The position numbers and the translations under genes were made by a program. The notes beneath the pieces were generated by a model. The model searched no databases. It had not been told where the DNA came from and saw nothing but the letters and a program-made list of their open reading frames with translations. Source: Porphyrobacter sp. ULC335 (lineage in GTDB: Bacteria > Pseudomonadota > Alphaproteobacteria > Sphingomonadales > Sphingomonadaceae). From it: DNA of 64,000 nt. Where the stretch lies: assembly GCF_025917005.1 (NCBI RefSeq), contig NZ_CP078091.1, positions 1,612,001 through 1,676,000 of the forward strand, read 5' to 3'. Positions 1-64,000 of this stretch are shown here, one piece after another (the stretch's first letter is position 1; each line of letters starts with the position of its first letter).

Positions 1-297
1 GCGCCGCAGCACCGAAACCAGATCGCCTGCGAAGTGAAAGGCCAGCACCTGTCCTCCGGGCGCGCCGGTGGCATGGGGCGCGACCAGCTTGGCAGAGCCG
101 CTGTCGATCCACACCAGCCGGTCTTCCTCGGCATCAGGCTCAAGCTGCGCGCCCTTGGGCAGATGCGCCTTCAGTCCCAGTGCGCAAAGCCGGTCGGCTG
201 TCGCCGCATCGCCCGTTCCGGCCGGCAATGCGGCGCGGAATGCGGCAAGCCCGAAGTCGGGCAGCCCGGGGGGCGGAGAGGGGCTGATGGTCGCCAT
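1..297 (-). CDS. Crp/Fnr family transcriptional regulator, N-terminal part (gene runs off the left edge)
   Basis: The reverse strand reads 99 codons in frame from an ATG at 297 to the window edge. After a proline-rich start it shows a cyclic-nucleotide-binding-type beta roll: LPKGAQLEPDAEEDRLVWI, then SGSAKLVAPHATG, then GGQVLAFHFAGDLVSVL, the arrangement typical of Crp/Fnr regulators just before the dimer helix. The helix-turn-helix lies outside the window. Only one cysteine (C38) is present in these 99 residues, so the N-terminal cysteine cluster of oxygen-sensing FNR/FnrL is absent; a FixK/Dnr-like member is more likely. A perfect TTGAT-N4-ATCAA box lies 38 bp upstream of the start, suggesting autoregulation or control by a related regulator. 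Family is well supported; the subfamily is inferred. Confidence 0.8.
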   Translation of the reverse strand, partial: MATISPSPPPGLPDFGLAAFRAALPAGTGDAATADRLCALGLKAHLPKGAQLEPDAEEDRLVWIDSGSAKLVAPHATGAPGGQVLAFHFAGDLVSVLRR

Positions 298-334
298 GAT
301 GCTGCCGCTTTGGCGCGGCGGTCGGCAAAGGTCT

Positions 335-348
335 TTGATCCCGATCAA
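335..348. promoter_or_regulatory. FNR/FixK-type box TTGATCCCGATCAA
   Basis: A perfect inverted repeat TTGAT-N4-ATCAA, identical to the consensus bound by FNR, FixK and Anr regulators. It lies in the divergent region between the Crp/Fnr gene (start 297) and the ompW-like gene (start 445), so it could serve both. If it acts as a class II site for ompW (centre at -41.5), transcription would begin near 383 with a weak -10 (TATCGG, 372-377); that promoter is inference. Confidence 0.75.
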
Positions 349-444
349 TGAGCGCGAGGGGCGGCTGGGGCTATCGGGCGCTGACAGGCAGCAACCATCC
401 TGGGCCGCGAAAGGCGGCCACTGTTGCCGATGAGGACGGATAAA

Positions 445-1143
445 ATGAAGAAAATTCTGATGCTTGCCAATACTGCATTGGGCGGCGCAGCGCTGATGCT
501 GGCCGCAATGCCTGCCATGGCGCAGGACGCCGAAAGCGACCGGGCGGGCGATATCCAGATCAAGCTGCTGGGCACCTATGTGGCGCCCGATGGCAAGATC
601 ACCGACATCAACGTCAATCTTCCGGGCCTGCCTGCGACCTTGCAGACCAAGGCGAACGACAATGTCACGCCGACACTGGCGATCGAGTATTTCGTGACGA
701 ACAACATCTCGATCGAGACGATTGCAGGCATGACCCAGCATGATGTCGACACGTTGGCGGGGCTGCCTGCGGGCGCTGAGTTGGTCTCGAACGCCAAGCT
801 GATCCCGGCGACGGTGACGGCGAAGTATCACTTCGATCTGGGCGGGATTAAGCCATATGTCGGTGCTGGCCCTGCCTATTTCCTGTGGGTCGGTGACAAG
901 CGCGGCGCGGCGACTGTGCCGCTTGGCGTGACGCGCACCGATCTGTCCGACGAATTCGGCGTGGCGCTGCAAGCCGGCATGGACGTGCCGTTGGGCGACA
1001 AGGGGCTGGGCCTCAGCTTTGATGTGAAGCGTTACTTCATCGACACCACGGCGCGCTGGTTCGTGGGCAACACGCTGGCGATCGAGACCGAGCACAAGCT
1101 TGACCCCTGGGTGATCAGCGCGGGGCTGGCATACCGCTTCTGA
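445..1143 (+). CDS. ompW: OmpW family outer membrane protein
   Basis: An outer-membrane eight-stranded barrel of the OmpW family (232 aa), thought to pass small hydrophobic compounds. The ATG at 445 is chosen because GAGGA at 432-436 gives a well-spaced ribosome site and the protein then starts with a clean signal peptide (MKKILMLANTALGG, cut after AMA-QD). The mature part begins DIQIKLLGTYVAPDGKI, contains the family pattern PTLAIEYFVTNNISIE and IKPYVGAGPAYF, and ends in the barrel-type terminal YRF. An upstream in-frame ATG (430) and a TTG (424) are less likely starts. OmpW is oxygen-controlled through FNR in enterobacteria; the FNR-type box 97 bp upstream suggests the same here. Confidence 0.88.
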   Translation: MKKILMLANTALGGAALMLAAMPAMAQDAESDRAGDIQIKLLGTYVAPDGKITDINVNLPGLPATLQTKANDNVTPTLAIEYFVTNNISIETIAGMTQHDVDTLAGLPAGAELVSNAKLIPATVTAKYHFDLGGIKPYVGAGPAYFLWVGDKRGAATVPLGVTRTDLSDEFGVALQAGMDVPLGDKGLGLSFDVKRYFIDTTARWFVGNTLAIETEHKLDPWVISAGLAYRF

Positions 1144-1166
1144 TCGGACGACCCTTGCCCAAGTCC

Positions 1167-1199
1167 AAGCCCCGCCAGCCTTGCGCTAGCGGGGCTTTT
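1167..1199 (+). terminator. Rho-independent terminator after ompW
   Basis: AAGCCCCGC (1167-1175) pairs with GCGGGGCTT (1189-1197) across a 13-nt loop and is followed by TTTG. It starts about 24 bp after the ompW stop codon. Confidence 0.75.
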
Positions 1200-1206
1200 G
1201 CTTGGG

Positions 1207-1272
1207 GTTAGACCGGCGTTAGACCCCCGCTAGACCCCCGCTAGACCCCCGCTAGACCCCCGCTAGACCCCT
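1207..1272. repeat. Tandem array of an 11-bp repeat (GCTAGACCCCC)
   Basis: About six units of 11 bp, consensus GYTAGACCCCC; TAGACC recurs at 1209, 1220, 1231, 1242, 1253 and 1264, an exact 11-bp period close to one helical turn. There are no unique spacers, so it is not a CRISPR. It ends 34 bp before the perfect parS site. Related arrays occur at 41761-41811 (beside a second parS-like site) and, degenerate, at 59225-59255. Confidence 0.8.
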
Positions 1273-1294
1273 CTTAGCCCCAGCGAAATGGAGA

Positions 1295-1332
1295 CAATAT
1301 GGCAATGTTTCACGTGAAACATTGCCATATTG
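1295..1332. promoter_or_regulatory. parS: parS centromere site (TGTTTCACGTGAAACA at 1306-1321) within a 38-bp perfect palindrome
   Basis: The 16-bp core at 1306-1321 equals the bacterial chromosomal ParB-binding consensus. The symmetry extends 11 bp further on each side (CAATATGGCAA on the left, its complement on the right), giving a 38-bp palindrome with no loop. ParB loads at parS and spreads to organise and segregate the origin region. It lies between convergently oriented ompW and the DcaP-like gene; the absence of a T-tract and loop argues against a simple terminator. Confidence 0.85.
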
Positions 1333-1348
1333 GTTAAATGCCTCGGGA

Positions 1349-2788
1349 TCAGAAATTGTACTGCGTCGAAAGCTGGATGCGTTGCAGATTGCCGGTCCGT
1401 CCGTCTTCCAGCGTGCGGGTCGCATACATCACTTCGATCCCAACATTCAGCGGGCCGACCGGAGTCCAGATCAGATTGGCGAAGGCGTTCCAGCTTTCGT
1501 CGGTGACCTGATTGGTGGTCAGCCGAACCGGATTGTCGGCCTTGAAATATGACCCGGCCAGATTGGACCGCAGCTTGTCCGTCCAGACATGGCGGTAGGC
1601 GGCAAAGCCCGACCAGGTGAAGATCGGATCGAGCGTCCCGTCCATCTTGATCGCGGCATCATTGACGATGTTGAGGCCGATATAGCGCCCCAGCCCGTCG
1701 CCAGCCGTGGCCATGAAGCGCAGATCGTCTTGCGCGCCGACCTTGAGCTTGCCCGACAGGCTGAGGCCATATCCCCACGCCGCATCGTCGACGCCCATCA
1801 GATCGTCGGTCGACACATGCAGCTGGCGCACAATCGCGGCCGCCGTGAATTGGCCCCAGTCGCCGCTCCAGTTGTAACGGCCCACGATGTCCGGGATCTG
1901 GTCGTCACCGGGCGTGACCATCGCCCCGTTCTGCGCCGTCACCACGGTTTCGGGCTGCTCGACAGCGAGCTGCAAGCCGCCCTTGGTGTAACGGATCAGA
2001 GGCTGGCGATCGAACACCGTGCCCGGCGTTACCCCGATGAAATCCAGCGAATCCGGCAGCGCGCCGACATTCTGGAAGGTCGACCAGCCCTGCCCGAAGG
2101 TCCAGTTATCGTAATTGATCAGCGCGTGGCGGATGCGCGGCGTGAAGCTGTTGGTGACCCGTTCATTGCCGCCTTCGGTGACGTTGAAATCAAGCTCGAT
2201 CAGGCTGCTCAGCTTGTGATCGGTGCCGACGTCGGTTTCGGTCTTGAACAGGAAGCGGGTCTGGCGTGCCGAGAAATCGGTGTCGAAGCCGCTCGCCTGG
2301 CCACCCACCGGGATGGACGAGGGGAACAGGAAATCGCGCAGGATCGAATTGCCCGCAATCTGCCCGCCGCTGGTGCGCTGGGAGGTCGCATCGAGTTTCA
2401 CATAGCCGCCATAGGTGACCCGCGTCTTGCCCATCTTGAAGCCTTCGCCCGGCGCAATCGCGAAATCGATCAGCTTGTCGGACATCTCAGCCTGCTTTGC
2501 GGAAAGGGTGCGGGTGGTAGCTTCGGTCTCTTCGACCTCGCTGCGCATCGCTTGCTGCTCAGCCCGGATCGCTCCGGTCTCGGCGCGTACCGCTGCGAGC
2601 GCCTCGGCCTGCTCGGCCTTCGCGCCAGCCTCGGCATCGAGCCGCGTGATCAGCCCTTCGACCAGCTTCTCCAGCCGGTCGAGCCGCGCATCGACGCTTT
2701 GTTCCTGTGCCAGTGCTGGCGCGGCCACCAAGGCGCTCGCCGCCAGCAGCGCGGCCCGCAATGCGTGTCCTGTCACCGTGTGAATCAT
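1349..2788 (-). CDS. DcaP-like trimeric outer membrane porin
   Basis: A 479-aa exported protein: signal peptide (cut after ALA-QE), then a helical coiled-coil stretch (residues about 30-105, rich in E/A/R, periplasmic), then a beta barrel that begins KTRVTYGGYVKLDA and ends STQYNF. The elements ARQTRFLFKTETDVG and WTFGQGWSTFQNV are typical of DcaP-family porins, which take up dicarboxylates and similar small acids in Acinetobacter. GGGAGCGG precedes the ATG. The gene diverges from acs, and with the transporter at 8960-10630 it could form an uptake route for carboxylates; the substrate is inference. Confidence 0.8.
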   Translation of the reverse strand: MIHTVTGHALRAALLAASALVAAPALAQEQSVDARLDRLEKLVEGLITRLDAEAGAKAEQAEALAAVRAETGAIRAEQQAMRSEVEETEATTRTLSAKQAEMSDKLIDFAIAPGEGFKMGKTRVTYGGYVKLDATSQRTSGGQIAGNSILRDFLFPSSIPVGGQASGFDTDFSARQTRFLFKTETDVGTDHKLSSLIELDFNVTEGGNERVTNSFTPRIRHALINYDNWTFGQGWSTFQNVGALPDSLDFIGVTPGTVFDRQPLIRYTKGGLQLAVEQPETVVTAQNGAMVTPGDDQIPDIVGRYNWSGDWGQFTAAAIVRQLHVSTDDLMGVDDAAWGYGLSLSGKLKVGAQDDLRFMATAGDGLGRYIGLNIVNDAAIKMDGTLDPIFTWSGFAAYRHVWTDKLRSNLAGSYFKADNPVRLTTNQVTDESWNAFANLIWTPVGPLNVGIEVMYATRTLEDGRTGNLQRIQLSTQYNF

Positions 2789-2934
2789 GAACCGCTCCCG
2801 TCCTTGTCTTATGCCGGGGAGACTGGCCCTATTGTCGGGGCGCGGACAGTTAGCGGATGGTCGTAAGACCTTTGTCTGAGGGCGCGGGGCTGGTAGCCTG
2901 GTGTAATACGGGGTCAGAATTAGGGAGAGTCGAG

Positions 2935-4866
2935 ATGATCCACGCCGTCGAGCGGCCCCAACCGCACACGCCCACGCATTGCAGCCCCGAGCAATATGCC
3001 GCGATGTATCGCGCCTCGGTGGAGACGCCCGATGCTTTCTGGCTGGAACAGGCGCAGCGGCTCGATTGGGACCGTGCGCCGACAGTGGGCGGCGACTGGG
3101 CCTATGACCCCGTCCGCATCGCGTGGTTCGAGGATGGCCAGCTCAACCTGTGCCACAATGCGGTCGACCGCCACCTGCCCGAGCACGCTGATCGCACGGC
3201 GCTGATTTTCGAGCCTGATGATCCGGCTTCGCCCGGCCGCAGCCTCACCTATGGCGAACTGCACACCGAAGTGGTGCGGATGGCCAACGCCTTGAAAAAT
3301 CTGGGAGTGAAGCGCGGCGACCGCGTGACGATCTATATGCCGATGATCCTCGAAGGGGTCACCGCGATGCTCGCCTGCGCGCGGCTCGGGGCGGTGCATT
3401 CGGTGGTGTTCGGCGGCTTCTCGCCCGAGGCGCTGGCCGGCCGGATCGAGGACTGCGGCAGCCGCTTCGTCATCACCGCGGATGAGGGCCTGCGCGGCGG
3501 CAAACGCGTTCCGCTCAAGGCCAATGTCGATGCGGCATTGGGCCTTGCAGCGCACGCCACGCCCGTCGATGGCGTGCTGGTGATCCGCCACACCGGCGGC
3601 GCGATCACGATGCAGGAAGGCCGCGACCATTGGCTGGAGGACGTGGCCAGCGATGCCGATTGTCCCTGCGAGGTCATGGGTGCGGAAGATCCGCTGTTCA
3701 TCCTCTACACCTCGGGATCGACCGGCAAGCCCAAGGGCGTGCTCCACACCACCGGCGGTTACGGCGTGTGGACGGCGACGACCTTCCACTACATCTTCGA
3801 TTACCAGCACGGCGAGGTATTCTGGTGCACCGCCGATATCGGCTGGGTCACCGGGCACAGCTACGTGGTCTACGGCCCGCTGATGAACGCGGCGACCGCC
3901 GTGGTGTTCGAAGGCGTGCCCAATTACCCCGATCACGGACGGTTCTGGGACGTGGTGGACAAGCATCAGGTCAACATCATCTACACCGCCCCCACCGCCA
4001 TCCGCGCGCTGATGCGCGAGGGCGATCATCATGTGACGAGCCGTTCGCGGGCATCCCTGCGGCTGCTCGGGAGCGTTGGTGAACCGATCAACCCTGAAGC
4101 ATGGCGCTGGTATTTCGACACCGTGGGCGAGGGCCGCTGCCCGATCATCGACACCTGGTGGCAGACCGAAACCGGCGGCTGCATGATCACCACGCTGCCG
4201 GGCGCGCATGACATGAAGCCGGGCAGCGCTGGCCTCCCGTTCTTCGGCATCCGCCCGCAACTGGTCGACAGCGAGGGCGGGGTGCTGGACGGCGCGGCCG
4301 AGGGCAATCTGTGCATCACCCACAGCTGGCCCGGTCAGGCGCGCACAATCTATGGCGATCACGAACGCTTCGGGCAGACCTATTTCAGCACCTACAAGGC
4401 CAAGTATTTCACCGGCGACGGGTGCAAGCGCGACGGTGACGGGTACTACTGGATCACCGGGCGGGTCGACGATGTCATCAACGTCTCGGGCCACCGCATG
4501 GGCACCGCCGAGGTCGAGAGCGCGCTGGTGCTCCACCCCAAGGTCGCAGAGGCGGCGGTGGTAGGATACCCGCACGATATCAAGGGGCAGGGCATCTATT
4601 GCTACGTAACGCTCAACGCGGGCGAGGATGGCTCCGACGCGCTGCTCGCCGAGCTGAAGGCGCATGTCCGCAAGGAAATCGGACCGATCGCCACGCCCGA
4701 TATCATCCACTTCACCGATGGCCTGCCCAAGACACGCTCGGGCAAGATCATGCGCCGCATCCTGCGCAAGATCGCCGAGAACGAATTCGGCGCGCTGGGC
4801 GATACCTCGACGCTGGCCGACCCCTCGCTCGTCGAGCGGCTGATCGAGGGGCGGCAGAACGCTTGA
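2935..4866 (+). CDS. acs: Acetyl-CoA synthetase (AMP-forming)
   Basis: Activates acetate to acetyl-CoA via acetyl-AMP in the cytoplasm. The 643-aa length matches the family. The start at 2935 is preceded by AGGGAGA and begins [10 protein letters not shown]; a longer frame from 2857 lacks a good ribosome site. Visible motifs: the AMP-binding P-loop [11 protein letters not shown] (about 258-268), [25 protein letters not shown] near the hinge, and [11 protein letters not shown] near the C-terminus, whose Lys604 is the catalytic residue that is reversibly acetylated in Acs enzymes. Only 4 bp separate it from the response regulator downstream, so the two are probably co-transcribed. The pairing with a CrbS/CrbR-like system supports true acetate use rather than propionate. 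Confidence 0.95.
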
Positions 4867-4870
4867 GGTT

Positions 4871-5512
4871 ATGACCACAAGGATCGTCATCGCCGATGAC
4901 CACCCGCTGTTCCGCAGCGCGCTGGCGCACGCGGTGGGGCGGGTGTGGCCCGAAGCGGCAATCATCGAAGCCAGCTCCGCCGCCGAGGCGCGCTTGGCGC
5001 TGGCAGAGGGCGGGGCGGAGGCGCTGCTGCTCGATCTGCATATGGCGGACTCCTCCGGCCTCTCGGTGCTGATGGACCTGCGGCAGGATCACCCTGCGCT
5101 GCCCATCGTGATCGTCTCGGCCAGCGAGGAGCCGCGCGTCGCGGCGGCAGCGGCGCAATTGGGAGCGGCGGGGTTCATTCCCAAATCCTCCAGCCTCGAC
5201 GCCATGCGCGAAGGGCTGGCGGCGGTGCGTGAAGGGGACGGTTGGTTTCCCGAAAGCGGTGCGGCAGGCATGGACGATGATCTCGCTCGCATCGCCAGCC
5301 TCACTCCGGCGCAGCGGCGCATCCTCGCGGCGATCCGGCAAGGGCTGCTCAACAAGCAGATCGCCTATGAACTCGCGATCAGCGAGGCGACGGTGAAGGC
5401 GCATATCACCGCGATCCTGCGGAAGCTGGGGGTCAACAGCCGCACTCAGGCGGTGCTGCTCGCCGCGAAACTCGATGTCGATCAGCCGGTGGCGGACCCG
5501 GCGAAGGGGTGA
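4871..5512 (+). CDS. crbR: NarL/LuxR-type response regulator, CrbR/ErdR-like
   Basis: A 213-aa regulator with an N-terminal receiver (IVIADDHPLF, phospho-acceptor D55 in LLLDLHM, K in FIPKSSS) and a C-terminal LuxR-type helix-turn-helix (LTPAQRRILAAIRQGLLNKQIA, EATVKAHITAILRKLGV). In Vibrio and Pseudomonas the CrbS/CrbR (MxtR/ErdR) pair switches on acs during growth on acetate or ethanol. Here the regulator follows acs directly and its 3' end overlaps the convergent CrbS-like kinase by 31 bp, so all three players are adjacent. The gene symbol rests on this context plus domain architecture; direct orthology was not tested. Confidence 0.8.
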   Translation: MTTRIVIADDHPLFRSALAHAVGRVWPEAAIIEASSAAEARLALAEGGAEALLLDLHMADSSGLSVLMDLRQDHPALPIVIVSASEEPRVAAAAAQLGAAGFIPKSSSLDAMREGLAAVREGDGWFPESGAAGMDDDLARIASLTPAQRRILAAIRQGLLNKQIAYELAISEATVKAHITAILRKLGVNSRTQAVLLAAKLDVDQPVADPAKG

Positions 5513-8500
5513 GCCGCCGCCGCGCGCGCCTGCGCGAGAGCCGTGGCGATCAAGGCGCGCAGTGCAGCGGGCGGCGCGGGTTTCAGCAGGATGTTGGCGC
5601 CCATGCGCGCGGCGGCGGCCTCGGTTTCCTCGGCGCTTTCCGCGGTCAGCAGGATTACCGGCGGACGGCAGCCCCAGCCTTCGCACAGCATCGCATAGGT
5701 TTCGTCTCCGCGTTCCTCACCATCGAGCCGGTAGTCCATGATCGCCACATCGGGCGACTCCGGCGCGGCTGCGCGGGCTTCGATCAGGCTGGCGGCGCAG
5801 GTCACCGATAGCCCCCACTTGCCGAGCAGGGCGGCGGTTGCGGCCAGCACCGCCGGATCATTATCCACCACCAGCACCCGCGCGCTGCCAAGCCCTGTTG
5901 CGGCGCGGGCGGGCTGGGACTTCGGAGCCACAATCGCCTCCCGCCGCAGTACCGGCAGAGCGAGCGCGAAGCGGCTTCCGCGACCCGGGGTGGAGGTGGT
6001 CGCAATCTCCACCTCCAGCAGTCGTGCCGCGCGGCGAACAATGGCGAGGCCAAGCCCCAGCCCCTCGCGGTCGGTCGATGCGCCGCGTTCGAACTCGCCG
6101 AAGATGCGCTCGATGTCTTCGGGCGCGATCCCGCGTCCGGTGTCGTGGATGCAGATTTGCGCCAGCCCGCCGCGTCGCCGCACCCCGATCAGCACACCAC
6201 CCTGCGCGGTATAGCGCACCGCATTGCTGAGGAGGTTGCGCAGCACATCGGTGAGCAGCGCCCGGTCGGCCATCACCCACACGCTCGTGCGCACCCGCCG
6301 CAACCGCAGGCCTTTCGCCTGTGCCTGCAAGGTGAAGTCGCGGGCGACATCCTCAAACAATTGATCGAGGGCGATGGCTTCTGGCGCGGGGACGATCCCG
6401 CCGCTGTCGAGCTTGGAAATCTCCAGCAGCACGCGGATCAGCCGGTCGGCCGCGACGATCGAGCCGTCGAGATCGCTGACGAGCCGCTCCAGCGCCTGCT
6501 GCCCGCTCACTTCCTCGCCCAATGCCGAAGCGAACAGGCGGGCGGCGTTGAGTGGCTGGATCAGATCGTGGCTGGCCGCGGCGAGGAAGCGGGTCTTGGA
6601 ACGGGTCGCCTCGGCCAGCGCGGCGTTCGCGGCGCTGAGCTGGCGGGTGCGTTCGGCCACCTTGTCTTCCAGTGCCTGCTCGGCCCGGCGATCCGCCGTG
6701 ATGTCGGTATAGGAGGTGGTGTAGCCGCCGCCCGGCGTGGGCGCGCCGACGATCCGGAGCACACGGCCATCATGCTGTTCGCGCTCCATCCGGTGTTCGC
6801 GCCCGGCGCGCATATGACCGAGGCGGCGGGCGACCTGCTCGGCGATTTCGGCCTCTGAAAGCGCGCTTCGGGCAAGGTTGAAGCGGATCAGATCGGCAAT
6901 CGGCGTGCCAACGCTGACCAGCCTGTCGGGCAGATCGAAGATTTGCTGATAGCGGCTGTTCCACGCCACCAGGCGCATCTCGGCATCGACCAGCGCCACG
7001 CCCTGATCGATACTCTCGATCGCTGTCTGGAGCAGGTCGGCGGAGAAGCTGAGGCGGCGGTGCGTTTCGCCAAACATGGCGACGACTTCGGGGAGGGGGA
7101 TCGGATCGCCGCCCGCCCATGATGCGACCAGCATCCGCGCAGAGGATGTGCCGATGACGCCCGAGATCAACCGCTCGGCCAGCTCCAGCACCGCCGCGTT
7201 CGCAGGATCGCCATTGCGCAGGTGCAGCGGGGTCAGCGCGGCATCGGCGCGTTCCCGTCCGACGAACTGGGTAAGCAGCGCGCGCACATCGGCCACCCGT
7301 TTCGCTGTAGCGTGACGGGGGAGCTCGCCCGGCATCGGCGTGCCGACAAAGGCGGCGGCCTGCGCCTGATCCAGCAGCGATGGCCGCACCAGGGCCGATA
7401 CCAGCCAATAGAGCGCGGCGTTCAAACAGAGGCTCAGCACCACGCCCGAGACCAGCGGATCGGGGTGAATGCTGACAGGCGGGGGTGTGCCGCTCGCCGC
7501 AGGGAGGATCAGCAGCGCCAGCCACAGCGCAAAGCCGGTGGCAAGGCCTGTCAGCATCCCCGCCCGGTTGCCGTGCTGGCTCACCATGCCCAGCACCAGC
7601 CCCGGCGCGAACTGCGCTGCGGCGGCAAAGGCGAGCGTGCCGAGCCCGGCGAGATCGGTGATACCGGCAAATCCGCGATAAAAGGCATAGGCCGCCATGA
7701 GCAGCGCGGCGATCACCATGCGGCGGATCAGCAGCAACCGTCCCGGCACGCGGCTGCGGTCGCCCCGCCCTGCAAGTGTGCGGCGCAGCAGCAGCGGTGC
7801 GATAAGATCATTGGTGATCATGATCGACAGCGCGACGCTCGCCACCACGATCATGCCCGCCGCCGCCGAAAGGCCGCCGATGAACACCACGATGGCGAGC
7901 ATCGGTACATCGCTGGCGAGCGGCAGGGCGAGCACGATGGTGTCGGGATCGGTGCCCGCGGGCAGCATGGCCTGCCCGGCCAGAACGATCGGCACGATCA
8001 CCGCGGCGGTCAGCGCGAGATAGGCCGGGAACACCCATCGCATTGCCCGGCCGGTGCGGTCTCCGGGGGCCTCGATAAAGCTCATGTGGAACTGGCGCGG
8101 CAGGCACAGGATCGCGGCCGCAGCGATGACCGTCAGCACCGCAAAGCGCGCGTCGAAGGGATCGGCGGCGAACAGGGCAGGGGCGGCGGGCAGAGCAAAC
8201 CCGTCACTGCTCGCCAGCAACCCCACCGCCAGCGCGCCGACCACCAGCAGCGCTGCGAGCTTCACCACCGCCTCCACCGCAATCGTCAGCACCAGACCTG
8301 CATTGTCGCCTGCGCGGTCGGCGCGGCGCGAGCCGAACAGGATCGCAAACAACCCCATCAGCACCGCGACGATCAGCACCAGCTCGTCCGCAGCGACCTG
8401 CGTGCGCAGACTCGGGTCGAGCAGCAGCAGCGCGGCGCCCACCGATTCCATTTGCAGCGCCATGTAAGGCAGCGTTCCGCAGGTCGCGATCACCGTCACC

Positions 8501-8853
8501 AGCGCTGCGAGGCTCGCGCTTTTGCCGTAGCGTGCGGAAAGGAAGTCGGCGATCGAAGTGGAATGCTGCGCCTTGGCCTGCGCGAGGATCTTGCGCACCA
8601 GCCCGAAGCCGAGGGTGAAGACGAGGATCGGGCCGAGATAGATCGGCAGATAATCAAGACCTGCCGTCGCCGCCGTGCCGACCCCGCCGAAGAAGGTCCA
8701 GCTTGAACAATAGACCGCCAGACTGAGGCCGTAGATCGTGCCCGCATGGCGCGTCAGCCAGCCGCCAGCCGCTTGCCTGTCACGCCACGCGGCAAGCCAG
8801 AACAGCGCGCCCAGATAGAGTGTCGCGGCGGCCAGCGCCGCGCCCAACATCAT
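5482..8853 (-). CDS. crbS: Sodium/solute symporter-like hybrid histidine kinase, CrbS/MxtR-like
   Basis: A 1123-aa membrane sensor. Residues about 1-500 resemble a PutP-type SSS transporter with many membrane helices (GLSLAVYCSSWTFFGGVG near the start). Then come a PAS-like region (SIDQGVALVDAEMRLVAWN), a coiled segment, the kinase H-box SHDLIQPLNAARLFAS (His762), ATP-binding boxes (NLLSNAVRYT, DTGRGI, GLGLGLAIV) and a C-terminal receiver with Asp1040 in IMDYRL. This order is that of CrbS/MxtR, the sensor controlling acs. GGGGAGG precedes the start; a second ATG lies 3 bp inside. Its end overlaps crbR tail-to-tail. Whether the transporter part moves acetate or only senses it cannot be seen. 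Confidence 0.85.
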   Translation of the reverse strand: MMLGAALAAATLYLGALFWLAAWRDRQAAGGWLTRHAGTIYGLSLAVYCSSWTFFGGVGTAATAGLDYLPIYLGPILVFTLGFGLVRKILAQAKAQHSTSIADFLSARYGKSASLAALVTVIATCGTLPYMALQMESVGAALLLLDPSLRTQVAADELVLIVAVLMGLFAILFGSRRADRAGDNAGLVLTIAVEAVVKLAALLVVGALAVGLLASSDGFALPAAPALFAADPFDARFAVLTVIAAAAILCLPRQFHMSFIEAPGDRTGRAMRWVFPAYLALTAAVIVPIVLAGQAMLPAGTDPDTIVLALPLASDVPMLAIVVFIGGLSAAAGMIVVASVALSIMITNDLIAPLLLRRTLAGRGDRSRVPGRLLLIRRMVIAALLMAAYAFYRGFAGITDLAGLGTLAFAAAAQFAPGLVLGMVSQHGNRAGMLTGLATGFALWLALLILPAASGTPPPVSIHPDPLVSGVVLSLCLNAALYWLVSALVRPSLLDQAQAAAFVGTPMPGELPRHATAKRVADVRALLTQFVGRERADAALTPLHLRNGDPANAAVLELAERLISGVIGTSSARMLVASWAGGDPIPLPEVVAMFGETHRRLSFSADLLQTAIESIDQGVALVDAEMRLVAWNSRYQQIFDLPDRLVSVGTPIADLIRFNLARSALSEAEIAEQVARRLGHMRAGREHRMEREQHDGRVLRIVGAPTPGGGYTTSYTDITADRRAEQALEDKVAERTRQLSAANAALAEATRSKTRFLAAASHDLIQPLNAARLFASALGEEVSGQQALERLVSDLDGSIVAADRLIRVLLEISKLDSGGIVPAPEAIALDQLFEDVARDFTLQAQAKGLRLRRVRTSVWVMADRALLTDVLRNLLSNAVRYTAQGGVLIGVRRRGGLAQICIHDTGRGIAPEDIERIFGEFERGASTDREGLGLGLAIVRRAARLLEVEIATTSTPGRGSRFALALPVLRREAIVAPKSQPARAATGLGSARVLVVDNDPAVLAATAALLGKWGLSVTCAASLIEARAAAPESPDVAIMDYRLDGEERGDETYAMLCEGWGCRPPVILLTAESAEETEAAAARMGANILLKPAPPAALRALIATALAQARAAAAHPFAGSATG

Positions 8854-8904
8854 GTCAGCCTCCCCTCGCTCGCGGACGACAAGTTACTGCAAGGCGTGCG
8901 CAAA

Positions 8905-8934
8905 GCAAAGAGGCGGCACCTTGCGGTACCGCCC
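8905..8934 (-). terminator. Terminator after the MHS transporter
   Basis: Reading the minus strand, GGGCGGTACC pairs with GGTGCCGCC across a 4-nt loop and is followed by TCTTTGC. It lies 26 bp after the transporter stop codon. Confidence 0.6.
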
Positions 8935-8959
8935 CTGCTTGTGGTCCACCGGTGCTGGA

Positions 8960-10630
8960 TCAATCGTCGATATTCCGTCTGAAAGTCTCGGGCAGGAACA
9001 ACAGCCCGATCACCACGGTGGCCGCGCAGATCGCCACCGGATACCACAAGCCGAAGTAGATATTCCCGGTCGCCGCCACCATCGCGAAGGCGGTGGTTGG
9101 CAGGAAACCGCCGAACCAGCCATTGCCGATGTGGTAAGGCAGGCTCATCGCGGTGTAGCGGATGCGGGTGGGGAACAGCTCCACCAGCAGCGCGGCGATG
9201 GGTCCGTAAACCATCGTCACCAGCAGCACGAGATAGGTGAGGATCGCGATCACCACCGGGGTGTCGATGGCGTCGGGATCGGCCTTGGCCGGGTAACCCG
9301 CCTTGGCCAGCGCCGCCTTCAATTCGTCCTGATAGGCGGTGATGGCGGCCTTGCGTTCGTCGCCTGCAAGCTTGGCCGGATCGGGAGCGACGAAGGTCTG
9401 CGCGCCGATTGTGATCTGCGCGATGGCCCCTGCGTCTGCCTCGACCTTAGAGTAGCTGACGCCGCTCTTCGCCAGGAAGGATTTGGCGATGTCGCAGCTT
9501 TTGGCGTCGAACTTGTTCTTGCCGATGGGGTCGAACTGCACCGAGCAATCGGCATCATTGACGATGACACTGACCGGAGCCGTCGCCTGTGCCTTGGCAA
9601 GTGCCGGATTGGCCGCTTCGGTGAGGGCGTGGAAGGATGGGAAGAACGTCACCGCCGCCAGCGCACAGCCCGTCAGAATGATCGGCTTGCGTCCGATCTT
9701 GTCCGACAGCCAGCCGAAGAAGATGAAGAACGGCGTTCCGATGGCGAGTGCGACGGCGATCAGGATATTGGTCGTCGCCCCGTCTACCATCAGGACTTTT
9801 TCAAGGAAGAACAGCGCGTAGAACTGGCCGGTGTACCACACCACCGCCTGCCCCGCGACTGCACCGAGCAGCGCGATCAATGCCCAGCGGCCGTTCTTCC
9901 AGTTGCCGAAAGCTTCCGAGATCGGCGCCTTGGAATTGGTGCCTTCGTCCTTCATCTTCTGGAAGACCGGGCTTTCCTGAAGCTGCATCCGGATCCACAG
10001 CGACACGCCGAGCAGCAGTGCCGAGATCAGGAACGGCACGCGCCAGCCCCATTCCTTGAAGGCTTCCTCGCCGATCATGGTGCGGGTGCCGATCACCACT
10101 AGCAGCGCGGCGAACAGGCCCAGCGTCGCAGTGGTCTGGATGAAACTGGTGTAGAGCCCGCGCTTGTTGTTCGGCGCGTGTTCGGCAACATAAGTCGCCG
10201 CGCCGCCATATTCGCCGCCGAGCGCAAGGCCCTGCAACAGCCGCAGCACCACCAGCATGATCGGGGCAGCCACCCCGATGCTGGTGTAATTCGGCAGCAG
10301 GCCAACGGTGAAGGTGGCAAAGCCCATCAGGCCCATCGTCACCAGGAAGGTGTATTTGCGCCCGACCATGTCGCCCAGCCGCCCGAACACCAGCGCGCCG
10401 AACGGCCGCACCGCAAAGCCTGCGGCAAAGGCCGCCAGCGCGAAGATGAACCCGGTGGTCTCGTTCACCCCCGAGAAGAATTGCGCCGAGATGATCGTGG
10501 CCAGCAGGCCGTAGAGGTAGAAATCGTACCATTCGAAAACCGTGCCCAGCGACGAGGCGAGGATGACGCGCTTTTCCGTCCCCGTGACCTTGTGATGCTT
10601 GGGCAGGGCGCCATCATATGCCGTCGCCAT
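8960..10630 (-). CDS. MFS transporter, metabolite:H+ symporter (MHS) family, with a large periplasmic insert
   Basis: A 556-aa inner-membrane transporter starting MATAYDGALPKHH after GGGAGACGG; an upstream ATG in frame lacks a ribosome site. The family signature is clear: FEWYDFYLYG, motif A GRLGDMVGRK (about 83-92), the repeat GWLSDKIGRKP in the second half (306-316), and LLQGLALGGEYGGA. MHS members carry citrate, proline/betaine, ketoglutarate or short acids with protons. Oddly, about 115 residues (338-456) are inserted after helix 9, on the periplasmic side by MFS topology, with cysteines 362 and 379 that may form a disulfide. Next to acs and crbS a monocarboxylate substrate is plausible but unproven. 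Confidence 0.88.
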   Translation of the reverse strand: MATAYDGALPKHHKVTGTEKRVILASSLGTVFEWYDFYLYGLLATIISAQFFSGVNETTGFIFALAAFAAGFAVRPFGALVFGRLGDMVGRKYTFLVTMGLMGFATFTVGLLPNYTSIGVAAPIMLVVLRLLQGLALGGEYGGAATYVAEHAPNNKRGLYTSFIQTTATLGLFAALLVVIGTRTMIGEEAFKEWGWRVPFLISALLLGVSLWIRMQLQESPVFQKMKDEGTNSKAPISEAFGNWKNGRWALIALLGAVAGQAVVWYTGQFYALFFLEKVLMVDGATTNILIAVALAIGTPFFIFFGWLSDKIGRKPIILTGCALAAVTFFPSFHALTEAANPALAKAQATAPVSVIVNDADCSVQFDPIGKNKFDAKSCDIAKSFLAKSGVSYSKVEADAGAIAQITIGAQTFVAPDPAKLAGDERKAAITAYQDELKAALAKAGYPAKADPDAIDTPVVIAILTYLVLLVTMVYGPIAALLVELFPTRIRYTAMSLPYHIGNGWFGGFLPTTAFAMVAATGNIYFGLWYPVAICAATVVIGLLFLPETFRRNIDD

Positions 10631-10754
10631 TGTCCGTCTCCCGCTCGTTTGCTCGATCCCCTGAGCGGCAGGCATGGCCGCGAGGCCGCACCATGCCGCT
10701 CCTGTCGAGGATTGCAAAGTCGCGCGTTACGGGTGTGGACGATAGCTAGACCTT

Positions 10755-10772
10755 GGTCGCATGCCTGCGACC
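10755..10772 (-). terminator. Possible terminator hairpin after the META-domain gene
   Basis: GGTCGC and GCGACC pair across 6 nt, 9 bp beyond the stop codon of the META-domain gene on the minus strand. No T-run follows, so it may only stabilise the 3' end. Confidence 0.3.
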
Positions 10773-10781
10773 GGCACGGCT

Positions 10782-11216
10782 CTATTCGAGGGCGGAGAAG
10801 GTGTAGCGCAGCTGCGCCGTTTCGATCACCAGCTGACGCCCGTCGAGCGTGGTGATGAACCGTTCGGCTTCGCTGAGGCCGGCGAGTTCATCGCCGAAGC
10901 TCGGCTGGGGGCAGAACATCTTGGTGCCGGCGACCGGCCCGATGCTGATGCTGCCCGCGCCGCTCGCCGGCTGGCCCGCAGTCCAGGTGGAGCGCCCGCG
11001 GTTGCAATCGAGCTGGAGCTGCATTTCGCCTCCGTCACCGAAGGCGATGGTGTGGCGGCGCTGCACCGCAGGCGTCAGCGTGGTGGTGCTGCCCGACGTG
11101 TCGATGGCAACCAGCTGCCACTCGGTCCCGGCCAGCGGGTGGCTGTCGGGAATGGTCATGCAGCCTGCAAGCGAAAGCGTGGCGGCAGAGGCGGTGAAAG
11201 CGGCACGAAACGTCAT
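10782..11216 (-). CDS. META domain (HslJ-like) lipoprotein
   Basis: A 144-aa lipoprotein: signal peptide ending LSLAG-C (lipobox), then one META domain. Family features seen are HPLAGTEWQLVAID near the start, a core QLQLDCNRGRSTWTA, then IGPVAGTKMFCPQPSFGDEL and a final LVIETAQLRYTFSAL. META proteins such as HslJ are envelope proteins linked to heat shock and novobiocin tolerance in E. coli, without a known reaction. AAGGAG gives a well-spaced start. No operon partner is apparent. Confidence 0.82.
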   Translation of the reverse strand: MTFRAAFTASAATLSLAGCMTIPDSHPLAGTEWQLVAIDTSGSTTTLTPAVQRRHTIAFGDGGEMQLQLDCNRGRSTWTAGQPASGAGSISIGPVAGTKMFCPQPSFGDELAGLSEAERFITTLDGRQLVIETAQLRYTFSALE

Positions 11217-11297
11217 CCCTGTTGCTCCTTGGCAGGTATCAGCCCGTCAATAACGCGCGATCCTGAATGCAGGCAGTCCGGCATTGTTTGAGGGCAC

Positions 11298-11330
11298 GAA
11301 AAAACCGCCGGAGCGCGAACTCCGGCGGCT
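11298..11330 (-). terminator. Rho-independent terminator after the small beta-rich gene
   Basis: On the minus strand CCGCCGGAG and CTCCGGCGG (11320-11328 / 11305-11313) pair across 6 nt, followed by TTTTTTCG. It lies 23 bp after the stop at 11354. Confidence 0.8.
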
Positions 11331-11353
11331 TATCTCGCTCAAGCGGCGAGCAA

Positions 11354-11653
11354 TCAGGCTTCGCGGGTGCCCGACAGCGGCATCGCGCCGAAAGCGCCTG
11401 CATTGACCGAACCGGTCAGCGTGTCGCCATCGATGGTCGCTTCGCAATCGAGCGTCATCGGCATGGGGACGACCATGTTCATCTTCCACGAGATGGTGTT
11501 GCCGCTGACAGTGCCGCCCGCGATGTCCATCGAACCGAGGCTGCCGACCAGCGAGCCGCTGAAGGTGTCGCCATCGGGAACCACGGTGAGGGTGCCGGTC
11601 TGGTCGCCCATCGGGCTCTTGACGATGGTCTTGTAGGTACCTGCAACAGACAT
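11354..11653 (-). CDS. Small conserved-looking beta-rich protein of unknown function
   Basis: A 99-aa protein starting MSVAGTYKTIVKSPMGD after a strong AAGGAG; a longer frame to 11737 lacks a ribosome site. There is no signal peptide. The sequence alternates short strands and turns (GTLTVVPDGDTFSGSLVGS, GNTISWKMNMVVPMP, GDTLTGSVNAGAFGAMPLSG) as in a small beta barrel, with repeated G-x-T/S-hydrophobic units. I do not recognise the family. It has its own strong terminator and is probably monocistronic. Confidence 0.7.
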   Translation of the reverse strand: MSVAGTYKTIVKSPMGDQTGTLTVVPDGDTFSGSLVGSLGSMDIAGGTVSGNTISWKMNMVVPMPMTLDCEATIDGDTLTGSVNAGAFGAMPLSGTREA

Positions 11654-11725
11654 AAACCACTCCTTGGGTTTGGTGCGGACCTTGGGTGACCCGACACTTC
11701 TGGGTGCGCTATTTACACTCATGTC

Positions 11726-11760
11726 AGCGCGCTTCAACCGGATTTCGGCTGAAGCGCGCT
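11726..11760 (-). terminator. Long hairpin after the M16 peptidase gene
   Basis: AGCGCGCTTCA (11726-11736) and TGAAGCGCGCT (11750-11760) are perfect 11-bp arms around 13 nt, 14 bp beyond the M16 stop codon on the minus strand. No T-run follows; it may be a stabilising or Rho-linked 3' hairpin. Confidence 0.45.
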
Positions 11761-11773
11761 GCCGATGCGCTGT

Positions 11774-14626
11774 TTATTCGCCTTCCATCTCGCGCTGTTC
11801 GATCGGCAGGCCGAGCGGTTCGAGCTGGGCACGCACCTTGCTGGCATCGCCGACCACGACCCACACGAACTTGTCGGTGTCGATCGCGGCACGGGCGGCG
11901 GCATCGAGCGTTTCGGTGGTCTGCGCACGGTAGATGCTGGCGAGCGTTTCCTGATAGGTGTCGGGGCGGCCGAACAGGGCATTGCCCTGCATCGCGCCGA
12001 GCACCGCGGGCGAGGTTTCGAACCGGCCCGGCAGCGCGCCGACTTCCGACGCGATGTTGCGGGTCAGCTCTTCAGCGGTCACGCCCTTTTCCGTGAGGAA
12101 TTCGCGGGTTTCGCGGATCATCTCGGCGACCGAATCCCCGGTGCGGTCCGCCTGAACGCCGCCCGATATCGAGTAGATCACCGCATTCTCGCGCGCCTGC
12201 GTGCCGCCGCGTACGCCGTAGCTCCAGCCCTTGGTCTCGCGCAGGTTCATGTTGAGCCGTGCGAGGAAGTTGCCACCCAGCGAGTTGTTCGCGCTGTTGA
12301 AGGCCACAAAGGCCTGATCGCCCGCATCAAGCGGCGTGATCTGCGCGCCGACGATGAAGCTCTGCGGCGAATTGGGGCGGTTCACCAGAATGATGCGGTT
12401 GCCCTGTGCTTCCTTGCCAGCGGGGAACTGCTTGACGCCCTTGGGCGTGGCAGGTGCCTTCCAGTCACCGAAGGCCGCGTTGAGCGAGGTCACGATCTCG
12501 GCCAGCGGCTTGTCCGAAATGACGAAGACTTCTCCATTGTCCGGACGGATCCAGTTGTCCTTGAAGGCGAGCAGATCGTCGCGGGTGATGCTGCTGACGC
12601 TCTCCACCGTGCTCACCCCGCCATAGGGGTTTGCAGCCCCGAACAGTTCGGGGGTGATGGTGCGCTGGGCGATACCCTGCGGCGATTTCATCGCCTGGCG
12701 GATGCCGGTGACGGTCTGGGTGCGCACCCGCTCGAGATCGGCCGGGTTGAAGGCCGGCTCGCGCATGATCTGGCGCATCAGGTCGAGGCTGGGCGAGAGG
12801 TTGGCGGTCAGCGCCGAAAGCGTGAAGGTCGACCGGTCATCGCCGCCGCCGACCGACACGGTCGCACCGAGACGCTCGCCCGCTTCGGCGATCTGCTGCG
12901 ACGAAAGCTTGGCGGTGCCTTCGTCGAACAGCGACATGGTCAGGCCTTCCAGCCCGCGCTTGTCGGCCGGATCGGCCGCGCCGCCCGCGTTGAAGGTCAT
13001 CGCCACATAGGTCGCGGGCACCGCGTTGCGGCGGGCATAGGTGACCTTCATCCCGTTCTTGAGCGTCGCGCGCTCGAGCGTGGGGAAATCGAGTTCAGCG
13101 ATGGAGTCGATCGCAGGCTTGGGCCGTTCGGCCGAGACGTTGATGGTCTCCGCCGCACGGTCGCGCTCGGAAGCGTTTTCGCCATCGGCTGCGACCGATG
13201 CGGCTTCCTCGTAGGAAGCGTCGCGTGCGCCGGGTTCCAGCACCACGGTCATCGCCGGGCGGGTCATCCACTTGGCCATCGCCGCCTTGACGTCAGCCGG
13301 GGTCAGCTTGGCGAGCGTTTCGAACTCGCGGGCGTAGAATTCCGGGTCGCCCGCCAGCACTTCGCCTTCGGCGAGGGTCTGGGCCTTGCCCGAGAAGCCG
13401 CCGACCTGCTCCAGCCCGCGGATCGTGCGGGCGAGGTTGCTGGTGACCGCGCGGCGGACTTCGTCCTCGGTCGGGCCTTCGGTGATCAGCTTGTTGACCA
13501 CCGCATCCATGCGCGCTTCGAGCGCGGCAAGATCAACGCCGTCCTTGGCGGTCGCTTCGACGCTGAGGAAGCCGACGCGCTGGAAGGCGGAGTTGCCCGC
13601 GGAAACGCCAACCGCCAGCTGCTCTTCGCGCACCAGCGTGTTGTCGAGACGGCTGGAGGCGAGACCGCCGAGGATCGAGGCACCGACGTCAAGCGCGATG
13701 CGGTCCTTGCCGGTCAGGCCTTCAACCGCCCAGTAACGGGTGATGCTGGTGGCAGCGACCTGATCCTTGAAGGTCTTGCGCACCGGTTCGGCAAGGGTCG
13801 GCACATCGGCCTGGGCCGGATCATTGACCGGGCCACGCGCGATGGCGCCGAAATACTTCTCGACCAGCGGACGCGCTTCGGCAGCGGAAATGTCGCCTGC
13901 GATCACCAGCGTGGCGTTGTTCGGGCCGTAATTCTCGGTGAACCACGCCTTCACGTCCTCCATCGATGCGGAATCGAGGTCGGCCATCGAGCCGATGGCT
14001 TCGTGCTGGTAGGGGTGACCATCGGGGAACAGGGTCTTGAGCACATCGTAGAAAACGAGACCGCCGGGCTCGTTGTCGCCCTGACGCTTTTCGTTCTGCA
14101 CCACGCCGCGCTGGTTATCGAGCTTGCCCTGCGTCACTGCGCCGAGAAGGTAGCCCATGCGGTCGCTTTCCAGCCACAGCGCGCGTTCCAGCGCGGGGCG
14201 GGGCACGGTCTGGAAGTAGTTTGTGCGGTCGAACCAGGTGGTGCCGTTGTAATCGGTCGCGCCCATTTCCGCGAGATATTCGAAATAGTCGTTGGGGGCG
14301 TTTTCCGACCCGTTGAACATCAGGTGCTCGAACAGGTGGGCAAAGCCGGTCTTGCCCTTGGGTTCGTCCTTCGAGCCGACATTGTACCACACGGTCACGT
14401 TGACGATGGGAGCCTTGCGATCTTCGTGCACCAGCACCTTGAGGCCGTTCGCCAGCTCGAACTGCTGGTAGGGGATCTTCACCTGCGAAACGAGCGTCGG
14501 CAGATCGGCTGTCGCCTGCGGGACGGCGCTGGCCTGAGCCTTGGTCTGGGCAAGTGCGGGAGCGAAAGGCACGGCAAGCGCAAGGGCAAGCGCCGAGAGG
14601 CTGGCGGCGGCAAAACGGTGGGTCAT
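11774..14626 (-). CDS. M16 family zinc metallopeptidase, two-domain, exported
   Basis: A 950-aa periplasmic or outer-membrane-associated peptidase. The signal peptide ends ALA-QT. The first M16 half has the inverted zinc motif H97-L-F-E100-H101 (GFAHLFEHLMFNGS) and the downstream glutamate in GVVQNEKRQGD. The second half (from about residue 510, LERATLKNGMKVTYARR) keeps the fold but lacks the HxxEH motif, as is usual for fused pitrilysin-type proteins in which only one half is catalytic. Such enzymes degrade small peptides held in a closed chamber. It is followed, 46 bp away on the other side, by the acylase gene on the same strand, which lies upstream of it. Confidence 0.9.
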   Translation of the reverse strand: MTHRFAAASLSALALALAVPFAPALAQTKAQASAVPQATADLPTLVSQVKIPYQQFELANGLKVLVHEDRKAPIVNVTVWYNVGSKDEPKGKTGFAHLFEHLMFNGSENAPNDYFEYLAEMGATDYNGTTWFDRTNYFQTVPRPALERALWLESDRMGYLLGAVTQGKLDNQRGVVQNEKRQGDNEPGGLVFYDVLKTLFPDGHPYQHEAIGSMADLDSASMEDVKAWFTENYGPNNATLVIAGDISAAEARPLVEKYFGAIARGPVNDPAQADVPTLAEPVRKTFKDQVAATSITRYWAVEGLTGKDRIALDVGASILGGLASSRLDNTLVREEQLAVGVSAGNSAFQRVGFLSVEATAKDGVDLAALEARMDAVVNKLITEGPTEDEVRRAVTSNLARTIRGLEQVGGFSGKAQTLAEGEVLAGDPEFYAREFETLAKLTPADVKAAMAKWMTRPAMTVVLEPGARDASYEEAASVAADGENASERDRAAETINVSAERPKPAIDSIAELDFPTLERATLKNGMKVTYARRNAVPATYVAMTFNAGGAADPADKRGLEGLTMSLFDEGTAKLSSQQIAEAGERLGATVSVGGGDDRSTFTLSALTANLSPSLDLMRQIMREPAFNPADLERVRTQTVTGIRQAMKSPQGIAQRTITPELFGAANPYGGVSTVESVSSITRDDLLAFKDNWIRPDNGEVFVISDKPLAEIVTSLNAAFGDWKAPATPKGVKQFPAGKEAQGNRIILVNRPNSPQSFIVGAQITPLDAGDQAFVAFNSANNSLGGNFLARLNMNLRETKGWSYGVRGGTQARENAVIYSISGGVQADRTGDSVAEMIRETREFLTEKGVTAEELTRNIASEVGALPGRFETSPAVLGAMQGNALFGRPDTYQETLASIYRAQTTETLDAAARAAIDTDKFVWVVVGDASKVRAQLEPLGLPIEQREMEGE

Positions 14627-14672
14627 TTGACGAAGGCTCCGGTGAAGAGATCAGGCGAAAGATCGGCGCCGG

Positions 14673-16880
14673 TCAGCGCGCGTTGGTAATGGTGCGGCGC
14701 TTGCTGGCTTTCGCCAGCAGATCATCGCGCCAGAAATGCACAGGCTTCAGTTTATGATCGACGAACAGCTGCATCTGGTCGGTATAATGCGGACTCGCCG
14801 GCCGAGTGCTCGCCGCGCCGAAGGGTTGGATTGAGCGTGAGGATACCCGCTGGCCGGGTGCCCATTCGATCCACATGATGAAGCTGTCACCATGCTTGAG
14901 GCTGAGCCGCCCATCCTCGGCCACGTCCCAGGTGGTCGATGCGCGCAGCGTGTCCGAGCCGCCGTCCAGTGGCAGGTCGAGGTCGCCCTGCCGCAACCGC
15001 AACAGATCGCCCATCGGCGGATCAAGCCGGCCGAAATGCGTCTTCAGGTGGTCGGCAGCGGCTTGCAGCTTTTCGGCCACGTCGGGGAAGGGCTTGTTGT
15101 TGTAATCGGCGGCCATGAAGTCGCGGATGATCAGCAGGGCCAGGGCATCGGCGCGTCCCTTGTTGTCGGCGGTGAAGTCCCAACTGACCAGCAGATCGCG
15201 CGCTTCGGCCAGCTGGCCATCGGCCTTCAGGCCCTCAAGCGCATCGAACAGGCGGTCGACATAGCCTTCGCGTTCGTAGCCGGTGTCGTACTTGATCCGC
15301 TCGAGCGTCGCACGGTCGAGCACCCGCGCTTCCGAAAGCAGCTTGAAGGCGCGCCATGACCGGTTGGTTTGCTTGAGTTCGATACCCATCAGCGGCGCAA
15401 ACGCCTGAGGGGCAAGATCGCTCCCGGCGCCCGCTGCGGTGAAGGGGGTGTTGTTCGAATTGTAGAGCCACCCGCTCGCCGGGTTCACGATGCGGGGCAG
15501 GGTTTTGTAATCTACTGCGCCCTGCCAGATCAGGTCAGACCGGTCGCCGGGGAGCACATTGCGCCAGTCGGCCTTCACACCCTCGGGCCGGGCGGGGATC
15601 GCGGCGTTGTAGACATAGGCGATGGTGCCGGTCTGGTCGGCATAGATGAAGTTTGTCGAGGGGATGGCAAGGCGCGACAATTGCGCTTCCCATTCGGCAA
15701 AGGTCTTGGCCTTGTTGATCCGGTAATAGGCGTCCAGCTGGCCGAGCTGGCCGATACCGCCGTAGCGGATGGCAAATGCGCCCTTGTCGTTCTTGATGAC
15801 CGGGCCGTGGACAGAGCGCAGCACTTCCTTGCGGATCGGCAGAACCACGGGGCCGATCTTGACCGGCAGGGTCACCCACTTGCTTTCCAGATCGCGCCAT
15901 TGCCCGTCGAGCTTGTAGCGGGTGCCGGTGTCGTCGAGTTCCAGCTGGTAGACGTCGATCATGTCGGGCGTGTTGACCGTGTTGGTCCAGCCCAGATGCT
16001 CGTTATGGCCGAGGAAGGGGAAGGGCGATCCCGGGAAGTTCGCGCCCGCGAAATGCCAGCCCTCGCCGCTTTCGACGACCAGTTCGTACCACGCCACGCC
16101 GCCGCGCAGCGGCTGGTGCGAATTGGAGATGAGGGTGGTCGTCCCGCCTGACTTTTCAGGAGCAACAGCAAAGGCATTGGAGCCGAGATGTTCGGCATCC
16201 TCGCCCAGCGGCAGCACGAGCGTGCGGGCCTGCTTGGGCGCAGCGTCAGTCGCGTCAGGCGCAGCGCCCGACAGCGGCGGGCGGGGGAAGCCGGGAATGT
16301 CGGGGCCATGCTCGCGGCGCAGGTCTTCGCCTGCCACCAGCGGTCCGATCACGCCATCAAGCCCGAAGAAGAACGGCTGGCGCAGCGAGAATCCGGCAGC
16401 GACGTCCATGCCGTTCACGGGGAACAGGTTGGCCAGCTTCACCTCGCCCGGATGCTCGTCGGCATATTGGTTGAGCCCGGCGGCATAGGCTTCGAACAGC
16501 GCGCGGGTATCGGCAGGAAGCTTGGGGTACTCCCGCTCCGCCGTGCCGCGGGCGTCGATCAGGTGGTAGGCGTAGTCGATCTTCGCCCCTTCCTCGCCCG
16601 CAATCGCGCCATACCGCCCGCGGGCCATGGCGACCACGTCCTGAAGCGTGAAGAAATCGTCCTCGGCATGGGCAATGGCCACGCCGTAAGCCGTGTCGGC
16701 ATCGGTCTTGCCGTAGATATGCGGCACACCGAAATCGTCGCGGATGATTTCTGCAGCATAGGTGCGGGCGGGTGCGGTGTTGGCCGCGGTGGCCATGAAC
16801 GGCTCCCACGTGGCAAGCACCACCACCGCCAGCAACAGCACCCCCACCAGCGCAAAGGCGCCGCGCTTGACCCAGATCAT
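14673..16880 (-). CDS. Penicillin acylase family (Ntn-hydrolase) amidase, possible AHL acylase
   Basis: A 735-aa precursor. MIWVKRGAFALVGVLLLAVVV is a membrane anchor or uncleaved signal; the start at 16880 follows GGGAGAG, while the longer frame to 16982 has no such site. The alpha part runs to about 233 and self-cleavage is expected before Ser234 in GSNAFAV, the N-terminal nucleophile of the beta chain. Downstream NSHQPLRGGVAWYELVVES and LGHNEHLGWTNTVN are family elements. Members cleave beta-lactams, acyl-homoserine lactones or other acyl amides; substrate cannot be read from sequence. The HQPL form rather than DPHL is shared, as I recall, with acylases active on AHLs. It shares an orientation with the M16 gene 46 bp downstream. 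Confidence 0.87.
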   Translation of the reverse strand: MIWVKRGAFALVGVLLLAVVVLATWEPFMATAANTAPARTYAAEIIRDDFGVPHIYGKTDADTAYGVAIAHAEDDFFTLQDVVAMARGRYGAIAGEEGAKIDYAYHLIDARGTAEREYPKLPADTRALFEAYAAGLNQYADEHPGEVKLANLFPVNGMDVAAGFSLRQPFFFGLDGVIGPLVAGEDLRREHGPDIPGFPRPPLSGAAPDATDAAPKQARTLVLPLGEDAEHLGSNAFAVAPEKSGGTTTLISNSHQPLRGGVAWYELVVESGEGWHFAGANFPGSPFPFLGHNEHLGWTNTVNTPDMIDVYQLELDDTGTRYKLDGQWRDLESKWVTLPVKIGPVVLPIRKEVLRSVHGPVIKNDKGAFAIRYGGIGQLGQLDAYYRINKAKTFAEWEAQLSRLAIPSTNFIYADQTGTIAYVYNAAIPARPEGVKADWRNVLPGDRSDLIWQGAVDYKTLPRIVNPASGWLYNSNNTPFTAAGAGSDLAPQAFAPLMGIELKQTNRSWRAFKLLSEARVLDRATLERIKYDTGYEREGYVDRLFDALEGLKADGQLAEARDLLVSWDFTADNKGRADALALLIIRDFMAADYNNKPFPDVAEKLQAAADHLKTHFGRLDPPMGDLLRLRQGDLDLPLDGGSDTLRASTTWDVAEDGRLSLKHGDSFIMWIEWAPGQRVSSRSIQPFGAASTRPASPHYTDQMQLFVDHKLKPVHFWRDDLLAKASKRRTITNAR

Positions 16881-17086
16881 GTCCGATTTCTCTCCCAAAC
16901 CGTATGACCGCTCCATCGCGTGGCGGCGGGATGAGGTCAAGGCGTGCAGGTGCCTCTTGCCTTGGACAAGGTTTGAACCCACCTAGTCGGGTAATACACC
17001 TGCCTTGCGATTTTTTGGCACCAGACCTTGTGTGGCCAATGTGCAACACTATCTGCAAGCGGTAACCTTTGGAGGGGTTAGACGAC

Positions 17087-19663
<2,577 letters not shown>

Positions 19664-20040
19664 TTTTATCGGGCGAGCCCGTTCAGCCAGCACTCTAAGC
19701 CCATGGCTAACAAAGTTGCGCAGAAACGTCCGTTTCGGAAAGTCGGGCGCTTTATTGCGTGCGACAGCCTGTATCTTCAAACAATCGCATAGCGGCAGGA
19801 TAACTTTATTGCGCACGTTTCGGCCGTCGATGGCTGAATGTGGGATTAACGCAACACGCCTTGAAAAAGTTCGCTGTTGCGAAGGGGCGCTTTGACATCA
19901 AACTTTCGCCATTGCACAAAACGGTCACTGCGGGGACTGAATTTGGCAACCTTTGAAGCGTGCGCCTCCCACCTGGGGCAATCTTGTGGTGGGCGCATGT
20001 GGTGGCCGTTTCGTCTCCGGTTTGGGCAACTGGAGTGACC
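19664..20040. other. Intergenic leader between clpB and the first TonB receptor
   Basis: About 377 bp with no convincing gene. It is visibly less GC-rich than its surroundings from 19720 onward, as expected for a promoter region. TTGACA at 19892-19897 is a perfect -35 hexamer, but the -10 at the right distance (CACAAA, 19915) is poor. CGTTTCGG occurs twice (19728 and 19816 regions). The ribosome site of the receptor gene is CTGGAG near 20029. Confidence 0.35.
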
Positions 20041-23000
20041 ATGAAGAAATTTCACAGCAATTCGATCAAGGCGCTGGCCTTCTCTGCATCGGCCATCGCA
20101 TTTGTGATCGCCGGGCCTGTCTACGCGCAAGACGCGGAAGAACAGCCCGCTGCCGAGGATCAAGAGGAAGAGCCGGCTGACGTTACGACCGATGCCGCTG
20201 GCCGGACCGAGCAGGGCAACATTACTGTGACCGGCTCGCGTATTGTGCGCGACACCTACAGCTCGATCTCGCCGCTTCAGGTCATCTCGAACGACATGCA
20301 GCAAGCGGTCGGCGCTTTCGATCCGACGCAAATCCTGCAGCGCAGTGAAGCTGCTGCCGGCCTCCAGATCGACGCCACGTTCAACGGCTTCGTGCTCGAT
20401 AACGGCCCTGGCTCGGAAACGATCAACCTTCGTGGTCTGGACGCCAGCCGCACGCTGCTGCTCGTCAACGGCCGTCGTCTCGCTCCGGCGGGTGTGGAAG
20501 GCGCGCCGACCAGCCCTTCGACCAACCTGATCCCGGCCTCGCTCGTTGACCGTTTCGACCTGCTGCTTGACGGCGCATCGTCGATCTACGGTTCGGACGC
20601 GGTTGCCGGCGTGATCAACATCATCCTGCGCAAGGATTTCGATGGCCTCGAGCTGTTTGCAGCCGGTGACCTTAACGAACAAGGCGCGGGCAACGATTAC
20701 ACCATCAGCGGCGCCTGGGGCTTCAACACCGACCGCGCCGTGTTCGGCATCGGTGCCGAATACCGTGTGCGTGACGAAATCCGTCTGAAGGATCGCGACT
20801 TCTTCGATGGCTGCGACACGCACTACGAAATCGACCAGAACGGCAATATTCGCACGGTCGACCTGCGTTCGAACGCCACGATCCGCAACCGGACGCCGGG
20901 CGTCACCGTTTCTGAAAACGAGTGCAAGATCACCAGTCAGGTTGGGCGTTTCAGTTCGCCGGCCCAGACCTATGGCACCCTGTGGTCGGCCAATGGTGTC
21001 GGCAACTCCGGTATCCGCGGCTACGACGTGTCCTTCACCGGCGGGCGCGACATTGACACGACCCCTCGTGACGGCGTGCGCGATGTCGACTTCCAGAACA
21101 AGAACCGTAACGGCACCAATCTCGAACAGATATTCCTGTCGCGTCAGGAACTGATCAACGTGATGGCTTACGGGGAATATACCTTCCCGGGTGAAGCCAA
21201 CATCACGCCGTTCTTCGAGGCGAACTACACCCGCGCGGAAATCGGCGCCGACAACACGGGCGCCCCGCAGCTGTTCCCGTTTGTGCCGGGCAGCAACCCG
21301 TTCAACCCATGTAACCTGATCAACAACGATTGCTCGGCTGCGGAAGTTACGTTGCTTGGTCGTCCCGGGGGGAACACTGGCTTCAGCCTGCCGGTGCAGC
21401 CGGTTCTCTCCATTCAGGGTGATCGCAACAACTTTGCGATCACGCAGGAGCAGTATCGCGGTGTGCTCGGCGTGCGCGGCGATCTGCCGTTCATCGGTTC
21501 GAGCTGGACTTTCGAACTTTCGGGCGTCTATTCGCGCTCAATCGGCAAGTCACTGACCCGCGGTATTCGTGAAGACAAGCTGGCGCTGGCGCTGGGCATC
21601 GACCCGACTGCCGACTTCAACCGCAACGGTATCGTCGACAATAACCGCGATGGCATTGCCGACGACTATAATGGCAACAGCAATGCGCCGCCGCTGCTTT
21701 CCGGGCCGTGTGGTACCGGTTTGCGCAACCCGAACCTGGCCATGCCCGATCTGCTGCAGGGCTGCGTCCCCGTGAACCTGTTCGCGCCCGGCGCGCTCAA
21801 CCAGGTGATCGGCGATTTCGCCACCGCGGAAGAGCGTGCCTACGTGTTCGGTGAGCGTCGCTTCGACACCACCTATGAGCAGGCCATGCTTTCGGGCTTC
21901 ATTACCGGCGATCTGTTCGAGCTTCCCGCCGGCCCGGTAGGCGTGGTGATCGGTGCCGAATGGCGCGAAGACACCATTTCGTCTAGCCCGAACCGTGAAG
22001 CAGCCAACGGTCTGTTCTTCGGCTTCAGTGCCGACCAGGGTGCGAGCGGAAGCAAGTGGATACGGGAAATCTACGGCGAAATCGACGTGCCGCTTGAAGC
22101 CGGCAAGACGCTGGTTGAAGAGCTCAGCGTGAACCTTTCGGGTCGTCTGACCGACGAAGAGTTATATGGCACAAACGGCACCTTCGCCATCAAGGGCGGA
22201 TGGCGCCCGGTGGCTCCGCTGCTGTTCAAGTTCAGCTACGGCACCTCATTCCGTGCGCCGAATCTGCGCGAGAACTTCTTGCGCGGCCAGTCGGGCTTCT
22301 TGACTCTGAGCGATCCGTGCGCCGTGCCGTTCGATGCCTACAACACCGCCACCGGCCAGTATGTTGCGGCTGAAGACGAGCGCGATCCTGCGATCCTCGC
22401 CAACTGTCGCCGCGAAGGTCGTGACCCGACCCGCGTCGGTCTGAACCCGGCCAATACGCAGGTGGCGCCGTTCTCGAACACCGGTGTGGAAATCACCACC
22501 GGCGGCTCACTGGATATCGAGGCGGAAACTTCGCGTTCGATCACCACCGGCTTCGCCTTCGAGGAAAGCTTCGCGGGTGACTGGGAAGTCGGGCTGAACT
22601 TCAACTACTACGATATCAAGCTCAAGGGCTCGATCGTGGAGCCTTCGGCGCAGTTCATCATCAATGACTGCTTCACTCGCCAGGAAGAGAACCGCAGCCC
22701 GTTCTGCGACCGTATTGCAACCGGTCCGTTCGACGCGACGAGCCGCGGCCTCATCAGCAACGTGGCAAGCGGGTTCATCAACCTCAACCAGGAAAGCGTG
22801 CGCGGGATCGATCTCAACGCCCGCTTCAGCAAGGAAGTCACCATCGGCGAGGAGGCGGTCAGGCTTAACCTGATCCTCCGTGCCGCTCACCTCATCGAGC
22901 GGTCGAGCCTGTTCATCGGCGACGATGGCGAGCCTTCGTTCGATGAAGATTCGGGCGAATTCGGCTTCCCGTCATGGGATGGCGCGGCAACGTTCTTCGT

Positions 23001-23442
23001 CGACGTGAGCGACTTCCGCTTCACCTGGGAAACCCGCTGGATCGGCCGTGTGGAGCAGGAAGAAGACTTCCGCGATCCGCTGTCCGATGCCTTCGGCTTC
23101 GGTCCGGATGGCCGCCCGACTGGCGTGCTGGCCGACACCTGCCTTGGTGGCGGCTCGCGCTTCACCACCGGGCCCAATGCCGGGCAGCCCAATGGGATCG
23201 TTCAGGGTGACGGGATCTACTGCCGCAACGTCGGTTTCGCTGACGACTACTTCGAGCACACTGCATCGATCCGCTACAACAAGGACAACATCACGCTCAC
23301 CGCGGGCGTGACCAACCTCCTTGACCGAGCGCCGCCGCAGGTTGACTCGACTGAAGTCTTCGCCGTCAACAACGTGGCGATCGGTAACGGCTACGATCTC
23401 GACGGTCGCGAATTCTTCGCATCGGTTCGCTATCGTTTCTGA
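20041..23442 (+). CDS. TonB-dependent receptor (1133 aa)
   Basis: An outer-membrane energised importer. The start at 20041 follows CTGGAGTGACC and gives a signal peptide (MKKFHSNSIKALAF, cut after VYA-QD). An acidic spacer leads to NITVTGSRIVRD, the plug (STNLIPASLVDRFDLLLDGASSIYGSDAVAGVINIILRKDF), and a barrel ending VRYRF. Large loops make it longer than siderophore receptors (about 700-800 aa), as in Oar-like or CUT-type receptors. One loop (525-543) reads DFNRNGIVDNNRDGIADDY, two thrombospondin-3/dockerin-like calcium loops. Several loop cysteines suggest disulfides. A terminator follows, then an exported S9 peptidase on the same strand, which may process its ligand. The substrate is unknown. 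Confidence 0.92.
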   Translation: MKKFHSNSIKALAFSASAIAFVIAGPVYAQDAEEQPAAEDQEEEPADVTTDAAGRTEQGNITVTGSRIVRDTYSSISPLQVISNDMQQAVGAFDPTQILQRSEAAAGLQIDATFNGFVLDNGPGSETINLRGLDASRTLLLVNGRRLAPAGVEGAPTSPSTNLIPASLVDRFDLLLDGASSIYGSDAVAGVINIILRKDFDGLELFAAGDLNEQGAGNDYTISGAWGFNTDRAVFGIGAEYRVRDEIRLKDRDFFDGCDTHYEIDQNGNIRTVDLRSNATIRNRTPGVTVSENECKITSQVGRFSSPAQTYGTLWSANGVGNSGIRGYDVSFTGGRDIDTTPRDGVRDVDFQNKNRNGTNLEQIFLSRQELINVMAYGEYTFPGEANITPFFEANYTRAEIGADNTGAPQLFPFVPGSNPFNPCNLINNDCSAAEVTLLGRPGGNTGFSLPVQPVLSIQGDRNNFAITQEQYRGVLGVRGDLPFIGSSWTFELSGVYSRSIGKSLTRGIREDKLALALGIDPTADFNRNGIVDNNRDGIADDYNGNSNAPPLLSGPCGTGLRNPNLAMPDLLQGCVPVNLFAPGALNQVIGDFATAEERAYVFGERRFDTTYEQAMLSGFITGDLFELPAGPVGVVIGAEWREDTISSSPNREAANGLFFGFSADQGASGSKWIREIYGEIDVPLEAGKTLVEELSVNLSGRLTDEELYGTNGTFAIKGGWRPVAPLLFKFSYGTSFRAPNLRENFLRGQSGFLTLSDPCAVPFDAYNTATGQYVAAEDERDPAILANCRREGRDPTRVGLNPANTQVAPFSNTGVEITTGGSLDIEAETSRSITTGFAFEESFAGDWEVGLNFNYYDIKLKGSIVEPSAQFIINDCFTRQEENRSPFCDRIATGPFDATSRGLISNVASGFINLNQESVRGIDLNARFSKEVTIGEEAVRLNLILRAAHLIERSSLFIGDDGEPSFDEDSGEFGFPSWDGAATFFVDVSDFRFTWETRWIGRVEQEEDFRDPLSDAFGFGPDGRPTGVLADTCLGGGSRFTTGPNAGQPNGIVQGDGIYCRNVGFADDYFEHTASIRYNKDNITLTAGVTNLLDRAPPQVDSTEVFAVNNVAIGNGYDLDGREFFASVRYRF

Positions 23443-23470
23443 TCGCCGAATGACCTGATTGACTAAGAGA

Positions 23471-23509
23471 ATGCGGCCTCCCGGCACTTGCCGAGAGGCC
23501 GCATTTTTC
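23471..23509 (+). terminator. Rho-independent terminator after the first TonB receptor
   Basis: ATGCGGCCTC (23471-23480) and GAGGCCGCAT (23495-23504) form a perfect 10-bp stem followed by TTTTTCG. It is 28 bp after the stop codon and separates the receptor from the S9 peptidase, although read-through remains possible. Confidence 0.88.
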
Positions 23510-23617
23510 GTTTAATGCTGCCGTGGTCAGAGGCGGGTCCCTAAGCCGCCGACCCCGCGCCTGTTCGGTTCAACGCCCTGTTCGATTCAACACTGTGTCC
23601 CCGGGAAAAGCCTCATT

Positions 23618-25612
23618 ATGAAACTTCTCAAAACCTCGCTCGCAGCCGCCCTGATCGGTGTTTCGGCCATCGGCCTTGTGGTCGCCAGTCCGACGCCCAC
23701 GCAGGCGCAGGGAAGCGTTCCCGTCGATGTCTGGGCGCTGCGCGATGTTGTCGACGCGGTGCAGATTTCGCCCAGCGGCAAATACTTGCTGGTTCACAAG
23801 GTTGAAAGCCGCGAAGGGGAGTACATTCTCGAAATCTACGATGCCGCCGATCTGTCCAAGCCGCTGCGCCGCCTCAACGCCGATCCGATGGAGATCGTCA
23901 GTGCGCAGTGGGTCAGCGATGATGTGATTTTCGGCTCCGCCTGGCAGGTCAACCGCAAGACTGTGAAGGGCCCGGAAGAAGACGTGCGCGATTACCGCAC
24001 GTATGCCTACACCCTTTCCACCAACAAGTTCACCAACGTCGACGGCAATTTCAGCATCGTCAATCTGCTTCCTAACGAGCCGGACCACGTGCTGGTCGCC
24101 TCCGGCACGATCGTGCCCGATGCCACCGGGGTCGATCCTTTCGCGGCGGCTCGCCCGCGCTCCTATTACCGCTTCGACCTGCGCACCGGTGCGCGGTCGC
24201 TGGTGTTGCGCGGCGGGGGCAAGATCCCCTACGTCTCGACATGGGATGATGAAGGCAATCCGCGCTACACCGAGATCCAGGACATCGCGGCCGGCAAGAT
24301 CATCTCCTACTATCGCAAGCCCGGTGACGGCGACTGGACAAAGCTTCAGGAACTTGACCTCAACGATCCCAAGAACCTCTACCGTGTTCTAGGCGGATTT
24401 TCAGGCGTGGCAGGGTTCGATCCGAAAGATCCGAACATCGGCTACCTGATCGACAATCGTGATGGTGACGACAAGTCGGGTCTTTACGAGTTCGATTTCA
24501 ACACCGGCCAGGTGGGCAAGAAGCTGTTCCAGAACACGGATTCGGACGTGATGGGCGTCCAGTTCCATTCGATCCCGGGCAACAACAAGCTCGTCGCTGC
24601 GCGTTTCCCCGGCGAGAAGATGGAGCGGCACTGGTTCGATGAGGAAGAGAAAGCGCTTTACGAAGCCCTTGAACAGCAGATTCCGAACGCATGGCAGGTG
24701 TCGATCTCTAGCCGCTCGCTTGATGGCAAGTCGATGGTTGTCACCAATCGCGGCCCGCGTGATCCGGGTTCGTTCTGGCTGGTGCAGAATGGCAAGCTTG
24801 CCAAGCTGGGAAGCCGTAACCCGCTGATCAGTCCCGATCAGCTGTCGGACGTGAAGTTCATCCGTTACCCAGCGCGTGACGGGCTGATGATCCCGGCATG
24901 GATCACCATCCCCAAGGGCAAGGGGCCTTTCCCGCTGATCGTGCAGCACAATGGCGGCCCGCAGGTCAACGGCATGGTCAGCTATGACGAATGGGGCCAG
25001 ATGCTTGCCAATGCGGGCTACATGGTGCTGCACCCTGACCAGCGCATTTCCGTGGGCTGGGGCCAAAAGCACTTCGACGCCGGTTACGGTGAGCACGGCG
25101 GCAAGATGCAGGACGACAAGGATGACGGCGTCCAGTATCTCATCGATCAGGGCCTGGTCGATCCCAACCGCGTGGCGTTCTTCGGCTGGTCATATGGCGG
25201 CTATTCCGCGCTGGTCTCGCTCAGCCGCGAGCCGCAGCTTTACCAGTGCGCAATTGCCGGTGCGGCGGTGGCGAACCCCGAAAAGCAGTATCTCGGTCGT
25301 CGGAACCCGGACCTCAAGGCGCTCGACGAGTGGGAGCGCCGCCGTGGCACCATCGGGGTCAACCCGATGAACGAGATTGCCAAGGTCAACATCCCGCTGC
25401 TGATGATCCACGGCAATGTCGACCGCCGCGTGCAGTACTATCACATGAAGGACTACCAGAAGGCGTTCCAGGCTGCCGGCAAGACCGGCGAGTTCATCAC
25501 GTTGGATGGCGCGGACCACTTCTACAATACGCTGATGTTCACCCACCAGCAGCAGCTCTACACCAAGATGCTCGACTATCTTGCGAATGATTGCGGCCCC
25601 GGCGGGCTGTAA
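23618..25612 (+). CDS. Secreted S9 family (prolyl oligopeptidase-type) peptidase
   Basis: A 664-aa exported serine peptidase. Signal peptide MKLLKTSLAAALIG cut after TQA-QG; residues about 35-380 form the beta-propeller part, and the alpha/beta-hydrolase part follows (PAWITIPKGKGPFPLIVQHNGGPQ). The catalytic triad is visible: Ser525 in GWSYGGY, Asp602 in HGNVDRRV, His634 in GADHF. It lies 175 bp after a TonB receptor in the same direction. The nearest functional parallels are dipeptidyl peptidases and the lasso-peptide isopeptidases of sphingomonads, which are S9 enzymes beside TonB receptors; no lasso precursor or maturation genes occur in this window, so that role is only a possibility. Confidence 0.9.
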   Translation: MKLLKTSLAAALIGVSAIGLVVASPTPTQAQGSVPVDVWALRDVVDAVQISPSGKYLLVHKVESREGEYILEIYDAADLSKPLRRLNADPMEIVSAQWVSDDVIFGSAWQVNRKTVKGPEEDVRDYRTYAYTLSTNKFTNVDGNFSIVNLLPNEPDHVLVASGTIVPDATGVDPFAAARPRSYYRFDLRTGARSLVLRGGGKIPYVSTWDDEGNPRYTEIQDIAAGKIISYYRKPGDGDWTKLQELDLNDPKNLYRVLGGFSGVAGFDPKDPNIGYLIDNRDGDDKSGLYEFDFNTGQVGKKLFQNTDSDVMGVQFHSIPGNNKLVAARFPGEKMERHWFDEEEKALYEALEQQIPNAWQVSISSRSLDGKSMVVTNRGPRDPGSFWLVQNGKLAKLGSRNPLISPDQLSDVKFIRYPARDGLMIPAWITIPKGKGPFPLIVQHNGGPQVNGMVSYDEWGQMLANAGYMVLHPDQRISVGWGQKHFDAGYGEHGGKMQDDKDDGVQYLIDQGLVDPNRVAFFGWSYGGYSALVSLSREPQLYQCAIAGAAVANPEKQYLGRRNPDLKALDEWERRRGTIGVNPMNEIAKVNIPLLMIHGNVDRRVQYYHMKDYQKAFQAAGKTGEFITLDGADHFYNTLMFTHQQQLYTKMLDYLANDCGPGGL

Positions 25613-25635
25613 GGCGCAAAGGCGGTACAAACAGC

Positions 25636-25668
25636 AAGGGCCCGGCCAGCGATGGCCGGGCCCTTTGC
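25636..25668. terminator. Terminator between convergent S9 peptidase and small exported protein genes
   Basis: AAGGGCCCGGCCA (25636-25648) and TGGCCGGGCCCTT (25653-25665) form a perfect 13-bp stem with a GCGA loop. T-runs are weak on both sides (TTTGC on plus, TTGC on minus). It can serve both genes. Confidence 0.8.
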
Positions 25669-25696
25669 GTTGCTGGGCCGGGACGGCCGCGCGCGA

Positions 25697-26266
25697 TCAG
25701 GAAACGCGCCGGCCCTTGACCCCGATCTGTCCGTTGATGCGGATGAAGTAATAGCCGAACGATGCCCTCTTGAAGACCACCTTGTCGCCTTCCTTGATCG
25801 GCGCGAGCTTGCGCGGGGGACTGTTGATCTCCCAAACCGCACCCTCGGTCGTGGTGAAGCGCCAGGCGTTCGGACCGATCTGGCGGCCGCTGGCGATGGT
25901 GGTCTCGAGCATCTCCGAGTTCACCTCTTCGTCCTTGTCGTCACCCTTCAGAATGTCGACATCGGGCATGGTGATGCCGAACAACTGGCGGCGGGTCTGG
26001 CGCATCGCTTCGCGATCGACGAGCCGGACGTCACCTGCCTCTACCGCACCGAGCAGCGCGCCGACCTTGGCATCGTAACACGACACCCGCTCGCCTTCGC
26101 TCGTAAGCGCGCGGCACCCGCGCAATCCATCAAGCAAGCTCGCCGAGGATTGGAACGCGGGCTGCGCGACGACTGCTATGCTGCCGACAAACGCAATAGC
26201 CACCACCGCCGACGCTCTGGTCAGGATGCGGCGGGCGGATGGACGTTGGGCTGGTTGTCGGATCAT
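25697..26266 (-). CDS. Small exported protein with RVSCYD motif, paralogue of the one at 32070-32618
   Basis: A 189-aa protein starting MIRQPAQRPSARRILTR after AGGGAGAT, with an N-terminal membrane or signal segment (ASAVVAIAFVGSIAVV). The mature part has CRALTSEGERVSCYD, then VRLVDREAMRQTRRQLFGITMPD, and a C-terminal beta domain AWRFTTTEGAVWEIN...VKGRRVS. Its match in the other small protein is seen in the blocks (E)RxxCYD, VDRExxRxTRRxLFG and INGQxGVKGRRV. I know the C-x(n)-ERLACYD type of motif from many proteobacterial exported proteins of unknown role. It sits between an S9 peptidase and the second TonB receptor and diverges from the latter. Confidence 0.72.
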   Translation of the reverse strand: MIRQPAQRPSARRILTRASAVVAIAFVGSIAVVAQPAFQSSASLLDGLRGCRALTSEGERVSCYDAKVGALLGAVEAGDVRLVDREAMRQTRRQLFGITMPDVDILKGDDKDEEVNSEMLETTIASGRQIGPNAWRFTTTEGAVWEINSPPRKLAPIKEGDKVVFKRASFGYYFIRINGQIGVKGRRVS

Positions 26267-26407
26267 GCTGTATCTCCCTGCCTTGGCGCATAGCGTCAAT
26301 GCTAACGCCAGTCCAATCGCACACCTTCCAATTATTGCAGATATATCACACACGCCACCCTCGGCAGTTCATCAAACTGTATCAGAACTGCAACAGCTTC
26401 GCAGCAA

Positions 26408-26422
26408 GTGTACCAAGTACAC
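26408..26422. promoter_or_regulatory. Inverted repeat GTGTACCAAGTACAC, possible operator
   Basis: Perfect 6-bp arms around CAA in the divergent region between the small exported protein gene (start 26266) and the second TonB receptor (start 26513). Location and symmetry suit a dimeric repressor or activator; no regulator gene is adjacent. Confidence 0.35.
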
Positions 26423-26457
26423 AACGCGCCATTGCGAGCGCAAACCCGATTGAACTA

Positions 26458-26482
26458 GTGCCCGACATCTTAGTGCGGGCAC
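26458..26482 (+). other. Leader hairpin before the second TonB receptor
   Basis: GTGCCCG (26458-26464) and CGGGCAC (26476-26482) pair across 11 nt, 30 bp before the start codon and just before the ribosome site AAGGGGA. It might shape translation or mRNA stability of this receptor; without a T-run it is not a terminator. Confidence 0.35.
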
Positions 26483-26512
26483 ATCGTCCGCGCAATTCAA
26501 GGGGACCCGTTA

Positions 26513-29500
26513 ATGCAACGCTTCCAGAAAGCTTCGCTGCTTGCCGGTACGATCATGGCTGGCGCCATGTTTGCCGCTCCGGCCTACGCCCAGGACACCG
26601 ATACCGCTGATGTCACCGGTGCCGAAGAGGCAACCGAATCCACCGCGATCGTCGTCACCGGTTCGCGCATCCAGCGCAAGGACCTCGCGTCTGTCAGCCC
26701 GGTCTCGGTAGTTTCGCCCGAAGAATTCCGCCTCACCGGCGCCGTGAACGTCGAGCAGGTGCTTAACACCCTGCCGCAGGTTCTCCCCGGATTCACAGGC
26801 TTCTCGAACAACCCCGGCAACGGCTCGGTCACGCTGAACCTGCGCAACCTCGGTGCCACCCGTACCCTGGTGCTGGTCAACGGCCGCCGCTGGATGTTCG
26901 CTGACACCAACCAGCTGGTCGACCTTAACACCATCCCGCAGTTCCTGCTGAGCGGCGTTGACGTTGTGACCGGTGGTGCTTCGGCTGTTTACGGTTCGGA
27001 CGCTGTTGCCGGCGTCGTCAACTTCCGTCTGCGTGACGTCGAAGGCCTCGAGCTCGGCGGCAGCTACTCGCTGACCGGCGAGGGTGACGGCGCGCGTTAC
27101 CAGTTCAACGCTGCCATTGGTTCGGCCTTCGACGATGGTCGCGGTGCGGTGACCATGTTCGCCAACTACACCCGTCGTGAATCGGTCTTCCAGGACGCCC
27201 GTGAATTCTCCGAGCGTGCTGCTGGCGACGGCTGCATCAACGCTGGCACCACGGGCCGCGGTGATATCGGCACCCCGTTCTCCGGTCCGGGCGGCGCTCT
27301 CGTCAACTCGGCGACGGCGGGCCTGTGCGGCACCGGCACGCGTTCGGGCGGCCAGATCGGCTTCGTTCCGCAGGGTTCGCCCACCGGCCCGATCGGCACC
27401 TTCAACGCCGGTCCGACCGGCGCGCAGCTGCCCTTCATCTTCAATCCCACCGGTGGCGGTTCGCGCGCGTTCCAGGATCCGGCTGACCTCTACAACTTCG
27501 CACCGGACAACTACCTGCAGCTTCCGCAGGAACGTTACCTGATCGGTGCCTACGGCCACTACGAGTTCACCGACAACATCGAAGCCTACTCGGAACTCAC
27601 CTTCGTTCGTAACGAAGTGGCTGCCGAACTGGCGCCGACCCCGGCCGGCCTGTCGAACGTGCCGCTGTTCGTGAACAGCCCGTTCTTCAACGACCAGACC
27701 CGTGAACTCCTGAACCAGAACCCGGCGAACGCAACGCTCGGTGCTGGCTATCGTGACACCACGGTGAACTTCCGCTTCAACGACATCGGCAGCCGCCTTA
27801 CGCAGTTCAACCGTGAAGCCTTCCGCGTCCTTGGCGGCGTCCGTGGTTCGATCACCGACAACATCAACTTCGACGCGTTCTACTCGTATGCACGTACGAC
27901 CAACACGAACCTGCAGCGGGGCAACATCTCCTCGAGCCGGTTCCGCAATGCGCTGACCGTTGAGTTCGATCCGGCTAACCCGACCCAGCTGCGCTGCCGT
28001 GACGCATCGGCCCGCGCTGGTGGTTGCGTTCCGCTCAACGTCTTCGGTTCGGGTCTCGCTTCGCAGGCCGCACTGAACTACCTGTCGGTTGATGCGACCA
28101 ACATCACCACGTCGGAACTGACCAACGCGGTGGCCTCGGTCAACGGCTCGCTGTTCAACCTCGGCTTCGGTGCAGAAGACGTCGGCTTCGCGCTCGGTGT
28201 CGAATACCGCAAGATGGGTTCGGCGTTCATTCCTGACGAGTTCCTCTCCTCGGGTGACGTGCTCGGCTTCAACGCCGGCCTTCCGACCAGCGGCAGCTAC
28301 GACGTCAAGGAAATGTTCGGCGAAGTCCGCGTTCCGATCATCGAAGACGGCTTCATCGACCGCCTCTCGCTGGAAGGTTCGTTCCGCTACTCCGACTATT
28401 CGCTTGAGCAGGTCGGTGGCAACTGGACCTATGACCTCGGCTTCGAGCTGGCCCCGATCCAGGACATCCGCTTCCGCGGCCGTTACTCGCGTGCGGTGCG
28501 TGCACCGAACGTGCAGGATCTGTTCGGCGGCGTTGGCGTCGGCTTCCCTGCCGCGATCGACCCATGCTCGGATCGCGGTACTGCGGCTGAGCGGACCACG
28601 GCGCTGCGCAATTTCTGCATCGCTTCGGGCGTTCCGGCTGCTGCCGTGTTCACCCGTCCGGTTCAGCCTGCTGCGCAGATCCAGGGCGATTTCGGCGGCA
28701 ACCCCAACGTTGGCGAGGAAACCTCGGACACCTACACCGTCGGTGTCGTGTTCCAGCCGAGCTTCGTCCCGCGTCTGAACATCACGGCGGACTACTTCAA
28801 CATCACCGTTGAAGACCAGATTGCGACTCGTGCCGGTGGCATGGCAACCGCTCTTTCGTTGTGCTTCAACACGATCCAAAACGCTCAAGATCCGGTCTGC
28901 CGCGTGTTTGCCAACACCCGCAACCCCAACACTGGCGCGATCGGCCTCGGCAACGGCGGTCGTAACCCGCTGTTCGATCAGGCCAACGTTGGCTTGCTTG
29001 AAACCAGCGGTGTTGACGTTCAGGTCGACTACAGCCTGCCGCTGTTCAGTGGCGAACTGGGTCTGTTCTTCCTCGCGACTTGGCTCGACGAGTATCGCAG
29101 CACCCCGATTGCAGCCCTTCCGGCACGCGTGAACATCCTCGAAGGCACCTTCAGTAACGCCTTTGGTGCGTTGCCGGAGTACCGGCACAACATGCGTGTG
29201 ACCTACACGCAGGGTCCGGCGCTGTTCTCGCTGCGCTGGCGTCACGAGGGCGGGATGGAAGATGGCCGCATCAAGAACGTGTTCAACGGGCTTGAGCGTA
29301 TCGGGACCGACCCGGCTGTTCTGCCGCGTCCGGAAATCGGTGCCTGGAATTACTTCGATCTGGCTCTGAGCCTCGACATCGACGAGCGCATGACGATTAA
29401 CGCTGGTGTGAACAACGTGTTCGACAAGCAGCCCCCGGTTCTGGGTGCGCAGGCCGAACAGGGCAACACCATGCCGAGCTTCTTCGACGTGCTCGGCCGC

Positions 29501-29533
29501 GACTTCTTCGTGGGCGTGAACTTCCGCTTCTGA
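26513..29533 (+). CDS. TonB-dependent receptor (1006 aa)
   Basis: Outer-membrane receptor with signal peptide (MQRFQKASLLAG, cut after AYA-QD), an acidic linker, IVVTGSRIQRKDL, the plug (LNTIPQFLLSGVDVVTGGASAVYGSDAVAGVVNFRL) and a barrel ending VNFRF. The start follows CAAGGGGACC. Codon choice is strikingly uniform (GGT/GGC, CGT/CGC, TTC, AAC), suggesting strong expression. Conserved barrel turns RGRYSRAVRAPNVQDLF and TSDTYTVGVVFQP are shared with the third receptor (36170-39406), to which it seems closer than to the first. It is flanked by the small exported protein (divergent) and by the modifying-enzyme genes (convergent). The ligand is unknown. Confidence 0.92.
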   Translation: MQRFQKASLLAGTIMAGAMFAAPAYAQDTDTADVTGAEEATESTAIVVTGSRIQRKDLASVSPVSVVSPEEFRLTGAVNVEQVLNTLPQVLPGFTGFSNNPGNGSVTLNLRNLGATRTLVLVNGRRWMFADTNQLVDLNTIPQFLLSGVDVVTGGASAVYGSDAVAGVVNFRLRDVEGLELGGSYSLTGEGDGARYQFNAAIGSAFDDGRGAVTMFANYTRRESVFQDAREFSERAAGDGCINAGTTGRGDIGTPFSGPGGALVNSATAGLCGTGTRSGGQIGFVPQGSPTGPIGTFNAGPTGAQLPFIFNPTGGGSRAFQDPADLYNFAPDNYLQLPQERYLIGAYGHYEFTDNIEAYSELTFVRNEVAAELAPTPAGLSNVPLFVNSPFFNDQTRELLNQNPANATLGAGYRDTTVNFRFNDIGSRLTQFNREAFRVLGGVRGSITDNINFDAFYSYARTTNTNLQRGNISSSRFRNALTVEFDPANPTQLRCRDASARAGGCVPLNVFGSGLASQAALNYLSVDATNITTSELTNAVASVNGSLFNLGFGAEDVGFALGVEYRKMGSAFIPDEFLSSGDVLGFNAGLPTSGSYDVKEMFGEVRVPIIEDGFIDRLSLEGSFRYSDYSLEQVGGNWTYDLGFELAPIQDIRFRGRYSRAVRAPNVQDLFGGVGVGFPAAIDPCSDRGTAAERTTALRNFCIASGVPAAAVFTRPVQPAAQIQGDFGGNPNVGEETSDTYTVGVVFQPSFVPRLNITADYFNITVEDQIATRAGGMATALSLCFNTIQNAQDPVCRVFANTRNPNTGAIGLGNGGRNPLFDQANVGLLETSGVDVQVDYSLPLFSGELGLFFLATWLDEYRSTPIAALPARVNILEGTFSNAFGALPEYRHNMRVTYTQGPALFSLRWRHEGGMEDGRIKNVFNGLERIGTDPAVLPRPEIGAWNYFDLALSLDIDERMTINAGVNNVFDKQPPVLGAQAEQGNTMPSFFDVLGRDFFVGVNFRF

Positions 29534-29559
29534 TCCTGATCGGAAACGAAAACAGAAAG

Positions 29560-29596
29560 GGGCGGCGGATCACACGATCCGCCGCCCTTTTTCTTT
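29560..29596 (+). terminator. Rho-independent terminator after the second TonB receptor
   Basis: GGGCGGCGGATC (29560-29571) and GATCCGCCGCCC (29576-29587) pair around ACAC and are followed by TTTTTCTTT. On the other strand it lies 30 bp past the end of the convergent oxygenase gene. Confidence 0.92.
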
Positions 29597-29625
29597 GCTC
29601 CGAAGGCAAACCGTGAGGATGTGCG

Positions 29626-31308
29626 TCAGGCGGTGGGGGTAACGTCGAACGCCACGGTCATGCGCGTTCCCCGCGTGATCGGGCGGGTGCCATGGAACAG
29701 CGTGCTCGGAAACAGCACAAGCGTACCCGGCTGCGGCCGTATGGCATGGAGGCGCGACAGGCTATCGGCCAGTCCCGGAGGCGGATTGCCGAGCTCAAGC
29801 CATCCCGCTTCGCCCGGCGCATCCACCTCGTCCGGCACCAGCCAGTAACTCGCCGAGGACAAGAGCCCGCGCGGGTGAATATGCGCCGCGTGATGGCCCT
29901 CTCCGTTGAGAAAGATCGACCAGCTGCCGATGATCGACCAAGGGTCATCCCTGCGTGACAGCAGCGGGTGATCGGCATCATGGGCAGGCAGTCCCGCACG
30001 GTATTCCGCCAACGCTGCCAGAAGCGCCGCTTCAAGCCGCGCCAGTTCCGGCTCGGCCCGGGCGAACAGCGCGCCCTTTGTCTGGCTGCCACGCTTGACC
30101 GACTGGCCGATCGGCATGGCCGAGTGGCGATGCAACTGCTTTAGCAGTGCCGTGATGCTCTCCCGCTCCGCGTCATCAAGCGGCAAAGCCAACTGGCGCA
30201 CAAGCCCCGTTTGTCCGTGGAGCCATTCGTGCCGCGGATCGCCTGCGAGCCGCCAGCACAGGTCGGTCAGCGCCCATGCAGTGACATCCGTGGGCCGTGC
30301 TGCCAGCACTGTCGCTAGCTCCGCTTCGGCACGCGCGATCTCGCCGAGCCGTAACAGGTTGCGCCCGCGCGCTGTCGCCCAATCGGGCGATGCGATTGCG
30401 GCAAACTGGTCCAGCACGCCCTGTGCTTCCCCTACCGCCCCTGCTTCGCCCAGCGCCACAGCCTGTGCCAGCGCGAGATCAGTGTCCTGTGGCCAGACCG
30501 CGCGGGCGCGGGCAAGGATCGCTGCACTCTCCGCGGGCCGGTCGACGCCGTCCAGCACTTCGCACCATGCCAGCCAGACCGCAGGGCCAGCCCCTTGCAT
30601 GGCGGTGATCGTCTCGAAATGATCGGCGAACGGCTCCCGCTCGCCCGCCGCCCAGCGCAGTTCGGCATGGAGTTTGAGCGCATCGGTCCAGCCCGGCACG
30701 TGCGTGACCAGCGTGGTGGTGCATTCCAGCGCCTCGCCCATCCGCCCCTCGACCGCGAGAGCCTGCGCATAGTCGAACAGCAGGCTTGGATCGCCGCGGT
30801 TAAGCGTCAAGGCGGTCTCGATATGCGCCACAGCCTGCGGATCACTGCGTTCGAGCGCAAGGCGGGCGCGGCTTCGAGCGGTCTTGGCTCCGCCGGGGTC
30901 GAGCGCCACAGCGCGTGCCATGCTCGCCGATGCATCGCGATACCGCCCGGCCTGCCGCTCGCTATCCGCACGGATGCGCCAGTAATTGGGGTGGCCACTC
31001 GCGGCCGACTCCAGCGGGGCGAGCAGCGTGACGGCGCGATCAGGACGGCCGAGCCGGCCAAGCGCGATGGCTGCGTTGACCCCGGCCTCGACCAGATCGG
31101 GCGCGATCGCCAGCGCCCGTTCAAACAGCGCAAGCGCGCGTTCGTGGCGTCCGGCTTTGAAGTGGAAATTGCCCGCACTATTGGCGAGCCGCGCGTCCTG
31201 CGGGAAGTCTGCCAACCCGCGCTCGTAAAGGGCATCGGCTTCGACATCGCGCCCCTGCGCGGCAAGCGCGCTGGCCTGCTGCGCGATTCCCTGCGCACTG
31301 ATCGTCAT
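29626..31308 (-). CDS. TPR protein with C-terminal 2OG-Fe(II) oxygenase domain
   Basis: A 560-aa cytoplasmic-looking protein without signal peptide. Residues 1 to about 370 are tetratricopeptide-like helices (EADALYERGLADFPQDARLANSAG and similar units). Residues about 400-560 form a 2-oxoglutarate/Fe(II) oxygenase domain of the kind called putative 2OG-Fe(II) oxygenase (TIGR02466-like): GSQTKGALF, GSWSIFLNGEGHHAAHIHP, SSASYWLVP, then LFPSTLFHGTRP. Candidate ligands are H476, H478, H539 with R549 for oxoglutarate; the first pair is H-x-H instead of the usual H-x-D. It resembles the protein at 34585-36099 along its whole length. CGGGAGCG precedes the ATG. It is the last gene of the modifying-enzyme run. 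The target is unknown, probably a peptide held by the TPRs. Confidence 0.82.
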   Translation of the reverse strand: MTISAQGIAQQASALAAQGRDVEADALYERGLADFPQDARLANSAGNFHFKAGRHERALALFERALAIAPDLVEAGVNAAIALGRLGRPDRAVTLLAPLESAASGHPNYWRIRADSERQAGRYRDASASMARAVALDPGGAKTARSRARLALERSDPQAVAHIETALTLNRGDPSLLFDYAQALAVEGRMGEALECTTTLVTHVPGWTDALKLHAELRWAAGEREPFADHFETITAMQGAGPAVWLAWCEVLDGVDRPAESAAILARARAVWPQDTDLALAQAVALGEAGAVGEAQGVLDQFAAIASPDWATARGRNLLRLGEIARAEAELATVLAARPTDVTAWALTDLCWRLAGDPRHEWLHGQTGLVRQLALPLDDAERESITALLKQLHRHSAMPIGQSVKRGSQTKGALFARAEPELARLEAALLAALAEYRAGLPAHDADHPLLSRRDDPWSIIGSWSIFLNGEGHHAAHIHPRGLLSSASYWLVPDEVDAPGEAGWLELGNPPPGLADSLSRLHAIRPQPGTLVLFPSTLFHGTRPITRGTRMTVAFDVTPTA

Positions 31309-31333
31309 TGCGCGCTCCCGGGCCTCACTGGTC

Positions 31334-32065
31334 TCATCGACTGCGCAACCATCCGGTCACCGCCATCCGTCCCATTGGCGCAAAGGGCGGGACATAGGTG
31401 ACGAGGTGCGATTGCGGCACGCGGAACAGGTTGAGCGCGTTGAAGCGCGGGCGGAAGCCTTCGACCACGTCGCCATCGTCGTCGAGGAACAGCAGATAAC
31501 CGCCCCAGTCGGGATGCCAGTCATCGCGGGCGAGGTTGAGGACGTAGGCGACCTCCCACCCCTCGGCGACATGACTGTCGGTATGGCGGCCGAGATAGTG
31601 GTTCGGCGCAAACAGCGTGGCCTGGGCATCGGCCTTGAACAGGTGATCGATCCCCGTCACTGCGCGCGCCAGATCGAGGAAATCGGGCGTGTTGAGGTGT
31701 TCGAGCAGCACCTCATGCGCGCCGCCGGGATCCCAGCCTTCGCGCAGCGTCTCAAGGATCGGGTAATGCGCGAAGCGGAAGCCATATTCGCCGCGCGCTG
31801 AGTGTTGTTCGGCGTTGCGGGCAGCCTGCTGGAGCGCCTGCTGGCCTTCCTGTGTGCGGGTTTTTGCGGCGCTGAAGCTCTCCGGCTTCGCGGTGCCCGC
31901 GCCCACCGCCATGCCCCACGGCGTGCCCTTGGCGAGCACCAGCAGCAATTCACGCGCGCTCTCCGGCGTCAGCACGTCGCGCACCTGCACCCGGCCCGTC
32001 GCGGCGAACCGCTCTGCGAGCGCCGGCACATCGAGCGCGGGATTGAGTTCGAACAACGTCTTCAT
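31334..32065 (-). CDS. 2OG-Fe(II) oxygenase, prolyl 4-hydroxylase-like
   Basis: A 243-aa single-domain oxygenase with a canonical iron triad: H161-T-D163 in GRHTDSHVAEGWEVAYVLNL, distal H220 in VPQSHLVTYV, and R233 in GRMAVTGWL for oxoglutarate. The pattern HTD...WGGYLLFLDD...FNALNLFRVP is that of prolyl-hydroxylase-type enzymes such as Ofd1/PiuC relatives. No signal peptide, so it acts in the cytoplasm. Its start lies 4 bp after the stop codon of the small exported protein gene (TAG-CCGC-ATG) without a clear ribosome site of its own, pointing to translational coupling. Substrate unknown; a peptidyl proline or other side chain is inferred from family. Confidence 0.85.
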   Translation of the reverse strand: MKTLFELNPALDVPALAERFAATGRVQVRDVLTPESARELLLVLAKGTPWGMAVGAGTAKPESFSAAKTRTQEGQQALQQAARNAEQHSARGEYGFRFAHYPILETLREGWDPGGAHEVLLEHLNTPDFLDLARAVTGIDHLFKADAQATLFAPNHYLGRHTDSHVAEGWEVAYVLNLARDDWHPDWGGYLLFLDDDGDVVEGFRPRFNALNLFRVPQSHLVTYVPPFAPMGRMAVTGWLRSR

Positions 32066-32069
32066 GCGG

Positions 32070-32618
32070 CTAGCGGACGCGGCGTCCCTTCACGCCCTTC
32101 TGCCCGTCGATACGCAGGAAGTAGCTGCTCATGGCTCCGCTCTTGATCTCGAGAGTCTGGCCGACCTTAGGCCGCATAAGTCGCGCAGGCATCTCGTCCA
32201 GCTGCCACTCCGCGCCTTCCGCGGTGGTGATGACGACGCTCCCCTTGACCGGGCGCACCGCAGTAATGGTCGTGTTGAGTGCAGTGAACTCCTCGGCCTG
32301 TGCGGGGTCTTCCTTGTCGCTCTTGCCGCCGAAGATGCCGAGATCGGGGAGGCTGAAGCCGAACAGCTTGCGCCGCGTCTCGCGAACCTGCTCTCGGTCG
32401 ACGACCTGCACATCGCCTTCGCTGCTGGCCGAAACCATCGCAGCCACCGCAGTGTCGTAACAGGCGAGGCGCTCTGCCGGGTCGGACTTGCCCTGACAAT
32501 CGCGCAGCGCCGCCACATAGGCGCTCTCGCCCTTGTTGTCCTGCGCGGAGAGCGGCGACGCGGCGATCAGGGCGGCGAGCATCACCGGGGCGGCGGCTGC
32601 GACACGGATACGGGTCAT
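32070..32618 (-). CDS. Small exported protein with RLACYD motif, paralogue of the one at 25697-26266
   Basis: A 182-aa protein with a clear signal peptide (VAAAAPVMLAALIAA, cut near SPLSA-QD) after GAGGGAGA. Mature features: CQGKSDPAERLACYD with two cysteines, VQVVDREQVRETRRKLFGFSLPDLG, an acidic/lysine linker, and a C-terminal strand-rich part VVITTAEGAEWQLDE...YFLRIDGQKGVKGRRVR that looks like a small SH3-like barrel. It is coupled to the 2OG-Fe(II) oxygenase that follows. That the two paralogues flank the second TonB receptor and its enzymes suggests they belong to the same system, perhaps as periplasmic partners or substrates; this is inference. Confidence 0.78.
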   Translation of the reverse strand: MTRIRVAAAAPVMLAALIAASPLSAQDNKGESAYVAALRDCQGKSDPAERLACYDTAVAAMVSASSEGDVQVVDREQVRETRRKLFGFSLPDLGIFGGKSDKEDPAQAEEFTALNTTITAVRPVKGSVVITTAEGAEWQLDEMPARLMRPKVGQTLEIKSGAMSSYFLRIDGQKGVKGRRVR

Positions 32619-32707
32619 TATGGTTATCTCCCTCGCGGGCGCGAAGCCCTGTCCTTGCGCCTCTGATTACGCCGCTGTGCGCAACGTGGCAAACCCTGTG
32701 CTGCGGA

Positions 32708-34579
32708 TCAGCTATCGTATCCCATCCGCTCCGCCCAGGGCGCCAGAATCGGCATGACCGGTGCAAGCTGATCGGAATATCGCTGCCAGCGGCCGCTGGC
32801 GCGGGTGTAGAGCTTCTCGCCGATCTGCGCATAGCTGGCGGTGCGCACGCGGCTGCGGGTGCGCGCGGTTTCCTCGTGAGCGAGCAGGCGGTCGTTCCAT
32901 TCCAGCCCGAGCCAGGCGACCAGCGGCTGCAATTCGCCCGCCGGGTCTTCGACCAGTCGTTCGTAGCGGACGGTGTGCGCGGCAAGGGGGAAGATCTCCC
33001 CCCCGCGATGCCATGCGCGGAACACTGCGTCATAGGTCAGTGCCGCTTCCTCAAGATCGGTGAAGCTGCGCATCGCGTGGTTGAGCGTGAAGTTCGCCAT
33101 GAAGCAGCTCAGCACCACATCGGCCGGGTGGCGTTCGGCCAGGATGAAGCGCGCGTTGGGGAACAGGCGGTGGATCACCGGCGCGCGCGCCATGTTGAGC
33201 GGGTGCTTGTCCACCAGCCAGCGTGTGCCGTCCCACCCATGCTGCATCGCGCTGGCGAAATAGGCCTCGCGCAGCTGTCCGCACTGATCGGAGGTGAGAT
33301 CGGCAAGATCGACCTTGCCGATCATCCGCAGAACCTCGGCCACCATCGGCTGTTCTTCGAGCACGGCGAGGTCCGGCAGGCCCATCAGCATCGTATCCAA
33401 GAGCGTCGTGCCCGATCGGGGGAAGCCGACAAGAAACACCGGATCGCGCCGCGCCGGATCGGGAGTAAGCGGCGGTGCCCAGCGTGCGGCCCATTCCGTG
33501 GTCCAGCGCGCGCAATCGGCCTCCACCTCTGCGCGGAAGCTCGGCCCTCTGCGCGGCGGGGCTTCGGCGATGGCGGCGGCATTCATCCGCGCGAAGGCAG
33601 CAAAGGCGCGCGGGGCATCGCCGAGCCGCTCTGCGATATTGCCGATCAGCGCCTCGCGCCGGATCGGATGGATGGTCGCCGGGATCGCTTCGGCATAGCG
33701 GGCAGCATCCTCGAACCGGCCCTCGCGCTGGGCGAGCCAGGCATGGAGGAACGCGACTTCGGGCGGGCAGGCCGCCGGATCGAGCGCCGCAAGGAAGGCG
33801 GCGAGCGCTTCGGTGCGGTTGGTCGCTTCGTACAGCCGTCCGAGTTCGAGATGGGACTCACCGAATTCGGGCCAACGCTGCGTGGCCGCTTCAAGCACCG
33901 CGATTGCTTCGTCGAGCAGCTCGTTATGGGCCAGCGCCATCGCCAACTCGGTCTGCACGGCGCGGTCGTCCGGGGCGATTTCTGCGGCATCGCGCGCAAC
34001 CTTCAGGCGCGGTGCCCCCCGGTCGGCGCGGCGCAGCACGTCGGCAAGGTTGAGATACATCTTGGGTTCGTCCGGCCGATGGGTGATCGCCTGTTCCAGT
34101 GCGATGATCGCCGGATCGAAGCGCCCTGCGGCGGCGTGGATGTTGCCGAGGTTGTTCCAGCTCGCCGCATCGGCCGGTTCGGCCTGAAGCACGCGGGCAT
34201 AGGCGGCAACGGCGGCGGCATGTTCGCCGCGCTGCTGGCGCACCCACGCCTCGATCCGGGCGAGTGCGGGCAACTGTGCGCCGTCCGCGAGGGCGAGCGC
34301 TTCATCCTCGCGCCCGGCGGCGAGCAGTGCTTTCGCCAGATCGGCGCGAATCTCGACATCGCCCGGACGCAGCTTTGCCAGTGCCTCAAGATGAGCGACT
34401 GCGCGGGTCGCATCGCCGAGTTCCAGCGCGGCAAGCCCTGCGATGGCGAGGAACGGCGCGCCTGCTTCGCTCGCGGCGGCGTGGGCTTCGGCCAGTGCCA
34501 AAGCGCCAGCGGCATCGCCCGTCTGCCGCAGACGGATCGCTTCGGCGAGGGCGGGGGCCAGAGCAGCGGGCTGGTTCAT
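32708..34579 (-). CDS. TPR-containing sulfotransferase
   Basis: A 623-aa protein: TPR-like repeats over residues about 1-370 (for example NNLGNIHAAAGRFDPAIIALEQAITHRPDEPKMYLNLADVLRRA, given here in part), then a PAPS-dependent sulfotransferase domain. The 5'-phosphosulfate loop is FLVGFPRSGTTLLDTML (R388-S-G-T-T) and the 3'-phosphate region is RFILAERHPADVVLSCF, both typical. The ATG at 34579 follows CAGGAT, 5 bp after the preceding gene's stop; the longer TTG frame overlaps that gene deeply and is rejected. No signal peptide. TPR-sulfotransferases of this kind resemble tyrosylprotein sulfotransferases in layout, so a peptide acceptor is plausible; acceptor not known. Confidence 0.88.
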   Translation of the reverse strand: MNQPAALAPALAEAIRLRQTGDAAGALALAEAHAAASEAGAPFLAIAGLAALELGDATRAVAHLEALAKLRPGDVEIRADLAKALLAAGREDEALALADGAQLPALARIEAWVRQQRGEHAAAVAAYARVLQAEPADAASWNNLGNIHAAAGRFDPAIIALEQAITHRPDEPKMYLNLADVLRRADRGAPRLKVARDAAEIAPDDRAVQTELAMALAHNELLDEAIAVLEAATQRWPEFGESHLELGRLYEATNRTEALAAFLAALDPAACPPEVAFLHAWLAQREGRFEDAARYAEAIPATIHPIRREALIGNIAERLGDAPRAFAAFARMNAAAIAEAPPRRGPSFRAEVEADCARWTTEWAARWAPPLTPDPARRDPVFLVGFPRSGTTLLDTMLMGLPDLAVLEEQPMVAEVLRMIGKVDLADLTSDQCGQLREAYFASAMQHGWDGTRWLVDKHPLNMARAPVIHRLFPNARFILAERHPADVVLSCFMANFTLNHAMRSFTDLEEAALTYDAVFRAWHRGGEIFPLAAHTVRYERLVEDPAGELQPLVAWLGLEWNDRLLAHEETARTRSRVRTASYAQIGEKLYTRASGRWQRYSDQLAPVMPILAPWAERMGYDS

Positions 34580-34584
34580 CACGG

Positions 34585-36099
34585 TCAATCCTGTCGGGGG
34601 CGGGCAATGTCGAAAGCGACAGTCAGCCGCTCGCCCGCAGGGAACGGGCGCGTACCATGCCACATGGTCGAAGGGAACAGCACGAGGCGGCCGGGCCTGG
34701 GCTCGACGAGGCGAAGCGGGGCGAGACCCGGCACCAGATCGCGCACCTCGCCAAGGCTGAGCCAACCGGCGTGATTATCCTCCCCGCGCCCGAGGCTTTC
34801 GGGAAGAGCAAGGTAGAGCGCCGAGCTGAACCAGCCCTGCGGGTGGACGTGATCGGTGTGAAATCCGGCGTTCTGGAGGCGCACAGACCATGACCCTGCG
34901 ATCCGCAGCGGGGCGCGGTGGTGGGGCAGGGTTGGGTGGTCAGGCTTGGGCGGCGGGAGCTGGGCGACATGGCGCTCGACAAGCGCGAGCAGCCGCGCCT
35001 TGAGGTCGCGGATAACGGGATCGACGCGCAGCAGCAGGTTGCCATCGGTCTGGGTGCCCCCGCGCACCGACTGGTCGAGCGGGGCGCTGGTCGCGACGTG
35101 CAGCGCACGCAGGTGATCGGCAAGGGTAGCCAGCTCGGCAGAGGTCAGGCCGATGTCATACACGCCAACGAGCCGCGGATCGCCCTCCAGCCATTGCGCG
35201 CGCGGATCGCCGAGCATTCGCCAAGCCAGCGAGGCATAGGGCCACAGCGCCTGCGCGCCCGGCTGGCCGAGCAGCGGTTCGATTGTCGCGGCGGCGCGTT
35301 CGGGCTGGTTTGATCGGATGCGGTGGCGGGCGTGCATCCACGCGGCATGGGGATCTGCGGGCGGGCCAGCGGCGGCGAAGTGCGTGTCGGCAGTGTCAGT
35401 GGCACCGGTTTCGGACGCGACATGCCCGGCAAGCAGGCTGAGCCAGAGCGGACTGCCGAGCGCGGATTGCGCTGAGGTGACAGCTGCCCCGGCGCGGGCA
35501 AGGTCGCGGGCTTGCAAGGCAAGCGAGATGGAAAGGTGATGAAGCTCGGTAGCGCGGGGGTGGGAGGCGAGGGCTTGCGTGATGCTTGCCAAAGGGTCTT
35601 GCCCCATCTGGCCACGAAGGGCGGCAAGGCTGCGATGCCCGTCGGGCCAGAGCGGATTGGCGGCAAGGGCGTGTTCCAGCAGGGCCATGCCTTCGTCAGG
35701 CCTGCCTTCGTGCAGCAAGGCTGCAGCATGCCCGAGCAGGACGCCACCGTCTTGCGGTGCAAGCGCGGCAGCGGCCACAAACAGCTCGGCGGCAGGGAAG
35801 CCCGCTTCAAGCGCGGTGCGGGCGCAGGAGTGGGCGATCAGCGCATCGCGCGGCGCGAGCCTCGCAGCGGTGCGGAAAGCTTCACAAGCGGTCAGGCTGT
35901 CGCCACACGCTCTGGCGGCAAGGCCAAGCAATTGCTGCGCCTGCACGCTGGCAGGGTGGCGCTCGGCGAGCGTGCGGGCGTGGGGCAGCAGCATTTCGGG
36001 AAAGTCGGCGTTGATCAGCGCCAGCCCCGATCCCAGCGCCGCCGCCGGGTCGGAGAGGGGGAATTGCGCAATCCGGGCAAGGGCTTCGGCGTGGTTCAC
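34585..36099 (-). CDS. TPR protein with C-terminal 2OG-Fe(II) oxygenase domain, paralogue of 29626-31308
   Basis: A 504-aa protein starting with GTG at 36099 (MNHAEALARIAQF) after GGGGGATACG. TPR-like helices fill residues 1 to about 300; the C-terminal oxygenase part has DQSVRGGTQTDGNLL, GSWSVRLQNAGFHTDHVHPQGWFSSALYLALPE in part, and LFPSTMWHGTRPFPAGERLTVAFD. The iron region reads HTDHVHP: it carries both an H-T-D and the H-V-H pair that aligns with H-I-H of the paralogue, so which residues bind iron is open. It is the first gene of the enzyme run, 70 bp after the third TonB receptor with a terminator hairpin between, and 5 bp before the sulfotransferase gene. Confidence 0.82.
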   Translation of the reverse strand: MNHAEALARIAQFPLSDPAAALGSGLALINADFPEMLLPHARTLAERHPASVQAQQLLGLAARACGDSLTACEAFRTAARLAPRDALIAHSCARTALEAGFPAAELFVAAAALAPQDGGVLLGHAAALLHEGRPDEGMALLEHALAANPLWPDGHRSLAALRGQMGQDPLASITQALASHPRATELHHLSISLALQARDLARAGAAVTSAQSALGSPLWLSLLAGHVASETGATDTADTHFAAAGPPADPHAAWMHARHRIRSNQPERAAATIEPLLGQPGAQALWPYASLAWRMLGDPRAQWLEGDPRLVGVYDIGLTSAELATLADHLRALHVATSAPLDQSVRGGTQTDGNLLLRVDPVIRDLKARLLALVERHVAQLPPPKPDHPTLPHHRAPLRIAGSWSVRLQNAGFHTDHVHPQGWFSSALYLALPESLGRGEDNHAGWLSLGEVRDLVPGLAPLRLVEPRPGRLVLFPSTMWHGTRPFPAGERLTVAFDIARPRQD

Positions 36100-36117
36100 G
36101 CGGGTCGTATCCCCAAA

Positions 36118-36148
36118 CGAAAATGGCGGACCTCGCGGCCCGCCATCT
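36118..36148 (-). terminator. Terminator between the third TonB receptor and the enzyme run
   Basis: On the minus strand ATGGCGG (36146-36140) pairs with CCGCCAT (36129-36123), followed by TTTCGTTT. It lies 24 bp after the receptor stop codon and 24 bp before the next start; partial read-through would co-express the oxygenase and sulfotransferase genes. Confidence 0.65.
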
Positions 36149-36169
36149 CGTGTCTATCGAAGCAGACGC

Positions 36170-39100
36170 TTAGAAATCAAGCGTCACGCCTGCGAAGAGG
36201 TAGCGCCCGAGCGAGTCGTACACCTGCGCGTAAACGTTGCCGTTGCACGGACCGGCAGGGCAGGCCTGCGAGCCGGTGGTCGGCGGCGACTTGTCGAAGA
36301 CGTTGTTCGCGCCGAGGACGAAGTTGAAGTTGTCCCCTGCATCGAAGGTCAGCGACAGATCGAAGTAGTTGACCGCATCGAAGCCAGCCGCACCCGGACG
36401 GGCAACGGCATCGCCGCTGCTGGTGTCGCGAAGCGGCGGGCGACACGACGTGGCCGGAGCCGGACCCGCACAACCATTGTTGAACAGGTTGGAGTTCTCC
36501 TCAACCGCGTCCAGCGTAACGCTGCTGAAGTAGCGCCAGCGCACCGAAGCACCGATCCCGTTGCGGAAGTTGAACCCGAGACGGGCCTGATGGCGCCATT
36601 CGGGGTTCACCGCATTGGTGGCCGAGCAAACGTTGCCGTACAGACCGACGCAGTCATAGGTCTGGTCGAGACCCGGGATGCTGATGCCGGTGTCGGTGAC
36701 CAATTCATCGAGATAGGTCCCCATGAAGTTGAAGGTCAGCGTGCCGACATCACCGATTTCGGTACGGTAGTTGACCTGGGCGTCGATACCCGAAGTCTTG
36801 AACCCGCCGATGTTCTGCGTGATGTTGGTCACGAAGCCATTGGCCGAGCGCCACAGCGAACCCGAAGCATCGCGGTTGATAAGACCGCAGAAGAACGGAT
36901 CGGCCGTTGCCGTACAGGCGGTGAGAATGGTGTCCGAACCAATGCCCTGAACTGCATCGCTGATGTCGATACTGAAGTAATCGACGCTGGCGGTGAAGCC
37001 GGACAGGAAGGTCGGGGTCAGCACCACACCGCCCGTGAAGGTATCGGCCACTTCCGGCGACAGGTCGACGTTGCCGCCGATGAAGCCGTTATACTGGTCA
37101 GCCGGGTTCGGAGCGACGAACTGGCCAACGCTCAGGCCCTGGGCAAGACAGCCGGTGTTGGCTGCGGTAATGACCACGCCCGCACAGGGGTCCGACGAGG
37201 CATCAAGCGCCACGCGGTTCGGTGCGAACAGATCCTGGATCGTCGGTGCACGCACGGCCCGGTTGTAACCGCCGCGGATGCGGAAGTCGGCAGTCGGGGC
37301 GAACTCGCCTTCGATCTTGTAGGTGTCGGTGTTCACCCCGGTGCTGTAATCCGAGTAGCGATAGCCGCCGGTGATCGTGAAGTCATAGACCCAGCTGTCC
37401 TGCGCGATCGGGATACGGACTTCGGTGAAGAACTCCTTCACGTCGAAGCTGCCCGAAACCGGAAGCGACGGCGCGCCCTGACCGGCAAGGTCACCCGTGC
37501 TGAACGCGGTGTCCGAGAAGAAGTCGAGCTTCTCCTTGCGGTATTCGGCACCGAAGACGACGTCGACGCCCTGGTCGGACCAGGGGGTCTTGAAGCCGTA
37601 CTCGCCCAGCGAACCCGAAACGAAGGCGCTGGCCACCTGCTCGCTCACGATCCCGCGCGAGAAGCCCGGAGTCGAAAGGTACTGAAGCGAAGCCTGGCTC
37701 GGCGCGACGGTACCGGGGGAGAAGATGTCCCACGGCACGCAGTTCGGGTCGGACCCGTCGAGGGTCGAACGGCAAACGGCGTTCACGCCCGGACCCGGAT
37801 CAATGTCGACGACATCGAGCGCGCGGTTGAGACGCGAGACCGAGAAGTCGTTGAGGTAGGTCTGGGCGTAGTTGTTGCGGCCGTACTGGTAGTAGGCATC
37901 ATACGACCATGCCGGCGACAGATCACCCTTCACGCCGAGAACGGCGCGATAGCTGACGTGCTGGAGATCGTCCTGACGCGCACCGCCTTCGACGTTGCGG
38001 CGCAGGATCTGCGCGAAGCCACGGTTGTAGGTCGAGCCGGTCAAGGGGTCGACGAAGTTGAACGGCGTGGTCGGCAGCAGCGGTTCGCCAATACCGCGAT
38101 CGATGCGGTCCTGGTTTTCCTGAGCGACATTGCCGGTCACGATGAAGGCGTTGCCCGGCAGCGGGCTGACCAGCAGGTTTTCGTTGTCGCACAGCTGCGC
38201 GCGCTGATTGGCCGAAACCAACGGGTTGTCGCAGTTGATCGACAGGGTGTTGCCGAAGTTGCCCGAAGGAGCGATCTGGGCGACCGTGCGGTCGTCCATG
38301 AACATGAACTCCATGTACGGCTTGATCGCGCTCGAGATTTCGTAGTCGGCAAAGACGCCGGCCGTGTAACGCTCGTCGGGACGCTGGAAGTAGTTCAGCG
38401 GACCGAAGTTGAAGACGCTGTTGCCTTCGAGCAGCGTGCGGTTGGGGCCGAACTGACCGATGGTCGAGGTCAGCGAATCCGCAACGCCATTGCCGTCCGC
38501 GTCGGTCAGGACGTCGAAATCGTCGTAGAAGAACACGGTGCCGTTCGCCGAAGTGGCCGAGCCACCGCAGGTGTACTGGCGACCGTCAGCCGGAATTTCG
38601 TCGGCACGGCGGGCGCTCAGCGAGCACGCCGAGTAGTCGCGGCGGGCCTGAAGCACCGGATCGATCTTGCGGTAACCGGCATAGGCGGTGACGCGGCCGC
38701 GGCCGTCGTCAAAGCTGCTGCCGAAAGCGACTGTGGCGTCAAAGGTGCCGCCATCGGTGACCATGCCGGTCGGGTAGCCGAACCCGCGTGCGTCAAGCGC
38801 GCCGCGGATGTTGTTGCTCGCCCGGTTCTGGTGGTTGTAGACGCCATAGTTGGCGTTGATCTTGAAGCCTTCGAAGTCGGTATCGAGCACGAAGTTCACA
38901 ACGCCCGCGACCGCATCGGCACCATACACCGACGAAGCGCCGCCGGTCAGCACGTCGACGCGCTCGATCAGAGCGGCGGGGATCGCGTTGATGTCGGCAG
39001 CCGAGGTGCTCGGCGTGCCCGGCATCAGGCGGCGGCCATTGACCAGCACCAGCGTACGCTCGGCACCAAGGCCGCGCAGGTTGAGGGTCGCCGTACCGGT

Positions 39101-39406
39101 CGAGCCGTTCGAGACGCTACCACCCTGCGCCGCAAAGACCTGCGGCAGCGAGTTGATGAGGTCTTCGGTACGGGTGGTCCCGGTGATCGCGAATTCTTCA
39201 GCGGTCACGACGGTGACGGGGCTGGCCGATTCCAGGTTCGGCGAGCGCAGACGCGTACCCGTAACGACGATGGCTTCGCCGGGGGCTTCGCTTTCTGCGG
39301 TGGTATCAGTGGTTACGTCAGCATCCTGCGCGAATGCAGGGGCCCCGACTGTAAGCGCGATTACGGCGGTTGCCGCACCGGCCTTGAGAAGCGCGTGCTT
39401 CCTCAT
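36170..39406 (-). CDS. TonB-dependent receptor (1078 aa)
   Basis: Outer-membrane receptor. AGAGGAGGAAG precedes the start; the signal peptide (MRKHALLKAGAATAV) is cut after AFA-QD. A linker leads to IVVTGTRLRSPNL, then the plug (INAIPAALIERVDVLTGGASSVYGADAVAGVVNFVL) and a barrel ending VTLDF. A loop at 302-310 reads DADGNGVAD, a calcium-loop pattern, next to a cysteine pair (C261, C280). The turn RGGYNRAVRAPTIQDLFAPN is shared with the second receptor. Its position at the head of the enzyme run makes it the most likely partner of the TPR-oxygenases and sulfotransferase. Inverted TTGAC repeats lie just upstream. Ligand unknown. Confidence 0.92.
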   Translation of the reverse strand: MRKHALLKAGAATAVIALTVGAPAFAQDADVTTDTTAESEAPGEAIVVTGTRLRSPNLESASPVTVVTAEEFAITGTTRTEDLINSLPQVFAAQGGSVSNGSTGTATLNLRGLGAERTLVLVNGRRLMPGTPSTSAADINAIPAALIERVDVLTGGASSVYGADAVAGVVNFVLDTDFEGFKINANYGVYNHQNRASNNIRGALDARGFGYPTGMVTDGGTFDATVAFGSSFDDGRGRVTAYAGYRKIDPVLQARRDYSACSLSARRADEIPADGRQYTCGGSATSANGTVFFYDDFDVLTDADGNGVADSLTSTIGQFGPNRTLLEGNSVFNFGPLNYFQRPDERYTAGVFADYEISSAIKPYMEFMFMDDRTVAQIAPSGNFGNTLSINCDNPLVSANQRAQLCDNENLLVSPLPGNAFIVTGNVAQENQDRIDRGIGEPLLPTTPFNFVDPLTGSTYNRGFAQILRRNVEGGARQDDLQHVSYRAVLGVKGDLSPAWSYDAYYQYGRNNYAQTYLNDFSVSRLNRALDVVDIDPGPGVNAVCRSTLDGSDPNCVPWDIFSPGTVAPSQASLQYLSTPGFSRGIVSEQVASAFVSGSLGEYGFKTPWSDQGVDVVFGAEYRKEKLDFFSDTAFSTGDLAGQGAPSLPVSGSFDVKEFFTEVRIPIAQDSWVYDFTITGGYRYSDYSTGVNTDTYKIEGEFAPTADFRIRGGYNRAVRAPTIQDLFAPNRVALDASSDPCAGVVITAANTGCLAQGLSVGQFVAPNPADQYNGFIGGNVDLSPEVADTFTGGVVLTPTFLSGFTASVDYFSIDISDAVQGIGSDTILTACTATADPFFCGLINRDASGSLWRSANGFVTNITQNIGGFKTSGIDAQVNYRTEIGDVGTLTFNFMGTYLDELVTDTGISIPGLDQTYDCVGLYGNVCSATNAVNPEWRHQARLGFNFRNGIGASVRWRYFSSVTLDAVEENSNLFNNGCAGPAPATSCRPPLRDTSSGDAVARPGAAGFDAVNYFDLSLTFDAGDNFNFVLGANNVFDKSPPTTGSQACPAGPCNGNVYAQVYDSLGRYLFAGVTLDF

Positions 39407-39746
39407 AGTGGTCTTCCTCCTCTAGGTTTGACCAAGTCATTGACACTTCAAGCGTCAAGGGCATGTGACATCTACGTCAAATAGCCCCCTCCGGCCTCCT
39501 GCATCGGCCAACCCCATGGACAGCGCAATTTCAATGTCGTGAGGGCGCGACGCTTGCTTCTGCCATGTATTATATATGCAACAGTTGGAAGATGAGGCGT
39601 GTTGTGTGCGCGATGAATGCCCGATCATTTTGATCGCTTGATTTGGGCTCGCCCCTTCAATAGGCGGTGGGCCAAGCGAGTGGCGAAGCGCAACTGATCT
39701 GGCCACGCGCGGCCCGTCTCACGGGCTGAGGATAGAGGAGAGATTC
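39407..39746. other. Divergent control region between third TonB receptor and thiolase
   Basis: About 340 bp without a gene. Near the receptor start there is a cluster of TTGAC/GTCAA half-sites (39428, 39440, 39454, 39476), including TTGAC-N9-GTCAA at 39440-39458, which could be an operator or overlapping -35 elements. Around 39565-39580 an AT-rich run TATTATATATG stands out from the GC-rich background and may belong to a promoter of the thiolase operon. GAGGAGAG at 39736 is the thiolase ribosome site. Confidence 0.4.
39440..39458. promoter_or_regulatory. Inverted repeat TTGAC-N9-GTCAA upstream of the third TonB receptor
   Basis: Arms 39440-39444 and 39454-39458, 34-52 bp upstream of the receptor start, with further copies of the half-site at 39428 and 39476. 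Spacing near the promoter suits an operator; the binding protein is unknown. Confidence 0.35.
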
Positions 39747-40916
39747 ATGACCACAGCTTATATCGTCGAAGCCGTTCGCACTGCCGGCGGCCGCCGTGGC
39801 GGGCGTCTTGCCGGAGTGCATCCGGTCGATCTGCTTGCCAAGTCGCTTGATGCCATTGTCGAGCGCAGCGGGATCGATCCCAAAGCTATCGACGACGTGG
39901 TGACCGGCTGCGTTTCGCAGGCCGGCGAGCAGGCGATGCAGGTCGGGCGGATGGGCGTGCTGGCCAGCAAGCTGCTCCCGCAGTCGACCCCCGCCGTAAC
40001 GATCGACCGGCAGTGCGGCTCCAGCCAGCAGGCGATCCAGTTCGCCGCGCAGGCCGTGATGAGCGGCACGCAGGACGTGGTGATTGCCAGCGGCGTCGAA
40101 AGCATGACCCGCGTGCCGATGGGCTCCAACGTCACGCTGCACATGAAAGAAGGCCTCTACAGCAAGGCCGCCGGGATCGAGGCAAAGTTCCCCGGCATCA
40201 ACTTCAGCCAGTTCATGGGCGCAGAGATGATCGTCCAGAAGCACGGATTCTCGAAGGATGATCTGGATCGCTTTGCATACGAAAGCCACCAGCGGGCAAT
40301 TGCCGCCACCAAGGCCGGAGCCTTTGAGCGCGAGATCGTTGCTGTGGAGATCGAGACGGCGGAAGGCACCCAGATGCACACCGTCGATGAAGGCATCCGC
40401 TTCGATGCTACGCTGGAAGGCATCGCCGGGGTCAAGCTGATCTCGCCCGACGGCGCGCTGACTGCGGCTTCGGCGAGCCAGATCTGCGACGGATCGTCTG
40501 CCGTGCTGGTGGTCAGCGAAGCGGCGCTGAAGGCCCATGGCCTCACCCCGCTGGCGCGCATCCACAACCTCACCGTGACAGCGGGCGATCCGGTCATCAT
40601 GCTGGAAGAACCGCTGTTCGCCACCGACCGCGCCTTGCAGCGTGCGGGCCTCAGCATCGACGATATCGACCTTTACGAGGTCAATGAGGCCTTCGCCTCG
40701 GTGCCGCTCGCGTGGCTCAAGCACACCGGCGCCGATCCGGCCAAGCTCAACGTCCACGGCGGCGCGATTGCGCTGGGCCACCCGCTGGGCGCATCGGGCA
40801 CCAAGCTGATGGCGACGCTGGTTCACGGCCTGCGCCGCCACGGTAAGAAGTATGGCCTGCAGACGATGTGCGAAGGCGGCGGCGTCGCTAACGTGACCAT
40901 CATCGAAGCGCTCTAA
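39747..40916 (+). CDS. Thiolase (acetyl-CoA C-acyltransferase)
   Basis: A 389-aa thiolase that cleaves 3-ketoacyl-CoA with CoA, or condenses two acetyl-CoA. All hallmarks are present: acyl-enzyme Cys90 in DRQCGSSQQA, VNEAFASVPLAW, the HGGAIALGHPLGASG His loop, and the second Cys in CEGGGVAN. The start follows GAGGAGAG. It is the first gene of a same-strand set with a short-chain dehydrogenase (26 bp downstream) and an enoyl-CoA hydratase, which together cover three steps of beta-oxidation; the acyl-CoA dehydrogenase is not here. Whether it works on long chains, short chains or a branched compound is not visible. Confidence 0.93.
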   Translation: MTTAYIVEAVRTAGGRRGGRLAGVHPVDLLAKSLDAIVERSGIDPKAIDDVVTGCVSQAGEQAMQVGRMGVLASKLLPQSTPAVTIDRQCGSSQQAIQFAAQAVMSGTQDVVIASGVESMTRVPMGSNVTLHMKEGLYSKAAGIEAKFPGINFSQFMGAEMIVQKHGFSKDDLDRFAYESHQRAIAATKAGAFEREIVAVEIETAEGTQMHTVDEGIRFDATLEGIAGVKLISPDGALTAASASQICDGSSAVLVVSEAALKAHGLTPLARIHNLTVTAGDPVIMLEEPLFATDRALQRAGLSIDDIDLYEVNEAFASVPLAWLKHTGADPAKLNVHGGAIALGHPLGASGTKLMATLVHGLRRHGKKYGLQTMCEGGGVANVTIIEAL

Positions 40917-40942
40917 TCCCCCCCTGTCTGAGAGGAAAACCA

Positions 40943-41728
40943 ATGGAAGTTTCAGCCAATACCCCTGCCGTCGTCACCGGCGGTGCCTCGGGCCTCGGTG
41001 CGGCCACTGCTCGTGCCCTGGCCGCCAAGGGCGCCAAGGTCGCGATCTTCGACATGAACGCAGAAAAGGGCGAAGCGCTCGCCGCGGAAATCGGCGGCGT
41101 GTTCTGCCTGGTCAACGTCACCAGCGATGCGGACGTCGATGCTGGTTTCGCCAAGGCGCGCGAAGCCCACGGGCAGGAGCGTATCCTTGTGAACTGCGCC
41201 GGGATCGGCAACGCGATCAAGACCGCCAGCCGTTCCAAGGAAGACGGCTCGATCAAGCATTTCCCCGTGTCGGCTTTCGATTTCGTCATTCAGGTCAACC
41301 TGATCGGCACCTTCCGCTGCATCGCCAAGTCGGCAGCAGGCATGATGAGCCTCGATCCGCTCGACGAATTCGGTGAGCGCGGGGCGATCGTCAACACCGC
41401 GTCGGTGGCAGGCGAAGACGGCCAGATCGGTCAGGCGGCTTACTCCGCTTCGAAAGCTGGCGTGATCGGCATGACGCTCCCCATCGCGCGCGACCTCATG
41501 AACGAGGGCATTCGCGTGAACACCATCCTGCCGGGCATCTTCGACACCCCGCTGCTCGCCGCCGCGCCGCAGAATGTGCGCGATGCGCTGGCCGCTTCGG
41601 TGCCGTTCCCCAAGCGCCTGGGGATGCCGGGGGAATATGCCAAGCTCGCCATGACCATGATCGAGACCGGCTACTTCAACGGTGAGGACGTGCGTCTCGA
41701 CGGTGCCATCAGAATGGCCCCTCGCTAA
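40943..41728 (+). CDS. Short-chain dehydrogenase, 3-hydroxyacyl-CoA dehydrogenase type 2-like
   Basis: A 261-aa Rossmann SDR. The NAD site [15 protein letters not shown] lies near the N-terminus, NCAGI follows, and the catalytic Ser-Tyr-Lys set is in NTASVAG and AAYSASKAG. The insert [20 protein letters not shown] and the ending [10 protein letters not shown] are those of the HSD17B10/HADH2 group, which oxidises 3-hydroxyacyl-CoA. The ribosome site is GAGAGGAAAACC. It sits 26 bp after the thiolase, consistent with consecutive steps. The parS-like site begins 5 bp past its stop codon. Confidence 0.9.
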
Positions 41729-41732
41729 GCGA

Positions 41733-41748
41733 TGTTTCACGTGGAACC
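41733..41748. promoter_or_regulatory. Second parS-like site TGTTTCACGTGGAACC
   Basis: Matches the parS consensus at 14 of 16 positions (the differing bases are in the right arm), with intact CACGTG centre. It lies directly after the dehydrogenase gene and 12 bp before an array of the same 11-bp repeat found beside the perfect parS at 1306-1321, about 40 kb away. Variants ending GTGGAAC are common among alphaproteobacterial parS sites. Confidence 0.65.
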
Positions 41749-41760
41749 CGTCTGCAAGGC

Positions 41761-41811
41761 GGGTCTGGCGGGGGTCTAAGGGGGGTCTAACCGGGGTCTG
41801 ACCCCGATCTG
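41761..41811. repeat. 11-bp-period array (GGGTCTAA/AGACCC on the minus strand)
   Basis: GGGTCT occurs at 41761, 41772, 41783 and 41794, exactly 11 bp apart, followed by an inverted part (GACCCCGATCTGGACCC). On the minus strand the unit reads TTAGACCCCC, the same as the array at 1207-1272. Seen from the array, the parS-like site lies on the same side in both loci. Confidence 0.75.
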
Positions 41812-41839
41812 GACCCACCTGACTCACCTCAAAAGAAGT

Positions 41840-41862
41840 CCTCGCTTTTGCGGGGGTTTTCT
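41840..41862 (+). terminator. Probable terminator before the enoyl-CoA hydratase gene
   Basis: CCTCGC and GCGGGG pair (one G-T) around TTTT and are followed by GTTTTCTTTTG. It would end transcription of the thiolase-dehydrogenase pair, so the hydratase probably has its own promoter. Confidence 0.5.
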
Positions 41863-41911
41863 TTTGCGTGGCTCGTGGCATCACACACGGCAAAGCAGGA
41901 GAGGCACTTCC

Positions 41912-42784
41912 ATGACCACCTATACCCAGATCATCGTCACCAAGGCCGATGGCATCGCCACCATCACGCTCAACCGCCCCGACAAGATGAACGCCTACAC
42001 CCGCACCATGGGCCAGGAGATCATGGCGGCGATGGACGATATCGACGCCGATGACGCGGTGCGCGCGGTGATCTTCACGGGCAGCGGAGAGCGGGCATTT
42101 TGCGCTGGCGCCGATCTGACCCCCGAGGGTGGCGGGCAGGTATTCTCCGATCCGACCGAGGTGAAGGATCTGTCCGACCCCAAAGTGCGCGACGGCGGCG
42201 GGCTGCTGACGCTGCGCCTGTTCGAGAGCAAGAAGCCGCTCATCTCGGCCTGCAACGGTGTGGCCGTGGGCGTCGGTGCGACGATGCAGCTCGCCATGGA
42301 CATCCGCCTCGCCAGCACCACCGCGCGTTACGGCTTTGTGTTCGCGCGGCGCGGGATCGTCCCCGAGGCCGCATCGAGCTGGTTCCTGCCGCGCATCGTC
42401 GGCATCCAGCAGGCTCTCGAATGGTGCTACACCGGGCGCATCTTCGATGCCGAGGAAGCAAAGACCGGCGGCCTTGTGCGATCGGTCCATGCGCCTGAAG
42501 ACCTGCTCCACGCCGCCCAGAGCCTCGCGCGCGAGATTGCCGACAATACCTCGGCCATTTCGGTGGCGATGACGCGGGCGATGATGTGGCGGCTGATGAG
42601 CGCCGATCATCCGATGGAGGCGCACAAGATCGACAGCCGCGCCATCTACCGCCTCAGCCGCGGCGCGGACGCCAAGGAAGGCATCGCCAGCTTCCTTGAA
42701 AAGCGCAAAGCCATGTACCCCGGCAAGGTCAGCGCCGACATGCCCGATTTCTACCCGTGGTGGGACGAGCGCCCCTATGAATGA
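41912..42784 (+). CDS. Enoyl-CoA hydratase/isomerase family protein
   Basis: A 290-aa crotonase. The start (MTTYTQIIVTKADG) follows AGGAGAGG. Family marks: ITLNRPDKMNAYT, the oxyanion part FCAGADL and GVAVGVGATMQLAMDIRLA, and GIVPEAASSWFLPRIVG, which keeps the glutamate needed for water addition. It is longer than the usual 260 residues because of a loop (GGGQVFSDPTEVKDLSDPK). It presumably hydrates the enoyl-CoA that the upstream dehydrogenase and thiolase go on to process. Its stop overlaps the start of the MarR gene by 8 bp, so both are translated from one message. Confidence 0.88.
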   Translation: MTTYTQIIVTKADGIATITLNRPDKMNAYTRTMGQEIMAAMDDIDADDAVRAVIFTGSGERAFCAGADLTPEGGGQVFSDPTEVKDLSDPKVRDGGGLLTLRLFESKKPLISACNGVAVGVGATMQLAMDIRLASTTARYGFVFARRGIVPEAASSWFLPRIVGIQQALEWCYTGRIFDAEEAKTGGLVRSVHAPEDLLHAAQSLAREIADNTSAISVAMTRAMMWRLMSADHPMEAHKIDSRAIYRLSRGADAKEGIASFLEKRKAMYPGKVSADMPDFYPWWDERPYE

Positions 42785-43280
42785 CGATGATGCCGGCGCT
42801 GGCGCGGGCGATCTGGCGGGGTTCCTGCCCTACCAGCTTTCGGTCGCTTCCAACGCGGTCAGCGCGCTGATTGCCGAGCGTTACCGCAAGCGGTTCGGCC
42901 TCAAGATTCCCGAATGGCGGGTGATGGCGGTGCTGGGGGACGCTGAGGCGCTCGGGGGCAGCCTGACCCAGCGCGATCTGACTGCGGCAACGGTGATGGA
43001 CAAGGTCGCGGTCAACCGCGCGGTCAAGGTGCTGGAAGAACGCGGCCTCGTCGCGCGCGTGCCCAATCCGGGCGATGGCCGGTCGCACCTCTTGGCGCTG
43101 ACAGGCGAGGGGCGGGGCATCCATGCCGAGGTCATGCCCCTTGCCCGCGCCACGGAAGCCGATCTGCTTGCCGGATTGGCGGCGGACGAGGAAGCGTCCC
43201 TGCGCCACCTGCTGGGCCGCTTGCGCGAACGCGCGATGCGGCTCGCCAGTGAAACGCGCGAAGGGCCGGAGCAGGGGTAA
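42777..43280 (+). CDS. MarR family transcriptional regulator
   Basis: A 167-aa winged-helix regulator starting MNDDDAGAGAGDLAG inside the 3' end of the hydratase gene. Visible: IPEWRVMAVLGD, the recognition helix region LTQRDLTAATVMDKVAVNRAVKVLEERGLVAR (in part), and the wing RVPNPGDGRSHLLALTGEG. MarR proteins often bind CoA thioesters or aromatics; cotranslation with a hydratase suggests it controls this pathway in response to an acyl-CoA. No clear MarR operator was picked out by eye. Confidence 0.85.
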   Translation: MNDDDAGAGAGDLAGFLPYQLSVASNAVSALIAERYRKRFGLKIPEWRVMAVLGDAEALGGSLTQRDLTAATVMDKVAVNRAVKVLEERGLVARVPNPGDGRSHLLALTGEGRGIHAEVMPLARATEADLLAGLAADEEASLRHLLGRLRERAMRLASETREGPEQG

Positions 43281-43320
43281 ATCCCGCTCCGGCCCCGCGT
43301 TGTGGGTTGGGTATCCCGCC

Positions 43321-44325
43321 TTATTTCGGCGCGTTGATCAGGTTGTCCGAGATCGAACAGGTCGCCGGTCCGAGAATGACCACAAACAGCGTGGGCAGAA
43401 TGAACACGATCAGCGGCACGGTCATGATCGCCGGGAGTCGCGCGGCCTTTTCTTCGGCGCGCATCATGCGCTCGTTGCGGAATTCGGCCGACAGCACACG
43501 CAGCGCCGACGCAAGCGGAGTACCGTAACGCTCGGTCTGGACCATGGTCGTCACCACGCCCTTCACCGCTTCAAGATTGACGCGGTAGGCGAGGTTGTTG
43601 AACGCCATGCGCCGTTCGTTGAGGAAGCTCAGCTCGATCGCGGTCAGAGCGAATTCGTCGCCCAGTTCGGGATAGGCGCGGCCCAGTTCCTTGGCGACGC
43701 GGTTGAAGGCGGCGTCGACGGTCAGACCGGCCTCGGCGCAGATCACCAGCAGGTCGAGCGCGTCGGGCAGGCCCTTCTGGATTTCCTTGGTGCGCTTGGC
43801 AGCCTTGTTGCTGAGGAACAGTTCCGGGCCCTTGTAGGACAGGAACACCGAGATCGCGAACGCGCCCAGCCGCTGCATCGGGCCCCAGTCAGGCCAGAAA
43901 TCGAAGAGGTAGATCAGCGAGCCCATGATGCCGCCGACAACCACCGGCAGGATCGCGCGGGCACCGATGATGATGACCGCGAATTCCTTGTTGCGGTAAC
44001 CCGCGTACGCCATCTTCTGCTGGATCGTCTTGATCTGGCTTTCCTGAAGGACGTTCAGGCGGTCGAGGCTGCTCTTGACCTTGTCGGTCGTGTCGGTGCG
44101 GCGCACCAGGCTGGTACGCTTCTTTGTCGCCGAGGTGACGATGCCTGCCTTGAGCTGTTCGCGCCGTGCCTCAAGCGCGCGGACGCGCTTGGCCATCGGA
44201 TCGCGGATCGTGACGGCAGCGTAGATGGCCAGAACCATAGCGAAGGCGGCAAGGCCAGCCAGCAAGGTGCCGACGAGCATGACGTCGAAGCCGAGCAGGT
44301 TTGGGCCGACGGGTTGGTCGATCAT
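43321..44325 (-). CDS. tadC: Tad pilus inner-membrane platform protein TadC
   Basis: A 334-aa type II secretion F-domain protein with membrane helices near residues 15-40 and further down, and the core QKGLPDALDLLVICAEAGLTVDAAFNRVA, typical of TadC/CpaH. It forms with TadB the platform on which the Tad ATPase acts to assemble Flp pili. The start MIDQPVGPNLLGFD follows GGGGGGCACC; the longer frame overlaps tadB and is rejected. It lies 19 bp after tadB. The C-terminus (TCSISDNLINAPK) is near the end of the cluster; no tadD, tadE or tadG follow. Confidence 0.9.
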   Translation of the reverse strand: MIDQPVGPNLLGFDVMLVGTLLAGLAAFAMVLAIYAAVTIRDPMAKRVRALEARREQLKAGIVTSATKKRTSLVRRTDTTDKVKSSLDRLNVLQESQIKTIQQKMAYAGYRNKEFAVIIIGARAILPVVVGGIMGSLIYLFDFWPDWGPMQRLGAFAISVFLSYKGPELFLSNKAAKRTKEIQKGLPDALDLLVICAEAGLTVDAAFNRVAKELGRAYPELGDEFALTAIELSFLNERRMAFNNLAYRVNLEAVKGVVTTMVQTERYGTPLASALRVLSAEFRNERMMRAEEKAARLPAIMTVPLIVFILPTLFVVILGPATCSISDNLINAPK

Positions 44326-44344
44326 GATTTGGTGCCCCCCACCC

Positions 44345-45316
44345 TTAGATTTCGAAACTGACCATCTTGGCCATGATGAACACGCCAAGGCCCATCCACA
44401 CACCAGCGCCAAGGCCGGTTACGATCAGACGATCGTCGGTGAAGAAGGTGCTCATGTACTTCGGGTTGATGTACATGATCGCACCGAAGACCAGGAACGG
44501 CAGCGAGCCGACGATATAGGCCGAAGCCTTGGATTCCGAGCTCATCGCCCTGATCTTCAGCTTCATCTGACCACGCTTGCGCAGCACCTCGGCAAGGTTC
44601 GACAGCGTCTCGGCGAGGTTGCCCCCCGTCTCGCGCTGGATCGCAAGTGTGATGGTGAAGAAGTTGAATTCGGCGATGCCGAGCTTGTCGGCGGTGTCCT
44701 GAAGCGCATCTTCCATGGTCTTGCCGACCTTGATGCGGTCGATCACTGCCTTGAATTCAAAGCCGACCGGGCCGGGCACTTCGGTCGAGACGATCTGGAG
44801 CGTCTCGGTCACGGGCAGGCCCGAACGCAGGCCGCGCACCAGCAGTTCGATGCCGTCGGGGAACTTCGAGATGAAGGCGTTGGTGCGCTTGTTGATCAGG
44901 AAGCCGACCACGAAGTGCGGGATACCTGCGCCGACGAACAGTCCGAGTCCGAGCGAGAGAATCGGCGCCCGGCTGAGGATGAAGACCACCACCGCGACGC
45001 CCAGCGCCAGGCCGATCGAGCTGTAGACGTATTGGGAGACAGTCCAGTTCTTGCCGGTGCGGTTCAGCCGCACGGCGAGCGCGTCCATCCGCGAGCCCGA
45101 GCCGGCGACCTTGTAGGTTTTGGGCTTGCGCGCCGCGATCGCCCGCTTGAACTGGGCGTCGACCTTCGCGTCGAGGCTTTCGGAGTGACGATAGCGCACC
45201 GCTTCCACGCGGCGCTTCTGGGCCTTGGCCACGCCGGAGCCGGTGACAACCGCGTAGCCCGCGACGAGTACGCCGAAGATCACCAGCGTGATGAGCAGGG
45301 TTTGGAGAAAGTCCAT
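44345..45316 (-). CDS. tadB: Tad pilus inner-membrane platform protein TadB
   Basis: A 323-aa protein, partner of TadC. It has an N-terminal helix (LLITLVIFGVLVAGYAVV), further helices around 95-140, the F-domain core FPDGIELLVRGLRSGLPVTETLQIVSTEVPGPV (in part), and two C-terminal helices. In Caulobacter and most Tad loci the ATPase gene cpaF/tadA directly precedes tadB; here the 110 bp upstream of the start contain no such gene or remnant, and cpaE precedes instead. Confidence 0.92.
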   Translation of the reverse strand: MDFLQTLLITLVIFGVLVAGYAVVTGSGVAKAQKRRVEAVRYRHSESLDAKVDAQFKRAIAARKPKTYKVAGSGSRMDALAVRLNRTGKNWTVSQYVYSSIGLALGVAVVVFILSRAPILSLGLGLFVGAGIPHFVVGFLINKRTNAFISKFPDGIELLVRGLRSGLPVTETLQIVSTEVPGPVGFEFKAVIDRIKVGKTMEDALQDTADKLGIAEFNFFTITLAIQRETGGNLAETLSNLAEVLRKRGQMKLKIRAMSSESKASAYIVGSLPFLVFGAIMYINPKYMSTFFTDDRLIVTGLGAGVWMGLGVFIMAKMVSFEI

Positions 45317-45426
45317 GCCGTAGTTTCCTGCCTCGGTCCGCCGGGCTTCGGCGGTTGGTTGTCCTGTATCTCCGCGCCGGGCGAGGGGAGGCGTGCTGCC
45401 GCCCTCGCGCCCGCGCGGGTCCCGAT

Positions 45427-46707
45427 TTAGTCAGCCTTGGTCAGATCGACCTTGGGCTTCTTGGCGAGCATCGCCTTGATGTCGAAGTTGCCCAGCAGCG
45501 ACTTCTTCTCGCCCGTCATGGCGATCATTTCGTCGGTGCTTACGCCCATCACGCGTTCGGCGATCTGGCGCATGGCGGCGCTTGCCTTGCTCGAACGGTT
45601 GGCATCCACGAACACCTGACCCAGCTTGGCCGCGTTCGATGCTGCCTTGATGTCGTAAGGCACCACGAAATCGACCTTGCGTTCGATCGAGGCTTCGAAA
45701 TCGGCTTTGCTGATCTCGGCGAGGCTCGGCTGAACCTTGTTGGCGACGATCATCGGATGCGCATGGCTCGCGTTGCTCTTGAGCCATGACAGCAGCCGGA
45801 TCGTGTCGCGCGCCGAGGCGAGGGTGAACTCGCAGGCCAGCACCACCAGATTCACGTCAGCCAGAAGCTGCGGGAAGTTGATGAGCATGTTGCGCGGCAG
45901 ATCGATCACCGTCATCTCGAAGGCCTGCCGGAACTCGTCCTCCAGCTGCACGAAGGCCGAACCATCGGTCATCAGCGGCTGGTTGATCGGAGCTTCGGCG
46001 GACAGGATCGACAGGTTTTCCCCGGCACGCACCATCGCACGTTCGATGAACAGCGGGTCGATGCGGCTCGGGTTCTCGATCGCGTCGGTCAGGCCGCGGC
46101 CCGGTTCCAGATCGAGCGCCAGAGCGCCGGTGCCGAAGTGCACATCGAGATCGAGCAGTGCGGTCGGCGACTTGTGCTGTTCGGCGAACAGCCAGGCCAG
46201 CGAGGTGGCAAGGGTGGAGGCACCCACGCCGCCGCGCGTTCCGACGATCGCCGTCGAAATGTGGCGCTTGGCCGCATCGGCATCGCCGGCCTTGGGCGAC
46301 ATGAACACTGCCAGCGCCTGATTGAGCGCATCATGCACCTGCTGCGGCGACAAGGGCTTGAGCAGGTAGTCATGGATCCCGCTCGACAGCAGGTCGCGGT
46401 AGAGGCGCACGTCGTTGACCTGGCCGATGGCGATCACCACCGTTCCCGGCTCGCACACTTCAGCCAGCGCATTGATGTCGTTCAGCGGATCGCCGCTTTC
46501 CGACAGGTCGACCAGCAGGATTGCGGGCGAGGCGCTGACCGAGAGCGATTGCACAGCATTGCGCAGGCCGCCCTTGTTGCACTTCTCCGGCTGCCAGCCG
46601 AGTTCGATCACCACGGGACGGATCACGTCCAGCGAGCTATCGTCGCAGATATAGGCCGAGAAGGGATCGCGATTGCCGGGCAAGCCGGATTTCCAGGGAG
46701 CATTCAT
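45427..46707 (-). CDS. cpaE: Tad pilus localisation ATPase CpaE/TadZ
   Basis: A 426-aa protein with an atypical receiver-like domain (about 15-135, with the D-x-x cluster ICDDSS and LLKPLS) and a MinD/ParA-type ATPase domain with deviant Walker A GTRGGVGAST (156-165), DLDVHFGTGALALDLEPGRG and VIDLPRN. TadZ/CpaE places the pilus machine at the cell pole. Its start lies 3 bp beyond the cpaD stop codon. It ends 110 bp before tadB, the gap in which cpaF would be expected. Confidence 0.92.
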   Translation of the reverse strand: MNAPWKSGLPGNRDPFSAYICDDSSLDVIRPVVIELGWQPEKCNKGGLRNAVQSLSVSASPAILLVDLSESGDPLNDINALAEVCEPGTVVIAIGQVNDVRLYRDLLSSGIHDYLLKPLSPQQVHDALNQALAVFMSPKAGDADAAKRHISTAIVGTRGGVGASTLATSLAWLFAEQHKSPTALLDLDVHFGTGALALDLEPGRGLTDAIENPSRIDPLFIERAMVRAGENLSILSAEAPINQPLMTDGSAFVQLEDEFRQAFEMTVIDLPRNMLINFPQLLADVNLVVLACEFTLASARDTIRLLSWLKSNASHAHPMIVANKVQPSLAEISKADFEASIERKVDFVVPYDIKAASNAAKLGQVFVDANRSSKASAAMRQIAERVMGVSTDEMIAMTGEKKSLLGNFDIKAMLAKKPKVDLTKAD

Positions 46708-46710
46708 GGC

Positions 46711-47391
46711 TTAGTTACCTCCTCCGGTCGCTGCGGTTCCGGCATCCTGCAGGCCATCCTTGCCCGTGGGTGCCATCTCGCGATAGGTCGAGATCGCCTT
46801 GTTCGAGGTGGCGATCACGGTTTCGCTTGCGCCCTTCTTGCCCTCGAGCAGATCCTGCGGATCGGCGATCATCGCAGCCAGGTTGCTGTTGATGGCGCAG
46901 CCGTAGCCCGGGCTTGTGGCGTTGTTGTAATTCATGTCGGATTTGGCCGACCAGTCGGGGCAACCCGGCACGCTCGCCGTGGCACGGGTGATGACCACGC
47001 GCGCCTGACCCGGCTGGAGAAAGCCGGAGGTGACCGGAGCGGTAGCGCTCAGCATCAGGCCGTAACGGGCGGCCAGATCGCTGATCGCATTGGCGACGGC
47101 GGGGTTCTGGCCCGGGTTTTCGATCGCGATGCGATCCCCGTAGCGCAGGTCCATCGTCTCGAACCAGCCGTTGAGGCGCTGCTGTTCGGAGATCGGCAAG
47201 CCCGCCGTGGTCGTCGCCACATCAAGCGTCATGTTGGTGCGTTCCACCACCGGCTGCTTCACGCTGTAAAGCGCAGTGTTGGTGGGCATCCCACCGCAGC
47301 CGGCCAGGCCGAGGCCGAGCGTCAGCGCGAGAGCGAGCTTCGCTTGGGGGGCAAGCACGCGGGCCAGCCGGATTTGTCGTGCATTGGGCAT
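46711..47391 (-). CDS. cpaD: Tad pilus assembly lipoprotein CpaD
   Basis: A 226-aa outer-membrane lipoprotein. The start MPNARQIRLARVLAP follows AAAGGTGAC; the signal ends LGLGLAG-C (lipobox). The mature domain has PISEQQRLNGWFETMDLRYGDRI, and RVVITRATASVPGCPDWSAKSD followed by the conserved NNATSPGYGCAINSNLAAMIADPQDLL in part, a signature of CpaD. It helps the CpaC secretin in Flp pilus export. Gaps are 19 bp to cpaC and 3 bp to cpaE. Confidence 0.93.
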   Translation of the reverse strand: MPNARQIRLARVLAPQAKLALALTLGLGLAGCGGMPTNTALYSVKQPVVERTNMTLDVATTTAGLPISEQQRLNGWFETMDLRYGDRIAIENPGQNPAVANAISDLAARYGLMLSATAPVTSGFLQPGQARVVITRATASVPGCPDWSAKSDMNYNNATSPGYGCAINSNLAAMIADPQDLLEGKKGASETVIATSNKAISTYREMAPTGKDGLQDAGTAATGGGN

Positions 47392-47410
47392 CGAAGTCAC
47401 CTTTCTCACG

Positions 47411-48970
47411 TTAGAGGCTGAAGCCCGGGGTTGCGGCGACGCTTGCATTCGCTTCGCGCTCGGGACGGCGGCTCTTCTTGTCTGCGCGGCGCGGCTTTTC
47501 CTCGCCGTTCGGGATGATCAGGGCCGGGTCGGCCTCGCTCACCTTGGGTTGCGGCGCGTCTGGCTGCGACGAGGTCGGGCCGGGGCGTTGTTCGCCCGAG
47601 ATACCGGCGTTGTCCTGATAGCCGAGCAACTGCTGGATCTCGTTGGCTGCACGATAGCCATCGGTCGGCAGCTTGATGTCCTTGGCGTCGACCGGCTTGA
47701 CCAGATAAGGCGTCACGATGATCACCAGCTCGGTCTCGCCCTTGCGGAACTGCCGGCTGCGGAACAGGTTGCCGAGGATCGGCACATCGCCCAGACCCGG
47801 CGCCTTTTCGAGCGCATTCTGCGAGTTGGCGCTCATCAGCCCGGCGATCATGAAGCTCTGGCCCGAGCCGAGCTCGACCGTCGTTTCCGTGCGGCGGGTG
47901 GTGATGGCGGGCACCTGGAAGTCGTTGAGCGTAATCGCGCCCTGGGTCGAAAGCTCCGACACTTCGGGACGCACGCGCATCGAGATGCGGCCGTTCGAAA
48001 GCACTGTCGGAGTGTAGGCGAGGCTCACGCCGAACTGACGGAACTGCACCGTCACCTGGCCGAGGCCCTGTGCGATCGGGATCGGGAATTCACCGCCCGC
48101 AAGGAAGGTCGCGGTTTCACCCGACAGCGCGGTGAGGTTGGGTTCGGTGATGGTCGTCACCAGACCCAGCCGCTCCGACAGGTCGAGCGTTCCGGCCATG
48201 TCGATGCCGAACATCTTGCCCAGACCGGCAAGGGTCGTGCCTTTGCTGGTGATGACTGATGTGCCATCGGAACCCTCAGTCACGTTCACGCCAGCCAATC
48301 CGCCGGGGCTGAACTGCGTCACCGCGCCGCGGCCCGAGCCGACGCCAAACTTGAAGCCGTCGGTCCCATCCGCAGAGGTCAGGTTGGCCCCGATTTCGCG
48401 CAGCAGGCTGCGGCTGACTTCGGCAAACTTGACGTGCAGGTTGACCTGCAGCGGGGTTGCCGTCTTTAGGCGGCTGATGACATTGGCTTCCTTGCCGAGG
48501 AAGGCGCTGACCAGCCGTTCGGCCTCGGCAGCGTCTTCAGGTGCGCCCACGGTGCCGGTCAGTAGCACCGTGTTGGTGCCCATCGTCGACACGCTCACCT
48601 TGGCGTCGGGCATCGCCATGGCGAGCATCTGGTCGATGCTGCCGATGTTCGAGCCGACCCGGATGTTGGCCGAGAAGATCACGTCGCCGCGATCATTGCT
48701 GGCGTAGATGGTGGTTTCCCCGCCCGCCTTGCCGAACACGTAGAGCTGGCGCTGCGACTTGATCTGGATGTCGGCGACTTCGTCATTGGCGACGAAGACG
48801 TCGGCCATGTTGCCAGGCACCGTCACCAGTTCGCCCTTGCCGATCGACAGGACGATTTCCTGCGCCGGGCTGACGACCTGCTGCGCGGTGGCAGTGGCCG
48901 CCGGCATTGCTGCCATCGGCACCGCGGAGATCGCAGCAACCAGCAGCTTGATCTTGAAATTGCGTGTCAT
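47411..48970 (-). CDS. cpaC: Tad pilus secretin CpaC/RcpA
   Basis: A 519-aa outer-membrane secretin. Signal peptide after MTRNFKIKLLVAA; the N-terminal part (IVLSIGKGELVTVPGNMADVFVANDEVADIQI, in part) is the BON/secretin N0-like domain, and the C-terminal secretin domain holds LVTTITEPNLTALSGETATFLAGGEFPIP in part and FRKGETELVIIVTPYLVKPV. The tail after about 430 is charged and low in complexity (EEKPRRADKKSRRPERE). The start follows AAGGGGGGC; the frame to 49042 lacks a signal in the right place. Confidence 0.94.
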   Translation of the reverse strand: MTRNFKIKLLVAAISAVPMAAMPAATATAQQVVSPAQEIVLSIGKGELVTVPGNMADVFVANDEVADIQIKSQRQLYVFGKAGGETTIYASNDRGDVIFSANIRVGSNIGSIDQMLAMAMPDAKVSVSTMGTNTVLLTGTVGAPEDAAEAERLVSAFLGKEANVISRLKTATPLQVNLHVKFAEVSRSLLREIGANLTSADGTDGFKFGVGSGRGAVTQFSPGGLAGVNVTEGSDGTSVITSKGTTLAGLGKMFGIDMAGTLDLSERLGLVTTITEPNLTALSGETATFLAGGEFPIPIAQGLGQVTVQFRQFGVSLAYTPTVLSNGRISMRVRPEVSELSTQGAITLNDFQVPAITTRRTETTVELGSGQSFMIAGLMSANSQNALEKAPGLGDVPILGNLFRSRQFRKGETELVIIVTPYLVKPVDAKDIKLPTDGYRAANEIQQLLGYQDNAGISGEQRPGPTSSQPDAPQPKVSEADPALIIPNGEEKPRRADKKSRRPEREANASVAATPGFSL

Positions 48971-49057
48971 GGGTTTGCCCCCCTTGGGCTTGGAACGGTT
49001 CGCCTGGAAGGCAGGCACGTGGCCGGTCATGGTGAACGACATGGTCCTGATCCCCCC

Positions 49058-50176
49058 TTAGTTGATCACGGTCGAACGGGCGGCCGACAGGCCCTTGCCG
49101 CTGCCGCGCAGACCACTCGATTGGCTCGAGATGATCGCGGTGCTGTTCGCCCTGGCGCTTACGGGCGCTTCCGACGTTTCCTTGCCGCGGGTCACCCGCA
49201 CGCTCGGGCCGACATAGACCGGAGCTGCGCTGCCGCCGCCCGAACCGCTGCTACGAGCGGGAGCCGGGGAGTCTGCAGTTGCCATCGAACGGCGCTGTTC
49301 CTTCACACCGGGGGTCGAGCGCTGGAAGCGCGAGACATCTGCCCCGGTGACGAAGCTCACACCCTTGTCGAGCGGCTGGGCGGCCGCAGCCTTGAGCAGA
49401 CGCTCTTCTTCTTCAGGCGAAGCATTGGGCGGAATGACCACGCTGCCGGAGGCGAGCGCACGTTCCAGTTCGGCCGGATTGTCCGAAAGCGAGCGCAGCG
49501 CGAGCGAGATTGTCCCGAAGGTCTGGGCCACCGAGATCTTTTCCGCGATCTTGGGCGTTGCCTCCAGCGTAACGGTGCTGAACTGCGTCACCACGGTCTT
49601 GCCGGTTTCATCGGTGGTCTTCTCGGTCGTCTGGTCAGTTGCCAGCACGCGCAGGTTGCGCACGATGGTTTCTGCCGCACGCAGCGGTGCACCTTCGTCG
49701 TTCGGCGGGATTTCTTGGCTGAGGACCAGATCGACACGGTCGCCCGGGAAGATGAAGCCCGAGACACCGGTCGTCGCCGACACCGGCACCGTCACGGCGC
49801 GCATGCCCGGCCCGAGAGCCGCTGCGAGGAAGCCGCGGTCACCCGGAGCCACCAGTGATCCTTGCGTGACAGGTTCGCCCGCAGTGATCGGATAACGGAC
49901 CACGGTGCCCAGCAGCTTGTTCATGTCGGCCTCGCCGTCGATGAAGTAAGCGTCCTGCACCAGCTCCTTGGGCCAGGGCTGGAAGCCCAGCGCATCAGCG
50001 GTGATGATCGTGCCAGCGGTCAAAGCCCGCTTGGCAACCAGAACACGCGGGCCTGTGGGCACAGAGGCCTCGGCATTGGGGGCAGAGCCTCCAGCGAACA
50101 TGCTACGCGCGGCAAATGCGGTTCCGATCGCGATGATCAGCGCGCCGAGCAGCAGTACCAGTTTCTTCCTATCCAT
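49058..50176 (-). CDS. cpaB: Tad pilus assembly protein CpaB/RcpC
   Basis: A 372-aa periplasmic protein anchored by an N-terminal helix (LVLLLGALIIAIGTAFAARSM). It contains the SAF-like domain (VLVAKRALTAGTIITADALGF) and VVRYPITAGEPVTQGSLVAPGDRGFLAAALGPGMRA in part, then FIFPGDRVDLVLSQE, all typical of CpaB/RcpC. It thickens or gates the secretin channel. An Ala/Ser/Gly-rich tail from about 300 is low-complexity. Spacing to cpaC is 87 bp. Confidence 0.92.
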   Translation of the reverse strand: MDRKKLVLLLGALIIAIGTAFAARSMFAGGSAPNAEASVPTGPRVLVAKRALTAGTIITADALGFQPWPKELVQDAYFIDGEADMNKLLGTVVRYPITAGEPVTQGSLVAPGDRGFLAAALGPGMRAVTVPVSATTGVSGFIFPGDRVDLVLSQEIPPNDEGAPLRAAETIVRNLRVLATDQTTEKTTDETGKTVVTQFSTVTLEATPKIAEKISVAQTFGTISLALRSLSDNPAELERALASGSVVIPPNASPEEEERLLKAAAAQPLDKGVSFVTGADVSRFQRSTPGVKEQRRSMATADSPAPARSSGSGGGSAAPVYVGPSVRVTRGKETSEAPVSARANSTAIISSQSSGLRGSGKGLSAARSTVIN

Positions 50177-50265
50177 GGCTCAATTAGCCCCCTCGTAATT
50201 GCCCTGGGTTTGGTTAGCGGGCAGGTATGGTTGCAGTTCGTAAGGCATGACTGGTTAAAATCGGG

Positions 50266-50769
50266 TTATGCTGCCTGAACCGCAGTCGCGGCGCCCGGCA
50301 GATAATGGGTCGCCAGCACCCACAGGCTGCCGAAAGCGATCGCCACGCCATAGGGCAGGCGGCCCGGAGTCTTGGGTTTGAGAATCACGCGGCGCAGCAC
50401 AAAGGCGACCGCCAGCGCGCCGCCGAATAGCGACATCACCAGCAGCATCTGAATGTAGCTTAGGGGCGTGAACCACAGCGACAGCGCCGCCAGCAGCTTG
50501 ATATCGCCGCCCCCCAGAATGAGCACGTTGATGCGATAGCCGATATAGGCAATCCCGATCAGGATCGCCGATACGATCGCACAGAAGATCAGCTGCCAGC
50601 CCACGCCCGGCCACAGGTCTAGTCCGCTCGCCCACCAGAACAGCGGAGCCACCAGCGCGATCGCGGCGTTGAGCCAATTGTCGATCTGGCGGCGGCGCAC
50701 ATCGGTGAACGCGGCAAAGACCAGCGCAATTGCCAAGGCGACCAGCAGACCGTAGGAAATGGAACTCAT
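50266..50769 (-). CDS. cpaA: Prepilin peptidase CpaA (A24 family)
   Basis: A 167-aa inner-membrane aspartyl peptidase with about five helices. The two catalytic aspartates are D23 in FTDVRRRQIDN and D89 in GGGDIKLLAAL. It cleaves leaders of Flp-type prepilins. The ATG at 50769 is chosen over an upstream TTG. As the first gene of the locus, its promoter would lie in the 130 bp shared with the divergent hydrolase gene. No pilin gene (short hydrophobic Flp) is found beside it. Confidence 0.9.
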   Translation of the reverse strand: MSSISYGLLVALAIALVFAAFTDVRRRQIDNWLNAAIALVAPLFWWASGLDLWPGVGWQLIFCAIVSAILIGIAYIGYRINVLILGGGDIKLLAALSLWFTPLSYIQMLLVMSLFGGALAVAFVLRRVILKPKTPGRLPYGVAIAFGSLWVLATHYLPGAATAVQAA

Positions 50770-50902
50770 CGACTTCGTGCCCCCGGGCAAGGCCGCGCTC
50801 CCCGCGCTGGCCGTCCTTCATTGGGACACTGCTACAGGTTATGACTTACCAAATAGTAACCACACTCTTCAGCCACAGGCGCGCGATTATGGGAGCCATG
50901 CG

Positions 50903-51853
50903 ATGATCGACCGCCGGGCCATTCCCCCCTACGCGCAGGAAAGCACCTGGGCCGCTGGCGACGGGCACGCCATCCGCCGTATCGACTGGCCGGGCGGCGA
51001 GCATCCGCGCGGCTCGATCCTGTTCCTGCCCGGGCGCGGCGACTTTTACGAAAAGTATCTCGAGACGCTGGACGAATGGCACCGCGCCGGCTGGCGGGTG
51101 ACAGCATCGGACTGGCGGGGGCAGGCGGGTTCGGGACGACTCGGCAAGGACGCGGTCACCGGCCATATTGATGATTTCGGCACCTGGATCGATGATCTGG
51201 CGCTGTTGTGGCAGCGCTGGACCGCCGAAACGCCGGGGCCGCATGTGCTCGCCGCGCATTCGATGGGCGGGCACGTGGTGCTGCGCGCGCTGGTTGCGAA
51301 GCGCGTAACCCCCGATGCGGTCGTGCTGAGCGCGCCGATGACCGGCATGAACGGCCCGCCGCTTCCCCTGCCAATCCTCCATGCGGTGGCGCGGACGATG
51401 TGCCGCCTTGGTGATCCCGCGCGTCAGGCGTGGAAGTGGAGCGAGAAGCCGGGCGAGCTTCCGGCAAAGCGCGCCAACCTGCTCACCCACGATCCCGTCC
51501 GCTATGCCGACGAGCAATGGTGGCGTGACAATCGCCCGCAGCTGGTGATGGGTCCGGCCAGCTGGCGCTGGGTCGAGCGGGCTTACGCCTCGTGGATGGA
51601 GCTGGAAAAGCCCGGCGCGCTTGAAGGCGTCGATGTTCCGGTGCTGATCGTCTCGACCGCGTCGGACAAGCTGGTCAGCCACCCCGCCAATCTGCGCGCC
51701 GCCGCGCGCTTGCCGAGGGGCGAGATTCTCGCGCTCGGCGCCGAGGCGCATCACGAGGTGCTGCGCGAAGTCGATTCGGTGCGCGGGCGGATCACGGGCG
51801 TGATCGCGGACTTCCTCGACCGCTCGGCACCGCGGAGAGCTGCGGCGGCATGA
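50903..51853 (+). CDS. Alpha/beta hydrolase, lysophospholipase-like
   Basis: A 316-aa cytoplasmic hydrolase of the monoglyceride lipase/lysophospholipase (PldB-like) group: LFLPGRGDFYEKYLETLDEWHRAGWRV in part, nucleophile Ser in AAHSMGGHVVLR, Asp in VSTASDKLVS and His in GAEAHHEVLRE. The ATG at 50903 follows GGGAG; the frame extends to 50759 but overlaps cpaA and lacks a ribosome site. Its last 4 bp overlap the start of the FAD oxidoreductase (ATGA), so the two are coupled. Substrate not known. Confidence 0.85.
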   Translation: MIDRRAIPPYAQESTWAAGDGHAIRRIDWPGGEHPRGSILFLPGRGDFYEKYLETLDEWHRAGWRVTASDWRGQAGSGRLGKDAVTGHIDDFGTWIDDLALLWQRWTAETPGPHVLAAHSMGGHVVLRALVAKRVTPDAVVLSAPMTGMNGPPLPLPILHAVARTMCRLGDPARQAWKWSEKPGELPAKRANLLTHDPVRYADEQWWRDNRPQLVMGPASWRWVERAYASWMELEKPGALEGVDVPVLIVSTASDKLVSHPANLRAAARLPRGEILALGAEAHHEVLREVDSVRGRITGVIADFLDRSAPRRAAAA

Positions 51854-52959
51854 TCTACGATGTCGCCGTGATCGGCGCAGGGATGGCAGGTGCGAGCATC
51901 GCGGCCGAACTTGCCCCCCATGCCCGCGTGCTGCTGATCGAGGCAGAGGACGCGCCGGGCTATCACGCCACCGGGCGGTCAGCCGCCTTCTGGGAGGAAT
52001 GCTACGGCGGCCCCGGCGTGGTGCCGCTGACCCGCGCTTCGGGCGCTTACCTCGCCGAACACGGTTTCCTCACCCCGCGCGGTGCGCTTTATGTCGGGCG
52101 CGCCGAAGACCGCGCGGCGATGGACGCCTTCCGCGCCAGCTATGCCGGAACCGGCGTGAACATCGAGCCGCTGTCGCCTACCGCGCTGGCGGACCGCGTG
52201 CCGCATATCCGGGCTGAGTGGAGCGAGGCGCTCTACCAGCCAGCCTGCGCCGATATCGACGTTGCCGGACTGCACCAGCACTATCTGGGCCAGGCGCGGC
52301 GACTCGGAGTCGAGGTCGCAACGCGCGCGCAGGCCGCGGGCCTTGTCCGCGAGAGCGGAGCGTGGACGATCACCGGCGCGCGCGGCGAGACGTGGCGCGC
52401 GGCAACCATCGTCAACGCGGCGGGGGCATGGGTAGACGAGGTTGCGCGCTTGGCTGGCGTACGCCCCGTCGGGATCGCGCCGTGCCGCCGCACTGTCGCG
52501 GTGCTGCGCGTGGCACCGCACGCGCCTGCCGATCTGCCGCTGGTGCTCGACATCGGCGGCGGCTTCTATTTCAAGCCCGATGCGGGGCGGCTCTGGCTGT
52601 CCCCCCATGACGAAATCCCGAGCGAGCCGTGCGACGCCGCCCCCGAGGAGATCGACGTAGCCATCGCCATCGACCGCTTCCAGAACGTCACCGACTGGCG
52701 GATCGAGGCGGTGGAGCGCCGCTGGGCGGGCCTGCGCAGCTTCGCGCCTGACCGGATGCCGGTCTATGGCTTCGATCCGGGCGCCGAGGGCTTCTTCTGG
52801 TTTGCCGGGCAGGGCGGGTTCGGCATCCAGACCGCCCCCGCCGCCGCGCGGCTGGGCGCGCAGGTGCTGCTTGGACACGGGCCTGACGCAATGACGGCGG
52901 AGATTGATCCCTCCAGTTTTGCTCCGTCGCGCTTGGCGGTAGCGCTACAATCGGCCTAG
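51850..52959 (+). CDS. FAD-dependent oxidoreductase (D-amino-acid/glycine oxidase family)
   Basis: A 369-aa DAO-type flavoprotein: dinucleotide site VAVIGAGMAGASIAAELAP, then YHATGRSAAFWEE, a second FAD region TIVNAAGAWVDEVARLAGV, and the C-terminal FFWFAGQGGFGIQTAPAAA, as in DadA/glycine oxidase/L-2-hydroxyglutarate dehydrogenase relatives. It is translationally coupled to the hydrolase. The amine or hydroxyacid substrate cannot be told from sequence. Confidence 0.87.
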   Translation: MIYDVAVIGAGMAGASIAAELAPHARVLLIEAEDAPGYHATGRSAAFWEECYGGPGVVPLTRASGAYLAEHGFLTPRGALYVGRAEDRAAMDAFRASYAGTGVNIEPLSPTALADRVPHIRAEWSEALYQPACADIDVAGLHQHYLGQARRLGVEVATRAQAAGLVRESGAWTITGARGETWRAATIVNAAGAWVDEVARLAGVRPVGIAPCRRTVAVLRVAPHAPADLPLVLDIGGGFYFKPDAGRLWLSPHDEIPSEPCDAAPEEIDVAIAIDRFQNVTDWRIEAVERRWAGLRSFAPDRMPVYGFDPGAEGFFWFAGQGGFGIQTAPAAARLGAQVLLGHGPDAMTAEIDPSSFAPSRLAVALQSA

Positions 52960-53018
52960 GCAAGGTCGCCCCGATCTGCCATTTCCTAATCTGGTTTAAC
53001 GAAAGGGAGAGGCCACCG

Positions 53019-53195
53019 ATGGCGCACAAGTTTGAAATCTACAAAGACAACGCGGGCGAGTTTCGCGTGCGCTTCAAGTACAATTCGGAAGTGATGTTCT
53101 CGACGCAGGGCTATTCAAGCAAGGCGAGCGCGCAGAACGCGATTGATTCGATCAAGAAGAACGGCCCCGACGCCGAGGTCGAAGACAACAGCTGA
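53019..53195 (+). CDS. YegP-like (DUF1508) small protein
   Basis: A 58-aa protein read directly from the sequence: it starts MAHKFEIYKDNAGEFRVRF, continues YNSEVMFSTQGYSSKASAQNA and ends EVEDNS. The pattern KFEIYKD..GEFRFR.K..N.E....SEGY.SKA.A.N.I.S.KKN is that of the YegP/DUF1508 fold, a compact beta-beta-beta-alpha unit of unknown role, often single-copy per short protein as here. AAAGGGAGAG at 53001-53010 is a strong ribosome site. Its end is 10 bp before the dispersed palindrome. Confidence 0.85.
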   Translation: MAHKFEIYKDNAGEFRVRFKYNSEVMFSTQGYSSKASAQNAIDSIKKNGPDAEVEDNS

Positions 53196-53205
53196 TTGCA
53201 TTGCT

Positions 53206-53309
53206 CGTCATTGCGAGCCGCAGGCGAAGCAATCCATGGTCTGACGTTTCCGCGCGTGGCGCGGTTCGGCCATGGATTGCCGCGTCGCCTCCGGCTCCTC
53301 GCAATGACG
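53206..53309. repeat. REP-like dispersed palindrome (CGTCATTGCGAG ... CTCGCAATGACG)
   Basis: CGTCATTGCGAG opens the element at 53206 and its complement closes it at 53309; inside, GCAATCCATGG and CCATGGATTGC form a second pair. The arms differ by small indels. The same CATTGCGAG/CAATCC element is, to my knowledge, scattered through many proteobacterial genomes. It sits between convergent yegP-like and rnhA genes and may end transcription from both sides. Confidence 0.8.
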
Positions 53310-53317
53310 AAGCGGGC

Positions 53318-53776
53318 CTAATGCTTGAACGCTGACCCCGGATCGGCCTGCCGCGCCGCCTCCGCGCTCGCCAGCGCGTCGCAGCGCTCGTTTTCGGGGT
53401 GGCCGGAGTGGCCCTTCACCCATTCCCACGATACCTTGTGCGGGCGCGCCGCAGCTATCAGTTCGCGCCACAGATCCTCGTTGGCGACCGGCTTTTTCGC
53501 CGCATTCATCCAGCCGCGTTTCTGCCAGCCGAAGATCCACTGGGTCATCCCGTCGATGACATAGCGGCTGTCGGTGTGGACGGTGACGGTGCAGGGCTCC
53601 TTCAACGCAGTCAGCCCGCGCAGCACCGCGGTCATTTCCATGCGGTTGTTGGTGGTTTCGGGCTCGCCGCCGACCAGCTCCTTCTCGTGCCCGCCGCTGC
53701 GCAGGATCGCGGCCCAGCCTCCGGGGCCGGGATTGCCCTTGCACGCGCCGTCGGTGAAGATGTCGACCTGTCTCAT
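53318..53776 (-). CDS. rnhA: Ribonuclease HI
   Basis: A 152-aa enzyme that cuts RNA in RNA-DNA hybrids. The acidic catalytic set is visible: D9 in [16 protein letters not shown]47 in NNRMEMTA, D69 in [10 protein letters not shown], and D133 in RCDALA, with the flexible-loop His123 in [10 protein letters not shown]. Length is typical. It is the last gene of the ispH-thrB-rnhA operon, 28 bp after thrB. Confidence 0.96.
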
Positions 53777-53804
53777 GCCAGCCCCCTAGGGCGGCGAGGG
53801 GCTT

Positions 53805-54773
53805 TCAGGCAAGCAGGCCCGCGCCATGGTTGTGGTAGAACGCCCAGCGCGCCGCAAATTGCATCGGGTCCTTGCGGGTGACCAGCGCATCGTCGGGCGT
53901 GTCGAGCCAGTCCTCGGCACGGCTGGCGACAAACCGCAGGCACGCACCCTTGGCGACGTCAGCGAAGATTGCGCGCTCTTCGGGCGTAAGGCGGCGCACG
54001 GACTGGTAGCCCTCGGCCAGCGCTGCGCCGCAATCGGCGCGATAGGCATTGTCCCCGTCGAAACACCATGCGGCATGGGTCACCGCCAGATCGAGCACCA
54101 TCGGTCCGGTGCAGGCGAAATAGAAATCGATCAGCCCCGTTACCCGATCGCCCAGCATCAGCACATTATCGGGAAACAGATCGGTGTGGGTCTGCGACGG
54201 CGGCAGCGCCGACAGGTCGAGCGCGGCGGCGGCGCGGGCATGATCCAGCATGGCGGGCAGAGCGGCATTGATGGTCGCCAGCCGCTCCGCCCCGCAAGCC
54301 TCCAGAATCGCGGCGCTCGCGGCGAAGTCCATCGCATTGGCGCGGATCCGCGGGAAATCCTGCGCGGCCAGATGCAGGTTCGCCAGCACCTCGCCCACGG
54401 CGCGCGCCTGTGCGGGCGTGGGGCGGGTGGGGGAGACGCCCGGCAGGAACTCGATCAGTGCCGCCGCCTTGCCCTCGACCATGCGGAAGGACGCGCCGTC
54501 GCGGTCGTGCATGGTGCGCGGCACGGGGCAAGCCTTGCCCGCCAGATGATCGAGCAGGTCGAGAAAATAGGGCAGATCGGCATAATCGATCCGCCGTTCG
54601 TAGAGCGTCAGGATGAAGCGGGTGCCACTTGTTCCGCTGCCGGTCGTCTCGATCAGCCAGTTGGAGTTGGACACGCCCTCGGCAATGCCCTTGGCCATGA
54701 CCAGATCGCCCACGTCATATTGCGCGATCAGCCGGGCAAGGTCTTCCGCGCCCAGATGGGTATAGACCGCCAC
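53805..54773 (-). CDS. thrB: Homoserine kinase (ThrB2, aminoglycoside phosphotransferase fold)
   Basis: A 322-aa kinase phosphorylating homoserine in threonine synthesis. It begins MAVYTHLGAEDLARLIAQYDVG and contains GVSNSNWLIET, FILTLYERRID, and the catalytic loop THTDLFPDNVLM with LIDFYFACTGP for the metal Asp, as in alphaproteobacterial ThrB that share the APH fold rather than the GHMP fold. Gene order ispH-thrB-rnhA supports the call; spacing 21 bp to ispH. Confidence 0.93.
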   Translation of the reverse strand: MAVYTHLGAEDLARLIAQYDVGDLVMAKGIAEGVSNSNWLIETTGSGTSGTRFILTLYERRIDYADLPYFLDLLDHLAGKACPVPRTMHDRDGASFRMVEGKAAALIEFLPGVSPTRPTPAQARAVGEVLANLHLAAQDFPRIRANAMDFAASAAILEACGAERLATINAALPAMLDHARAAAALDLSALPPSQTHTDLFPDNVLMLGDRVTGLIDFYFACTGPMVLDLAVTHAAWCFDGDNAYRADCGAALAEGYQSVRRLTPEERAIFADVAKGACLRFVASRAEDWLDTPDDALVTRKDPMQFAARWAFYHNHGAGLLA

Positions 54774-54794
54774 CGGTTGCCGCCTTCCGCCAGC

Positions 54795-55772
54795 CTATTC
54801 GGTCAGCTGACGGGGCAGCTTGAAGACCATCTTCTCTTCGGCGGCGGTGATCGTCTTTTCGCTGATCGGGCGATAGGCGGCGAGCGCATCGACCACTTCG
54901 CGCACCAGAATTTCAGGCGCTGAGGCCCCTGCGGTCAGGCCCAGCGTCTCGACCCCGTCGAGCCATGCAAAATCGATCTCGCTGGCGCGCTGGATCAGTT
55001 TGGACGGGGTGCCGAGCCGTTCGGCCACTTCCACCAGCCGCAGCGCATTGGAGGAATTGGGCGAGCCGATCACCAGCACCAGATCGCAATCCTGCGCCAG
55101 TTCCTTGACCGCCGCCTGACGGTTGGAAGTGGCGTAGCAGATGTCCTCGGCACGCGGGCCGGAGATGTTGGGGTAGCGCCATTCGAGCGCCTGAATCACC
55201 TCGCGGGTGTCGTCCACCGACAGCGTGGTCTGGGTGAGGTAGGACAGCGCCTCGTCGGAATCGAAGGGCAGCTTGTCCACATCCTCGATCGTCTCCACCA
55301 GTGTCATCTGGCCGGGCTCGACCTGGCCCATCGTGCCGATCACTTCGGGGTGGCCTTCGTGGCCGATGAAGATGATGTGGCGGCCTTTCTCGATCTGGCG
55401 TTCGGCCTGACGGTGGACCTTGCTGACCAGCGGGCAGGTGGCATCGACATACAGCAGCTTGCGGCGCTTGGCTTCGGCCGGAACCGCCTTTGGCACGCCG
55501 TGGGCGCTGAACACCACCGGCGCATCATCGGGCACTTCGTCCAGTTCCTCGACAAAGATCGCGCCCTGCGCCTTCAGCCCTTCGACCACATATTTGTTGT
55601 GGACGATTTCATGCCGGACATAGACCGGCGAGCCATAGCGTTCGAGCGCCTTCTCGACGATTTCGATCGCACGGTCGACTCCGGCGCAGAAACCGCGCGG
55701 CGCGGCGATCAGCAGGTTGAGGGGCGGACGAGTTGCCATATCGGCATCGGAGGCGGGAAAGGGCGCGTTCAT
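54795..55772 (-). CDS. ispH: 4-hydroxy-3-methylbut-2-enyl diphosphate reductase
   Basis: A 325-aa iron-sulfur enzyme making IPP and DMAPP in the last step of the MEP isoprenoid pathway. The three cluster cysteines are in RGFCAGVDRA, VDATCPLVSKVH and ICYATSNRQ, and the substrate residues are in RHEIVHN, FSAHGVP and GHEGHPEV. The first ATG (55772) and an internal one (codon 12) are both possible starts. It heads the operon with thrB and rnhA. Confidence 0.96.
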   Translation of the reverse strand: MNAPFPASDADMATRPPLNLLIAAPRGFCAGVDRAIEIVEKALERYGSPVYVRHEIVHNKYVVEGLKAQGAIFVEELDEVPDDAPVVFSAHGVPKAVPAEAKRRKLLYVDATCPLVSKVHRQAERQIEKGRHIIFIGHEGHPEVIGTMGQVEPGQMTLVETIEDVDKLPFDSDEALSYLTQTTLSVDDTREVIQALEWRYPNISGPRAEDICYATSNRQAAVKELAQDCDLVLVIGSPNSSNALRLVEVAERLGTPSKLIQRASEIDFAWLDGVETLGLTAGASAPEILVREVVDALAAYRPISEKTITAAEEKMVFKLPRQLTE

Positions 55773-55844
55773 GTCGCTACCCCTAGCGCTTTCCGCAGGT
55801 CCTCGCTAGGGCGCTCGGGATCGTAAATTCGAGGACGGCTTTCA

Positions 55845-56495
55845 ATGATGCTGCGTGCACGCTCCCTTACCGCGCTTGGCCTCGTGGCTGCGCTGTCCGC
55901 CTGCTCGAACGAGGGCGAGCTGGTGATCGATCAGGGCGTGGGGATTGCCAGCGTGCTGACGCTGTGCCCTTCGGTCGGCATTCCCGACTATACCGGCGAC
56001 GTCACGACCTTCCGCTCCGCCGATGACACGACTGTCGCCAGCCTTGATGTCAGCGCGGCGATGACCGACCTGCGCGCCACCTGCAACGACACCGCCGACA
56101 AGATCTATTCCGAGGCGAGCTTCACCGTGAACGCGCGCCGCACTGATACGCGCGGCGCGCGCTCGGTTGAATTGCCGTACTTCGTCACTGTGCTGCGCGG
56201 CGGCACCGCCGTGGTGTCCAAGCGCGTCGGCACCGTCACGCTGACTTTCGCCGACGGGCAGGAGCGCGCCAGCGCCACGGCCAAGGCGGGCGGCTTCATC
56301 AATCGCGCCGATGCGGCCCTGCCGGAAGATATCCGCCAGAAGATCACCAAGCGACGACGCGCGGGCGATGCCGAGGCAGCGCTCGATCCGCTCGCCGATC
56401 CCGAAGTGAAAGCGGCGATTGCCCGCACCCGCTTCGAAATGCTGGTCGGCTTCCAGCTGACCGAAGCCCAGCTGCGCTATAATGTAACGAGGTAA
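55845..56495 (+). CDS. Lipoprotein of unknown function
   Basis: A 216-aa protein with signal peptide MMLRARSLTALGLVAALSA and lipobox LSAC. The mature part is strand-rich (SFTVNARRTDTRGARSVELPYFVTVLRGG in part) and has a charged stretch EDIRQKITKRRRAGDAEAALDPLADPEVKAAI. GAGGACGG precedes the ATG. I do not recognise the family. It diverges from ispH and lies between that operon and argS. Confidence 0.75.
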   Translation: MMLRARSLTALGLVAALSACSNEGELVIDQGVGIASVLTLCPSVGIPDYTGDVTTFRSADDTTVASLDVSAAMTDLRATCNDTADKIYSEASFTVNARRTDTRGARSVELPYFVTVLRGGTAVVSKRVGTVTLTFADGQERASATAKAGGFINRADAALPEDIRQKITKRRRAGDAEAALDPLADPEVKAAIARTRFEMLVGFQLTEAQLRYNVTR

Positions 56496-56502
56496 GGAAC
56501 CT

Positions 56503-56624
56503 CCCCTCCTCTTCAGAGGAGGGGATCGAGGGGTGGTGGCGCGGTGCACAGCACCGCGCTCCCGTGGCTCGCTTCGCTCGCAACCACCCCCAACCCCCTC
56601 CTTTGAAAAAGAGGGGGCTTTAGG
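56503..56624. repeat. Nested palindromic element between lipoprotein and argS genes
   Basis: Contains CCCCTCCTCT/AGAGGAGGGG (56503-56512 and 56515-56524), an outer GGGGTGGT/ACCACCCC pair enclosing a GCGCGGTGC/GCACCGCGC hairpin, and CCCCCTC/GAGGGGG (56594-56600 and 56611-56617). The first hairpin lies just after the lipoprotein stop and could act as its 3' end. Layout suggests a dispersed non-coding repeat. Confidence 0.7.
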
Positions 56625-56640
56625 TGCCGTTCTTCCCTCG

Positions 56641-56659
56641 TCCCGGGCTTGACCCGGGA
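56641..56659. repeat. Palindrome TCCCGGG-N5-CCCGGGA
   Basis: Seven-base arms at 56641-56647 and 56653-56659. The surrounding GTCCCGGGCTTGACCCGGGACCCCGC is a short element I have seen scattered in sphingomonad genomes. It precedes argS by about 54 bp. Confidence 0.6.
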
Positions 56660-56713
56660 CCCCGCTTCCTATCTTGCACGCGCGATACTCCGCGCCATAC
56701 GCACGAGAAACCG

Positions 56714-58462
56714 ATGACCCAACCCAAGACCCTTTACGCCGCTTACACCGCGCTGATCGAAACCGTGCTGACCGATCTGGTCGCAGATGGCGTGCTGCCT
56801 GCTGGCACCAGCTTCGCCAACGTCACGCTGGAGCCGCCGCGCGATGCGTCGCATGGTGATCTGGCCACCAACGCCGCGATGGTGCTGGCCAAGGGGGCGG
56901 GCATGAACCCGCGCGCGCTGGCCGAGGCGATCACCGCCAAGCTGGCTGCGTACCCCACCATCACCAGCGCCGAGATCGCCGGGCCGGGCTTCATCAACCT
57001 GCGCCTCGCTCCGCAGGCATGGCTTGATGAGCTCGCCGCGATCGCCGCTCTTGGCGCGGATTATGGCCGCTCGGCCATGGGCGGCGGCACCCGCGTCAAT
57101 ATCGAATATGTCTCGGCCAACCCCACCGGCCCGATGCACATGGGCCATTGCCGCGGCGCGGTGGTGGGCGATGCGCTTGGCAGCCTGCTCGAATTTGCCG
57201 GGCACAAGGTTATCCGCGAATACTACGTCAACGACGCGGGCGCGCAGGTCGATGTGCTCGCCCGCTCGGTGCACCTGCGGTATCTCGAGGCGCTTGGGCA
57301 GGAAATCACCATCCCCGAAGGTCTGTATCCGGGCGACTACCTCGTCGATATCGGCCAGAAACTCGCCGCCGAGTTTGGCGACCAATACGCCGCCGCGCCC
57401 GAGGGCGATTGGCTGATCCTGTTCCGCACCCGCGCTGTGGCAGCGATGATGGACATGATCCGCGACGATCTGGCGACCCTCGGCATCAAGCACGACCTGT
57501 TCTCGTCAGAGGCTGAACTGCAAGCCTCGGGCAAGGTCGATGCCGCCGAAGCCTGGCTGCGCGAACATGACCTTGTCTATGACGGCGTGCTCGAAGCGCC
57601 CAAGGGCAAGGCCCCGCCGGAAGATTGGGAGCAGGTAGCACTGCCGCTGTTCCGCTCGACCAAGTTCGGCGACGATCAGGATCGCCCGATCAAGAAGTCG
57701 AACGGCGCGTGGACCTATTTCGGCGCGGACCTCGCCTACCACTTCCAGAAGGCCCAGACCGCCGATGCGCTGGTGGATATCTGGGGCGCGGATCATGCAG
57801 GCACGGTGAAGCGGATCAAGGCCGCTGTCGCCGCGCTGACCAGTGCCGATGGCGCTACGCCCAAGCCCTTCGAGGTCAAGCTGGTCCAGATGGTGCAGCT
57901 GATGAAGGGCGGCCAGCCGTTCAAGATGTCCAAGCGGGCGGGCAATTTCGTGACGCTGGCGGACGTTGTCGACATGGTGGGCAAGGACGTGGTGCGCTTC
58001 ACCATGCTGACCCGCAAGCCCGATGCGCAGATGGATTTCGACTTTGACAAGGTGGTCGAAGCGTCGAAGGACAATCCGGTCTTCTATGTGCAATACGCCC
58101 ATGCCCGGATCCGTTCGACGCTGCGCAAGGCGGCGGAAGCGGGTGTCACGCCGTCGGACGCCGCGCTCGACCGGCTTGGAACCGAGGAGCTGGCGCTGGT
58201 CGCCCGCGCCGCGCAGTTCCCGCGCGAGATCGAGGCTGCAGCGCGTGCGCGCGAACCGCACCGGATCGCCTTCTACCTCTATGATCTGGCCGCCGACCTC
58301 CATTCCTACTGGAACCTCGGTAACGACCGCCCGGAAAAGCGCTTCATCGTGGAACAGGATGCAGAGCTGACCGCGGCAAGACTTTTCCTTGGGGCGGCAA
58401 TCGGGCAAGTGATCAAGGGCGGTCTCGGCGTGCTTGGCGTCGAGGCTGTCGAGAGCATGTAA
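56714..58462 (+). CDS. argS: Arginine-tRNA ligase
   Basis: A 582-aa class I synthetase. The ATG at 56714 (MTQPKTLYAAYTALIETVL) is chosen by homology-like N-terminus; the upstream frame runs through repeat DNA. The HIGH-type motif is GPMHMGHCRGAVVGD, the KMSKS-type motif PFKMSKRAGNFVTL, preceded by the N-terminal Add1 domain and followed by the anticodon-binding DALR domain ending in LGVEAVESM. The ribosome site is weak (GAGAAACC). It heads the run with the SPOR protein and nagZ. Confidence 0.96.
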   Translation: MTQPKTLYAAYTALIETVLTDLVADGVLPAGTSFANVTLEPPRDASHGDLATNAAMVLAKGAGMNPRALAEAITAKLAAYPTITSAEIAGPGFINLRLAPQAWLDELAAIAALGADYGRSAMGGGTRVNIEYVSANPTGPMHMGHCRGAVVGDALGSLLEFAGHKVIREYYVNDAGAQVDVLARSVHLRYLEALGQEITIPEGLYPGDYLVDIGQKLAAEFGDQYAAAPEGDWLILFRTRAVAAMMDMIRDDLATLGIKHDLFSSEAELQASGKVDAAEAWLREHDLVYDGVLEAPKGKAPPEDWEQVALPLFRSTKFGDDQDRPIKKSNGAWTYFGADLAYHFQKAQTADALVDIWGADHAGTVKRIKAAVAALTSADGATPKPFEVKLVQMVQLMKGGQPFKMSKRAGNFVTLADVVDMVGKDVVRFTMLTRKPDAQMDFDFDKVVEASKDNPVFYVQYAHARIRSTLRKAAEAGVTPSDAALDRLGTEELALVARAAQFPREIEAAARAREPHRIAFYLYDLAADLHSYWNLGNDRPEKRFIVEQDAELTAARLFLGAAIGQVIKGGLGVLGVEAVESM

Positions 58463-58502
58463 TCGAGGCTATTCTGCTTCGCGGGGGTCACAAGAAGTCG
58501 CC

Positions 58503-59195
58503 ATGATCGATGCCGAATACGAGGAACTGGACGAAGGCAACGGCGAGCTTGATCTCGCCGATACCGACAGTCTGCCCTGGCTCGAATCCGACGAGGAGGA
58601 CGAGGAAGCGGGCGGGCTCGATACCGGGCAGATCATGCTGTTTGCCGCAGGGCTGGTGGCATTGCTCGGCGTCGTGGTTGGCGGCGTGTGGTGGGTCTCG
58701 AACCGCGCGGTGGGCGGCGAGGCTGTGGCCGATGGCAGCGTGATCGCTGCGCCCGCCGGGCCGATCAAGCAGCGCCCCGATGATCCGGGCGGCAAGGAAT
58801 TCGCCGGAACGGGCAATGTCGCTCCCGTGGTGGGCGAGGGCGGTTCGCGTCCGGCGGTCGTCGCCGATGCGCCGATGCCGCCGCTCCCCGGCCCTGCGGC
58901 GACGCCCTCGGCCGCCGCGACCAAGCCGGTGCCTGCCACCTCGCCCAGCGCTGCCCCTGTGGCCGGCGTCGGCGTCCAGCTCGCCGCCTACGGCACCCGC
59001 GCCCGCGCCGAGCAGGGATGGACCGATGTGTCCCGCCGCACCGACGCGCTGACCGGGGTCAAGTACCGGGTGGTCGAAGGCAAGGTCGATATCGGCACGG
59101 TCTATCGCTTGCAGGCCGTGACCGGCAGCCGCGCCGAGGCCGACCGGCTGTGCGCCGCGCTGAAAGCTGACGGGGTCGACTGTCAGGTGAAGTAA
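58503..59195 (+). CDS. SPOR domain membrane protein
   Basis: A 230-aa bitopic protein: a very acidic cytoplasmic N-terminus (about 1-40, SDEEDEEAGG), one membrane helix (IMLFAAGLVALLGVVVGGVWWV), a Pro/Ala-rich periplasmic linker, and a C-terminal SPOR domain (VQLAAYGTRARAEQGWTDV, LQAVTGSRAEADRLCAALKADGVDCQV). SPOR domains bind denuded peptidoglycan at the division site. Forty bp after argS and ahead of nagZ, a cell-wall gene, in an order familiar from alphaproteobacteria. Confidence 0.9.
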   Translation: MIDAEYEELDEGNGELDLADTDSLPWLESDEEDEEAGGLDTGQIMLFAAGLVALLGVVVGGVWWVSNRAVGGEAVADGSVIAAPAGPIKQRPDDPGGKEFAGTGNVAPVVGEGGSRPAVVADAPMPPLPGPAATPSAAATKPVPATSPSAAPVAGVGVQLAAYGTRARAEQGWTDVSRRTDALTGVKYRVVEGKVDIGTVYRLQAVTGSRAEADRLCAALKADGVDCQVK

Positions 59196-59224
59196 GGGGC
59201 CTTCAGAGGCGCTTTTCCCCGCTC

Positions 59225-59255
59225 TTGACCCCCTCTTGCCCTTGCTAGACCCCCC
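59225..59255. repeat. Degenerate copy of the 11-bp TAGACCCCC array
   Basis: TTGACCCCCTC, TTGCCCTTGC and TAGACCCCCCG follow each other with steps of 11 and 10 bp between the SPOR gene and nagZ. Resembles the arrays at 1207 and 41761, but no CACGTG-centred site is near. Confidence 0.45.
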
Positions 59256-59276
59256 GTTGAGTGCGAATTTGCGGGC

Positions 59277-60299
59277 ATGATTCCGGCAATCTTCGGCCTT
59301 TCCGGCCCGCATCTGACAGCGGACGAACGCGCCTTCTTCCGCGAGGCTGATCCTGCGGGCTACATCCTGTTCGGGCGCAATTGCGTCGATCCCGAACAGC
59401 TGCGCGCCCTGACCGATGATCTTCGGAGCATCCACGGGCGCGACCGGCTGCTGGTCTCGATCGATCAGGAAGGCGGGCGCGTGGCGCGGCTCAGACCGCC
59501 GCATTGGGCAGGCTATCCGGCAGGCCAAGTCTTTGAGAAGCTTTACGATATCGCCCCCGCCAGCGCCATAGAGGCAGCGCGCGCCAACGCCACCGCAATG
59601 GCGCTGGAACTCTCCGCGATGGGCATCACGGTCGATTATCACCCCCCGCTCGATCTGAGGGTGCCGGGCGCGCATGACGTGATCGGCGACCGCGCCTTCG
59701 GCAGCGACCCGATGCAAGTCGCAGCGCTGGGCCGCGCGGTGCTCGAAGGGCTGGCCGCAGGCGGCGTGGCGGGGTGCATCAAGCATATGCCCGGGCACGG
59801 CAGAACCGATGTCGACACCCACAAGGCGCTTCCCACCGTCACCGCCAGCGCGGCTGAGCTTGAGGATGACCTTGCGCCGTTCCGCACGCTGAATCATGCA
59901 CTTATCGGCATGACCGGCCACCTCGTCTTCACCGCTTGGGATGCCGAGAACCCCGCGACGCTCTCCGCCACCGTGATCCGCGACGTGATCCGCGGTCAGA
60001 TCGGCTTCGATGGCCTGCTGCTCACCGATGATATCGATATGGAAGCGCTCGGCGGCACCATCCCCGAACGCGCCGCCCGCGCGCACGCAGCGGGTTGTGA
60101 CATCATTCTGAATTGCTGGGCGAAAATGGACGACATGACGGGCATTTGCGATGTGCTCCCTGCCATGTCCGATGCCACCGCGGCGCGGCTTGACCGGGCG
60201 CTGGCAGGCACGCGGGTTGCGCCGTCGATCGCACCCGAGGCCGCAACCTTGCTGGCAAAGCGCGACGCCCTGCTGGCGCTCGCCGGAACTGCTGCATGA
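59277..60299 (+). CDS. nagZ: Beta-N-acetylhexosaminidase NagZ (GH3)
   Basis: A 340-aa cytoplasmic enzyme that removes GlcNAc from anhydro-muropeptides in wall recycling. GH3 marks: VSIDQEGGRVARLRPP, MGITVDYHPPLDL, the NagZ His/Asp loop KHMPGHGRTDVDTHKALP and the nucleophile in LLLTDDIDMEAL. Its stop overlaps the scpA start by 4 bp. Product in the wall-recycling route would be sensed via beta-lactam responses in some species; no ampR is here. Confidence 0.94.
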   Translation: MIPAIFGLSGPHLTADERAFFREADPAGYILFGRNCVDPEQLRALTDDLRSIHGRDRLLVSIDQEGGRVARLRPPHWAGYPAGQVFEKLYDIAPASAIEAARANATAMALELSAMGITVDYHPPLDLRVPGAHDVIGDRAFGSDPMQVAALGRAVLEGLAAGGVAGCIKHMPGHGRTDVDTHKALPTVTASAAELEDDLAPFRTLNHALIGMTGHLVFTAWDAENPATLSATVIRDVIRGQIGFDGLLLTDDIDMEALGGTIPERAARAHAAGCDIILNCWAKMDDMTGICDVLPAMSDATAARLDRALAGTRVAPSIAPEAATLLAKRDALLALAGTAA

Positions 60300-61084
60300 T
60301 GGCCGACGATCAACCCTTCATGTTCCCGCCCGAAGCGGGGCGTCAGGATACCGACGCGCTCTATCTCGCGCTGGACGGGTGGGAAGGGCCGCTCGATCTG
60401 CTGCTTGATCTGGCGCGGCGGCAGAAGGTCGACCTGCGCCAGATTTCGATCCTCGCGCTGGTGGATCAATACCTCACCTATATCGAGCGTGCCGGTGCGA
60501 TGAAGTTGGAGCTGGCCGCCGATTACCTCGTGATGGCGGCGTGGCTCGCCTACCTCAAATCGGCGATGCTGCTGCCCAAGGCCGAACAGGAAGATCCTTC
60601 GCCCGAAGAACTCGCGCTGCGCCTGCAACTGCGCCTGCAACGCCTCGGCGCGATGCGTGAGGCGGCGGCGCGGCTGATGGGGCGCGACCGGATCGGGCGC
60701 GATGTGTTCCTGCGCGGCGCGCCAGAAGGGCTGCGCACCGACCGCAAGACCGTGTGGCGCAGCGATCTGTTCAGCGTCATTCAGGCCTATGGGCAGGTGA
60801 AAGCGCGCACCGCGCCGCGCATCTATCACGTTGCCAATCGCCCGGTGATGACGCTCGACAGCGCGCTTGAGCGCGTCTCGGCGATGCTCGGCGTGACGCT
60901 GGAATGGATGGAGATCCGCGATTTTCTGCCGCCCCACGCCTCGCCGGAACTGAAGCGCTCGGCATTGGCCTCCAGCTTCGTCGCGGCGCTGGAACTGGCC
61001 AAGCGGGGCCGGGCGGAACTCGATCAGGAGGGTGCCTTCGCCCCCTTGCGCATCCGCCGCCTGAAGGATGCCGCCGCAGCATGA
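60296..61084 (+). CDS. scpA: Segregation and condensation protein A
   Basis: A 262-aa kleisin that bridges SMC heads with ScpB. It contains LALDGWEGPLDLLLDLARRQKVDL in part, ILALVDQYLTYIERA and MAAWLAYLKSAMLLP, the usual N-terminal ScpA block, and a C-terminal winged helix. It starts ATGATG at 60296 inside the nagZ stop and ends overlapping scpB (ATGA), so nagZ, scpA and scpB are translated in series. ScpAB-SMC is loaded by ParB at parS sites, linking it in function to the parS sites of this window. Confidence 0.94.
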   Translation: MMADDQPFMFPPEAGRQDTDALYLALDGWEGPLDLLLDLARRQKVDLRQISILALVDQYLTYIERAGAMKLELAADYLVMAAWLAYLKSAMLLPKAEQEDPSPEELALRLQLRLQRLGAMREAAARLMGRDRIGRDVFLRGAPEGLRTDRKTVWRSDLFSVIQAYGQVKARTAPRIYHVANRPVMTLDSALERVSAMLGVTLEWMEIRDFLPPHASPELKRSALASSFVAALELAKRGRAELDQEGAFAPLRIRRLKDAAAA

Positions 61085-61719
61085 GCGAAGAGCCCGGCAC
61101 CCTAGAACGCGCGGTGGAAGCGACGCTGTTCGCGGCCGAGGAACCGATGACTGTCGAGGCGCTGGCCGGGCATCTCGGCGGGCTTGCCCATGGCGACGTC
61201 CGCGAAGCACTGCGCCTGCTCGAAGCGCGGTACCGCGCGCGCGGCGTGCATCTGGTCGAGCGTGGCGGCCGCTGGCATTTCGAGACCGCGCCCGATCTGG
61301 CTCACCTGCTGCGCCGCGAGAAGGAGCAGGTGCGCCGCCTCAGCCGCGCCGCCACCGAAGTGCTCGCGATCATCGCCTATCACGAACCCGTCAGCCGCGC
61401 GGAGATCGAATCGATCCGCGGCGTGCAGACCAGCGCGGGGACGCTGGATGTGCTGATGGAGGCGGGCTGGGTGCGCCCCGCAGGCCGGCGTGAGGTGCCG
61501 GGCCGCCCGGTGATCTACGCGACCACGCCCGAATTTCTTGACCAGTTCGGCCTTGCCAGCCGCCGCGACCTGCCCGGCATCGACGAATTGCGCGCCGCAG
61601 GGCTGCTCGATCCGGTCGACGAGGCGCTGGAAGCATCGATGCGCTTCGATCCGGATGAAGATCCGGACAAGGAGCCTGACGAAAGTGATCTGCCGGACGA
61701 CGAGAATCTGGCAGACTGA
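61081..61719 (+). CDS. scpB: Segregation and condensation protein B
   Basis: A 212-aa ScpB with two winged helices: [68 protein letters not shown] in part and the ending of the fold at [13 protein letters not shown]. After about 190 there is an acidic tail ([19 protein letters not shown]). The ATG at 61081 overlaps the scpA stop codon. Confidence 0.94.
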
Positions 61720-61826
61720 CTCGCAATTCACGCAAGTCTGGCCTAAATGACGCACTAGCGAACGCCGGGGCCGCCCCCGGCCATGCGGCACACCTTGCCC
61801 CCCGCCGCAGTTCAGGAGTTGAGACC

Positions 61827-62075
61827 ATGGGTTTTTCGTCGATTTGGCATTGGGTCATCGTTCTGCTGATCGTGCTGATCCTGTTCGGTCGCGGCCGCAT
61901 TGCCGAGATGATGGGTGATTTCGGCAAGGGCATTTCGAGCTTCAAGAAGGGCCTGAGCGAAACCGAGGAGACCGCCGCCAAGGCCGCGCGGATCGATCCG
62001 CCGGCTCCTGCTCCGGGCGAAACTGCGGCTCCGGCTCCGGTCTCGGTCGACAAGACCGACAGCAGCGGCACCTGA
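61827..62075 (+). CDS. tatA: Twin-arginine translocase subunit TatA
   Basis: An 82-aa protein: one helix ([17 protein letters not shown]), the FGRGRI hinge and an amphipathic helix ([19 protein letters not shown]), then a soluble Pro/Ala-rich tail. TatA forms the pore-like oligomer for folded proteins. CAGGAGTTGAG precedes the start. Confidence 0.95.
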
Positions 62076-62113
62076 TCGCCCTCCACTGACCCGGCGGCGC
62101 AGGCGCACCCCAT

Positions 62114-62557
62114 ATGCTTGATGTCGGCATCGGAGAGTTGCTGGTCATCCTGATCGTCGCGGTGGTGGTGATCGGGCCCAAAGACCTGCCCCTTGCGATG
62201 CGCACGGCTGGCCGCTGGATCGGCAAGATGCGGCGTATGTCGGCACATTTCCGCAGCGGCATCGACACCATGGTGCGCGAGGCCGAGCTGGAGGAAATGG
62301 AAAAGAAGTGGAAGGCGCAGAACGAAGAAATCATGCGCCGTTCCGCCGCCTTGACCGAAGCCGAAGCTGGCGCGCCGGTGATGACGGGCCCGCCTCCCAT
62401 CGATACGGCGCCGGTCGAGACGCCCACGCCCGTAGCAGCGCCAGTGGACGTAACCGCAGCCCCGGCGGTGTATACACCGCCTGTGGAAGCGGTGGCTGAG
62501 CCTCTGGCACAGGTGCCCGCACCAGACACGAGCCCCAAAGGCGTGAGCGATGTTTAA
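62114..62557 (+). CDS. tatB: Twin-arginine translocase subunit TatB
   Basis: A 147-aa protein starting MLDVGIGELLVILIVAVVVIGPKDLP, the usual TatB helix and GPKDLP hinge, followed by an amphipathic helix and a long Pro/Val/Ala tail (PPPIDTAPVETPTPVAAP). It binds TatC and receives Tat signal peptides. Its last 8 bp overlap tatC. Confidence 0.94.
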   Translation: MLDVGIGELLVILIVAVVVIGPKDLPLAMRTAGRWIGKMRRMSAHFRSGIDTMVREAELEEMEKKWKAQNEEIMRRSAALTEAEAGAPVMTGPPPIDTAPVETPTPVAAPVDVTAAPAVYTPPVEAVAEPLAQVPAPDTSPKGVSDV

Positions 62558-63359
62558 GGTCGACGATCTGGACGAAAGCCGCGCGCCGCTGCTCGACCAC
62601 CTGATCGAACTGCGCACCCGCGTGATCCGCGCTTTGCTGGCGCTGGGCGTGGGTTTTGCGATCTGCCTCTATTTCGCCGACGAGATTCTCGGCATTCTGG
62701 TCCGGCCGCTCAAGGAAGCCTTCCCCGCAGGGCAGGGCCAGCTGATCTTTACCAAGCTGCCCGAAGTGTTCTTCGTCGAGTTGAAGGTCGCGCTGTTTGC
62801 GGGCTTCATGGTGAGCTTCCCGGTGATCGCCAACCAGCTGTGGGCCTTCGTTGCCCCGGGCCTCTATGCGCGCGAGAAGAAGGCGTTTCTGCCGTTCCTG
62901 TTCGCCACGCCGGTGTTGTTCACGGCGGGGGCATCGCTGGCCTATTTCGTGGTGATGCCCGTCGCCTTCACCTTCTTCCTCGGCTTCGGCGGGATGACGG
63001 GTGGACTCGACGTGCAGGCGCTGCCGAGTGCGGGCGATTATCTCAGCCTCGTCATGCAGTTCATCCTCGCCTTCGGGCTGACCTTCCTTTTGCCGGTGCT
63101 GCTGTTGCTGCTGCACCGTGCAGGCATCGTCAGCCGCGATCAGATGGTGGCGGCGCGGCGTTATGTGATCGTCGGCATTTTCATCATCGCCGCGATCGTG
63201 ACACCGCCCGATCCGGGCTCGCAGATCGTGCTGGCAGTGCCGCTGTGGCTCTTGTTCGAAGCATCGCTGCTGCTGATGCGCTTCCAGGAAAAGGCCGTGC
63301 TGGCCGACAAGGCCGCGCGCGAGGCGGAACTCGCGGCCGAGAAGGCGGCGGCGGAGTAG
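62550..63359 (+). CDS. tatC: Twin-arginine translocase subunit TatC
   Basis: A 269-aa six-helix membrane protein that recognises twin-arginine signals. It begins MFKVDDLDESRAPLLDHLIELRTRVIR, with the conserved LDHLIELRTR region and F...P...E in FTKLPEVFFVELKV. The C-terminus has an Ala/Glu/Lys-rich tail. It ends the argS-to-tatC run and its stop codon abuts that of the convergent amidohydrolase gene. Confidence 0.95.
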   Translation: MFKVDDLDESRAPLLDHLIELRTRVIRALLALGVGFAICLYFADEILGILVRPLKEAFPAGQGQLIFTKLPEVFFVELKVALFAGFMVSFPVIANQLWAFVAPGLYAREKKAFLPFLFATPVLFTAGASLAYFVVMPVAFTFFLGFGGMTGGLDVQALPSAGDYLSLVMQFILAFGLTFLLPVLLLLLHRAGIVSRDQMVAARRYVIVGIFIIAAIVTPPDPGSQIVLAVPLWLLFEASLLLMRFQEKAVLADKAAREAELAAEKAAAE

Positions 63360-64000
63360 TTACTCCCCGCGCACCTTCACCCCGCCGACCCATACCTGAA
63401 GCACCTTCGTTTCCCGCAGCGCCTCGGGCGAGGCGAACAGCGGGTCGCGGTCCACGAACAGGAAATCAGCGCGCTCGCCCGGGATCAGGCGGCCGAAGCG
63501 CCCCTCGGCAAATCCGGCATAGGCGGCATCGGCGGTGAATCCGGCGAGCGCCGTTTCGCGGCTGACGGTTTCTTCGGGGAACCACCCGCCGAAGGGCTCA
63601 CCCTTGGCATCGGTGCGGCTGATTGCGGCCGCCATGCCGGCCCAGGGGTCAGCAGGCTCCACCGGAGCATCCGAGCCGAACGCCAGCCGTCCTCCGACCT
63701 TGAGCACAGAGCGCCAAGGATAGGCGCCGTCCAGCCGGTCCGGACCGAGCCGCACTTCGGCCATCAGCCGGTCGGAGGTCTGGTGGAGCGGCTGCATCGA
63801 GGCGATCACCCCGTGCTGGCCCAAGCGCGACAGATCGACCGGATCGACGATCTGCGTGTGCTCGATCCGCCAGCGACGGTCGCCCTTGTAGCTTTCCGAA
63901 AGCTCCTCGATCGCGCCCAGCACCTCGGCATTGGCGGCATCGCCGATGGCGTGAACGGCGGTCTGGAAATCGTCCATCGCCGCGCGGCTCATCAGGTTGC
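63360..64000 (-). CDS. Amidohydrolase (YtcJ-like, amidohydrolase_3), C-terminal part, cut by the right edge
   Basis: The reverse frame is open to the window edge and continues beyond it; only the last 213 codons or so are seen. HAIGDAANAEVLGAIEEL holds a metal-binding His, IEHTQIVDPVDLSRLGQHGVIASMQP and FGSDAPVEPADP with the catalytic Asp follow, and the end has the metal-independent cap (GRLIPGERADFLFVDRDPL, VWVGGVKVRGE). These are features of metal-dependent exoenzyme-like amidohydrolases of the YtcJ group, whose substrate is generally unknown. It is convergent with tatC with no gap. Confidence 0.85.
   Translation of the reverse strand, partial: NLMSRAAMDDFQTAVHAIGDAANAEVLGAIEELSESYKGDRRWRIEHTQIVDPVDLSRLGQHGVIASMQPLHQTSDRLMAEVRLGPDRLDGAYPWRSVLKVGGRLAFGSDAPVEPADPWAGMAAAISRTDAKGEPFGGWFPEETVSRETALAGFTADAAYAGFAEGRFGRLIPGERADFLFVDRDPLFASPEALRETKVLQVWVGGVKVRGE

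Follow-up and report, generated by a model that had tools for sequence, protein, structure and literature searches.

TonB-dependent receptors and enzymes of side-chain-modifying families are encoded side by side in a gene cluster of Porphyrobacter sp. ULC335 that consists of two separable receptor modules, A and B. The association between receptors and enzymes recurs in related genera, which suggests that certain receptors may be chemically modified before they are exported. That the enzymes are linked to receptors is, in our judgement, very probable; that the receptor is itself their substrate is a proposition that may equally well hold or fail.

Two receptor modules in one gene cluster

The window analysed here is a stretch of 64,000 nt (NZ_CP078091.1, positions 1,612,001-1,676,000 of the forward strand), the relevant features of which are collected in Table 1. 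All the genes named in a preliminary description of this DNA were found where it had placed them, including the second receptor that converges on the minus-strand run, and the domains that it had assigned hold in Pfam above the curated cut-offs, except for the TPR region of TPR-2OG A, which falls below. The spacings that it had reported, 5 bp before the sulfotransferase gene (whose ATG at 34579 follows the TPR-2OG A end at 34585) and 4 bp between sExp2 and the PF13661 gene, are exact, and along the whole run from TBDR2 to TPR-2OG B the intergenic gaps measure 70, 5, 89, 4 and 25 bp. Both receptors possess the Plug and beta-barrel domains by which TonB-dependent receptors are recognised in Pfam. 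PAPS synthesis had been said not to be encoded nearby; indeed, the gene for APS kinase, which is needed for PAPS, was found outside the window, at 80,136 on the chromosome. The preliminary description had overlooked sExp1, a further small exported protein. The two longest T-tailed hairpins, one between the converging genes and one at 25636-25665, both lie outside the run, and hairpin matches overall are not in excess (10, against a mean of 10.0 in shuffled sequence).

Table 1. Features of the receptor cluster and its surroundings (positions within the window).
Feature	Position	Strand	Basis and assignment
TBDR2, TonB-dependent receptor, 1078 aa, exported	36170-39406	-	Pfam Plug + barrel; module A receptor
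TPR-2OG oxygenase A (TPR-2OG A), PF13759, 504 aa	34585-36099	-	Pfam + structure model; module A
TPR-sulfotransferase, PF13469, ~623 aa from ATG 34579	32708-34579	-	Pfam; module A
sExp2, small exported protein, 182 aa	32070-32618	-	Without Pfam match at E 0.01; module A
2OG-Fe(II) oxygenase, prolyl-hydroxylase type, PF13661, 243 aa	31334-32065	-	Pfam; module B
TPR-2OG oxygenase B (TPR-2OG B), PF13759, 560 aa	29626-31308	-	Pfam; module B
12-pair hairpin with T-rich tail between converging genes; possible terminator	29560-29587	-	Consensus match only
TBDR1, TonB-dependent receptor, 1006 aa	26513-29533	+	Pfam Plug + barrel; module B receptor
sExp1, sExp2 paralogue in divergent orientation to TBDR1	25697-26353	-	Module B
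S9 peptidase adjoining the block	23618-25612	+	Pfam
Third TonB receptor, adjoining the S9 peptidase gene	20035-23442	+	

The preliminary description had treated these genes as one run that acts on one substrate. Its notion of a receptor-linked protein-modification set is supported by neighbourhood, domain family and fold, but the single run is not: when the window proteins were compared by tblastn with the loci of nine relatives (L067, L068 and L071-L077), a block of four genes was found to come and go as a unit, dividing the cluster into two modules. Module A comprises TBDR2, TPR-2OG A, the TPR-sulfotransferase and sExp2, which were found together in eight of the nine loci; in the ninth, L077, the contig begins within TPR-2OG A. 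Module B comprises TBDR1, facing the PF13661 oxygenase and TPR-2OG B, together with sExp1. All four of its genes are present in six loci (L067, L072, L073, L074, L076 and L077), and no orthologue of any of the four was found by tblastn in L068, L071 or L075, although the nine loci are not all independent, since L067 and L072 are closely related, with 88% DNA identity across 17.7 kb. In L068 and L071 the S9 peptidase gene directly follows sExp2, as if block B had been lifted out.

Recurrent pairing of enzymes and receptors in Sphingomonadales

Co-occurrence in related genomes, which had been put forward as a check on the preliminary description, proved to be conserved when approached both from the enzymes and from the receptors. 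Within Sphingomonadales, PF13759 is found in at least 109 of 147 genomes. Among the matches listed, we picked by eye, according to frame length and contig room, 60 long-frame (at least 430 aa) and 20 short-frame loci, and read stretches of up to 20 kb around them; some genomes contributed two loci, and L101 contains two PF13759 genes. TPR_19 matches 57 of the 60 long-frame proteins, leaving three without it, and none of the 20 short-frame proteins matches any TPR model. A TonB receptor lies within 10 kb at 47 of the 60 long-frame loci as against 1 of the 20 short-frame loci (Fisher p 5e-9), with none detected in the remaining 13 long-frame loci. A PF13469-type sulfotransferase is similarly found nearby in 16 of 60 long-frame versus 0 of 20 short-frame loci, and sExp homologues accompany 27 of the former and none of the latter.

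Part of this association reflects a shared site, since 27 of the long-frame loci, every one of them with a receptor, carry genes known from the flanks of the window cluster (ClpB or the acyl-CoA genes), as would be expected if receptor and enzyme genes shared a hot spot beside clpB and had no joint function. We give that explanation very little credence, because loci away from this site are still receptor-linked (20 of 33, as against 1 of the 20 short-frame controls), even though all 13 receptor-less loci are among them, and because the type of enzyme tracks the clade of the receptor, as set out below. Within the Porphyrobacter genome itself there are 42 Plug matches, 41 of them over the cut-off, and 10.8% of the sequence lies no more than 5 kb from one, so that the pairing found in the survey is more than chance would give; two further PF13759 genes, at 122-124 kb from the nearest Plug match, and one PF13469 gene, at 31 kb, are unlinked. 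Across the class, PF13759 is present in 83 of 193 genomes. Outside Sphingomonadales a receptor was found in none of five loci (10-kb stretches, searched with a receptor model built from Sphingomonadales), and five contexts are too few for a conclusion on generality beyond the order.

Each receptor was also searched in 119 genomes, an approach that avoids choosing loci by their enzymes. TBDR2 matches 15 non-self genomes at 51% or more, 11 of which have a TPR-2OG and a sulfotransferase gene within 5 kb. Of the other four, one (G162) has the sulfotransferase only, one (G220) has a long-frame PF13759 gene together with a TPR-AspH-type gene, one (G260) shows the start of TPR-2OG A and then the contig end, and in the last (G209) the contig ends too soon to tell. 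Among seven homologues at 37-46%, three have a TPR-2OG gene and four have neither this nor the sulfotransferase, one of the four having a TPR-AspH gene 1.4 kb away. For TBDR1, homologues at 49-60% are accompanied by a TPR-2OG and a PF13661-type gene in all 12 fetched loci, and in six more genomes (47-52%) a convergent TPR-2OG gene lies 1.0-1.2 kb from the receptor match. G218 was left out of these six as an unclean case: there the TPR-2OG gene is 0.2 kb distant from a receptor of 44% identity, and the 48% receptor, at a distance of 7 kb, has an internal stop codon. At L201 (47%), PF13661-type, sulfotransferase and TPR-AspH genes are present, and a long-frame PF13759 gene is absent. At 41-44%, five of seven loci are without TPR-2OG, sulfotransferase and PF13661-type genes, and two have TPR-2OG. 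These TBDR1 counts cover 20 loci and 7 genomes among the matches listed, the rest being mostly of lower identity.

In a tree of 128 receptors, those of modules A and B fall into separate clades (29 tips for A, 21 for B), and the two clades go with different sets of enzymes. In the 29-tip clade, many of whose members had been selected through their enzymes, a TPR-2OG or sulfotransferase gene is present within the stretch covered in every member but L169, where the start of a TPR-2OG gene is kept before the contig ends. A group of five tips without TPR-2OG, sulfotransferase and PF13661-type genes (L198, L199, L200, L203 and L204) falls outside the TBDR1 clade. No single signature site was found that separates paired from unpaired receptors; instead, many scattered columns differ, 24 in TBDR1 and 21 in TBDR2 at the thresholds set. 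Among these columns, which are conserved only where receptors are paired, we can name with low confidence candidate residues that such enzymes could modify: P92, P101, P377, D131, N471 and D997 in TBDR1, and D223, N386, D531, N555, D694 and Y682 in TBDR2. Tyr 294 of TBDR2, which precedes an acidic stretch, was considered as a TPST-like site and set aside, since just 7 of the 21 clade members have tyrosine there.

The modifying enzymes and their closest relatives

TPR-2OG A and B score 69.8 and 59.2 bits against PF13759 (cut-off 27), and the PF13661 gene product scores 57.3 bits, again above the Pfam curated cut-off; at E 0.01 the Pfam matches of these oxygenases do not include PF05118. The fusion of TPRs to a 2OG domain is evident for TPR-2OG B from TPR models above cut-off, and for TPR-2OG A from weak Pfam matches, all below cut-off, taken together with a structural model (mean pLDDT 94.5) in which a helical repeat matches TPR structures. 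Structure searches with this model also return protein hydroxylases. Residues H414, H417, H419, H481 and R491 of TPR-2OG A are invariant across 20 relatives; H417, H419, H481 and R491 are candidates for the conserved metal-binding His and 2OG-binding Arg of PF13759. All 60 long-frame and 20 short-frame PF13759 proteins have the corresponding H-x-H, distal His and Arg. The ten best Foldseek matches of the model are to human AspH, an aspartyl/asparaginyl beta-hydroxylase in which, likewise, a helical-repeat TPR part precedes a 2OG-Fe(II) domain; TM-scores for these matches are low (0.27-0.32 by query), and AspH is absent among the best 50 matches listed in a second structure search with the same model. 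Human AspH further differs in belonging to PF05118, whereas the window enzymes belong to PF13759 and are seemingly cytosolic.

The TPR-sulfotransferase scores 132.9 bits against PF13469 and also matches TPR models. Among solved sulfotransferases its catalytic domain is closest to TPST1/TPST2 (E ~1e-15; next sulfotransferase 2.2e-5), in a match that spans nearly the whole of that domain; the TPR fusion sets the window enzyme apart from both. Its PRSGTT and EE motifs align with the TPST 5'-phosphosulfate loop and catalytic Glu, and at least 95% of 41 receptor-linked homologues keep the Arg, Gly and last Thr of PRSGTT, the second Glu of EE and the Asp-Lys of DKHP. In TPST we take PRSGTT to be the 5'-phosphosulfate loop, the Glu to be catalytic and a set of arginines to bind acidic acceptor peptides. 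These arginine positions are not kept in the window enzyme, where EEQPMVAE aligns with EETRVIPR of TPST, so that specificity for acidic tyrosine sites should not be assumed. A scan of the genome collection with the sulfotransferase returned two loci only.

Both the 2OG and the sulfotransferase families include small-molecule enzymes, and some sulfotransferase relatives have no detected receptor in the stretch read (L070, L080, L081, L085 and L088), as might be the case if the substrate were not a protein but the ligand that is taken up, or a glycan or lipid of the cell surface. This seems to us quite unlikely, given that the run is without an inner-membrane importer or glycan gene, that the closest solved relatives are protein modifiers and that receptors accompany the TPR-bearing forms.

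In sister loci, other modifier genes are found between receptor and oxygenase. Pfam identifies TPRs with a PF05118 aspartyl/asparaginyl hydroxylase domain (TPR-AspH) in L135, L178 and L201, the L135 protein matching human AspH at E 1.4e-24, a SAM methyltransferase in L110, L190 and L195, and a 2OG oxygenase of family PF13640 in L093 and L103, with a weak, below-cut-off Sel1 match in L093. A TPR-AspH profile gives E values below 1e-100 in 15 loci, two of which are the same place (weaker matches coincide with other TPR proteins and were left out of the count), and a SAM methyltransferase profile gives matches in 20. The strong TPR-AspH matches lie within 2.2 kb of a receptor, except for one of two in L098 (7.0 kb), although the nearness of hydroxylases and methyltransferases to receptors is not an independent test, because the loci had been preselected for PF13759, sulfotransferase or receptor. 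Since the same slot may be filled by TPR-AspH, a SAM methyltransferase or another 2OG oxygenase, the kit appears to be modular.

Candidate substrates and known systems

The receptor is the most constant neighbour of these enzymes, the enzymes seem to be cytosolic, and their closest characterised TPR-fused and 2OG relatives modify proteins, which together lead us to propose that the receptor chain is bound and modified by them before Sec export. Each module would then consist of a single TonB-dependent receptor and a dedicated set of side-chain-modifying enzymes that act on it before export, a reading that we hold in even balance. Retention of the enzymes in the cytosol is suggested by a simple hydropathy scan, in which the best 12-residue mean near the start is 1.88-2.6 in the exported group (receptors, both sExp proteins and the S9 protein) and 0.47-1.66 in the four enzymes, groups that are not widely apart. 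The TPR superhelix may bind the newly made, unfolded receptor ahead of Sec export; the 2OG-Fe(II) domains would hydroxylate selected receptor residues, and the sulfotransferase would transfer sulfate from PAPS, probably onto a hydroxyl side chain such as that of tyrosine. The receptor would thus reach the outer membrane with marks in its plug or loops that might adjust its gating or how it binds its ligand.

The small exported proteins are probably periplasmic partners of this receptor class. sExp1 and sExp2 are paralogous and, in a whole-genome profile search, the sole two copies in the genome. A model of the small exported protein (mean pLDDT 80, pTM 0.57) matched nothing in the PDB at an E value of 0.001 or lower, and among 120 listed of 592 homologues the named ones are called hypothetical protein. 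A divergent sExp gene lies 5' of 10 of 19, 11 of 28 and 10 of 55 receptors in three locus sets. The sExp proteins could themselves be the acceptor, subsequently acting with the receptor in the periplasm or being secreted, as the confinement of both copies to the cluster, the restriction of their homologues to long-frame PF13759 loci in our sample and the 4-bp spacing of sExp2 from an oxygenase gene would favour. We nevertheless consider this distinctly improbable. sExp genes stand beside receptors where TPR-2OG and sulfotransferase were not found (L179, L180 and L182), which makes a partner of the receptor more likely than a substrate; sExp was, conversely, not found where enzyme and receptor are both retained (L175, L176, L188 and L197), and few of its residues are invariant (9 columns in 20 sequences).

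The enzymes might instead tailor an exported, RiPP-like ribosomal peptide that the receptor recognises or retrieves, its precursor being encoded elsewhere. An S9 peptidase adjoins the block, and a possible link of this kind is suggested by a Pontixanthobacter gene table (PMC10040529), in which adjacent cluster numbers cover a lasso B2 protein, sulfotransferases and an aspartyl beta-hydroxylase. The S9 protein, however, scores 32.6 bits against the Atxe2 lasso isopeptidase model, whose cut-off is 400; no lasso B2/C maturation enzyme is among the matches of the 19 window proteins scanned (in part at E 1e-10); Pfam finds no exporter among the genes of the run; and the run is so compact that it has no room for a separate precursor gene. 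A peptide substrate of this kind is therefore unlikely.

Returning to modification of the receptor, it is possible, if rather doubtful in its full breadth, that Sphingomonadales possess a modular cytosolic kit in which hydroxylases, sulfotransferases and methyltransferases are tethered through TPRs and every set serves a single TonB receptor clade, and that these receptors bear modifications like those of eukaryotic secreted proteins. As far as we know, TonB receptors are regarded as barrels without modification. Should the proposal hold for particular clades, ligand specificity and large receptor repertoires would have to be re-read with modifications in mind, and the enzymes could serve as TPR-guided protein-modifying tools. 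Each of the enzyme and receptor families is already known; we found no description of their combination among the papers listed in searches of an open-access library, judged by title and the start of the abstract.

Several known systems resemble parts of this arrangement. The prolyl-4-hydroxylase of Pseudomonas putida, which acts on EF-Tu, has a cytosolic protein target and no TPR. RaxST of Xanthomonas, likewise a sulfotransferase from a bacterium, is linked to a peptide with sulfated tyrosine and acts before that peptide is secreted; it serves a small secreted peptide and not a receptor. Aah/AIDA-I offers a precedent for the dedicated cytosolic modification of an outer-membrane protein. In both Aah/AIDA-I and TibC/TibA a cytosolic enzyme is encoded beside the one outer-membrane protein that it modifies before export, as may be the case here, although the modification in those systems is heptosylation of autotransporters, whereas we propose hydroxylation and sulfation of TonB receptors.

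A recurrent site and its neighbouring genes

Receptor/enzyme blocks were found to recur at a site marked by ClpB and acyl-CoA-type genes, and a ClpB or acyl-CoA-type marker was present in 27 of the 60 long-frame PF13759 loci (frame of at least 430 aa; contexts of up to 20 kb, from among the Sphingomonadales matches listed). At two loci that are without module B (L068 and L071), homologues of the third receptor/S9 peptidase pair come directly after sExp2, the small exported protein of module A.

Features surrounding the receptor modules
Feature	Window position
Third TonB receptor, then S9 peptidase	20035-25612
Flanks of the cluster: ClpB on one side, three acyl-CoA-type genes on the other	17069-19663 and 39747-42784

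Enzyme genes beside and away from receptors

At L082, L083 and L084, a gene of the TPR-sulfotransferase type lies 73-87 bp (measured on stop-to-stop frames) from a TonB receptor of a different clade; receptor pairing of the sulfotransferase therefore extends past the two window clades. A tandem array of four such sulfotransferase genes is found at L080 (G055), where a receptor was not detected in the 20 kb read around them. The Porphyrobacter genome itself carries two adjoining PF13759 genes of ~400 aa each at 3.553 Mb (L069), 122-124 kb from the nearest match to Plug, a TonB-receptor domain.

A possible lasso-peptide connection

In Table 2 of a Pontixanthobacter study, neighbouring cluster numbers hold a lasso peptide B2 protein, sulfotransferases and an aspartyl beta-hydroxylase (PMC10040529), hinting that lasso peptides may also be tailored by the same kinds of enzyme.
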